A DNA stretch of 37,313 bases from a virus. Shown in pieces: positions 1-37,313 of this stretch (position 1 is its first letter; each line of letters begins with the position of its first letter). Location of the stretch: positions 1-37,313 of IMG/VR virus record IMGVR_UViG_3300023242_000756; one strand, written 5' to 3'. Below the pieces are notes generated by a model. That model did not search any database and was not told the origin of the DNA. It saw only the letters and a list, made by a program, of their open reading frames with translations. The position numbers were made by a program, and so were the translations under genes.

Positions 1-933
1 GCTGCGGGCATGACTGCTTTTGACAACTTACGAGTCGGTACTCGTCTTGGTAAGAATCCTCAGATCTTGGCCACCACCACTCCGAAGCGCACTCCGCTTC
101 TCTACAAACTTATTGAAGAATCTCGCACAGACAAGGCGACTGCCGCAAAGGTAGTTGTCACAAAAGGCTCCACAATGGACAACGCTGGAAATCTCTCCGG
201 TGCATATCTTGAAACTATTATGGGCGTCTACGAAGGCACTTCGCTAGCTCGACAGGAGCTCTATGGCGAGATGCTTGATGACCTAGAAGGAGCGATGTGG
301 AATGAAGAATTGGTTGAAGCAGCTAGACACACTGATTACCCTGCGTCTACTCCGTTACGTGTTATCGGCGTCGACCCTTCAGTTGCTGAGAATCCCCGCG
401 ACGAGTGCGGTATTGTTGTCTGCGCATCGACTGCAGAACACGACCTCTATAAGCGTAATGCTTGGGTTCTTGAGGACGCTTCAATTCATGGTTCCCCAGA
501 CACCTGGGCCCGTAAAGTTGTGGAAATGGCTCGCAAGTGGGGTTGTCCCGTTGTTGCCGAAGTTAATCAAGGTGGCGCGCTCGTACGAAATGCCATCAAT
601 TCTATTGACCCCAGCGTCAAAGTCCTTGAGGTCCACTCAAAGTACGGAAAACAGCTAAGAGCAGAGCCAATTCTTCTTGCATACGAGCAGGGACGCGTTC
701 ACCACGTGAACTACCTCCCAGAACTAGAATCTCAGATGTACTCTTGGATCCCAGGAGAGGGTAAATCCCCTGACCGCATCGATGCAATGGTTCACGCTAT
801 GACTGCTCTACTAATTAAACCACCACCGGGCTTTTCTGGTGGTAAATTACGTGCAAAAAGCCTAGCAGATCGCAAAATGGGCGTAACTAGACCTAATACT
901 GGTCAAGTTGGCCGCGTTTTTAGGGCTAGATAG
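1..933 (+). CDS. terL: Terminase large subunit, 5' partial (C-terminal part)
   Basis: This is the DNA-packaging motor subunit: it hydrolyses ATP to drive DNA into the prohead and cuts the concatemer with an RNase H-like nuclease. The reading frame is open from base 1, so the gene begins upstream; the first ATG (base 10) is unlikely to be the start because a conserved ATPase segment follows at once. ATTTPKRT (about residues 21-28 counted from that ATG) fits ATPase coupling motif III. The nuclease domain follows, with probable acidic metal ligands D122 in VIGVDPS, E184 in VVAEVNQ and D255/D258 in SPDRIDAM. The Walker A and B motifs must lie before the window. The portal gene follows after two small ORFs, the normal head-operon order. 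I am confident of the family and of the truncation. Confidence 0.93.
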   Translation, partial: AAGMTAFDNLRVGTRLGKNPQILATTTPKRTPLLYKLIEESRTDKATAAKVVVTKGSTMDNAGNLSGAYLETIMGVYEGTSLARQELYGEMLDDLEGAMWNEELVEAARHTDYPASTPLRVIGVDPSVAENPRDECGIVVCASTAEHDLYKRNAWVLEDASIHGSPDTWARKVVEMARKWGCPVVAEVNQGGALVRNAINSIDPSVKVLEVHSKYGKQLRAEPILLAYEQGRVHHVNYLPELESQMYSWIPGEGKSPDRIDAMVHAMTALLIKPPPGFSGGKLRAKSLADRKMGVTRPNTGQVGRVFRAR

Positions 934-935
934 TC

Positions 936-1295
936 ATGAAAATTATTTTAGACAAGTTCCCATGCCACTTATCTGCAGTAGCAGTAGATAGGTTAGAGGA
1001 TATTTCTCAGCTAAATAGCTATCAACCTACTCATGGTGCTAACTATATGAGCAAAACTAGAGTAATATTAACTGAAACCGAAATAGTAGTAGCAAAAGAT
1101 GACCATGACGGACCTGTTGTAGTGTTTCAAGAGAAGTACGCCCAAGTATTCCTGTCACAAAAGACCGACGAGGACACAAGGGTTATAACTATTAGCGGTA
1201 AGATGCTAGCATTTAAGAAAGATACCGCCTGCGGATGTGGTTCTCGCCTTCGTGGTTGGAATCCGTATAGGACTTTAGGCTCGATTAAGGATTAA
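936..1295 (+). CDS. Small conserved phage protein of unknown function
   Basis: This 119-residue protein starts two bases after the terminase stop and ends one base before the next gene, so it is probably translationally coupled to both. I see no signal peptide or membrane segment. The C-terminal third is the distinctive part, with CGCGSRLRGWNPY near residues 98-110: closely spaced cysteines followed by a basic/aromatic patch that could bind a metal or nucleic acid. Small proteins with a similar CGCGSRLRGW end occur next to terminase and portal genes in actinophages as I recall them, but I know of no proven function. The coding call rests on tight packing and the good fit between neighbours; the role is unknown. 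Confidence 0.75.
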   Translation: MKIILDKFPCHLSAVAVDRLEDISQLNSYQPTHGANYMSKTRVILTETEIVVAKDDHDGPVVVFQEKYAQVFLSQKTDEDTRVITISGKMLAFKKDTACGCGSRLRGWNPYRTLGSIKD

Positions 1296-1296
1296 T

Positions 1297-1587
1297 ATGA
1301 CTATAGATGCGTTTACTTTTGTAATCCTCGCTCTTGGAGCGTACCGTGCAACCCATTTGATCACAACCGACGCCATTGCGGATGGATTTCGCAATAAGGT
1401 TTGGTCAAAGTTCCCACCAACCACTAAAATTGGGTACTTAATCACTTGTAACTGGTGTACAGGGTTCTGGATGGCAGGTATTTTTGTCGTTGGAGCATCA
1501 ATCTTACCTCAACTTACGTTTGTGGTATCATTAATCTTGGCTATATCCGCCTTGGTTGGAATTATTTCCGCTTGGACAGAGCGCTAA
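1297..1587 (+). CDS. DUF1360-like small membrane protein
   Basis: This 96-residue protein resembles the DUF1360 family: an N-terminal hydrophobic AYRATHLITTDAI segment with the YR-x3-L-x2-TD pattern, then the signature GYLITCNWCTGFW around residues 46-58 with its CxxC pair. A long hydrophobic C-terminal stretch (about residues 60-90) looks like one or two membrane spans. DUF1360 proteins are common in Bacillus spores and in actinophage head operons; their phage role is unknown, and some annotators guess membrane or holin-like function. It begins directly after the preceding stop and ends just before the portal ribosome binding site. The family assignment is good; the function is open. Confidence 0.8.
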   Translation: MTIDAFTFVILALGAYRATHLITTDAIADGFRNKVWSKFPPTTKIGYLITCNWCTGFWMAGIFVVGASILPQLTFVVSLILAISALVGIISAWTER

Positions 1588-1605
1588 ACAGACAGGAAGC
1601 CCGTC

Positions 1606-3354
1606 TTGGGTATTTTTAAAAAAGAACCGCAGCAGTTACAGGCTTCCGGCCGTAATTTACGCGCCTCCGCCCCAAAGAACACTACCAGCATTGCCCCGGG
1701 TGTCTCAGTTGACTCTTTTGGTATCATTTATGCTGAACCACGCGCATTCAACGCACCTAGACCAATAACCGCCGCTGCTGCTCAAGTAAAGCTAGATGAT
1801 AAAACTGAAGCAGAGTACTTTAAAGCTCGTAGGAACTCCGCCGCTACCTCTTGGCAGGGTGAAGCATGGGAGTACTACGACGCAATTGGTGAGATTAAAT
1901 ATGCCTTCAACCTAGTTGCGTCTGTTGTTTCAAGAATTCGTCTATACGCAGCAGCTATAGGCAATCCGAGTGAAGCACCTTCTCCAATTATTTCAGTAGC
2001 TAAGATAGAGCCACGACTAGCACAAGCTGCTCAGCGTGCCCTCGACCGCTTGAGCTCTGCCTACGGTGGACAGCCTGGTCTTTTGAAAGACGCAGCGCTA
2101 AACTTGCAAGTTACTGGAGAGTGCTACCTAGTTCAGGTTCCAGAACGACTAGGGTCGGGCTACCCCGAGACCTGGGACATTAGATCAACCGATGAGCTAC
2201 AAGTTGATTCTAGGGGTAATTACATTCTTAACCCTCGCAGTGACCCAGCTGGCACCGGTGGTGTTGGGAAGGGTACTGGTGACATCATCCATCTACCAAA
2301 AACTTCATATGTTGGCCGCATTTGGCGAGCTCACCCTCGTTATAGTCAGGAATCTGACTCTTCCCTAAGAGGTCTGCTAGACCTCTGCGCTGAATTGCTA
2401 CTATTGAACAGGACATTCCGTGCGACTGCAAGATCTCGCCTTAACGCTGGCGCTCTCTACTTACCTGACGGCCTATCGGTTGCTTCGACTCCGGATCCAG
2501 ACTACCCGTACGATGAAGACGGTAATTACAACGAGCAATATAACCCCGAAGAGGCCGCAGACGACTTCGAAGATCAACTAATCGATGCAATGACCACCCC
2601 GATTAAGGACGAAGACTCCGCGTCTGCAGTTGTGCCCTTAATTATCCGTGGTCCAGCAGAGCTTGGCGACAAGATCAAGCAGTTTAAGTTTGAACGTTCC
2701 TTCGACCCAGCTCTTGGAGAGCGCTCCGACCGTGTACTAGAGCGTATCATGCAGGGCCTAGACGTCCCCAAAGACATCGTGACGGGACTTGCCAACGTTA
2801 AATACTCTAACGCTCTACAAATCGATGAGAGTCTATATAAGGCTCACATAGAGCCTCTGATGCTACTAATCGTTGACGCACTAACTGTTATGTACCTGCG
2901 TCCATACCTAATTGCCAACGGTTACTCCGAGGCAGAAGTTAAAGATGTCTGCATTTGGTATGATCCTAGCCTAGTGTCTACCAGAAACGACCGCGCTACA
3001 GACGCGGACTCTGGATTTGACAAGATGGCAGTATCATTTGACACCTGGCGTCGCGCACATGGGTTCTCCGCGGCAGACGCACCGGACGCTAAAGAGCTTG
3101 CACTTCGTTTAGTGATGCAAAAGGGCATGGTCACACCTGAACTTACCGAGGCGATGCTACAGTCGGTGGCTCCAGAGATGATGGGTGCACTCAGGCAGCA
3201 GACCATGGAAAATAATGGTGCTGCTATTCCCCCAGAGATTGATGAGCTTTTGACCCCAGCGGGTACTGGTGCTCCGTCAACTACAGAAGATGTTGCTGAA
3301 GAATCAACGCAAGAAGAAACAACACCGCCACCACTAGCAGAGCCAGAGGCTTAA
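1606..3354 (+). CDS. Portal protein
   Basis: The portal forms the ring at one head vertex through which DNA enters and leaves and to which the tail attaches. The 582-residue length is normal for siphovirus portals. The N-terminal third has the WEYYDAIGEIKYAFNLVA pattern (about residues 86-103) typical of actinophage portals; the middle carries the clip/stem part, including PKDIVTGLANVKYSNALQIDE near 388-408; the C terminus is a Pro/Glu/Thr-rich tail. I chose the TTG at 1606 because AGGAAG at 1594-1599 lies six bases upstream and no ATG is better placed. It sits after the terminase and ahead of the Dps-like gene, ending one base before the latter starts. Confidence 0.9.
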   Translation: MGIFKKEPQQLQASGRNLRASAPKNTTSIAPGVSVDSFGIIYAEPRAFNAPRPITAAAAQVKLDDKTEAEYFKARRNSAATSWQGEAWEYYDAIGEIKYAFNLVASVVSRIRLYAAAIGNPSEAPSPIISVAKIEPRLAQAAQRALDRLSSAYGGQPGLLKDAALNLQVTGECYLVQVPERLGSGYPETWDIRSTDELQVDSRGNYILNPRSDPAGTGGVGKGTGDIIHLPKTSYVGRIWRAHPRYSQESDSSLRGLLDLCAELLLLNRTFRATARSRLNAGALYLPDGLSVASTPDPDYPYDEDGNYNEQYNPEEAADDFEDQLIDAMTTPIKDEDSASAVVPLIIRGPAELGDKIKQFKFERSFDPALGERSDRVLERIMQGLDVPKDIVTGLANVKYSNALQIDESLYKAHIEPLMLLIVDALTVMYLRPYLIANGYSEAEVKDVCIWYDPSLVSTRNDRATDADSGFDKMAVSFDTWRRAHGFSAADAPDAKELALRLVMQKGMVTPELTEAMLQSVAPEMMGALRQQTMENNGAAIPPEIDELLTPAGTGAPSTTEDVAEESTQEETTPPPLAEPEA

Positions 3355-3355
3355 C

Positions 3356-3814
3356 ATGCATATTGATCAAAAACCAGAACTAGTTGCAAGATTGGCAAAA
3401 TTACTGGCTAATACAGTCACGGCTAAATTTATCCTCCACGGCTATCACTGGAACGTCTTAGGCCCAGACTTTGGTGAGTATCATAAATTCTTTAAGACTC
3501 TATATAAGGATGTAGACGGCTCAATAGACGAGTTGGGCGAAAATATTCTTAAAGCTGGATTCCCTGCGCCATATCTTCTAAGTGACTATATAGAGATGTC
3601 CTCTATCAAAGAAGAGCGCTTAGATGGAACTTCTCCCGTTTTCTTGCTTCAGTCTGCTAAAAGAGTTAATGATGAATTAGTTCACTCTCTATTCGACGCA
3701 TTTAAGATGGCAGAAGAGTGCAATGAGCAAGGACTAATGGATTTTCTTGCAGGCCGTATTGATACACATAAAACATTCAACTGGCAGATCAATGCATTCC
3801 TAGGAGTTCGCTAA
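3356..3814 (+). CDS. Dps/ferritin-like protein
   Basis: This 152-residue all-helical protein matches the Dps family (mini-ferritins that form 12-mers, oxidise iron with peroxide and shield DNA). HGYHWNVLGPDFGEYHKFF is the family signature, followed by DELGENI. Ferroxidase positions align with Listeria Dps numbering without gaps: H31, H43, D58 and E62 are present, but the usual D47 is K47. There is no long Lys/Arg-rich N-terminal DNA-binding tail. It lies between portal and head-maturation genes, with one base to the portal stop and its own stop directly abutting the next ATG, so it belongs to the head operon. Whether it is packaged in the virion, handles iron or peroxide in the host, or has been reused structurally is not decided by sequence. 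Confidence 0.85.
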   Translation: MHIDQKPELVARLAKLLANTVTAKFILHGYHWNVLGPDFGEYHKFFKTLYKDVDGSIDELGENILKAGFPAPYLLSDYIEMSSIKEERLDGTSPVFLLQSAKRVNDELVHSLFDAFKMAEECNEQGLMDFLAGRIDTHKTFNWQINAFLGVR

Positions 3815-4543
3815 ATGTCTGAGTACTTTGATAAAGTTTTAAACGCCTCTGGAGAGTACGCTTCACCAGAACAGATTCTCGATAACGATAAGAAGGAAGC
3901 TCCCGAAGGTTATCACTATATGCCAGACGGAGAGTTAATGAAAGATTCAGCGCACGAAGCAGCGGCTCTAGAAAAAGACTCTGACGATCCTTGCTGGAAG
4001 GGATATGTCCAAGTAGGTACAAAAAAGAAGAACGGCAAAAAAGTACCAAACTGCGTCCCTTCTGCGGCATCCATAGATGAGATAGTTGCAAGTGTTAATA
4101 GTGAGTTTGGGCACTCCAGGCGAGTTCGCAAAGAAGATGCCTATCAAGTTGCTAGAAAAGCCTGCGACAAATACAGCTACCTCGGAGATACCGAAGAACT
4201 CGAGTTAGCGATTCTGTGGGAAGTATTCACATACGTAGAATATGCAACCGAAGGCGTCTCTGAGGATCTTGAAGATTTATCAGAATATTCTATTCTTCTG
4301 CCAGCCGGACATCCGGGAAGAGACTCTTCAATTGCAGACTCCCTCGAGTGGGTCTATGGTGCCCCTGACTTGGATGACTTTGCCAAAGAAGCACTTCTTT
4401 CTGCTTTTGATATAGGCTCTGGCGGCATAGAGGTATTGCATGCAACTACTAGGCTGAATGTCCTAATTTCCAGTGGCGCGCTCAGTCCGGCTACCGTTTA
4501 TCACGTGGAAACCTTAAAAAATAAAAAGAATCAAGTCAGTTAG
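3815..4543 (+). CDS. Head-associated protein with CWKGY...VPNCV motif
   Basis: The 242-residue protein starts immediately at the previous stop, with TAGGAG at 3801-3806 as ribosome binding site. Residues 30-46 (PEGYHYMPDGELMKDS) and residues 58-82, containing DPCWKGYVQVGTKKKNG and then VPNCVP, are recognisable. The latter Cys-Trp-x-Gly-Tyr ... Pro-Asn-Cys element recurs in head, prohead-core and protease-linked proteins of many phages and may be a small structural or metal-binding knot held by the two cysteines. The rest is acidic and largely helical, with no catalytic motif that I recognise. It is followed by a promoter-like gap. I call it a probable head or prohead component; the exact job is unknown. 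Confidence 0.7.
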   Translation: MSEYFDKVLNASGEYASPEQILDNDKKEAPEGYHYMPDGELMKDSAHEAAALEKDSDDPCWKGYVQVGTKKKNGKKVPNCVPSAASIDEIVASVNSEFGHSRRVRKEDAYQVARKACDKYSYLGDTEELELAILWEVFTYVEYATEGVSEDLEDLSEYSILLPAGHPGRDSSIADSLEWVYGAPDLDDFAKEALLSAFDIGSGGIEVLHATTRLNVLISSGALSPATVYHVETLKNKKNQVS

Positions 4544-4561
4544 ATTTTATTAGGGTAAAAT
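4533..4561 (+). promoter_or_regulatory. Putative promoter before the 962-residue ORF
   Basis: The gap 4544-4598 holds TAGGGTAAAAT (4551-4561), whose last six bases TAAAAT match a sigma-70 -10 hexamer at five of six positions. The region 17 bases upstream (AAGTCA at 4533-4538) is a poor -35. The same 11 bases recur exactly in the gap before the capsid gene, which supports a regulatory role. AAGGA at 4586-4590 is the ribosome binding site of the next gene. Confidence 0.4.
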
Positions 4562-4598
4562 TTAGAGTAGCTTTCTATCTATATAAAGGATTAAATTT

Positions 4599-7487
4599 AT
4601 GTCCGACTCCCTTAAGTCAATAATTGCAGTGGGTGGAAACTCTAGTGCTTCAAAAAGCCTGAGGGCCAGGAAGCAGCCTCGTGATAAAAAAGGCCGTTGG
4701 GTAACAACAGGCGCAGCCATGTTTGCAAGCGTCTCACTCAGTAATGGCAAAATATTAAAAGTAAAAGGTAAAGCTGTTGGAGGCACTGCAACTAAAAAGG
4801 GTGAAAAAAATGATATTCGCATGCTCGTTGACAAGGGCTACGGAGCTTCGGGAATTCCAGAAAATACGGTACTTGAAGTAGACTCTAAAAATGGTGAGCT
4901 AGAGTCCAAGATTCAGATAAATCGTGACTTCTTGAAGAAGAAGGGTATTGACCCCGATCTGCAGCATGACCTTCCTAAGTCAATAGCTGATATGCCTCAG
5001 AAGCTAGAGAACATGAACGCTCAGCCGGGCGATGAGCTAGATATTGAACTTGCCACCAATGGACTGACTGATGAGGAAGATAAAGAATTCCGCGCAGAGC
5101 GCGACAAGGAGCCTCTAGCAAAACTTCCACCAGCACTTGCAGAGCAAGCTGTTGAAGGCGAAGACGTTAACAAACTTCTAGACGAAGCGGGCAAGGCAGA
5201 CTCTCCTTTTATTGATCTCATACCAAAGTCTGCACTCGAGGTCATAAAGCTACGTGACGCGGGTCTTATAGACTCTACAGGAGGCATTCAACCTGGTGCC
5301 AGGTTTGTACCAGGAACACGGATGTATGGCGGGACGTGGGACACTAATGACTATTGGTATAACCCAGATGGAAGTGTTGTTAGGATTCGCAATGAGAAGG
5401 TAGGTAGCAAATCTACACTTCCTACCGGGGTGATTGATCCTGATATGTTACGCGACATGTGGACCCCAGCTGACGTAAAAAACCGAAACCCCGCTAAAGT
5501 CGCAGACAATGCAATTGCAAATATTATGGCTGAAGTCAGTCTGCATGGAGATACCGAGGTAAAATTCGAGGCTCTGGACGAGCTGTTTAGTGAAAAAAGC
5601 AGCCTCAAGCCAACGGCTCCTATGAATCTAAATGTTGGAGACGTAGTTCGCTCGAAGGCAGGTAAAGATTCCGTCATTGTTGACTTGAAATTGGATCCCA
5701 GCAGTGGCGGTAGATCATTCATGAAACTACAGAATGAGGATGGCACCGTAGCAGAGGTTCCTATAGATCTGACCAGGAAACTTAACGTTGTGCAAGGCAG
5801 AAAAGCTACTATCTCTGAACCAACTGAACCAACTGAACCAACTGAACCAACTGAACCAACTGAACCAACTGAACCAACCGCGAAAGCTAAGCCCGCTAAG
5901 CCCGCTAAGCCCGTTCCAAAAACGGTAAATGATACCAGAGAGTTGCCTACTACTAAAGAAGAGCCACCTCTACTTCCGCCAACTAATACTACAGAAGGCC
6001 CGCCTAAAGATAGGATCGACGACGGCGGCGACATTGTGCACAGTCCTATAACTGATGAAGAGCGCACCGAGGCAATTAGAAAAAAGATACCTGCCTTCAT
6101 AACTAAAATGGGACGCATACTAGAATACTTTGACAATAACGGAAAGAGGAAGCAAGCTTCCGACCCGTTTGAGCTACTGAACTCGCTAGCCGAAGCGTAT
6201 CCAAACGCTAAATTTACTCCCGAGGGCGACGCGCTAATTCTCGATCGCAGAATAGACAGCGACGGTAGGGTTTTTGAGCTCAGGGCATCTAATACTGGGT
6301 CTAAGGCCTTAGTCTACTCCATGAATTGGACTGACCCCGAGACTGGCAAAGTTGAAACTCTAATTCACTACGACAAGCGTCACTCTATAACATCAGTCTT
6401 TAGGAAAGACAACTCCTCGGATGGTCTGATGGCTAAACTACTCAGCGTTGAGCCATTGAAGCAGGGAAATGCTTCACCTATTCCTGGTTTCGGCGAGGCC
6501 TCTCTCAGAGAGCGTGCTGAGTGGTACAAGATGAAGCAGAAAATGTTTACCCCAGAAGGTCTTGCAACTTTCTATGGCAATGGCCGTCCAAAGATTTTCC
6601 ACAAAGACAAGGGCACATTCAAGCACCGAGACGTACTTAGTATTTGGGAAGCTTACCCTGAGTACAAGGACGATCCTAGCGACCCTGAGCTGAAAGACGC
6701 CATATATCACGGTCTACTTGGAGTATTTGGAAGATTGCCTATTGACCCACGTGTCCACAGGGAAGCTAGAAGGCAATTAAGATTAGAGTTTAGAAAGCGT
6801 TTCCCTAAAGAAAACGCTCGCAAGATGGGTGCACTAATTACTAATGCCTCTAGGATGTCTATGGGCAAAACATACGATCTAGACCCCGATACTAAAGCTA
6901 ACCCTTATGCATCAAAGAACCGTGTCACCCCTATCGAGCCGGGTCAGATTGTGGAGTACACAAACAACAAGGAAGAGCTAATAAACCTTGTAGTTACTGG
7001 CTACGCACCAAACGTCAACGTTAGCCCGGGCAATGAAGGCTACGATTACAACGACTTTATATACCTAAAAGATGCCGATGGAAAAACTGTACGTCTTAAC
7101 GCCATACAGTTGAGGATACTAAAAAACCAGGACACCCCCTTAACTAAATATAGTCCAAATATTGAAGGTAAAGAGCTACGGGATCATCGAGCAAAACTTG
7201 GATTCTATGACGATTCATCCACCGACAGACCTAATAACCCAACAGGTGTTGACACGTTTGCTGGAGAGCCCGACGCCCCGTTACCAGGTGTTATAGATGA
7301 TCTAGAGCCTGGAGACGTGCTTCCTAACCTAAATGGTGAAGGCATTCTTGGGGAGATTATATCCTCTAGGTTTGTTAGAGGCAAAGATGACGAAGAAGGA
7401 ATTGCGTTTACGGTAGTAACTGATAGCGGTGAGACTAAAATCGTAGTGTATGCTCTTGGTAAAGAGATACCACCAAAAAAAGACTAG
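4599..7487 (+). CDS. Large head-associated protein (962 residues), upstream half of a predicted frameshift fusion
   Basis: This very long protein sits where actinophages carry MuF-like or polyprotein head components. The N terminus (residues 24-120) has QPRDKKGRWV followed by a beta-rich segment with AVGGTA; similar domains occur in actinophage virion-associated proteins. Three short segments look like SH3/KOW-type barrels: LNVGDVV (about 344-400), IEPGQIVEY (about 783-845) and LEPGDVL (about 905-958). A disordered hinge at 407-445 consists of seven EPT repeats, then AKPAKPAKP. A basic helical region, EARRQLRLEFRKRFPKENAR, lies near 725-745. AAGGA at 4586-4590 precedes the ATG. The stop at 7485-7487 comes one codon after a perfect -1 slippery heptamer, so I expect some ribosomes to continue into the next ORF. 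No enzymatic motif is visible in this half. Confidence 0.8.
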   Translation: MSDSLKSIIAVGGNSSASKSLRARKQPRDKKGRWVTTGAAMFASVSLSNGKILKVKGKAVGGTATKKGEKNDIRMLVDKGYGASGIPENTVLEVDSKNGELESKIQINRDFLKKKGIDPDLQHDLPKSIADMPQKLENMNAQPGDELDIELATNGLTDEEDKEFRAERDKEPLAKLPPALAEQAVEGEDVNKLLDEAGKADSPFIDLIPKSALEVIKLRDAGLIDSTGGIQPGARFVPGTRMYGGTWDTNDYWYNPDGSVVRIRNEKVGSKSTLPTGVIDPDMLRDMWTPADVKNRNPAKVADNAIANIMAEVSLHGDTEVKFEALDELFSEKSSLKPTAPMNLNVGDVVRSKAGKDSVIVDLKLDPSSGGRSFMKLQNEDGTVAEVPIDLTRKLNVVQGRKATISEPTEPTEPTEPTEPTEPTEPTAKAKPAKPAKPVPKTVNDTRELPTTKEEPPLLPPTNTTEGPPKDRIDDGGDIVHSPITDEERTEAIRKKIPAFITKMGRILEYFDNNGKRKQASDPFELLNSLAEAYPNAKFTPEGDALILDRRIDSDGRVFELRASNTGSKALVYSMNWTDPETGKVETLIHYDKRHSITSVFRKDNSSDGLMAKLLSVEPLKQGNASPIPGFGEASLRERAEWYKMKQKMFTPEGLATFYGNGRPKIFHKDKGTFKHRDVLSIWEAYPEYKDDPSDPELKDAIYHGLLGVFGRLPIDPRVHREARRQLRLEFRKRFPKENARKMGALITNASRMSMGKTYDLDPDTKANPYASKNRVTPIEPGQIVEYTNNKEELINLVVTGYAPNVNVSPGNEGYDYNDFIYLKDADGKTVRLNAIQLRILKNQDTPLTKYSPNIEGKELRDHRAKLGFYDDSSTDRPNNPTGVDTFAGEPDAPLPGVIDDLEPGDVLPNLNGEGILGEIISSRFVRGKDDEEGIAFTVVTDSGETKIVVYALGKEIPPKKD
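5817..5879 (+). repeat. Seven tandem 9-base repeats encoding Glu-Pro-Thr
   Basis: GAACCAACT is repeated six times exactly, then once as GAACCAACC, giving seven EPT triplets (residues 407-427 of the 962-residue ORF). Near-identical units at DNA level suggest recent expansion by slippage; the product is a stiff, disordered hinge between two parts of the protein. Confidence 0.95.
5886..5912 (+). repeat. Three tandem 9-base repeats encoding Ala-Lys-Pro
   Basis: GCTAAGCCC occurs three times in a row and in frame, extending the EPT hinge with a basic AKP segment. The switch from an acidic to a basic proline-rich repeat within 30 residues is unusual. Confidence 0.9.
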
Positions 7488-7504
7488 CCCCCGATCAGGG
7501 GGGC
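7475..7504 (+). promoter_or_regulatory. Predicted -1 programmed ribosomal frameshift signal
   Basis: Seven A residues at 7475-7481 form the heptamer A AAA AAA in the correct phase of the 962-residue ORF (zero-frame codons CCA AAA AAA GAC TAG). After a 5-base spacer, GCCCCC (7487-7492) can pair with GGGGGC (7499-7504) around a 6-base loop; CTA at 7484-7486 and TAG at 7507-7509 can add three pairs past a two-base bulge. This is the usual arrangement of a -1 frameshift stimulator. The -1 frame is open from 7463 to 9478. There is no U-tract after the hairpin, so it does not look like a terminator. Confidence 0.78.
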
Positions 7505-7603
7505 GGTAGCCCAGAAGGGACTAACGATGGATCAGGACCAGGAGCCGAAAGTGACCCAGGGGGATCGGGACCAGATGGCAAAAGTCTACCCTCAGGAGAG
7601 GGA
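7481..7603 (+). other. Frameshift-accessed Gly/Pro/Asp/Ser-rich linker
   Basis: Read in the -1 frame, this stretch encodes about 41 residues with no stop, beginning RLAPDQGGGSPEGTNDGSG and continuing in the same style up to the GTG at 7604. Such a flexible, low-complexity linker between two folded halves is what a fusion protein would need, whereas a non-coding gap or a 5' leader would not be expected to give it. The stretch joins the downstream ORF without interruption. Confidence 0.72.
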
Positions 7604-9481
7604 GTGGACGGACGCGGAAATCGAGATGGCAAAAGCCCTTGGTCATCTCTAGATAGTCAACTACCCGAGGCAACTCGCGCTCAAGAGTTACGTGACTCTG
7701 GCTCATCTACTCCGGATTTATTTGAACTAGACCCTCAAAAAGACGCTGAGGCATTCCGAGACGCAATTCAGAAGCTAAAAGAGAGCAATAAATACTCAGC
7801 ATCTGTCTATGTTTACGATGTCGAAGAGTATCGTAACATGCGACTTTTCTCAACCGAAGATGGTACTGCTGGTATTGCACTGAAACCAGATGGCGACATT
7901 GTCTCCGGGTTTGTCTACGCTGACTCCCCACATAAAAGAGCCATCTCATCTATGCTGTCTCAAATGGTCGAGCTTGGCGGCGATCGTTTGGATGCTTTTG
8001 ACACGGTACTACCAGGGATATACGCTAATTCTGGGTTCAAGCCAGTAGCCAGAGTTCGTTGGGACAATGAGTTCGCACCAGATGGCTGGGATAAAGAAAC
8101 CTACAGTAAATTTAATAATGGTGAACCAGATGTAGTAATTATGGCGTATGACTCAGATCGTGTCGGATCTGAGTACGACCCTACAGAAGGAGAAGTCTTT
8201 GATGACTATGATGCAGCCATGGAGGCCCGCAATACAGAGCTAGAGGAACTAAAAAAAGAAAAAGAGCCGGATCTTTCTCCTGACAATGAGTACGCTGATC
8301 CTGGCCCCGTCTCGAGAGAGCGTCCTTCTTTCGATGCAGGGATCTCTGACTTTGAGGTCGACGATAGCGAATTGGAGACCGGCGAAGAAGAGGACCTATC
8401 TTCCGCGGTGAAGCTTAAAAGGCTAATAGCCAATAACCCTGGCCTCTCTAGATTTATAAATCGTATGGCTAAGGCTCCTGTGCGAAACCCAGTAAAAACG
8501 CTGCAGAGCGCAAGAGACCTGAAGAAAGCACTTGCGGACCTTGACGTGTCTGACTTTGAGGTAGAGGGGTTCACTCCAAGCGTAAGTCACTCAGGAATGA
8601 GTCGCTCTGACATAAACTTAATTAGGGATAATCTTTCTGCTAATAATATAACCGTTTCCCCAGAAGAAGCAAGAGACCTGGCGGATATCCTCAACTACGT
8701 AATTAACTTTGAAGGTATGACCACCGAAGAAGCTGTTATAGCCGCACTAAAGAAAGACGGGATTAGATACTCTAACAAAAATAATATTGCCGTCAAATCT
8801 GTAGATCTCCCGATCATATTTGAAAACGAAGATTCTAAAGAGTTACCGGATCCTAAGACGGCTAGACTGGTTACCACTCCGAAAGAGACCAAAGATATTC
8901 TTGCTGCCATGGGCAAGATAAATGCTTTTTTTGAGAGTGAAGGATCGCTTCCGGGCACCTTAGATCCAAACGCTATCTCCATTAGAGTTGTGCCAAATCA
9001 AAATGCCTTCGACAACCTATACAACTTGTTAGACATAACAGAGACAGGTAGAATAAAATCTCGTGCTACCACTTTTGGTGCAAACATACCCAACCTTGTA
9101 GAGCTCCCAGTTGAAGAATACCTAGCCGGTAGAATTCCCCTAACCGACAACAGAGATCTGAGCAGCAACATCATACTAAACTTAAAGTTCCTCAGGGAGT
9201 ACGCAGATAAGACTAAATTTGAATCAGGTTCCAGAATTCAGGAAACATTAATCCACGAATTTGGCCACACTCTGCATCGATCCTTCGGCCTCAGTTGGGG
9301 TCGTAAGAAGACTGTCAGTAGTCTTGGCGAGTACTACAGCGTGTTCAAGCAATTTGTCTCGGATTACGGAACAACAAGCCCTAAAGAGCACTTTTCCGAC
9401 TCGTTTTCGCAGTACCTCCTAACCGGTGATTCTCCCCAGGGGTGGAAAGCATTCATGAAATCTCAGGGTATACTTAAATGA
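7604..9481 (+). CDS. GNAT-like domain plus HEXXH metallopeptidase domain; C-terminal half of predicted frameshift fusion
   Basis: From the GTG this is 625 residues, but the frame is open back to 7463 and most likely is entered by frameshift from the preceding ORF (fusion of 961 + 666 = 1627 residues). Residues about 15-190 resemble a GNAT-type acetyltransferase fold seen in phage head polyproteins, with LDAFDTVLPGIYANSGFKPV as the typical C-terminal GNAT strand-helix. A charged, helical middle follows. The C terminus carries HEFGHTLH (zinc ligands H551 and H555, catalytic E552) and a likely third ligand E595 in PKEHFSDSFSQYL, a gluzincin-like arrangement similar to phage-borne and toxin metallopeptidases. 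The GTG has AGGAG at 7594-7598, so separate initiation is possible, although the purine-rich Gly codons could mimic a binding site. Substrates are unknown: prohead maturation or an ejected effector are both open. Confidence 0.75.
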   Translation: MDGRGNRDGKSPWSSLDSQLPEATRAQELRDSGSSTPDLFELDPQKDAEAFRDAIQKLKESNKYSASVYVYDVEEYRNMRLFSTEDGTAGIALKPDGDIVSGFVYADSPHKRAISSMLSQMVELGGDRLDAFDTVLPGIYANSGFKPVARVRWDNEFAPDGWDKETYSKFNNGEPDVVIMAYDSDRVGSEYDPTEGEVFDDYDAAMEARNTELEELKKEKEPDLSPDNEYADPGPVSRERPSFDAGISDFEVDDSELETGEEEDLSSAVKLKRLIANNPGLSRFINRMAKAPVRNPVKTLQSARDLKKALADLDVSDFEVEGFTPSVSHSGMSRSDINLIRDNLSANNITVSPEEARDLADILNYVINFEGMTTEEAVIAALKKDGIRYSNKNNIAVKSVDLPIIFENEDSKELPDPKTARLVTTPKETKDILAAMGKINAFFESEGSLPGTLDPNAISIRVVPNQNAFDNLYNLLDITETGRIKSRATTFGANIPNLVELPVEEYLAGRIPLTDNRDLSSNIILNLKFLREYADKTKFESGSRIQETLIHEFGHTLHRSFGLSWGRKKTVSSLGEYYSVFKQFVSDYGTTSPKEHFSDSFSQYLLTGDSPQGWKAFMKSQGILK

Positions 9482-9660
9482 TGAAGAAAAAAGCGGTTAC
9501 AGTGCTACCAATTACTATCGACACTGAAGACGGACCTGTCGAAGAGTTAGTAAACTTAGATGATCTGACCTTAGATCAGATAACAGAGCTTGCGAGAGCT
9601 GACAAATCTTATATCCCTTACGCACTATCTAGGTACTTAGAAGAGCCACTAGACAAATAG
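9478..9660 (+). CDS. Small acidic protein, unknown function
   Basis: This 60-residue protein overlaps the previous stop as ATGA, implying translational coupling. It opens MMKKK, then is acidic, with a LDDLTLDQITELARADKSYIPYALSRYL helix-turn-helix-like pattern of two amphipathic helices. I do not recognise a family. Its position at the end of the frameshift cluster and before a promoter-like gap makes it the last gene of that transcription segment. Confidence 0.65.
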   Translation: MMKKKAVTVLPITIDTEDGPVEELVNLDDLTLDQITELARADKSYIPYALSRYLEEPLDK

Positions 9661-9680
9661 TTGGTAATATATGATAAGAT
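9650..9680 (+). promoter_or_regulatory. Putative sigma-70 promoter with extended -10
   Basis: TAGACA (9650-9655, five of six to TTGACA) is followed after 19 bases by TAAGAT (9675-9680), itself preceded by TG at 9672-9673 as in extended -10 promoters. The spacing is longer than ideal. A perfect 9-base palindrome starts directly after the -10, where an operator would block initiation. Confidence 0.4.
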
Positions 9681-9704
9681 TATAGCTAGATCCAACTAGC
9701 TATA
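9681..9704. repeat. Perfect 9-base inverted repeat, operator-like
   Basis: TATAGCTAG (9681-9689) and CTAGCTATA (9696-9704) are exact inverse complements around ATCCAA. The arms are AT-rich with no following T-run, so a terminator is unlikely; it overlaps the expected transcription start of the putative promoter just upstream and fits a dimeric regulator site or an mRNA 5' hairpin. Confidence 0.6.
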
Positions 9705-9723
9705 GAAAAAGATTAGGATCAAA

Positions 9724-10116
9724 ATGGCTGAAGAGCAATTCGAACTTTCTGGCGACCCTACGATCTACTTCTACGTAGACAAGGAAACCGAGCAAGTAGA
9801 TGGAATCTACATGTTTAGCATGTTTGGCATAATGGGCCGAATTAAGGGGGAAGACTGGGAGATAGCCTCTCGTGCAGAAGAGCCTCTGAACGGTTACATC
9901 ACCTCTCCTGAAAAATATACGGTCTACGCTTTTGACTGGGATACTGACATTCTTCTTGCAGAAGATTCTGACCCAGACGACGATGAAGAGTGGAACCCAG
10001 TAGTAATCCAAGCCTGGGGACGTGGCGAAGACCTCTCTGTAGACGACATCTCAGGGTTTAGCAGAGTAATTTCGGCCGGTGAATCGGTTGACCCCTCTGA
10101 AGTGACCCCATCTTAA
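9724..10116 (+). CDS. Acidic 130-residue protein, unknown function
   Basis: The gene starts at an ATG six bases after TAGGA and follows a putative promoter plus palindrome. The product is strongly acidic, with a DSDPDDDEEW stretch near residues 80-90, and has alternating hydrophobic/polar strands in the N-terminal half (PTIYFYVDKE, YTVYAFDWD), suggesting a small beta domain. There are no cysteines, no signal peptide and no catalytic motif. Acidic small proteins in head operons can be chaperones, scaffold helpers or DNA mimics; nothing here decides among them. It lies ten bases before the protease polyprotein, so it is probably co-expressed with head maturation. Confidence 0.65.
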   Translation: MAEEQFELSGDPTIYFYVDKETEQVDGIYMFSMFGIMGRIKGEDWEIASRAEEPLNGYITSPEKYTVYAFDWDTDILLAEDSDPDDDEEWNPVVIQAWGRGEDLSVDDISGFSRVISAGESVDPSEVTPS

Positions 10117-10125
10117 TAACGGAGT

Positions 10126-13100
10126 ATGATGAGCACTAATCGTATGTACACTATCCCTGGCGGCGTTCAGAATGAAGCTAAAAAGGCTTTAAACTGGCGC
10201 AAGGAGGCCAAGCGAGGTGGCACACCGGTAGGAATTAATAGCGCGCGTACTCTTTCAAAGGGTGGTCAAATTGGTATCGAAAAAATTCGTCACATTGCTA
10301 AATACTTTCCTCGTCATGAGGTTGACAAGAACGCAAAAGGCTATGAGCGCGGAGAAGATGGATTCCCATCTAACGGCCGTATTGCTTGGGCACTTTGGGG
10401 TGGGGACGCCGGGCAGAGATGGGCTTCTGCAATTGTAGAGCGTGAAAACAAAAGAGCCATCGCTGCAGGTGGATATGATCTATCTCATGGCGAATCCGAT
10501 TACAGAGAAACGCCCCACTATGAGCCTGACCTCAGTGCGTTTAAGCAAGCCCACGAATTAGACCTATTCCTTGGGCCAGAATTCATGGTTCGTATACGTC
10601 TAGACAATTCTGGTATAGATCGTCTATATAAAATTGATGTTGATGGAATGGTATCCGTCTGGGACGACTGCGGCTGGGACGACATGGGCCACGTTGATGG
10701 TGATGTTTATTCATACGACCGAGCTTTAGATGCTGATATTGAAACTTCCGAGTTCGACCATGTAATAATAGACCCCTCTGCTGCGGTAATTATTTCAGCC
10801 TTTCTACAGGCTAGACCTAATCAGCCGGTTAGATTAGATGAGATAGACCCAGAAGAAACCAGGCTTGTAGCCGATGGTCTTATGGAAGAAGACTTTGTAA
10901 TGATCGACAGGGTTATTACTGCTGCCGGGACCACAGATTCCCCTACAGATAAAGACGGTGACTTTACTCCTGAAGAAAGATCTAATCTAGCCAAAACTCA
11001 GCCGAGAGACGCTAGTGGGCTTTTTGTTAAGGTCGGCTCGCGAACTGTTGTTGGCGGAGACACAGAGCGAGGTTCTGGAGTAATTACCGGGATTGATTAC
11101 GCGATGGGAAAAGTTAAGGTAAAACTTGACAGCGGAAAAGATATTTCCGTGGACTCTAAATTCACGCAAGGTGAAGACTCCGTTGAGGGGCCGATGCCAG
11201 TTCCAAAAAACATCGCTCCCTTAGACCTCAGCGGTATCGTTGCCGAGCCCAGGACCCCAAGAAACTCTCCAATTGCTCGTCTACCCGGGACACTGCCAGT
11301 TTTGAGTGATAAAGATATTAATTCCATTATTAATGATTTTCCATCATATGTAGCAAAAATGCGTAAGTCTTATAAAACTTATGATGACAAGCCTAAGGGT
11401 TTAAAGGCATATGACAAGAAATTAGTTAAAGAACGTCACGGTATAAACGCCGCCGCCACTGGTGACGTAGATCAGATTAACGACCCGTCGGAATCGGACG
11501 TCACTGCTAAATACTTAGCGATCGTGTCTCCTGACGACAAGGGTGCGGTAATGGATTTGATTGCAATTGTTCCTGCAGCAACAAGCTCTACGCAGCCGGA
11601 AATATACGAGCGCAAAGAGGGCAAGTGGCAGAGAAGTGAACAGCTTCTAATGGACTTAAAATCATCAACACCACCTCCCGTAGTCGAGCTTGATGATAAA
11701 AAAGTTCTAGACGATGTACTTAAGCAAGCTGACGAGGCTTCACCTATGCAGGCATCCGCATACGAATTCTCCATTTTCTGGGAAAGAGTAGTGGAGCCGT
11801 TGCTCTCAGCTGGTGGTGCTGACCGTAACCGTGGTAATGCAGATGCACTTCGTCGCTACTGGACTAAGGGCAAGGGCGCAGCAAAAATCCGTTGGAACAC
11901 TCCCGGTGATTGGACTCGCTGTGTTCGCCAGCTCTCTAAATACATGGGCCCACGCGCGAAGGGCTACTGCCAACTTCGCCACAAGGAAGTAACTGGTGTC
12001 TACACTGGAAGCGAAAAAAATGTTGGAAAGAGAAAGGGCTTAAAAGCTTCTACTTCTCTATTTGCAACTGAGAAAGAATTTGATTCAGCAGTCTTTGAAA
12101 AGTCTCGTCTAGCAGCAATAGCATCCGATGCGCGTGAAAAGGTTGCTCTAATCGCTGATGCTTCCTATGGTAAGTCCGGGGCTGAATTCTACATACCTCT
12201 GATTGTGCCTGAAGAAGCCGAATCTGGTGATGGTAGAAAATTTAAAAAAGGCTCGATAAGCGTACGTGACTTACCGATCCCGCTTCTTTGGCAGATTAAA
12301 ACTGGTGCAGGTCACGATGGATCCGTAGTTGTAGGTCGAATTGACTACGTTGAAAGGATTGAGGGAGGTGTTGGAAACGCTCGTGGTGTTTTTGATTCCG
12401 GCCCTTACGGTCGCGAGGCAGAGAGATTAGTTAGATATGGTTTCTTGCGTGGAGTCTCCGTGGATTTAGATCAATTTGAGGCACAAGAAAACAAGAGCCC
12501 AAAGACTGAAAACTCTGAAGATGGCGAAGTTATGGGCAAGGATAAATTGACCATAAACAAGGCCCGTATTATGGCTGCTACAATTGTAGCTAAGCCTGCA
12601 TTTCAGGAGTGCAGCATATCATTGCAAGAACAAGGGGAGCAGGAGTACGAAGTGACCCCTAAAGATGGCATATATGAAGAATGCATTGACGGTTTTTGCG
12701 ACCTTGAACCAATCATGGCTTCTGGGTACCTGGAATCCGAGATTCCAATGGCACCACCTGCCCAATGGTTTGCTGACCAGAAACTTCTCAAGCCAACGCC
12801 ACTAACTATAGATAAAGACGGTCGTGTCTACGGACACATAGCCGCGTGGCACATTAGCCACATTGGACTGCCACGCTCAACTAAGCCTCCTCGATCTCGT
12901 AGCAAGTACGCATACTTCAACACTGGAGTAGTCAATACTGCCGAGGGCACTGATGTCACCGTTGGTCAACTAACCCTTGCTGGTGGCCATGCTCCACTAA
13001 ATGCGGACGCTTCATCTGCTGCCAGACATTACGACGACACCGCCTCAGCTATTGCAGATGTGCACGCTGGCGAGGATCAGTTTGGTATTTGGGTATCTGG

Positions 13101-14490
13101 CTGCTTGCGTCCAGACGCTGATGAAATGCAGATACGAGCACTTCGCGCCTCAGCACCTTCTGGGGACTGGCGTCCAATTAATGGGTCCTTAGAACTGGTT
13201 GCTGTTTGTCAAGTTAACGTTCCTGGATTCCCTACTGCACGTGCAATGATTGCATCCGGCAAAATATTCGCGCTTGTTGCCGCTGGAGCTAGCCATATGG
13301 CAGTACTAAAAAGCCAAGCAGTTCAGACGTTATCTCAGAAAGCAAACACTCTAGGTCAGCTCGCCGCTACTGCTCCAGACCTAAAGATGAGAGTAAGAGC
13401 TGCCAAGAAATCTCTTCGCGAGGCCAATCTAGAGGCAATAACCGCTAGCGCTACCCTGATGAAGGAAAAATCACTAATTGCTGCTGCAATATCAGAGCTG
13501 GCTAAGATCCCAAGTGATCTAAGGATGGAGTTAGCAGAAAAGGGCTACGCCATGAAAGATGGCTCTTACCCCATTCGTGACACTTCTGATTTACAAAACT
13601 CCATTAAAGCGTACGGAAGAGCAAAAGACTCTGAGAAATCCGCAGTGCGTAAGCACATAACCAAGCGTGCTCGTCAATTAAAGGGATTTAGTATGATTCC
13701 TCAGGAATGGGCTTATGCAAACTCTACGGAAGCAGCCGACAAGGTTGACTTAATGCGTAGATCAATCACTGCCGCAGCAAATTCTGATTGTGGTTGCGAC
13801 TTACCTGTTGAAACAGTGGTGGCTGCTGTCCCGAAAGATGAAATCTCTGAAACTGAGCTAAAGAAGCTAAAAGACGCAAAGTCTGAAGCCGACAAGCAAA
13901 CCGAAGAAGAGATTGAAGCAGCTAAAGCAGTCAAATCTGGTAAGGCGGACATTGAGGATCTAGATGAGGACGGTAAGCCTAAATACGTTTCTGGTGTAAA
14001 CCAGCCACGTGACGCAAAAGGTAAGTACCGCACAGTTCTAGCTCGCCTAAAACAGAACTTAGGTGTTGCAGGTCTGGCAAAAGCATTGAAAAAAGCTGAA
14101 GATGCTGAAAACCTAGACTTTGCTGGTGACTATCGGGCTTCTGCGGACGCAAGCGGCGAGCTGATCGGCATGATCGACCGAATTGACTCAAAAGCTTTAA
14201 ATCCAGAAGCTCTAGAGAATGTTCGCGCAACCGCCGCAGAGCTAGGCACTGTGATTTCCAACCTACCTCTCCCTTTTGGCAAGGATGCAGAGAAATTAAA
14301 GTTTAGCGATCTACCGTCTGGACTAAAGGATTTAATCAAGAAAATGATTACCCGAGTCGAGGCAAAAATCGGTAAAGAGGATGCAAATATTGCTACGCAA
14401 AGTTTGAAATCCTTCATGTCGGGTGCAGATCTGTACTCTCAGGGTGAAGTTCAATCTGAGATGAGCAAGTTGCTCCGACTCCTTACCTAA
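10126..14490 (+). CDS. Capsid maturation (prohead) protease polyprotein, 1454 residues
   Basis: Several actinophage head domains are joined here. Residues 8-115 (IPGGVQNEAKKAL, HIAKYFPRHEVD, GFPSNGRIAWALWGGD) form one conserved block. QPRDASGLF at 292 leads into a small KOW-like barrel. Residues 546-625 (RRYWTKGKGAAKIRW, KYMGPRAKGYC) form another block. The protease domain, about 690-855, resembles S78/HK97 prohead proteases, with candidate catalytic H730 in GHDGSVVV and S778 in LRGVSVDL. Residues 895-1065 (GHIAAWHISHIGLP, PPRSRSKYAYF) and a DUF6582-like block at 1141-1200 (YAMKDGSYPIRD) follow, then a second QPRDAKGKY at 1293 and a helical C terminus. Translation may begin at the second ATG (10129), six bases after CGGAG. 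The protease presumably cuts itself, scaffold and capsid N termini during maturation. Confidence 0.85.
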   Translation: MMSTNRMYTIPGGVQNEAKKALNWRKEAKRGGTPVGINSARTLSKGGQIGIEKIRHIAKYFPRHEVDKNAKGYERGEDGFPSNGRIAWALWGGDAGQRWASAIVERENKRAIAAGGYDLSHGESDYRETPHYEPDLSAFKQAHELDLFLGPEFMVRIRLDNSGIDRLYKIDVDGMVSVWDDCGWDDMGHVDGDVYSYDRALDADIETSEFDHVIIDPSAAVIISAFLQARPNQPVRLDEIDPEETRLVADGLMEEDFVMIDRVITAAGTTDSPTDKDGDFTPEERSNLAKTQPRDASGLFVKVGSRTVVGGDTERGSGVITGIDYAMGKVKVKLDSGKDISVDSKFTQGEDSVEGPMPVPKNIAPLDLSGIVAEPRTPRNSPIARLPGTLPVLSDKDINSIINDFPSYVAKMRKSYKTYDDKPKGLKAYDKKLVKERHGINAAATGDVDQINDPSESDVTAKYLAIVSPDDKGAVMDLIAIVPAATSSTQPEIYERKEGKWQRSEQLLMDLKSSTPPPVVELDDKKVLDDVLKQADEASPMQASAYEFSIFWERVVEPLLSAGGADRNRGNADALRRYWTKGKGAAKIRWNTPGDWTRCVRQLSKYMGPRAKGYCQLRHKEVTGVYTGSEKNVGKRKGLKASTSLFATEKEFDSAVFEKSRLAAIASDAREKVALIADASYGKSGAEFYIPLIVPEEAESGDGRKFKKGSISVRDLPIPLLWQIKTGAGHDGSVVVGRIDYVERIEGGVGNARGVFDSGPYGREAERLVRYGFLRGVSVDLDQFEAQENKSPKTENSEDGEVMGKDKLTINKARIMAATIVAKPAFQECSISLQEQGEQEYEVTPKDGIYEECIDGFCDLEPIMASGYLESEIPMAPPAQWFADQKLLKPTPLTIDKDGRVYGHIAAWHISHIGLPRSTKPPRSRSKYAYFNTGVVNTAEGTDVTVGQLTLAGGHAPLNADASSAARHYDDTASAIADVHAGEDQFGIWVSGCLRPDADEMQIRALRASAPSGDWRPINGSLELVAVCQVNVPGFPTARAMIASGKIFALVAAGASHMAVLKSQAVQTLSQKANTLGQLAATAPDLKMRVRAAKKSLREANLEAITASATLMKEKSLIAAAISELAKIPSDLRMELAEKGYAMKDGSYPIRDTSDLQNSIKAYGRAKDSEKSAVRKHITKRARQLKGFSMIPQEWAYANSTEAADKVDLMRRSITAAANSDCGCDLPVETVVAAVPKDEISETELKKLKDAKSEADKQTEEEIEAAKAVKSGKADIEDLDEDGKPKYVSGVNQPRDAKGKYRTVLARLKQNLGVAGLAKALKKAEDAENLDFAGDYRASADASGELIGMIDRIDSKALNPEALENVRATAAELGTVISNLPLPFGKDAEKLKFSDLPSGLKDLIKKMITRVEAKIGKEDANIATQSLKSFMSGADLYSQGEVQSEMSKLLRLLT

Positions 14491-14505
14491 AAAGTAGGGT
14501 AAAAT
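14477..14505 (+). promoter_or_regulatory. Putative promoter before the major capsid gene
   Basis: TAGGGTAAAAT at 14495-14505 is identical to the motif at 4551-4561 and contains the -10-like TAAAAT. GACTCC is the sequence 17 bases upstream and is a weak -35. The motif straddles the start of the gap (14491-14606) before the capsid start I prefer, so it could boost capsid transcription. Confidence 0.4.
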
Positions 14506-14606
14506 TATCCCTAGGTGGAGCGCCTTTCGTTTTTACGCAGAGTCCCTCGGCCTTGACTGTAATCAAGGATGCTAGACATCCAAAAATAACTGGCCTAGGA
14601 GGTACA

Positions 14607-16754
14607 GTGTACGACCAGATAAAGACTCAGCTAGATGCAATTTCTGAGCTTGGTGACGAACAAGTCGCAGAGCTACAAGCAGACATCATCTCGCAGTTTG
14701 AAATGGTTGAGGGTGAAGACCCGACTCCTGAGACAGTTGATGCTATGACGTTACTAGCTGACTCTCTAGACATGGTACGCGGAGAACTATCAAACCGCGA
14801 AGCTCAGACTGCAGAACTTGCAGCCCGTGCTGCTGAAGCTACTGCCCGTGTCAAGGGTGGAGCAGAGGACGTCGGAGAGGAAATGGCCATGACCGAAGAT
14901 GAGCCTATGGTAGAGGAAGCCCCTATGGAAGAAACTCCAGAAGAGGTAACCCCTGAGACCGAGGTAGAGGCAGAGGAAATGCCAGCCGAAGAAGAGGAAA
15001 AGGAAGAGGAAGAAGAAGAGATGTCAATTAAGGCATCCGCTTCTGACGAGACCTCCCTCGAGGCTGCAGGAGACGCCGTTGTCGAAGAGACTACAACCGA
15101 AACTGAACTTTCTACCGAAGAGGTAGCAGAAGTTGTAGTTGAAGAAGCTGTCGCAGAGACTTCAGTCGAGACTGAGGCTGCCATCGAAGAAATCACTGAA
15201 GCTACAACCGATACCGAAGCAGAGTTCTCTGCTGAGGGAGAAGTTGTTACCGAAGAGGTTATCGAGGTTGTCGAGGACGCCACAATCGAAGCATCAACTA
15301 ATCAGGTAGACGGTTCTGAACTATCAACCCCAACCGAAGAATCCGCCGAACTATCTACAGAGGAGACTGCAGAAGCAGTTGCCGAAGTGGTAGAAGAAGC
15401 AGAGCTTTCGTCAGAAGAAATTATTGAAACATCAACAGCTCTCGTAGAAGAGCAGAAGGAGCAGGCAGTGACCGCTGCAGCTGAACAGCCTTTCGAGGCC
15501 CCAGCCGACCGTCAACCAGTAGTTCGGGTAACAGAGGCTCCAGTGGCAATCACTGCTGGCGCTGACATTCCTGGATACACCGCGGGAAGCACTATTAATA
15601 GCATGTCTGATGTTGCTCAGGCCATGGAAAAGAGACTTCACTCTCTTCGCCGTGTAAACGGTGGCGACGGAGAGCAGCACATTGTTGCATCTTTCACCAC
15701 ACAGTACGCAGAAGACCGCATATTGTCCTCAGACCCTCTAGAGAACGCTGCAAAGATTGAGGCTGTAACTTCCTCAGAAGCACTTATTGCTTCTGGTGGA
15801 CACGCTGCCCCAGCCGAAGTCCGCTATGAGGTCTACAGCATTGGTGGCACCACCGCACGTCCAGTTCGTGACGCACTTCCTGCGTTCCAGGCTGACCGTG
15901 GTGGCGTTCGCTTCGTAACTCCTCCAATCCTGTCTGCTCACGCAGATGCTGTTGGTGTATGGACTGCTGCTACTGACGCTACCCCAGGTGGCGCAACAAA
16001 AGCTAGCCTTACCGTTGTTGCTGCTGGAGAAAACGTAGTATCAACTGACGCTGTAACTCTACAGATGCAGTTCGGTAACCTAATGACTCGCGCGTACCCA
16101 GAGTTGATCGCTCGTCACAACGAGCTTGGTCTAACTCAGCACGCACGCGAGGCAGAGGTTAACTTGCTGTCCGCTATTGGTGCAGCATCAACCTCTATCA
16201 CTACCACCTCACTAATCGGCTTTGGTCGCGACTTCCTAGTCCAGATCCGCCGTGCAGCAGCTGGTTACCGTAGCCGTCACCGCCTATCGCCAGACGCTCG
16301 CCTAAAGGCAATCGTCCCAGCTTGGGTGTATGACGCAATGTCCGCTGACTTGACTCTGTCAATGCCAGGCGACGGAACCCTAGGTGTCGGCCAGTCCGAG
16401 ATCAACGGTTACCTAGCCGGTGCAAACGTCGACCTAATTGCATCTCTTGATGCAGGCGCTTTTGGCGCACAGGCTACGGGCGTTATGACCGAGTTCGCAG
16501 ACAGCTTCGACTGGTACCTATTCGCCGAAGGAACATTCTTGTTCCTAGACGGAGGTACCCTGGACCTCGGAATCATCCGCGACTCCAGCCTGGTCGGCAC
16601 CAACGACTACAAGATGTTCGTTGAGACCTTCGAGAACGTTGCCAAGGTTGGCATCGAATCTCTAAAGGTAACTTCAACCATCTCGGTCAACGGTGTAGCC
16701 GCTGCCCTACGCGACACCACTGGTGGCGCTGCTGCAGCTGCAATCGAGCTCTAA
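14607..16754 (+). CDS. Major capsid protein with fused acidic scaffold-like region
   Basis: I place the start at GTG 14607 because AGGAGG (14597-14602) lies four bases upstream; the in-frame TTG at 14553 has no binding site. The product is then 715 residues. Residues 1-75 are helical (LGDEQVAELQADIISQFE) like the N-terminal delta/scaffold part of actinophage capsid proteins. About 80-300 is an extreme Glu/Thr/Val/Ala-rich acidic insert with imperfect repeats (EETTTETELSTEEVAE). The HK97-fold shell domain begins around 330 and includes QIRRAAAGYRSRHRLSPDARL and FDWYLFAEGTFLFLDGG. The acidic part probably serves as internal scaffold removed by the protease encoded just upstream; that processing is inference. 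A strong hairpin terminator follows the stop. Confidence 0.9.
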   Translation: MYDQIKTQLDAISELGDEQVAELQADIISQFEMVEGEDPTPETVDAMTLLADSLDMVRGELSNREAQTAELAARAAEATARVKGGAEDVGEEMAMTEDEPMVEEAPMEETPEEVTPETEVEAEEMPAEEEEKEEEEEEMSIKASASDETSLEAAGDAVVEETTTETELSTEEVAEVVVEEAVAETSVETEAAIEEITEATTDTEAEFSAEGEVVTEEVIEVVEDATIEASTNQVDGSELSTPTEESAELSTEETAEAVAEVVEEAELSSEEIIETSTALVEEQKEQAVTAAAEQPFEAPADRQPVVRVTEAPVAITAGADIPGYTAGSTINSMSDVAQAMEKRLHSLRRVNGGDGEQHIVASFTTQYAEDRILSSDPLENAAKIEAVTSSEALIASGGHAAPAEVRYEVYSIGGTTARPVRDALPAFQADRGGVRFVTPPILSAHADAVGVWTAATDATPGGATKASLTVVAAGENVVSTDAVTLQMQFGNLMTRAYPELIARHNELGLTQHAREAEVNLLSAIGAASTSITTTSLIGFGRDFLVQIRRAAAGYRSRHRLSPDARLKAIVPAWVYDAMSADLTLSMPGDGTLGVGQSEINGYLAGANVDLIASLDAGAFGAQATGVMTEFADSFDWYLFAEGTFLFLDGGTLDLGIIRDSSLVGTNDYKMFVETFENVAKVGIESLKVTSTISVNGVAAALRDTTGGAAAAAIEL

Positions 16755-16768
16755 AAAGTAATTGAATA

Positions 16769-16807
16769 GGGTGGCTCCCCGGGCTTAGGCTCGGGGGGCT
16801 CCCACCC
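16769..16807 (+). terminator. Strong hairpin terminator after the capsid gene
   Basis: GGGTGG (16769-16774) pairs with CCACCC (16802-16807), and inside it CCCCGGGC (16777-16784) pairs with GCTCGGGG (16789-16796, one G-T pair) around TTAG. It starts 15 bases after the capsid stop. The following AAATTTTAAG is a weak U-tract, so termination may be partial, which would lower expression of downstream genes relative to capsid. Confidence 0.75.
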
Positions 16808-16839
16808 CCTAAATTTTAAGTTCTTAAGTAAGGAATGAA

Positions 16840-17703
16840 ATGGCTTTCACTAAGACAGGCGTAGTATCGGCACCCGCAATCGTGCCATCCGCCTTTGGTC
16901 TACTTGCTGTTGTTGAGCCAGAGAACGCTCCAGGAGAGGACCAGTGGGTCCGAGGTTTTGCCCAAGAATGGGAAACCACCGTACAGGAGCTCAAAAACTG
17001 GGATGACACAGACAGCACCAGCGGATCTGTAGTTGCCGGCGGAGTTATCAACTACTACGATGACATCAAGCCGTTTTTTATCGAATTGACCGAGACGCGC
17101 TCGGGACTAAGTTTCAACGCTATTGACAGAATTGCTAGACTGTCTCGTCAGATCGAAGGCATGAGCCAGAAGTCCATAGAGGCAGAACTTTGGGACGGTG
17201 CTATCCGTAAAGGAGAGTCGCACGACAATAAAGCCCTATCTGATGCCGGAACTGCTTTAGTTAACAGTGGAACTGCACTTGGTGCTATTTTAGCCCTTGC
17301 TGAACTAGAGCGCTCAATGGCGGTTGCTTCAAATGCCGGTGAGCTTGGAGTAATCCACATGACCAGCGATGTAGCTTCGCTTCTAAATAATAGATTAGAG
17401 ACGTCAAAAGACGGAACTCTTGTCACTAGGCTTGGCACCCCTGTAGTTGTGGGTGCAGGCTATTCAGGTAATGGCCCAACAGGTGCAACTGGTGCTGCTG
17501 CATCAGGCATCAACAAATGGATTTATGGCACAGGCGCTGTCAAGGTATACCTTGGTGACGTCGACGTCGTAAACGACAATCTAGCGCAAGCTTATGACGT
17601 GTCGGGTAATGCAAATGACATGCGTATCAAGGCAATCCGCCCAGCGGCAGTTTACTTTGACACATCCATCCACCTAGCTGTCAGAGTTGATCTAACAGCT
17701 TAA
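16840..17703 (+). CDS. Second capsid-like virion protein
   Basis: This 287-residue protein follows the capsid terminator with AGGA at 16831-16834 as binding site. Segments such as RLSRQIEGMSQKSIEAELWD (about 102-121), GELGVIHMTSDVASLL (166-181) and TRLGTPVVVGAGYSG (191-205), followed by VKVYLGDVDV, have the look of an HK97-type shell subunit: a long helix, then an A-domain-like loop region. The C terminus, YFDTSIHLAVRVDLTA, recurs in proteins next to major capsid genes of actinophages as I recall them. It may be a pentamer (vertex) subunit or another shell protein; without a structure comparison I cannot exclude a decoration protein. Its size lacks the N-terminal scaffold of the main capsid protein. 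Confidence 0.6.
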   Translation: MAFTKTGVVSAPAIVPSAFGLLAVVEPENAPGEDQWVRGFAQEWETTVQELKNWDDTDSTSGSVVAGGVINYYDDIKPFFIELTETRSGLSFNAIDRIARLSRQIEGMSQKSIEAELWDGAIRKGESHDNKALSDAGTALVNSGTALGAILALAELERSMAVASNAGELGVIHMTSDVASLLNNRLETSKDGTLVTRLGTPVVVGAGYSGNGPTGATGAAASGINKWIYGTGAVKVYLGDVDVVNDNLAQAYDVSGNANDMRIKAIRPAAVYFDTSIHLAVRVDLTA

Positions 17704-17727
17704 TCAAGAAATAAGGAGAATAGCTAA

Positions 17728-18762
17728 ATGGCTACTCAAGAATATGCAGCCAGCATTCAAGGTGTGTCAGTCCGTGTCACTCGCCTAGATTCAGCTGGCA
17801 ACCTGCTAAACGGCCCTGGAGACAGCTATGTAACTAGCGGCTTCATGCGTGCCTCGTTCACCCCAGAGTATGAAGAAGGCGACGAGATCACCGAAAAGAA
17901 CGCTAATGGCGTTGTTTGCGTGACTTACAAGGCTCCGGACACTCTAAAGCGAATCACTATGGAACTTGCTATCTGCGAGCCAGACTCTGAGCTATCTGCT
18001 CTTATCTCTGGTGGACTGTTGCTACGTAAGAACGTGAACGGAGCCAATAAGTCAATTGGTTACGCATCACCTGGTGTCGGCGACGACCCAGCTGGTAACG
18101 GTGTTGCAATTGAAGCCTGGTCTCATGCTGTAAAGGAAGGCAAGAAGGCTAATGTTCTTCCCTACTTCCACTGGGTATTCCCATATGCAAAACTACGTCT
18201 ATCAGGTGACCGTGTTATTGAAAACGGCATGCTTGCCACTACTTTCGAAGGCTACGGGCTAGGAAATGCCACCTTTATGTCTGGACCCGACGGCCGCTGG
18301 GAGTTCCCAGTTGCTGCAGAGCGTCCATACAGCTACTCGCGTGCTGACTGGGCCCCAACTGGCCTGTCCGGGTTCTTTACCTGGGACAGCGTGTCTGGTG
18401 GCTACACTGAGATCACTAACCTAGATACAAGTGCCAAGTTCAATGTAACTAAGAAAGAGATCCTCTCTAACAAGGCAATCCTTACACTTGAGGACACTCA
18501 TGGATTTACGGTTGGCGAAACTGTCAATGTTGAGGGAATTGATTTGACCTACAACGGTACATACACACTGACTAACGTAACTGCCAAGACAATCTCTTAC
18601 GCTAAGGTTGCTGCAGATGCTGGCGTAACCACCGTAACTGCACCTACTGCTTTGGTGTTCTCACCAACATCAACTTCCGAAGGTCAGTACAACGTCCCAG
18701 GTAACATCAACTTCAATGCTGATGTAACTGTAGACAACGTAATTCGTTCAAACGAGGACTAA
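17728..18762 (+). CDS. Probable major tail (tube) protein with C-terminal beta module
   Basis: The protein has 344 residues, preceded by AAGGAGA at 17713-17719, the best binding site in the window and consistent with an abundant virion protein. The N-terminal two thirds (SIQGVSVRVTRLDSAGN, EEGDEITEKNANGVVCV, APDTLKRITMELAICEPD) resemble a widespread actinophage family annotated as major tail protein. Residues about 245-300 add a small beta domain (LEDTHGFTVGETVNVEGID ... YNGTYTLTNV) that also appears in two tail-tip proteins further downstream. It precedes the connector genes rather than following them, so a head-decoration role cannot be excluded. A perfect intrinsic terminator follows. Confidence 0.68.
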   Translation: MATQEYAASIQGVSVRVTRLDSAGNLLNGPGDSYVTSGFMRASFTPEYEEGDEITEKNANGVVCVTYKAPDTLKRITMELAICEPDSELSALISGGLLLRKNVNGANKSIGYASPGVGDDPAGNGVAIEAWSHAVKEGKKANVLPYFHWVFPYAKLRLSGDRVIENGMLATTFEGYGLGNATFMSGPDGRWEFPVAAERPYSYSRADWAPTGLSGFFTWDSVSGGYTEITNLDTSAKFNVTKKEILSNKAILTLEDTHGFTVGETVNVEGIDLTYNGTYTLTNVTAKTISYAKVAADAGVTTVTAPTALVFSPTSTSEGQYNVPGNINFNADVTVDNVIRSNED

Positions 18763-18779
18763 GCGAAAGTTAAGTAGCT

Positions 18780-18832
18780 AAACGGGCGATGCGTCTCTTG
18801 GTATCCTAGATACTGGATGCATTGCCCGTTTT
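18780..18832 (+). terminator. Intrinsic terminator after the tail tube gene
   Basis: AAACGGGCGATGC (18780-18792) pairs with GCATTGCCCGTTT (18819-18831) over 13 pairs with one G-T. The loop contains an inner hairpin, GTATC/GATAC. The A-tract before and T-tract after (TTTT at 18829-18832) make it potentially bidirectional. It lies 17 bases after the gene stop. Confidence 0.82.
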
Positions 18833-18847
18833 ACTTAGAAGGACATC

Positions 18848-19933
18848 ATGGCTAGTAATTTATGGATAACAACTGAAGAGCTGGGAAACTACGGCTTCAC
18901 CGAGTATGCCGATGAGGCGGTGCAGGTTGCGTCTAACTTGCTTTGGGCCATGTCGGGCAGAAAATATACTGGTGTCACAATTGTTACGGAGAGGTATACC
19001 TGCACTCTTAGAAACAACCGCATGGGGCCTTCTAAAAACACTAATAGTGCAGTGCTTTTTGGTGGAAGTGTCTACAACATTCCCTCTAGTGACTACGATG
19101 AGTACTCCGAGCTGACTGCAGATGGAATGTCTGCTGACTCTAGAATAAAACTTCGCGGTCGTCCAGTTACTAAGATACATTCAATGCGAAACAGCCAGGG
19201 AACCATTATTGATCCTAGTAACTATTACCTAGTAGATCATTCAACTATTCACGTCAGTGCGGGAACTCCTTGGACTCCTTGCAATACTGAAATCACTTAT
19301 TCTTATGGAATTCCCGTCCCCGTAGCAGGCAAAATGGCAGCTCGTAAATTGGCCATTGAGTTTGCTCGCTTGTGGTCTGGTGATGAAGATTGTGAACTGC
19401 CTCAGCGCGTTACGTCTGTGTCACGTCAGGGAGTGTCTTACACAATCCTAGATAACCAAGAGTTTATTGATGAGCTGCGTACCGGAGTATATGAGATTGA
19501 TTTATTCCTAAAAGTAGTAAACCCGGATAATGCTCGCCGAAAAGCAAAAGTATTTTCTGTAGATGCTCCAAGAGCTCGCAGGTACACACCAAAAACAGTA
19601 GAACTTCCCAGGAACTCAGATTATGATCTTGTATCTAGTATCGGGTCCACTGTTACTTGGGATTCATCGCCTATCTTTGATCTATCTCCTCTGTTCCCCA
19701 ACCCCTCACTAGAAGTGAGGTTGAGAAATTACGGAGGCTCCAAATCCGTTATATTGGATTCTTCCGATATCAGTGCAGACGAGTCCTTGCTGACAGTTTC
19801 GTTCACCATCCCGTATGCGAAAGCCAATGCCGCTCTTGGCATGGTTGACCCGGGGACCTGGGAACTCTGGTCAACTGCCGAAGGCTCGGTAGAAGAACTT
19901 GCATCTGGAAACCTCCAGATCAAGATGTATTAA
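18848..19933 (+). CDS. Head-to-tail adaptor (connector) protein
   Basis: The protein has 361 residues, with AAGGA at 18839-18843 as binding site. The first part, ITTEELGNYGFTEYADEAVQVAS, followed by SGRKYTG, is the helical pattern of gp6/gp15-type adaptors that dock under the portal ring. The middle (ITYSYGIPVPVAGKMAARKL, then SRQGVSYTILDNQEFIDELR and YEIDLFL) is diagnostic of the actinophage head-tail connector family. The C-terminal 120 residues (from about 240, PSLEVRLRNYGGSKSVILD) form an added beta-sandwich-like domain beyond the usual adaptor length, perhaps decorating the neck. It acts at the head-tail interface. Confidence 0.82.
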   Translation: MASNLWITTEELGNYGFTEYADEAVQVASNLLWAMSGRKYTGVTIVTERYTCTLRNNRMGPSKNTNSAVLFGGSVYNIPSSDYDEYSELTADGMSADSRIKLRGRPVTKIHSMRNSQGTIIDPSNYYLVDHSTIHVSAGTPWTPCNTEITYSYGIPVPVAGKMAARKLAIEFARLWSGDEDCELPQRVTSVSRQGVSYTILDNQEFIDELRTGVYEIDLFLKVVNPDNARRKAKVFSVDAPRARRYTPKTVELPRNSDYDLVSSIGSTVTWDSSPIFDLSPLFPNPSLEVRLRNYGGSKSVILDSSDISADESLLTVSFTIPYAKANAALGMVDPGTWELWSTAEGSVEELASGNLQIKMY

Positions 19934-19946
19934 GAAAGAAGATATT

Positions 19947-20114
19947 ATGTCAGCTCAAACTAACTTCCGTGCCCAAGACATGCTAGGTGCTCCGCAGCCA
20001 AAAACCGCCCCTAAGGCTGTTAAAAAAGTTCCGGAAGTAGAAGTAGAAGTAGAAGTAGAAGTAGAAGTAGAATTAGAAGAGTCCCCTGTACAGGAGACCT
20101 CAACTGAGGAGTAA
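19947..20114 (+). CDS. Small protein with Glu-Val repeats
   Basis: I start this 55-residue ORF at ATG 19947 (AGAAAGAAG just upstream), because earlier in-frame starts would lie inside the adaptor gene. The first half is basic and Pro/Ala-rich (APQPKTAPKAVKKVPE); then come six exact GAAGTA codon pairs giving (EV)6, and an acidic tail. No fold or motif is recognisable and it is probably disordered. It starts 13 bases after the adaptor stop and ends three bases before the next gene, so it is part of the connector operon. It could be a neck or assembly helper; the evidence for expression is only its position. Confidence 0.6.
   Translation: MSAQTNFRAQDMLGAPQPKTAPKAVKKVPEVEVEVEVEVEVELEESPVQETSTEE
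20034..20075 (+). repeat. Hexanucleotide repeat encoding Glu-Val
   Basis: GAAGTA is repeated six times exactly, followed by the variant GAATTA. It is in frame in the small gene that contains it, so length changes would preserve the reading frame. Confidence 0.95.
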
Positions 20115-20117
20115 CAC

Positions 20118-20621
20118 ATGATAATTGACCAATCAGGAGTTGCCGAAGGTGCTCTCAATCTGAAAAACATGCTGGACGGAATAGTCCCTCGGATTGAGGC
20201 AGCTTTTGCGGAGTACAATGTTGAGCTACCTAGTCGTCGCTACTGGACCATGGGTCAGCCGGCTATTGATTGTGATCAACTTGTTGTCTACTTTATAGAG
20301 GCATTCCTAGGAACTCCCGGTGAAGAGGTTGGGCAACCTCAGCGTTGCTACGTACCAAGGAGTGCCACTGTTGGCATCTCTATTGCGCGCGAGGTCCCGA
20401 CTGTCGGTGTCAATGGTAGGCCCCCATCTGCTGAAAAAATTCAAGAGTACTCGGGTAAGTCTGCAATCGATTCTTGGGTACTCCTTGAGTCAGCCAGGAA
20501 GTTTGACATGTGGGATGAAACAGGCGGCTATGGACCGGGCATAGTAGTCAGTCTAGACGTTAGTCCACCAGAAGGTGGCTTTCAACTTGTCAACATGACG
20601 TTGACAATGACAATACCGTAA
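20118..20621 (+). CDS. Head-tail connector / tail terminator-like protein
   Basis: The protein has 167 residues. LPSRRYWTMGQPAIDCDQLVV (about residues 37-57), GQPQRCYVPRSATV (78-91) and the C-terminal GGFQLVNMTLTMTIP are characteristic of a protein family found between the adaptor and tail-completion genes of actinophages. Its place in the order (adaptor, this gene, HK97 gp10-like, then chaperones) suggests a connector stopper or tail terminator that caps tail-tube polymerisation. The family match is from memory of these conserved segments; assignment to stopper versus terminator cannot be made from sequence alone. Confidence 0.65.
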   Translation: MIIDQSGVAEGALNLKNMLDGIVPRIEAAFAEYNVELPSRRYWTMGQPAIDCDQLVVYFIEAFLGTPGEEVGQPQRCYVPRSATVGISIAREVPTVGVNGRPPSAEKIQEYSGKSAIDSWVLLESARKFDMWDETGGYGPGIVVSLDVSPPEGGFQLVNMTLTMTIP

Positions 20622-20631
20622 GGGGAACCAT

Positions 20632-21150
20632 ATGCCAAGAGGCTTACCAGACTCCTGGGGAACTTATGCTATAGGTAAAGCTGCTAGAGCTTTTAAAAAT
20701 GCAGGTCGAGGTCGCGGCGTAACCGGTGGCATAACTACAACTTATACCATTACTAAAGTCAACGTTTATAAGAGCGCCCTCAAAACTTTCCTGAATACTC
20801 CAGCAGGCCCTCTGTGGCGCGAAGTGGAGAAGCGAGCGGTACTGGCGCAGATGCAGGCAAGAAAAAGTGTGGGAGTAAAAACGGGCGCATTAAGGTCCTC
20901 TATATACAAAAGACACCTAGGTAACTCCACTGGTCAGTATGTGGTAATTGGCTCAGATAAAAGCTACGCTTACGCGCATCACGAAGGTACAAAGCCTCAC
21001 ATAATTACTGCATCTTCCGGAAAGAACTTAAAGTTCTCTAAAAATGGAAGAATGATATATACAAGCAGTGTTTTTCACCCCGGGAACAGGCCAAATAAGT
21101 ACCTCACGCGGCAGCTCAAATACTTCGTTAAGCCAAAAATAGTTATCTAG
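20632..21150 (+). CDS. HK97 gp10-like tail completion / neck protein
   Basis: The protein has 172 residues, with AAGGGGA at 20620-20626 before the ATG. The core, KSVGVKTGALRSSIYKRH, then YVVIGSDKSYAYAHHEGTKPH and FHPGNRPNKYL, is the hallmark of the HK97 gp10-like family: TGALR loop, Y-A-xx-HEGTxPH strand and HPGxRxxxFL end. Members sit in the neck or at the head-proximal end of the tail. The N-terminal 60 residues are Gly/Arg-rich and less conserved. It ends the connector block before a gap with a promoter-like element. Confidence 0.8.
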   Translation: MPRGLPDSWGTYAIGKAARAFKNAGRGRGVTGGITTTYTITKVNVYKSALKTFLNTPAGPLWREVEKRAVLAQMQARKSVGVKTGALRSSIYKRHLGNSTGQYVVIGSDKSYAYAHHEGTKPHIITASSGKNLKFSKNGRMIYTSSVFHPGNRPNKYLTRQLKYFVKPKIVI

Positions 21151-21157
21151 CACTTAC

Positions 21158-21165
21158 GGTAGAAT
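21158..21165 (+). promoter_or_regulatory. Weak promoter-like element before tail chaperone genes
   Basis: The 72-base gap 21151-21222 holds GGTAGAAT, similar to the GGTAAAAT core at 4554 and 14498, with TAGAAT as possible -10. No convincing -35 is visible at 16-18 bases. I list it only because it resembles the two exact copies. Confidence 0.25.
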
Positions 21166-21222
21166 AGATACAGGTATTAACGTACCTTTATCAATAAATG
21201 ACTATAGAAAAGAGATGCAGAG

Positions 21223-21558
21223 ATGGCTGAAATGAAAGATTTTGGTAGCGATTTTGTAGGAGAAAAAGAATCCCCCAAGTTTAAGTTGCATGGGGAAGAG
21301 TTTGAGTGCGTTAAAGCTATTCAAGGAAAAGTTCTTCTAAACCTAACAGCTAAAGTAGCAAGCGAGGATCCCGCAGAGCAAGCAGCGATGATTACTGGAT
21401 TCTTTAAGGATGTTCTTATTTCAGAGAGCTATGAACGCTTTGATGCCTTGCTCGATAGCAAGGATAAAATTGTAACCGTAGAGGCTCTTGGAGAGATTGT
21501 TGGCTGGATAACTGGTCAGTTGACAGCACGCCCGGAAGAGCAGCCAAAGGTCTCCTAA
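21223..21558 (+). CDS. Tail assembly chaperone (short form, gpG-like)
   Basis: This 111-residue protein lies directly upstream of the tape measure gene with a second ORF in the -1 frame, the standard position of the lambda gpG/gpGT chaperone pair that coats the tape measure during tail assembly. FKLHGEEFECVKAIQGKVLLNL near residues 19-40 is the beta-rich N-terminal fold common in these proteins; the C terminus (YERFDALLDSKDKIVTVEALGEIVGWI) is helical. Near its end the zero-frame codons CAG CCA AAG GTC allow a -1 slip. Sequence conservation is low in this family, so the call depends mainly on context. Confidence 0.8.
   Translation: MAEMKDFGSDFVGEKESPKFKLHGEEFECVKAIQGKVLLNLTAKVASEDPAEQAAMITGFFKDVLISESYERFDALLDSKDKIVTVEALGEIVGWITGQLTARPEEQPKVS
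21543..21549 (+). promoter_or_regulatory. Probable -1 frameshift site of the tail chaperone pair
   Basis: G CCA AAG is in the right phase (codons CCA AAG). AAG can re-pair perfectly as AAA; CCA to GCC is an imperfect P-site slip, so it is a weaker heptamer than the canonical CCC AAA form. The -1 frame is open across the short-form stop and reads GLLTWAVDLWHYVNGKAL directly into the next ORF. The exact slip codon is not certain. Confidence 0.6.
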
Positions 21559-21605
21559 CCTGGGCAGTAGATCTTTGGCACTACGTAAATGGAAAAGCCC
21601 TAACA

Positions 21606-21953
21606 ATGAAAATAGACCTCAAGGAAATGAACGGAGAAGATATGTGCGACGTTTTGCACTACTTCTTTGAAGAGGATACCCACTACCAAAGTGGGGAAGA
21701 GGCCGAATCTGTGTCTAAGATGCGCACTGGGCTTTATGAATTGTATGGAATGCCATACAACTATGCAGTAGATAGCTCTGGTTCTAGTGCCGGCTCTGGT
21801 GGTCGTCAGTATATTAATGATCACGAAGATCTAGGCTTCCAGGACCCGGCTACAACAAAGTACATAAGCAAAGGCTTCACCCCTGCAACTGACGTTAAGG
21901 GTGAATCACTAGCACCATTTGGTGCACTACTAGACCCCCCTATCGGTGGATAA
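21606..21953 (+). CDS. Tail assembly chaperone C-terminal extension (gpT-like), made by frameshift
   Basis: The ATG-to-stop part is 115 residues, but its frame runs back through 21549 as GLLTWAVDLWHYVNGKALT, a sequence typical of the second half of actinophage tail chaperones. So the biological product is the fusion of 109 + 134 = 243 residues, made by -1 frameshift from the preceding ORF; the internal ATG has no strong binding site. The part after the ATG has GEDMCDVLHYFFEEDTHY and a Gly/Ser-rich loop (SSGSSAGSGG). It helps load the tape measure and recruit tail tube subunits. It ends 16 bases before the tape measure start. Confidence 0.78.
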   Translation: MKIDLKEMNGEDMCDVLHYFFEEDTHYQSGEEAESVSKMRTGLYELYGMPYNYAVDSSGSSAGSGGRQYINDHEDLGFQDPATTKYISKGFTPATDVKGESLAPFGALLDPPIGG

Positions 21954-21969
21954 GGCATAAAGGCAAATC

Positions 21970-24735
21970 ATGGCAGTTGTAGGTAGCGCATCAGTCTTAG
22001 TGCGGTTTATCACTGCTGGCGCTGCGCAACAGTTAAAGAAGGACCTTACCGGCGTTTCGACAAGTGCTCGAAGCGCCGGAGGTTCTGTTGGTAAGTCTTT
22101 TGTAAGTGCTTTTAACGCTGAGCAAGGCGGAGTATTCAAAAAACTTGGATCTGGATTTAAATCCATCGAGGGCCCTGCTCGTGCAGCCAGGGAGAGGTTG
22201 CAGAGTTTAGTACGAATAAGCAACTTCCTCTCCCCTGCCATTATAGGAGTTGTAGGCGCTGTTGGTGCGCTTGGCGGAGTACTAGTTACATTGGTTGGAG
22301 TTCTCGCCGCAGCGGGGCCGGCTCTTGGGGTGGTTGCTGGAGGGTTTGTAACACTCGGTATTGCGGCTATTGGTGCCAAAATTGGCCTAAGTGGTATTGG
22401 TGCTGCAGTATCTAAAGCTACGAAACAAAACGGGGCTCTTGGTAAGTCAATTGCTGTAATACGCGAAGAGCTTCAACAACTAGGCTTCGACGCTGAGGCG
22501 GCAGCTAACGCAGAGTCTCGAGCTGCGCTCAATCTGGAAGTTGCCCGGGAGAATTTAATACGAGTTCAGGACCTTCCGCCAAATTCTCGCGCTCGCCGCG
22601 AAGCCCAGCTAGGGTATGAAGAAGCAGAGCTAGCTTTCCGTAGGGCGAAAGACAATGCTGCTGACCTACAGAAGCAGCAAAAAGATGGGGTAGTACCCTC
22701 CAGCATAGGCGGAGACGATCCTTTCGCCGGCCTGAATGCAAGTCAAAAGGCTTTTGCTCAGTACTTAATTTCTTTAAAGCCGCTATTTGATGAATTAGAA
22801 AATAGAATTTCTAAAGGGTTTATCCCATCCCTGATTTCTGGCTTTAAGAGAGTAGAGACGGAACTTCTTCGTACTGAAGACTTTGAAACTGCTATTGACA
22901 ACTTTGGTTTAGCCCTAGGGCGTGCTGGCCAGAGTTTCTTTAACGGAATTCTAGACAACGGTGGTGGACAAGCGGTAATAGACATCCTAGAAATGATGTC
23001 AGCCGAAGGTGGGAGCATCGAGACACTAGGAGCAGTGCTTGGTAACGTCTTTGGGATATTCTTACAACTTCTAGTTGCGGCTCAGCCTGTAATAACTGCG
23101 TTATTCGGGGACCTAGAGAAGGGGACTTCTGGTTCTCTGGCTAATCTAAAGGGTCTAAATGAGAACGGGGACTTAACAAAAACATTTGGTGACTCGTATG
23201 CAATACTCAAGCAACTAGTAGGCATTCTTGGTTTATTTCTTTCTGGATTTGGTGCTCTTGGTACTGCTGCCACGTCTAGCGGAGCTGCTGGAGCTCTACT
23301 AACCTGGCTAGAGACTGTTGGTACGGGTTTTGCTGGACTTGGCGAGAATGAAGAGTTTAAGAAGACACTTGCTGGTGCTACTGATAATGGAATTATTCTT
23401 CTTCAAATAATTGGGGATATCCTAGGCTTCATACTTGAGCTTGGTGCTAGGCCTGAGATTGGTGCCTTCTTACAAGGACTACGTGATTTAGGCCCTCAGT
23501 TTGGAACATTGTTTAACAGCTTCTTAGAAGGCCTCCCTGGGCTCCTGGAGCTAATTGAGAACCTTGTTGGTATAGGAAATGCATTAACTGCTGACGGGGC
23601 ACTGACGTCCTTTTTTGACACTCTTAACCTAATTGCTGGGACTATTAAAGATGTCCTAGAAACTAAACAAGCTCAGGACTTTATTGGAGCATTGTTCCCT
23701 GTTCTCCAGATTTTTAACGCTATCTCTCTCGCTGGTACATTACTGTTGAACTACGTATTATTGCCGATTATTGGCGTACTCTTCACTCTTGCCACACCAA
23801 TTCTCTTACTAAGAAAAGGTCTTAGCCTAATTGGAGTAGACGGTATAAAACTAGGTAAATTCTTTGGTGGAATTGGTACATTTATAAAAGGGGTCTTTAT
23901 GGGCCTTTTTACACTTATCAAAACCATACTTATAGGTATCGGTACAGCAATTAGGGTTGCATTCGCTACTAACCCTCTTGGCGCAATTATTACTGTAATC
24001 GCTTTAGTAATAGCTGCCCTGGTTTATTTCTTTAGTCAGACAGAGATTGGCAAAAAAATCTGGCAAGGTTTTGTCGACTTCATCTCCGGTCTCATAGGGA
24101 ACATTGGTGCCTTCTTTACTGGACTCGGCGAAAGTATTTCCGAGAGCTTTGGGAGAACAGTAGAGAATCTAAAGCTCTTTTGGGATGGCTTCGTGGGCTT
24201 CTTCCAAGATGCAGTTGGCAATATAGGTGGCTTCTTTGAGACCGTATTCAATAATATTAAAACCTTTTTCAAAGACGTGATCAACAACCTAATCGGTTTT
24301 GCAGAAGGATTCGTGAATTTCTGGATTAAGGGGCTCAACTTTATTATCTCTAAGATAAACGAGATACAGTTTGAGGTTCCAGATTGGGTTCCACTAATTG
24401 GTGGTAACAAGCTAGGCTTCAACTTGCCGTTGCTTTCCGAAATTCAACTCCCTCGCTTGGCTAAGGGTGGTGTTGTGCTACCTCAATCCGGTGGTCAAAT
24501 AGTAACTGTGGCTGAGGCGGGGCGACCAGAGCGCATTGAGCCACTAGATCCTAGTGGGCTCTCTCGTCGTGATAGAGCTCTTATCCAAGTGTTGTCAGGT
24601 GCTGAAAATAGTAGCAATAAACCAAGTGTAGTTAACACAATTAATGTATACGCCACTCCAGGCATGGACGCTAAAGAACTGGCTGAAGAAGTTTCCCGTA
24701 GAATTGCTTTCAAAGTTAGAAAGGGTGCCTTCTGA
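21970..24735 (+). CDS. Tape measure protein
   Basis: The protein has 921 residues. Tape measure proteins set tail length and are ejected with DNA; at roughly 1.5 angstrom per residue this predicts a tail near 140 nm (inference from the known rule). The N terminus is Gly/Ala/Ser-rich and helical. Hydrophobic stretches at about 95-150 (VVGAVGALGGVLVTLVGVLA) and 590-690 (LLPIIGVLFTLATPILLL, IITVIALVIAALVYFF) fit the membrane-inserting segments of this family. It follows the chaperone pair and overlaps the distal tail gene by one base (TGATG). There is no obvious lytic transglycosylase or peptidase motif. Confidence 0.92.
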   Translation: MAVVGSASVLVRFITAGAAQQLKKDLTGVSTSARSAGGSVGKSFVSAFNAEQGGVFKKLGSGFKSIEGPARAARERLQSLVRISNFLSPAIIGVVGAVGALGGVLVTLVGVLAAAGPALGVVAGGFVTLGIAAIGAKIGLSGIGAAVSKATKQNGALGKSIAVIREELQQLGFDAEAAANAESRAALNLEVARENLIRVQDLPPNSRARREAQLGYEEAELAFRRAKDNAADLQKQQKDGVVPSSIGGDDPFAGLNASQKAFAQYLISLKPLFDELENRISKGFIPSLISGFKRVETELLRTEDFETAIDNFGLALGRAGQSFFNGILDNGGGQAVIDILEMMSAEGGSIETLGAVLGNVFGIFLQLLVAAQPVITALFGDLEKGTSGSLANLKGLNENGDLTKTFGDSYAILKQLVGILGLFLSGFGALGTAATSSGAAGALLTWLETVGTGFAGLGENEEFKKTLAGATDNGIILLQIIGDILGFILELGARPEIGAFLQGLRDLGPQFGTLFNSFLEGLPGLLELIENLVGIGNALTADGALTSFFDTLNLIAGTIKDVLETKQAQDFIGALFPVLQIFNAISLAGTLLLNYVLLPIIGVLFTLATPILLLRKGLSLIGVDGIKLGKFFGGIGTFIKGVFMGLFTLIKTILIGIGTAIRVAFATNPLGAIITVIALVIAALVYFFSQTEIGKKIWQGFVDFISGLIGNIGAFFTGLGESISESFGRTVENLKLFWDGFVGFFQDAVGNIGGFFETVFNNIKTFFKDVINNLIGFAEGFVNFWIKGLNFIISKINEIQFEVPDWVPLIGGNKLGFNLPLLSEIQLPRLAKGGVVLPQSGGQIVTVAEAGRPERIEPLDPSGLSRRDRALIQVLSGAENSSNKPSVVNTINVYATPGMDAKELAEEVSRRIAFKVRKGAF

Positions 24736-25649
24736 TGTATGAATATTATGATTCAACAACAAATGCTGCTGCGCAAGAAAACGAAAATAAAAAAGTAAAC
24801 TTAGGGCTTAGTCCTCTACCAACACCACACATAACTGGGCTCAAGTTAGCTGCTGACGTAGCTATAGGATCCTTAACGCTAAACACTATCGATGAGAACG
24901 GCGTAGTTTGGGTTATGACAGATTTAGAGGGCTGGTGGCAGCAGGCCGAGCCTGAACTCCCATCCCTAAGACGTGGTTGGGGGGACGGAGACTACGATGC
25001 TGTAGGACGCTATGGAGCTAGGAATATAACACTGACCGGATCTTTCTTGACCCAGGACCCATCACAAGTGGCAGCAGCTCGCGACAAGCTCATTAGAGCA
25101 ACTAATCTAGTGCGAACCGCTGATTGGCTTATTGTTAACGAATCTCCAGTCGCAAAAGCTGCATATGTCAGATTGAGTGGTGCTCCGCAAATTGAAACCA
25201 TCTCTGCGCGTGGCCGAACTAACTTTTCAGTGGGACTTAAAGCAGCGGACCCCATAAAATACGAGTGGGTGGAGGGAGCTGCAAACAACTTCCGAACCGC
25301 GGGTCTAAACTCTGGTGGGATCACCGTAAATAACCTTGGCAACACTCCGGTTCCTGTAGTCTTTGAGCTTTTTGGCCCAGTTAGTGCCTCTGCAGCATCC
25401 CCCGTGCGCATATCTAGAGTAGGCGGAGGTTCCATAGCTATTGTAGATTCTATTGTGTCCGGTCAAACTCTAGAAATTGATTCTATGAATCGAGAAGTCC
25501 TCTTAATTGAGGGTGAATCGGTTCTTAGTGGTAGGTATAAGACGGCTACCCTATTAGATTGGATATATCTACAACCAGGACCCAATACTCTCTCATACAA
25601 CGGTTCGGGAAGCTGTAGAATATTGTATAGGTCAGGCTGGATAGGCTAA
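24735..25649 (+). CDS. Distal tail (Dit-like) minor tail protein
   Basis: The protein has 304 residues and starts within the tape measure stop. RYGARNITLTGSFLTQDPSQV (about residues 95-115), then AARDKLIRA, LIVNESP and VRLSGAPQIETISARGRTNFS, form the N-terminal beta barrel of Dit-type proteins, which make the hub joining tail tube to tail tip. The C-terminal galectin-like part (ITVNNLGNTPVPVVFELFGP, LEIDSMNREVLLIEG) has the usual dipeptide pattern of this family. The place directly after the tape measure agrees. Confidence 0.82.
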   Translation: MYEYYDSTTNAAAQENENKKVNLGLSPLPTPHITGLKLAADVAIGSLTLNTIDENGVVWVMTDLEGWWQQAEPELPSLRRGWGDGDYDAVGRYGARNITLTGSFLTQDPSQVAAARDKLIRATNLVRTADWLIVNESPVAKAAYVRLSGAPQIETISARGRTNFSVGLKAADPIKYEWVEGAANNFRTAGLNSGGITVNNLGNTPVPVVFELFGPVSASAASPVRISRVGGGSIAIVDSIVSGQTLEIDSMNREVLLIEGESVLSGRYKTATLLDWIYLQPGPNTLSYNGSGSCRILYRSGWIG

Positions 25650-25671
25650 CTCTAAGGACTAAACGACAATT

Positions 25672-27714
25672 ATGACAAAAACGAGACAAGTTGCGCAAGT
25701 AGACTACCGATATTTTGTGGTGGACCTAGTCAGCAATACCTTGCTTGCCGAGGTGCCCTTTGTTGGCGTCTCTTATAGTCGATCCTTACGGGAGTCTGGG
25801 ACTTTTTCTGGATCCATACCCATCACAGAGGATACTTACAATCTAAGTCTCTATGAAAACACTCTGCCCGGTACAAGAGCACTTTTTGTTACCAGAAACG
25901 GTGTCACGGTTTGGGGCGGAATTATATGGTCGAGAACATATGACATCGTATCAAAAAACCTAGAGATTTCGGCATCTGAATTTACCAGCTATCTATACAA
26001 CAGGGTGCTTTGGCAAACCTTTTCAAATTCATTCAGCGGCAACGCAGAGGTAGTTGCCGGTGTTGCTACTATAAATCTAGATTTTACGGAATACGCTTTC
26101 ATTGTGGGCGAGCCAGTGTATTTAGACTGGGGTACAGATAGGCGTCAATATAACGGATATTACAGCGTCCTCACTACCAACGGTACTGATAGCTTCACTA
26201 CCACAGCTGAGTACGTAACCGGTCAAGGCGTCACTAAGACAATTCCGGATCAAATCGTAGAACCTGCTATAATGACTGTAGAAATTAGACAGGACACTTA
26301 CGAATATGCGCGCTACATTCTTGGAGAGCTAGAGAATGATTTTTTTGATCTTAGCTTTGCTAATGACGCAATTGAGCCAGGCATCGATCTTTTCAATGAG
26401 ATTGAGCTATACAGTCGGTCAGGAAACGTTGCTTCCATAATCTTAAAACAGCCGCATCAATTAGTAGTGGGTCAAAAAATTGAAGTCACAGACTCCGGAA
26501 ATGGTTTTAATACTTTAGAGGCAAAAGTTAAAGAAGTTTTAAATGACAGTACTTTTAGTTATGACAATCAGGGACCTGACCTAACGGTAGCATCAGCACT
26601 AACTTCATCTTCTGGACTTGCTTTCTGGCAGAGGCTCAATTCTGTAGTTACGGTCACGACAGAAGCAGCTCATAACTTTAACCTCGGTGCAATTGTATAT
26701 ATTGAGAATCTAAACCCTACAGTAGATGGCTTCCATACAATCAGTTCGGTTGGTACTCCCGGAGCAAATAACTTTCAGTTTGTATCTGCTGGCAACATCA
26801 TAGCCTTTAGCCCAGCCGCAGCGGATGCCGAAGCTACCGTATCCCCTGCAGTAACCTACTCTACCTACGGATCTTATGCAAACAATTCTACGCTAGGGAT
26901 ACAATTCGAAGGGACTCCTTCTAGCGACAAAAAGCAGAGGAACAGCACTATACGCGGTTATGAGTTAAAACCAATTGGAGACATACTAGACGAATACTCC
27001 AACGTACCTAATGGCTTTGAGTACCGTATCGATTGCGAGTTTGACGAAGTTACTAATAAGTTTAAAAAAATATTTAAGTTTCTACCACTAATACCACCAA
27101 GCCTCGCGACATACCTATCAACGCTGCCCGAGGGCAAGCTGCCTGTTGGAGAGCTCGCACCCGTTAGTGCGTTTGGTGCCGATATTAATGTGTTTGAGTA
27201 CCCAGGGAACGTCAGTTCTGCATCTCTAGAAGAGAGCGCGGAAGATTCGGCAACTCGCTTTTGGGTACAAGGTAATGACCCAGATCTCAGTGGTGATGCT
27301 AGTCAGCCATATGCAGCAGCGGCGGACGTTGACTTACTGAGCAGAGGATGGCCAATTATAGACCAGACTGAAACTGTAGAATCAGCAGATGAAGCGTTAC
27401 TGCAGATCTACGCAAGTAGATACTTAGATGAAGCTAGACCACCTGTTAGCAATTTCACTATCTCAGTAAACGGATCACTGACTCCCGAGGTGGGGAGCTA
27501 TAAACCGGGGGATTGGTGCTCAGTTATTATTAATGATGATTTTGTCAACTTGCGTCTACAAAGCTATATAGAACTGAGAGATGGCACAAATAGGCAGGTA
27601 CTGCTTAGGAAGATAGATGCGTTTGAGGTAACTATCCCGGACAACCCATCGTTTCCTGAAGAAGTTTCTCTTGAACTAGTTACAGAACCAGAGGTGGATA
27701 AAATTGGCAATTAG
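25672..27714 (+). CDS. Tail-tip (Tal/hub-like) minor tail protein
   Basis: The protein has 680 residues. The N-terminal region (YRYFVVDLVSNTLLAEVPF, SYSRSLRESGTFSGSIPI, GVTVWGGIIWSRTYD, LEISASEFTSYLYNR) matches the hub-forming domain of actinophage minor tail proteins that sit after Dit. Two copies of a small beta module are inserted near residues 250-300 (KQPHQLVVGQKIEVTD) and 325-375 (TTEAAHNFNLGAIVYIENL), the same type as in the tail tube protein and the fibre. The C terminus resumes the hub fold (FTISVNGSLTPEVGSYKPGDWC). No peptidoglycan hydrolase motif is visible. The next gene starts 11 bases before its stop. Confidence 0.8.
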   Translation: MTKTRQVAQVDYRYFVVDLVSNTLLAEVPFVGVSYSRSLRESGTFSGSIPITEDTYNLSLYENTLPGTRALFVTRNGVTVWGGIIWSRTYDIVSKNLEISASEFTSYLYNRVLWQTFSNSFSGNAEVVAGVATINLDFTEYAFIVGEPVYLDWGTDRRQYNGYYSVLTTNGTDSFTTTAEYVTGQGVTKTIPDQIVEPAIMTVEIRQDTYEYARYILGELENDFFDLSFANDAIEPGIDLFNEIELYSRSGNVASIILKQPHQLVVGQKIEVTDSGNGFNTLEAKVKEVLNDSTFSYDNQGPDLTVASALTSSSGLAFWQRLNSVVTVTTEAAHNFNLGAIVYIENLNPTVDGFHTISSVGTPGANNFQFVSAGNIIAFSPAAADAEATVSPAVTYSTYGSYANNSTLGIQFEGTPSSDKKQRNSTIRGYELKPIGDILDEYSNVPNGFEYRIDCEFDEVTNKFKKIFKFLPLIPPSLATYLSTLPEGKLPVGELAPVSAFGADINVFEYPGNVSSASLEESAEDSATRFWVQGNDPDLSGDASQPYAAAADVDLLSRGWPIIDQTETVESADEALLQIYASRYLDEARPPVSNFTISVNGSLTPEVGSYKPGDWCSVIINDDFVNLRLQSYIELRDGTNRQVLLRKIDAFEVTIPDNPSFPEEVSLELVTEPEVDKIGN

Positions 27715-30466
27715 GCGTCGTAGAAAAAAACTAACTAACTTATTAAGCACACTCGATAGGAGAGTGAAAGGCCTGGAACTTAGGCCTATTGACCTTCTTA
27801 GTGCGAATCAAGCCGCCTTTATTCAAGAAACAGCTGCGGATGCGATTGACGTCATTGTCTCTGACAGTGCACCATTCCAATATAAGCCAATTTATAAAGC
27901 ATACTTTTATGGGAACAAGGTAACGGGGTCGGGCTCTCAGGTTGAGTTGTTTTTTGAGTCCGACACTGGAGCGGGTGTAAAAGATAGACTCCAGGTCAGT
28001 GGACTAAATGGCACGAGCTCGGTTAGTTTAGAGATTTCGGGAGATAGCTTTATAGTTATCAGGGAAGGATCTCCCGACTGGGATCAAGAGGGTAGAAAAA
28101 CTTGGCAGTACACTCCTAGTGCACAAGAAAGCAACTTAAGTCATTCGTTGGTGTACAAAACTAATGTCGCGGCTCCCGGTTCCTTTTCTGGTGCTAAATC
28201 TCTTTCGGTTAGGGCTAGGATAGCTAGCTACCAAGCAACAGGTAGTACTGTGCGGATAAATCTCACAGATGCCCATAAGTTTAAAGTCGATGACATACTA
28301 TATGTTGAGCTCGGGGTTGAAAACCCTATTATTTTTGGCATAGACGGTCTATTTAGGCTCACGGCCGTAGAGCCTACGTATGTTGAGTACGAGATTTCCA
28401 GCCCGCTAGCAGAACCCATTGGTGTAACTCCTGTTGTCACAATTATTAGATACATATACGCAGTAGCTCATGAGTATGTCCGAGAAGGTGCCACCTGGAT
28501 TGATAGTAGCGGAGATTCCGATGTTGTCTATATTTGGAAAGATTTTCGCTGGGTGAGCTTTAGCTCATATGTTGGCGACGACGGGATAGCACCAGCACCC
28601 GTCACTAACTTATCTGCTGAAACTAGCACTCGTGGTGTCAATGGCATACAAGCAGGTGTTGCTACGGTCACTCTGACATGGACTAATCCAACCACAAACG
28701 CTACTGGTGGTCCTCTCGATGACTTATTTGGCTTTGACGTTTGGTATAGATATTCCGATTACGACAAGTGGAATAAATCTGGAGTAGTTCCCGGCGATGA
28801 TAGTGAGTGGACTCAAGACGGCTTCGAAGTACCTAAAAACGTTACTTTTAGGGTCTATGCTATAGATAGCGGTGGGCTGCCATCTGCTCCAGCTGAGATT
28901 ACAGTAGCCACTGTGCCTGCTGCAAAAGAGATTAAGGCTCCTACCCCTCCACAGATTACCCAGTATTTAGGAACACCCAGATTTGAATGGAACGGTCTAC
29001 AACAAGACTTCACTACTCCTCCATCAGATGCCTACGAAGTTGAAGTCCATCTCTCTACTATTAATGGTTTTTCAATAACAGACGGGGCTTTTCCTGCAGG
29101 CTCTTTTTACGGTAAGTTTTCTGCTATTCCTGGCGGGTACTTGCTGGTTAATGCTAATGACCTAACTGATGGTGCTGCTTACTATGTTCGGTTTGTTTTG
29201 ACGGACATTTACGGAAATAAAGAGGCCTCTCAGCAGGGAACCTTTACGGCTAAAGTTAGCAAAGTTGTGACGTTTGATTTACTAGACATAGGGACATTAA
29301 ATGGTCAACTAATTACAGGATTGGGGATTCAGACAGGCCAGAACGTGGCTGGCGGCTTTGGGGATCAGAGTGGTCTTATCCTTGATACAAATGGACTAAG
29401 AGCATACAACAATGGTGGTGCTCAAACCGTAAACATTGATGCAAACACAGGAGCTGTTAGCTTAACTGGCAGTATTAACATTAGTGGTTACGCAAAAACC
29501 TCAGATTTGACAACTGCCATTAACAATCTCCCAGACAATAGCCTAAGCACACAGGACATTATCAACGCAATTAATAGTTCTGGTGCTGGTTCAATTAACG
29601 AAACCGTTGTTAGCCCAAATGGGATAGTAACCCCAATAGTTGCAGCAAACACATTTATTGCGCTTGGCAGTAGCAGAGACATCCTTGCGGCTGGTACCAC
29701 AATTAGTGGTAGCAAGATAACGACAGGGACAATTGACGCCAGCAAGGTGACGGTGTCAAACATAAACGCAGATAACATAAAAGCTGGAACTATTACTGGA
29801 ACGAGTATCCAAACTTCTCGCTCAGGAAAGCGAATTCTGATCAGTCAGGTTAGCAATTCTATCGTGGTGTATGGTGATAACGGGGCTGAGGTTGGTCGTA
29901 TACAGGCCGCCATTAACGCTGGCGTGTTTACCCTTAGTGGAACCGGGTCTGCAGGTATTTCTATAGGGCTGGTCTCTACGCAAATAAATGGAGGCCTGGG
30001 AACAGTTGGAACTAGCTCTAACGTAACCGCTGGGGGGAGATGCGGGCAATTGGTCTTCTCATCGCTAGGTACTACTTCCTCTGTAGGCAGGTCTCAAACT
30101 TATGAGACCCAAGGTCTTTTCGGCCCGGCTGCATCTGACGCACGGCTAAAGGAAAACGTTATAGAGCTGGAAAACAGCTTGGATCTTATAAACCAACTGC
30201 GCCCAGTTAAGTTTCAATTTATTACTGAAGAAAACGGTCCGGTTAGCTATGGCCTAATTGCGCAGGAAGTGCAGCCTCTATTTGACGACAACGACAACGT
30301 CGTTAACGAAATGATTGTCGGTGACCCCGAAGAGGGCGAAGACAACACAACTTACCTAAGTATCGAGTATGACGCCTTTATAGCTCCACTCATTAAGGCA
30401 GTTCAAGAACTGTCCGAAAAGAACGACGCACTCGAGGCTAGGCTGGAAGCACTAGAAGGAAACTAA
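27704..30466 (+). CDS. Tail fibre / receptor-binding protein with S74 self-cleaving chaperone
   Basis: The protein has 920 residues. TTG 27704 is the start because GAGGTGG (27691-27697) lies six bases upstream; the N terminus is basic (MAIRRRRKKLTNLL), then a coiled coil. A beta module lies at about 170-245, an FN3 domain near 298-400 (APVTNLSAE, VTLTWTNPTT, FRVYAIDSGG) and a second FN3-like domain near 405-520. A repetitive trimeric shaft follows (TIDASKVTVSNINADNIKAG). From residue 811 it ends in an intramolecular chaperone of endosialidase type: SDARLKENVIELENSLDLIN, LRPVKFQF, YGLIAQEVQPLF, then a coiled coil. In this family the chaperone trimerises the fibre and cuts itself off before the catalytic Ser, here S811. 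Confidence 0.88.
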   Translation: MAIRRRRKKLTNLLSTLDRRVKGLELRPIDLLSANQAAFIQETAADAIDVIVSDSAPFQYKPIYKAYFYGNKVTGSGSQVELFFESDTGAGVKDRLQVSGLNGTSSVSLEISGDSFIVIREGSPDWDQEGRKTWQYTPSAQESNLSHSLVYKTNVAAPGSFSGAKSLSVRARIASYQATGSTVRINLTDAHKFKVDDILYVELGVENPIIFGIDGLFRLTAVEPTYVEYEISSPLAEPIGVTPVVTIIRYIYAVAHEYVREGATWIDSSGDSDVVYIWKDFRWVSFSSYVGDDGIAPAPVTNLSAETSTRGVNGIQAGVATVTLTWTNPTTNATGGPLDDLFGFDVWYRYSDYDKWNKSGVVPGDDSEWTQDGFEVPKNVTFRVYAIDSGGLPSAPAEITVATVPAAKEIKAPTPPQITQYLGTPRFEWNGLQQDFTTPPSDAYEVEVHLSTINGFSITDGAFPAGSFYGKFSAIPGGYLLVNANDLTDGAAYYVRFVLTDIYGNKEASQQGTFTAKVSKVVTFDLLDIGTLNGQLITGLGIQTGQNVAGGFGDQSGLILDTNGLRAYNNGGAQTVNIDANTGAVSLTGSINISGYAKTSDLTTAINNLPDNSLSTQDIINAINSSGAGSINETVVSPNGIVTPIVAANTFIALGSSRDILAAGTTISGSKITTGTIDASKVTVSNINADNIKAGTITGTSIQTSRSGKRILISQVSNSIVVYGDNGAEVGRIQAAINAGVFTLSGTGSAGISIGLVSTQINGGLGTVGTSSNVTAGGRCGQLVFSSLGTTSSVGRSQTYETQGLFGPAASDARLKENVIELENSLDLINQLRPVKFQFITEENGPVSYGLIAQEVQPLFDDNDNVVNEMIVGDPEEGEDNTTYLSIEYDAFIAPLIKAVQELSEKNDALEARLEALEGN

Positions 30467-30472
30467 AGACAT

Positions 30473-30943
30473 ATGCATGAAGTGAGAGATGGATCCAGGA
30501 CTTTGCAGTTTAATGGCACCTTGGTAGCGGAGTCTAGTTCGGAGAGGTACAACTCTCTAAGATGGATCGAGTTCAAGCTCTATAAGACAGAGAACGGCTC
30601 TTATGTTTTATCTAGGGTTGGCGTTTCTCTAATGTTCCATGGAGCCGCTTGTCATTTAGTGAAAAAATATAACCTCCAAGAAGGGCCAGCGGTTGAGCTG
30701 CACGAAGAGGCCGTTGCCTGCGAAGAGTGTAACCCTGATGAGAGTGCGGTACTAGTTTTTCCTGAAAAAAATCGCACTTGGGCTCAAGTTAGCGATAAAC
30801 CCGATGCTGTATTGAGCGCTCTATACAAGTATGACCAAAATGGGGCAAAGTATCTAACTGGAGTCGCACAAAGATTATTAGAATCTGCATCTAAGGTTGA
30901 CATAGAGATTAATTCTGTATATAATTTTGAGGTAATCCCGTAA
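30473..30943 (+). CDS. Conserved hypothetical protein between fibre and polymerase
   Basis: The protein has 156 residues. The N-terminal half is predicted beta (LQFNGTLVAESSSER, RWIEFKLYKTENGSYVLSRVG), with a possible metal-binding group of C59 and H61 in AACHLV plus a CEEC pair near residues 82-85. The C-terminal half is helical (DAVLSALYKYDQNGAKYLTGVAQRLLE). I recall similar uncharacterised proteins in Streptomyces phages but no function. It is the first gene after the virion block, six bases past the fibre stop and 22 bases before the polymerase, so it may belong to the replication module. Confidence 0.7.
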   Translation: MHEVRDGSRTLQFNGTLVAESSSERYNSLRWIEFKLYKTENGSYVLSRVGVSLMFHGAACHLVKKYNLQEGPAVELHEEAVACEECNPDESAVLVFPEKNRTWAQVSDKPDAVLSALYKYDQNGAKYLTGVAQRLLESASKVDIEINSVYNFEVIP

Positions 30944-30965
30944 TCAACTAAAATGAAAAGACAAA

Positions 30966-32783
30966 ATGACAGGACTCAGAGGGGTCCAATTTGAGCTAGT
31001 GGACAGTTTAGATCAAGCTAATCGCTTTCTATCCTGGCTAGGTCAAAAACGACCTTACGACGCTATTTCAATAGATACCGAAACTGGTGAACTACCAGGT
31101 AGGGATCGAAACGATGCACTATCTCCCTGGAAGGGTAGATTACGGCTTGTTCAGGTGGGCGATTCAGATATTGGTTGGTCAATACCCTGGGATGAGTGGC
31201 GTGGCGCTTTCTATCAGGGAATGGCCAGATACGAAGGCCTAATAGTCTGTCACAATGTTGCTTTTGAAGCAAAATTCTTTGAACTTCACTCTAAGTGGAA
31301 GATTCCATGGCATCGGGCCCACGACACCATGATTATGGCTCAATTGTTGGACCCTCTGGGCTCCGGTGCACTAAAAACCTTAACCGCTCGATACATTGAT
31401 CCTTTTGCCGCTTACTTGCAAGATGAGCTTGCTGCCGGATTAGCCAAAAACGGCTGGACCTGGGGAACTGTTCCTATAGAATACGAGCCATATTGGGCTT
31501 ATGGAGCAATGGACCCTATCCTGACTATGAGATTGTTCGCAGAGTTCTGGCCGCAGGTGAAGCCTGGAACTGCTTTTCACTATGCCTACGAATTAGAGAT
31601 GAATACAAGACGAATAGTTACCACTATGGAGCTCAACGGCGCCAGGGTTGATCTTGACTATTCTCAGAAGAAATATGATGAACTTGTCACGTATACGGAA
31701 ACAGTGAAGGACTGGGTTAAGGACACTTATGGCTCCTCTGTCACTAGCAATGCTCAGATGGCACGGCTGTTTCAGGATCGAATGGGTGCAGAGATTAATG
31801 AAAGAACCCCTAGCGGTCAAGCTTCTTTATCTAAAGATCAACTTAAGTATTTTACTATAAATGGAACTGATGAAGTTAAGAACCTTGCTGATGTTATGTT
31901 AAAACAGCGAAAAGCTGACAAAATTGCTGGTACCTACTTCTTAAACTTTATAAACGACAATGTAGACGGCTTTGTTCACCCGTCTATTAAGACAATGGGC
32001 GCCCGTACTGGTCGAATGTCTATCAATAATCCGGCCCTTCAGACTTTGCCCAAGGGTGATGACGTTGTTCGGCGTGCATTCTTACCCAAAGATGACGACC
32101 ACGTAATTATAACTTCGGACCTTGACCAAGTCGAGTTTCGTATGTTTGCATCTCTTTCTGAGGATGAAAATCTTATTAACCTCTTCAAAACCGCCGATGC
32201 TACGGGATCTGATCCGTTTACTGAGATTGGTCGAGAGATTTACCAAGACCCATCTATGCAAAAATCTGACAAGCGACGCAATCTAATTAAGGGTGTTATT
32301 TATGGGCGTCTATACGGTGCCGGAATATCTAAACAAGCTCTAACCGCAGGCGTGCCAGAAGAGCAAATGCGAACTGTCTCTAACGCTTTTGATAGACGCT
32401 TTCCGGGCATGACCCTATTTCAGAAAAAAGTTGAAGCTGTCGGACTGCGGCGACTACATTCCGAAGGTCAGGGTTACGCAAAAACTTGGACTGGTAGACG
32501 ACTACCCTGCGACGAGGACCGAGTGTATACGCTTGTGAATTACATGATACAAGGCGGCGCAGCAGAAGTCTTTAAGTCTAACCTTGTAAAGTTGGACGCA
32601 GCGGATCTAACTCATCTACTTATTGTTCCCGTACACGATGAAATAGTGCTGAACGCGCCTCGCGCTGACGCAGAAGAAATTAAAAGAATAGTTAAAGAAT
32701 GCATGACTACAACAGAAGGATGGGAAGTGCAGCTCACGGCTGATGCTGACGGTCCACTAGAGCACTGGGGAGCAAAATACTAA
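30966..32783 (+). CDS. Family A DNA polymerase (Pol I-like) with 3'-5' exonuclease
   Basis: This is the replicative phage polymerase, 605 residues, without a 5' nuclease domain. Exonuclease motifs: DTETGE (D37, E39), HNVAFEAKF with Glu at the usual Asp of Exo II, and YGAMD for Exo III. Polymerase motif A is SDLDQVEFRM (D385), motif B is RRNLIKGVIYGRLYG (K442, Y446) and motif C is VHDEIVL (H557, D558, E559), so it should be catalytically active. Y446 stands at the position of Phe762 of E. coli Pol I. Its stop overlaps the start of the resolvase gene as TAATG. It is the first replication gene after the tail genes. Confidence 0.95.
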   Translation: MTGLRGVQFELVDSLDQANRFLSWLGQKRPYDAISIDTETGELPGRDRNDALSPWKGRLRLVQVGDSDIGWSIPWDEWRGAFYQGMARYEGLIVCHNVAFEAKFFELHSKWKIPWHRAHDTMIMAQLLDPLGSGALKTLTARYIDPFAAYLQDELAAGLAKNGWTWGTVPIEYEPYWAYGAMDPILTMRLFAEFWPQVKPGTAFHYAYELEMNTRRIVTTMELNGARVDLDYSQKKYDELVTYTETVKDWVKDTYGSSVTSNAQMARLFQDRMGAEINERTPSGQASLSKDQLKYFTINGTDEVKNLADVMLKQRKADKIAGTYFLNFINDNVDGFVHPSIKTMGARTGRMSINNPALQTLPKGDDVVRRAFLPKDDDHVIITSDLDQVEFRMFASLSEDENLINLFKTADATGSDPFTEIGREIYQDPSMQKSDKRRNLIKGVIYGRLYGAGISKQALTAGVPEEQMRTVSNAFDRRFPGMTLFQKKVEAVGLRRLHSEGQGYAKTWTGRRLPCDEDRVYTLVNYMIQGGAAEVFKSNLVKLDAADLTHLLIVPVHDEIVLNAPRADAEEIKRIVKECMTTTEGWEVQLTADADGPLEHWGAKY

Positions 32784-33241
32784 TGATTAGACACGTTCTA
32801 GCAGTTGATCCAGGTAAAGCTACTGGTATAGCCCTATTTAGCCACCAGACGGGCGGTGAGCCGGTTTTAGAGTGGTCTATTGAAGTACAACAGGAAGACT
32901 ACGCCAAGCCGCTACGTGACGCTTTACTTGATCACCCTGCTGCAGAGGTTGTTTGCGAGAGGTTTACGATAAACGCTCAAACTGTCAGAAACTCTCAAGC
33001 GCCCTACTCCCTAGAGCAAATAGGCATACTCAGACAATGCCTACTTGACTCTGGTAGGGCTGCTGATGACATCTACTTTCAATCGCCTGCGGATGCAAAA
33101 GCAATGTTTGACAATAAAAACCTTAAAAAGTTAGAATACTGGCATAGGGGTGGTGAAGGTCACGCACTTGATGCAATTAGACATGGCCTACTAAGATTGG
33201 TCAAAACTGGATGGAAACCAATAAGATTATTAGAAGAATAA
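32783..33241 (+). CDS. RuvC-like Holliday junction resolvase
   Basis: The protein has 152 residues, translationally coupled to the polymerase. The RNase H-fold active site is visible: D9 in LAVDPGKATG, E59 in VVCERF and the C-terminal pair H127/D130 in GHALDAIRHG. This small form is common in actinophages, where it resolves branched replication or recombination intermediates before packaging. The length is slightly short of cellular RuvC (about 170), typical for phage versions. A promoter-like gap follows, ending this transcription segment. Confidence 0.85.
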   Translation: MIRHVLAVDPGKATGIALFSHQTGGEPVLEWSIEVQQEDYAKPLRDALLDHPAAEVVCERFTINAQTVRNSQAPYSLEQIGILRQCLLDSGRAADDIYFQSPADAKAMFDNKNLKKLEYWHRGGEGHALDAIRHGLLRLVKTGWKPIRLLEE

Positions 33242-33262
33242 TTTGTTTATCAAGAAAATAAG

Positions 33263-33290
33263 TTACAAAGTTGTTTTTTTCTGATAATAT
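33263..33290 (+). promoter_or_regulatory. Putative promoter before the SNF2 helicase gene
   Basis: The 85-base gap 33242-33326 is AT-rich. TTACAA (33263-33268) and TAATAT (33285-33290) are separated by 16 bases, and TG at 33282-33283 gives an extended -10 (TGATAATAT). This is the most complete sigma-70-like promoter in the window and would start the recombination block. Confidence 0.5.
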
Positions 33291-33326
33291 AAGTAGTATA
33301 TACACACAAGAAAGAACGGAAATAAG

Positions 33327-35153
33327 ATGACTATAAGTGTAGAGCTGAACACAGAGCTAACGCACATCAACATCTTTGCTGAATATCGATATAAAGAGAT
33401 TTGCAAAGCCCTGCCCGGTGCCAGCTGGGATGTCAAGCTAAAGATTTGGAGAATCCCCGTGTCCTGGGGTGGGTGTCTTGCTCTTAGGTCTACTTTTAAG
33501 CATGACCTCGAGATAGGGCCTCTTTTAGGAGGCTGGGCTAAGAATGAGCTTGAGCAGAGGATTGCACCAACAAATAGTCTTAGAGAACTTGAGTCTTACG
33601 ACGATTCAGATAACGAAGACTTGTTTCCACATCAGAAGGCTGGAGTAGCATTTCTTGCAAGTGCGAGACAAGCGCTTCTGGCCGACGAGCCGGGTCTTGG
33701 TAAGACTGCTCAAGCAATTAGAGCTCTAAAGAAACTAAGTGAGCAAGGCGAAGAAGTTTTTCCAATATTAATAGTGTGCCCAAATACACTAAAGAGTAAC
33801 TGGAAGCGAGAGTTTGAGCGTTGGTGGCCTGAGATGGCTGTAACGATAATAAAAGGACCTGCTAGCAAGCGTAGAGGATTATTTGACGAGCCCAGTCAAG
33901 TTTTTGTTATAAACTGGGAGTCTTTGCGCTCCCACTCACGGCTTCTGGGTTACGGATCGATTGCGTTGGCACGATGCCAAGACTGCGGTGGGCACGATTC
34001 GAAAATCTCTGAGGCACGTTGCGAAGTACACAAACGTGAATTAAATGGTATGAATTTTAAGGCAATAGTTGCCGACGAGATTCACCGCTCTAAAGATCCT
34101 AAGTCAAAGCAGACTAGAGCTCTTTGGGCTGCCAGTGGTGACGCGGAAATACGTTTTGCACTAACTGGAACACCAATTGCAAAAGATGTAGTAGACCTCT
34201 GGCCAATCTTGCACTGGTTAAAGCCCAGTGAGTGGCCTAGTAAGACTAAGTGGATTGATCGCTTTGTAAACACGATGCTAAATGCTTTCGGCGGGATGAT
34301 GGTCTTGGGGCTTAAGCCAGAGAAAGAAGAGGAGTTTTATGCAAGCATAAACCCTCGAATGAGAAGAATGCTGAAAACTATAGTTCTTCCCTGGCTCCCG
34401 GCTGTGCTTAGAGATCGCCGTGATGTCGAGATGAATGCTAAACAGCTGAAGGCTTATAGGCAAATGTCCGAAAACATGATTGCAATGATTGATAAAGATG
34501 GTTCTATTGACTCTAGTACTGGCGACGTTATTGTCGCGCCTGATCCGCTCGTACAGACAATAAGATTACTGCAGTTTGCAAGCGCGTATGCAAGTGTCAC
34601 AGTCGATGAGTCTGGCAAGGAGAAGGTTCTGCTCTCCGACCCATCCTGCAAGGTAGACGCATTAATGGATGATATTAGCAATAAGGACTTTGGCGAAGAT
34701 TCTGTTGCTGTATGTGCAGTTTCTAGGCAACTTATCGAAATCCTTAGTGCGCGTATGCAGAAGGAAGGGATAAGGCACGGATTAATTACTGGTGCTCAGT
34801 CACAAGAGGAGCGCCAGCAAGCTGTTGACGATTTTCAGGCTGGTAAGACAAAATGGATCCTGTTCACTGCGCAAGCTGGTGGTGTTGGAATTACCTTGAC
34901 AGCAGCAAGAAGACTTGTTATGCTTCAGAGACCGTGGTCACTTGTTGACTATAAACAAGCGCTAGATCGTGTTCACAGGATTGGGTCAGAAATCCATGAC
35001 TCTGTTTTGATAACAGATTATGTCACAGAAGGCTCTATTGAAGAGAGAGTTATAGATGCTCTTGACGTAAAGGCCGAGAACTTTGAAGAAATTGTAAAGG
35101 ATAAGGAGCAACTGAAGAGAATGCTACTTGAAGGAATTGAGAACACTAAATGA
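33327..35153 (+). CDS. SNF2-family DNA helicase/translocase with HARP-like N terminus
   Basis: The protein has 608 residues. Residues about 10-60 (ICKALPGASWDVKLKIWRIP) resemble the HARP domain of SMARCAL1-type annealing helicases. The ATPase core follows: FPHQKAGVAFL (Q-like motif), Walker A DEPGLGKT (121-127 core), DEIH at 250-253, TGTP at 280-283, and in the second RecA lobe AQAGGVGITLTAA and QALDRVHRIGS (Q544, R548, R551). Cysteines at about 217-232 (CQDCGGH ... CEVH) may form a zinc knob inserted between motifs Ia and II. SMARCAL1-like proteins re-anneal or remodel branched DNA; a role in replication-fork or recombination handling is inferred. Its stop overlaps the next gene as ATGA. Confidence 0.92.
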   Translation: MTISVELNTELTHINIFAEYRYKEICKALPGASWDVKLKIWRIPVSWGGCLALRSTFKHDLEIGPLLGGWAKNELEQRIAPTNSLRELESYDDSDNEDLFPHQKAGVAFLASARQALLADEPGLGKTAQAIRALKKLSEQGEEVFPILIVCPNTLKSNWKREFERWWPEMAVTIIKGPASKRRGLFDEPSQVFVINWESLRSHSRLLGYGSIALARCQDCGGHDSKISEARCEVHKRELNGMNFKAIVADEIHRSKDPKSKQTRALWAASGDAEIRFALTGTPIAKDVVDLWPILHWLKPSEWPSKTKWIDRFVNTMLNAFGGMMVLGLKPEKEEEFYASINPRMRRMLKTIVLPWLPAVLRDRRDVEMNAKQLKAYRQMSENMIAMIDKDGSIDSSTGDVIVAPDPLVQTIRLLQFASAYASVTVDESGKEKVLLSDPSCKVDALMDDISNKDFGEDSVAVCAVSRQLIEILSARMQKEGIRHGLITGAQSQEERQQAVDDFQAGKTKWILFTAQAGGVGITLTAARRLVMLQRPWSLVDYKQALDRVHRIGSEIHDSVLITDYVTEGSIEERVIDALDVKAENFEEIVKDKEQLKRMLLEGIENTK

Positions 35154-36079
35154 CAAATGAGCCAATTAGAATATCTAACTCAGAGATTCAAACATTTAAG
35201 GATTGCCGCAGACGTTGGTGGTTGACTTATTACCGTCGCCTAAAACCAAAGATGCAAGATTTTACTGGAGCTCTGGCTCTTGGGTCTCGTATCCACGAGG
35301 CTCTAGATCGACACTACTCAACTGGACAAGACCTTTTAGAGGCGCACAGTGATTTGGTGCGTGTTGACATGGAAACTCTCACAAAAGACTATAGAGATAC
35401 CTCGAAACTAGAAAGCGAAGCTGAATTAGGTCGCATCATGCTTGAGGGGTACCTCGAGTGGGTTGAGCAAGAAGGTATTGACGCAGAACTCGAAATGATT
35501 TCCACAGAAGAGATCCTCGAGCGTCCGATGCTTGACGGTAAAGTCATCCTTCAGGGCAAGATTGACATGCGTGTACGTCGAAAGCTTGACGGTGCTCGCA
35601 TGATTCGTGACTTTAAGACCGTAGGTGGCTCTTTTGCTGATTTCGGTTCCATGGCACACATGAACGAACAAGTCAAGACTTACATGCTTTTAGATGAAGC
35701 TCAGGAAGTAGAAGGCGAGCGTACAGATGGAGCAATCTTTACGATGCTACGTAAAGTTAAGCGTGGCGCATATGCCAAGGCCCCTTTCTACGATCAAATT
35801 GAGGTTCGACACAATAGGTTTACACTCCGTGCTTTTCTAGATCAACTAGAAGGCACACTAACCGACATGCTGGACGTGCGTGAAGCACTGGATGCTGGCG
35901 GTAGTCACTATAGAAATGCATATCCTACACCCACTAAGGATTGCAAGTGGAAGTGTCAATTCTTCGCTACTTGTCCGCTCTTTGATGACGGCTCTGCCGC
36001 AGAGGCGGCACTTAGCGATGCGTTTGCGGTCTCCGACCCTTACGGTTACTACAACAACGAGAAAAAAGGAAATGAGTAA
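35150..36079 (+). CDS. Cas4/RecB-like PD-(D/E)XK nuclease with iron-sulfur cysteines
   Basis: The protein has 309 residues. N-terminal SNSEIQTFKDCRRRW supplies C19; GSRIHEALDRHY gives the conserved His (H49). The catalytic core is LQGKIDMRV (D139) and MIRDFKT (D154, K156), followed by the QVKTY helix motif (Q174, Y178). C265, C269 and C275 in DCKWKCQFFATC complete a likely 4Fe-4S cluster with C19, as in Cas4, AddB and related phage exonucleases. With the SNF2 helicase just upstream and the Sak4-like ATPase just downstream (TAATG overlap), it probably supplies 5' or 3' resection for recombination. The spacing CxxxC differs from the common CxxC. Confidence 0.9.
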   Translation: MTNEPIRISNSEIQTFKDCRRRWWLTYYRRLKPKMQDFTGALALGSRIHEALDRHYSTGQDLLEAHSDLVRVDMETLTKDYRDTSKLESEAELGRIMLEGYLEWVEQEGIDAELEMISTEEILERPMLDGKVILQGKIDMRVRRKLDGARMIRDFKTVGGSFADFGSMAHMNEQVKTYMLLDEAQEVEGERTDGAIFTMLRKVKRGAYAKAPFYDQIEVRHNRFTLRAFLDQLEGTLTDMLDVREALDAGGSHYRNAYPTPTKDCKWKCQFFATCPLFDDGSAAEAALSDAFAVSDPYGYYNNEKKGNE

Positions 36080-36858
36080 TGTCTAACGACGTACAGCGCT
36101 CCCTGACTTTAATGGTCTATGGAGAATCAAAGGTTGGTAAATCAACCTTTGCGGTAACGTCCCCCTATCCTCGGCTCATGTTGGACGTTGAGGGTGGACA
36201 TCGATTCCTCCCAATTACTGCCAAATATTGGGATCCGATGAAGGAGGAGCCACCAATAGCCGACGGAACTTGGGACACTGTAGTGGTCCAGGTCCGCGAA
36301 TACGAAACTGTCATGAAGGCATTTCAATGGCTTCAGAGCGGTAAGCACCAGTTCAAGTCCCTAATCATTGACTCCATCTCGGAGTTGCAGGTTAAGTGCA
36401 TGGACAACATCGCTGGCACAGAGCAAATGAAGATGCAACAGTGGGGCGAGCTACTTCGTCACATGGGTGCACTACTTCGTGACCTTCGTGACCTCACGAT
36501 GCACCCAACACAACCTCTCGAGGCCGTGATACTAACAGCTATGGCACGAAAAGGTCAGGATGGTGTATATCGTCCCTACCTCCAAGGTCAGCTTGCAGTT
36601 CAGGCTCCATACTTCTATGATGTACTTGGAGCCATAACAGTTGAAGAGATCCCTAATCCGGACCCTCTACAGCTACCATATAAAGTCCGCAGGATGTATG
36701 TTGAGCGAACAAGTCAGTACGAAGCTGGCGAGCGAGTTCAGGGTCGCCTGGGAAAAATAGTTGAGCAAGGCGATCTCGGTGTAGAGCGTCTTCTCGACAT
36801 GGTCTTCGGAGAAAAGAAGACCGAATCCACTAGTAAAAATAAGTCAGGAGATAAGTAA
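36079..36858 (+). CDS. Sak4-like RecA-fold ATPase (AAA_24), probable ssDNA annealing/recombination protein
   Basis: The protein has 259 residues. Walker A GESKVGKST (15-23) and Walker B FKSLIIDSIS (D98) with LMLDVEGG between them are typical of the AAA_24/Sak4 family, short RecA-like recombinases of phages. EAVILTAMARKGQDGVYRPY (about 147-166) fits the sensor region. The C terminus is charged and probably disordered. It is coupled to the nuclease gene upstream and overlaps the next gene by one base. Sak4 proteins depend on a phage single-strand binding protein, which matches the partial gene that follows. Confidence 0.85.
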   Translation: MSNDVQRSLTLMVYGESKVGKSTFAVTSPYPRLMLDVEGGHRFLPITAKYWDPMKEEPPIADGTWDTVVVQVREYETVMKAFQWLQSGKHQFKSLIIDSISELQVKCMDNIAGTEQMKMQQWGELLRHMGALLRDLRDLTMHPTQPLEAVILTAMARKGQDGVYRPYLQGQLAVQAPYFYDVLGAITVEEIPNPDPLQLPYKVRRMYVERTSQYEAGERVQGRLGKIVEQGDLGVERLLDMVFGEKKTESTSKNKSGDK

Positions 36859-37313
36859 TGAGTTCACTAAATTGGGACAGCATAATTGCCGAAGCAGGAG
36901 AAACTACTAATTCTTACGAGCCCCTACCAAAAGGTGAGTACGAACTGAAGGTAATTGATGCCAAGGCAACAATGGCTCAGACTGGTAAGACCATGTTTAA
37001 GCTAACCACAGAGGTACAGGGTGGTCCGCACGCTAATCGTCGCGTATGGGACAATCTTGTAATCTCACCTGAAAACCCTAAGGCGCTCAACATGTTCTTC
37101 ATGAAGATCGGTATCCTTGGGCTAAATCGGGAATACTTCAAGTCAAATCCTAGTAATGCTCAGATTGAGGCAGCACTGATGAACCGCACTTTCCGTGGCT
37201 CCATCGGTACCCGCACCTATCAGGGTAACATCAGTAATGAAATCTCCCAGTACCACAAGGGTGATAGCTCTACTGCAACTGAAGCCCCCCAGGCAGTGGC
37301 AGTTTCAGCCGCG
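36858..37313 (+). CDS. DUF669-like putative single-strand DNA-binding protein, 3' partial
   Basis: The ORF begins at ATG 36858 (overlapping the previous stop as TAATG, with AGGAG at 36846-36850) and stays open to the last base, giving at least 152 residues. NSYEPLPKGEYELKVIDAKA, KTMFKLTTEV and RRVWDNLVISPENPKALNMF are the pattern of DUF669-type phage proteins, beta-rich and linked to ssDNA binding. GTRTYQGNISNEISQY closes the OB-like part, and a disordered Ala/Ser/Glu-rich tail begins near residue 135. The neighbour is a Sak4-like recombinase, the usual partner. Only the end is missing. Confidence 0.8.
   Translation, partial: MSSLNWDSIIAEAGETTNSYEPLPKGEYELKVIDAKATMAQTGKTMFKLTTEVQGGPHANRRVWDNLVISPENPKALNMFFMKIGILGLNREYFKSNPSNAQIEAALMNRTFRGSIGTRTYQGNISNEISQYHKGDSSTATEAPQAVAVSAA

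Follow-up and report, generated by a model that had tools for sequence, protein, structure and literature searches.

A conserved candidate -1 frameshift signal at the end of a probable phage head-protein gene would append predicted GNAT-fold and zincin domains

Introduction

In retroviruses, the Gag/Gag-Pol frameshift, also mentioned in PMC5009743, attaches enzymes to a limited share of the copies of a particle protein. In the G/G-T tail chaperone of phage lambda, ribosomes slip by -1 on a heptamer close to where the first ORF ends, which gives a minor joined product. The coat genes of T3, T7, A2, A118 and PSA also frameshift, and the extensions named in the available text are Ig-like or, in T7, not Ig-like, with no enzyme named among them (PMC5009743). 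Polyvalent proteins are large and multidomain, carry GNAT and lethal-factor-like zincin domains and are thought to be injected (PMC5512222), and the MuF/VIP2 fusions of Microbacterium phages are single genes (PMC7302621). Such pairs may use frameshifting according to PRFect, the available text of which gives neither a signal nor conservation of a frameshifted case (PMC10885494).

The initial annotation of the DNA described here knew of no frameshift appending an enzymatic domain to a head-associated protein outside the tail chaperones. The restriction to chaperones does not hold, since frameshifted capsid proteins, those of T3, T7, A2, A118 and PSA, are already known (PMC5009743). In searches of open PMC papers, among them the available parts of PMC5009743, PMC10885494, PMC7302621, PMC5512222 and PMC10202952, no frameshift was found by which a tailed-phage head protein gains an enzyme.

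Shift site and gene order

The window is the complete stretch of 37,313 nucleotides of IMG/VR record IMGVR_UViG_3300023242_000756, and the features of the gene pair 4599-9481 described below lie on its + strand. An ORF of 962 codons (4599-7487) ends with CCA AAA AAA GAC TAG, where the run 7475-7481 has exactly seven A by direct reading. These seven bases form the slippery heptamer A_AAA_AAA, in phase with the codons AAA (7476-7478) and AAA (7479-7481), and a single sense codon, GAC (7482-7484), separates it from the stop TAG (7485-7487) that ends the 962-residue short product. A spacer of 5 nt (7482-7486) leads to a candidate stimulatory hairpin of six G-C pairs (7487-7504), with arms GCCCCC (7487-7492) and GGGGGC (7499-7504). 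The -1 frame is open from stop to stop over 7463-9481, and the extension (7481-9481) has 666 codons and a stop. The heptamer, spacer, stem and 666-codon frame of the initial annotation all match this direct reading, and its figure of 1627 residues for the fusion is borne out (961 + 666).

The 962-codon ORF lies between the portal gene (1606-3354) and the head-protease and major head genes, and from this order its product is probably located in or on the phage head. The major head protein is encoded at 14553-16754 (phrog_777, E 5e-72), and a tail chaperone candidate with its own -1 overlap (21223-21953) precedes the tape measure gene (21970-24735). Two known arrangements were considered for the pair 4599-9481 and rejected: a tail assembly chaperone, as the pair follows the portal gene and is not just upstream of the tape measure gene, and a T7 gp10-type extension of the major capsid protein, as the major head gene is a separate ORF.

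The 962-residue protein has a conserved N-domain (4599-5153) with a QPRDKKGRW motif. It has no match in Pfam, PHROG or NCBIfam, and an N-terminal MuF domain, as in MuF polymorphic toxins, may or may not be present. It has no relative among named phages at E 1e-5; two scans of genome contigs found no relative, and hence no host genome was reached. Its AF2 model is of low confidence (pLDDT 61). Ribosomal proteins and SH3/Tudor-like barrels make up most of the Foldseek matches listed, at E >0.02, and these matches are a hint only. They suggest small beta-barrel-like segments in the modelled protein, the last of them just 5' of the shift site.

Conservation of the signal

The family has 36 members, the window included, and is known from metagenomes. 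Contig ends cut 13 of them, and counts of the signal cover the 23 members that reach their own stop. An in-phase heptamer at the stop, followed by a long -1 ORF, is present in 15 of these 23 loci and absent from eight; the 15 amount to about 12 distinct loci once three pairs with near-identical extensions are collapsed, and their contigs come from several metagenomes. Two heptamers are used. Class A (L001, L005, L007, L103 and L105) has A_AAA_AAA as in the window, and class B (L107, L108, L111-L113, L116, L117, L120, L128 and L132) has C_CCA_AAA; the classes comprise five and ten loci. As background, 128 other + strand ORFs of at least 150 codons stop to stop were taken from 13 loci, some of them mutually homologous or non-coding. 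An in-phase X_XXY_YYZ heptamer (Y = A or T) ending at most 6 nt from the stop occurs in none of the 128. In nine the -1 frame stays open over 200 codons or more, never together with a heptamer.

A stimulatory structure a few nucleotides downstream of the heptamer is predicted in both classes. By folding energy, the 24-nt hairpin segment of the window ranks in the lowest 0.1% among 1800 sliding windows of the same locus, and the 24-nt segments of class A and 50-nt segments of class B fall in the lowest 0.1-0.5% of same-locus windows (12 loci, both classes), with spacers of 5 nt in class A and 4-6 nt in class B. Against dinucleotide shuffles of the 70 nt downstream, z is only -1.08 in the window and is weak in class A (-0.25 to -1.08) and in L107/L108 (-0.83). 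L001 and L005 have a strong local 24-nt stem, yet their best 70-nt fold pairs differently and lacks the local hairpin. The base of the class B hairpin, GGGCUG/CAGCCC, is invariant, and its upper helix varies in sequence between members yet still pairs. When seven class B sequences are folded together, four of 11 pairs have changed on both sides, six never vary and the five upper pairs fail to form or fall in a gap in 1-3 of the seven; the RNAalifold covariation term is small (0.16). The comparison of homologues proposed with the initial annotation finds the heptamer and frame relation kept in 15 of 23 loci, and hairpins are predicted for both heptamer classes.

Enzyme domains of the extension

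The first domain of the extension (7655-8278) has a GNAT fold, which is confirmed on an AF2 model (pLDDT 94.1, pTM 0.90); its acetyl-CoA-dependent activity is putative. The best Foldseek match has E 3.3e-3, and the titles of the 50 matches listed by VIA-align are acetyltransferases, CoA-bound kin or NatA-type complexes, with Z of 9.5-10.8. The sequence profile of this domain alone found no GNAT chain in the PDB. Relatives of the domain occur at 196 viral loci, of which the best 80 were kept. The extension has five partial matches among named phages; in Microbacterium phages Caron, Barnstormer and UtzChips, which of the named phages come closest to the GNAT domain, the protein is annotated as 'minor capsid protein'.

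The second domain (8708-9478) is a zincin metallopeptidase domain with HEFGH at 9254-9268 and a conserved Glu at about 9386. The residues of the HExxH motif and the distant Glu (H183, E184, H187 and E227) are invariant in 12 of 12 aligned sequences, and the profile matches lethal-factor zincin domains in the PDB (E 8e-5), while the Pfam ATLF match is below the ATLF cut-off. Both domains of the extension that had been read from the sequence by itself are upheld by these results. HExxH is found in 14 of 16 extensions examined; it is missing from L001 and L005, the extensions of which have no peptidase, so the appended activity is not constant.

Single-frame relatives and module exchange

In five of the eight frameshift-free loci, the upstream protein and a zinc peptidase are encoded in one frame. 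L114, L121 and L124 each have one ORF of about 1210 residues, which aligns to the upstream protein of the window through residue 960 and then to the peptidase of the extension, and L122 and L123 encode the same protein as L121. L126, L129 and L131 are single-frame with no match to the peptidase profile, each having HELWH near its C-terminus. The N-domain and GNAT domain are joined in L024 in one ORF of 3458 codons. Further domains in relatives are a UvrD helicase in L129 and a NUDIX domain in L024. Relatives in which both ORFs share a frame had been put forward as evidence against the fusion; they do exist, and we count L114, L121-L124 and L024 in its favour because they make the joined polypeptide a real product elsewhere. 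In the short in-frame stretches 5' of the GNAT domain in L054, L060, L061, L064 and L074 no comparable signal was seen (L058, which is like L061, was left out).

Class A, class B and single-frame members are interleaved in the N-domain tree, in which eight of 21 inner branches are well supported. Recombination within the gene is a likely cause, and for this reason no order of gain or loss is drawn.

Selection on the -1 frame and alternative readings

In class B, the -1 frame is under selection at the protein level ahead of any ordinary start codon, judging from substitution patterns. Over its first 90-100 codons, changes concentrate at third positions (for example, 3/0/25 for L112-L113 and 17/11/49 for L120-L128). 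Of the 44 substitutions in codons 3-36 of three pairs, 29 fall at the third position (p 1e-5), with few changes in codons 1-20. In the clade of the window, conservation of the -1 frame at 7527-7640 does not exceed that of simulations without constraint (score 67, simulated mean 69.9), so the coding evidence right after the site comes from class B. Here the first -1 codons are overlapped by a conserved 41-codon ORF in the 0 frame 3' of the TAG (7527-7652), which has an ATG and an AAGG-type ribosome site. Among all 191 loci searched it occurs only in the window and the contigs of L001, L005 and L007, and its 41-residue peptide has no match among named phages.

We consider one rival reading improbable: the extension may be a separate protein, started at the GTG at 7604-7606 in the -1 frame or by re-initiation after the 41-codon ORF, which could couple translation to it, and the heptamer and hairpin would then be incidental. 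An AGGAG lies 5 nt upstream of this GTG in the window and L007, the GTG is kept at the equivalent place in L001 and L005, and in the clade of the window the frame ahead of it is not separately selected. However, L001 and L005 have no AGGAG-like site there, and the GTG lies where the overlapping 0-frame ORF encodes a conserved Glu-Trp, which can account for the GTG being kept. The alignment of L024 continues in frame through the GTG codon. Of eight class B members scanned, seven have no ATG, GTG or TTG in their first 36 to 132 codons (in L117 the first comes at codon 106 and in L120 at codon 133), and the eighth, L128, has its GTG at codon 23. All eight nevertheless carry heptamer and hairpin, and the class B pairs show the -1 frame to be selected. 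We read the GTG at 7604 as an internal Val codon.

Slippage of RNA polymerase, instead of the ribosome, on the A7 homopolymer could join the same two frames, but seven A are short for bacterial polymerase slippage, the class B sites have only four A in the same geometry, and the position of the hairpin, 4-6 nt downstream, agrees with stimulation of the ribosome. Recoding by transcriptional slippage is known, as the available text of PMC5009743 describes, and we nevertheless hold it to be very unlikely here. A mutation or assembly error that broke an ordinary single-frame gene, to which the single-frame homologues of the joined protein could point, is scarcely credible, as the break is at the heptamer in 15 of 23 loci on contigs of several metagenomes and the class B -1 frame has its third-position bias.

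Proposed mechanism and significance

The comparison supports the initial proposal that a -1 frameshift extends the 962-residue protein by an acetyltransferase-like part and a metallopeptidase part, and we give a probability of about 0.89 to a conserved frameshift that would yield products of 962 and 1627 residues, the longer with the GNAT and zincin domains. Most ribosomes would end at the TAG (7485-7487) and make the 962-residue protein. A minority would pause at the hairpin (7487-7504) as their tRNAs read AAA AAA, slip one base back on A_AAA_AAA and continue in the -1 frame to 9478, which would give the 1627-residue form with the joint IPPKK-RLAPDQ, the GNAT-fold domain and the zincin peptidase. 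The rate of this slip would fix the number of enzyme-bearing copies relative to plain ones, in the Gag/Gag-Pol style; both forms would be present in the virion, and the enzymes may act on the protein that carries them or work inside the infected cell.

A wider reading, to which we give even odds, is that this tailed-phage family uses Gag-Pol-like frameshifting to limit how many of the head-protein copies it loads carry enzymes, that the shift cassette is a joint for recombinational exchange of modules (GNAT alone, GNAT with zincin, zincin with other domains), and that one clade encodes a third protein, of 41 residues, over the joint. The frameshift itself, if it takes place, would stand as a conserved example from dsDNA tailed phages in which slipping of the ribosome determines how much particle-attached enzyme is made, and it makes testable whether phages ration injected enzymes by the frameshift ratio, like retroviruses with Pol. 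For annotation, C_CCA_AAA or A_AAA_AAA at a stop with a hairpin would flag head genes otherwise called as two unrelated ORFs.

Comparison with known systems

Among the described systems, lambda G/G-T shares with the window the slip near the end of the first ORF and the minor joined product. The gene described here differs in lying between portal and head-protease genes, not ahead of the tape measure gene, in having enzyme folds in its extension, and in the presence of a separate chaperone candidate. T7/T3 gene 10 and the coats of Lactobacillus phage A2 and Listeria phages A118 and PSA are alike in that a head-region structural gene has a minor, C-terminally extended form, but those are coat or major tail genes in the available text (PMC5009743), while the window gene is distinct from the major head gene and has GNAT and zincin folds in its extension. 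MuF/VIP2 fusions likewise join a virion protein to an enzyme, and the window differs from those described in the accessible part of PMC7302621 by its frameshift signal. Polyvalent proteins also have several disparate enzymatic domains in one polypeptide, as do the window (GNAT and zincin), L129 (UvrD) and L024 (NUDIX); in the window a frameshift would mark off the enzyme part, and the word 'frameshift' is absent from the available text of PMC5512222. The likeness to Gag/Gag-Pol is that of enzymes placed on a particle protein, in this case of a dsDNA tailed phage, and is one of arrangement, with no homology claimed.

Candidate shift site and close relatives

The sequence at the joint of the two frames, read directly, is CCA AAA AAA GAC TAG (7473-7487), and it is followed by the hairpin arms GCCCCC (7487-7492) and GGGGGC (7499-7504), both as the initial annotation had given them. 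The 0-frame ORF of 962 residues (4599-7487), the open -1 frame (7463-9481) and the length of 1627 residues that a fused product would have also agree with that annotation. The layout at 7473-7504 is that of a standard -1 shift site.

L001, L005 and L007, three viral loci with close relatives of the gene pair, share with the window the run of seven A, the TAG, a pair of complementary arms and the -1 frame relation; L001 and L005 have one CCA codon less, which leaves the phase unaffected. Over the 1600 bases that precede the joint, identity between L001 and the window is 79-100%, against mostly 62-79% in the 800 that follow; between L001 and L005 it is 50-82% ahead of the joint and 82-100% past it. 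L001 is thus close to the window before the joint and to L005 after it, which indicates recombination near the shift site, and from these comparisons the extension appears to be a module that moves independently. The positions concerned are about 7461 in the window, 10826-11635 in L001 and 8374-9183 in L005.

Heptamers and hairpins in the wider family

A family of 36 rows, made up of the window and 35 loci with at least 49% identity, came from scans with the N-domain, the conserved N-terminal part of the 962-residue protein (4599-5153). Outside this count are L133, which is the contig of L024 (N-domain identity 33%), L191, which has a short match, and L134-L178, with 26-44% over parts of the N-domain. 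Contig ends cut 13 of the 36, 15 have a heptamer in phase and at the stop with a long -1 frame, and 8 do not. The extensions of L103/L105, L107/L108 and L128/L132 are identical or near-identical, so about 12 of the 15 heptamer loci are distinct. In ten of the 15, C_CCA_AAA directly before TAG or TAA (class B) replaces A_AAA_AAA (class A). Among 128 other ORFs from 13 of the family loci, not one has such a heptamer at its end.

At the length that fits each class (24 nt for A, 50 nt for B), the folding energy at 12 loci is among the lowest 0.1-0.5% for windows of equal length. Ranks at other lengths are ordinary in several loci (0.30 at 24 nt in L111, 0.09 at 50 nt in L005), shuffle z-scores of the 70-nt segments lie between -0.25 and -3.34, and the local stem is absent from the best 70-nt fold of L001 and L005. 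The predicted folds are therefore good evidence of structure in class B, fair evidence in the window and weaker evidence in L001, L005 and L103.

Evidence on translation of the -1 frame, and the overlapping ORF

Many pairs of class B extensions align from the first residues past the shift, and their substitutions over the first 90-100 codons are at third positions when read in the -1 frame. Three pairs have 29 of 44 substitutions at third positions in codons 3-36; codons 1-20 alone hold few changes, with 0/2, 2/2 and 4/7 at third positions. The first ATG, GTG or TTG of the -1 frame is found at codon 106 in L117 and 133 in L120, and elsewhere the first start-type codon is TTG 37 (L111, L112), TTG 58 (L113), ATG 58 (L116), TTG 109 (L108) or GTG 23 (L128). 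Ordinary independent initiation leaves the class B family unexplained. A similar test on 7527-7640 in the window's clade revealed no selection, with a -1 frame score of 67 versus an unconstrained mean of 69.9.

The -1 linker there is overlapped by a 41-codon ORF in the 0 frame after the TAG, from ATG 7527 to TAG 7650-7652, which has an SD-like AAGG or GAGG upstream; the ATG and the SD-like site are conserved. Among 191 loci, it is present only in the window and in contigs of L007 (identical), L005 (61%) and L001 (59%), and comparison of the window with L001 points to selection on its protein. Simulations with only the -1 frame constrained reached the observed 0-frame conservation in 0 of 2000 runs. 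When the constraint was placed on the 0 frame alone, the two strengths that came closest to the observed score (beta 0.2 and 0.3) gave 5-12% of runs with -1 conservation as high as observed and 9-14% with an open -1 frame. These outcomes suggest that the ORF is probably a small gene that overlaps a loosely constrained linker. The 0 frame after the stop closes within 3-19 codons in L103, L105, L111-L113, L117 and L120, and in L107, L108, L116, L128 and L132 it continues for 36-57 codons that do not clearly resemble the 41-codon ORF.

Single-frame homologues

L114, L121 and L124 each encode a homologue of the joined protein in one ORF of about 1210 residues, and the L121 protein recurs in L122 and L123. 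These proteins match the upstream protein of the window with 54-63% identity in the N-part and 27-31% onward to residue 960, and further on they match the peptidase of the extension (27-28%). L126, L129 and L131 are also single-frame, with HELWH close to the C-terminus and no profile match to the peptidase. The open frames of L129 (9977-17662) and L131 (1583-9370) have 2562 and 2596 codons, and the L129 protein has a UvrD-type helicase mid-way. In L024 a single 3458-codon ORF contains the N-domain (33%) together with the GNAT domain (53%), and its alignment runs over the -1 frame GTG codon of the window (7604-7606).

Domains of the extension

The AF2 model of 7655-8278 (pLDDT 94) matches solved GNAT structures with a best Foldseek E of 3.3e-3 and VIA Z of 9.5-10.8 across 117-148 residues; the sequence profile by itself retrieved no GNAT chain from the PDB. 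This domain is widespread, with 196 confirmed loci, and in 68 of the best 80 of these at least 200 in-frame residues are ahead of it; the remaining 12 include 3 contigs of the window's clade and 3 that run off the contig. Limnohabitans phage DC33 (L010, PQ492659.1; 39 kb), which encodes it in a 3125-residue protein, is filed under Inoviridae, a classification that looks doubtful.

The zincin domain, which lies in the C-terminal 257 residues of the extension, matches lethal-factor structures by profile (E 8e-5), and its HExxH and Glu are invariant in 12 frameshifted and single-frame members. Of 16 extensions, 14 contain HExxH, and the two that lack it are those of L001 and L005. The L007 extension exceeds that of the window by 229 residues, and L116 has a domain in common with the L024 contig.

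Gene neighbourhood

In the window, a virus record of 37,313 bases, PHROGs and Pfam assign a partial large terminase (1-933), a portal (1606-3354), a Dps/ferritin-like protein (3356-3814) between the portal gene and the gene pair, a major head protein (14553-16754) and, beyond it, genes for a head-tail adaptor, the tape measure and the tail. The ferritin/Dps-like gene, which comes immediately after that of the portal, also occurs in L001, L002, L004, L005 and L006. The position of its gene suggests that the 962-residue product is a head protein. The gene pair is followed by a 1454-residue protein (10126-14490), whose top PHROG is phrog_859, named portal protein, and whose next named PHROG is a head maturation protease (phrog_18402, E 5e-61); segments of it can be aligned with three genes that carry the annotation capsid maturation protease in lake phage DSL-LC01, the nearest named phage by portal (68%). 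At the equivalent position DSL-LC01 encodes a 3290-residue protein that matches the motif part of the N-domain alone (E 1e-6, profile positions 6-58), a match that is weak evidence because the motif recurs in other proteins.

A QPRDxxG motif is found in the N-domain (4674-4700), a related form occurs twice in the 1454-residue protein, and another was seen by eye ahead of the GNAT domain in L064. A Pro-Thr-Glu tripeptide repeat lies inside the 962-residue protein, at about 5820-5885. Immediately upstream of the tape measure gene is a likely tail assembly chaperone pair (21223-21953), in which a -1 frame that is open over 21468-21953 overlaps a 111-residue ORF; inspection by eye found no classic heptamer in this pair.

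Comparison with known systems

Coat and tail proteins with a frameshift are already described (PMC5009743), head-protein/enzyme fusions are described as single genes (PMC7302621; PMC5512222), and the authors of PRFect raise the possibility of frameshifting in VIP2 and MuF-like pairs, since fusions exist (PMC10885494). Searches of open papers on frameshifting turned up no description of a conserved shift by which tailed phages add enzymes to a protein of the head region. Relative to a standard -1 shift site, the unusual features here are its place, in the head region, and its cargo, which is enzymes.
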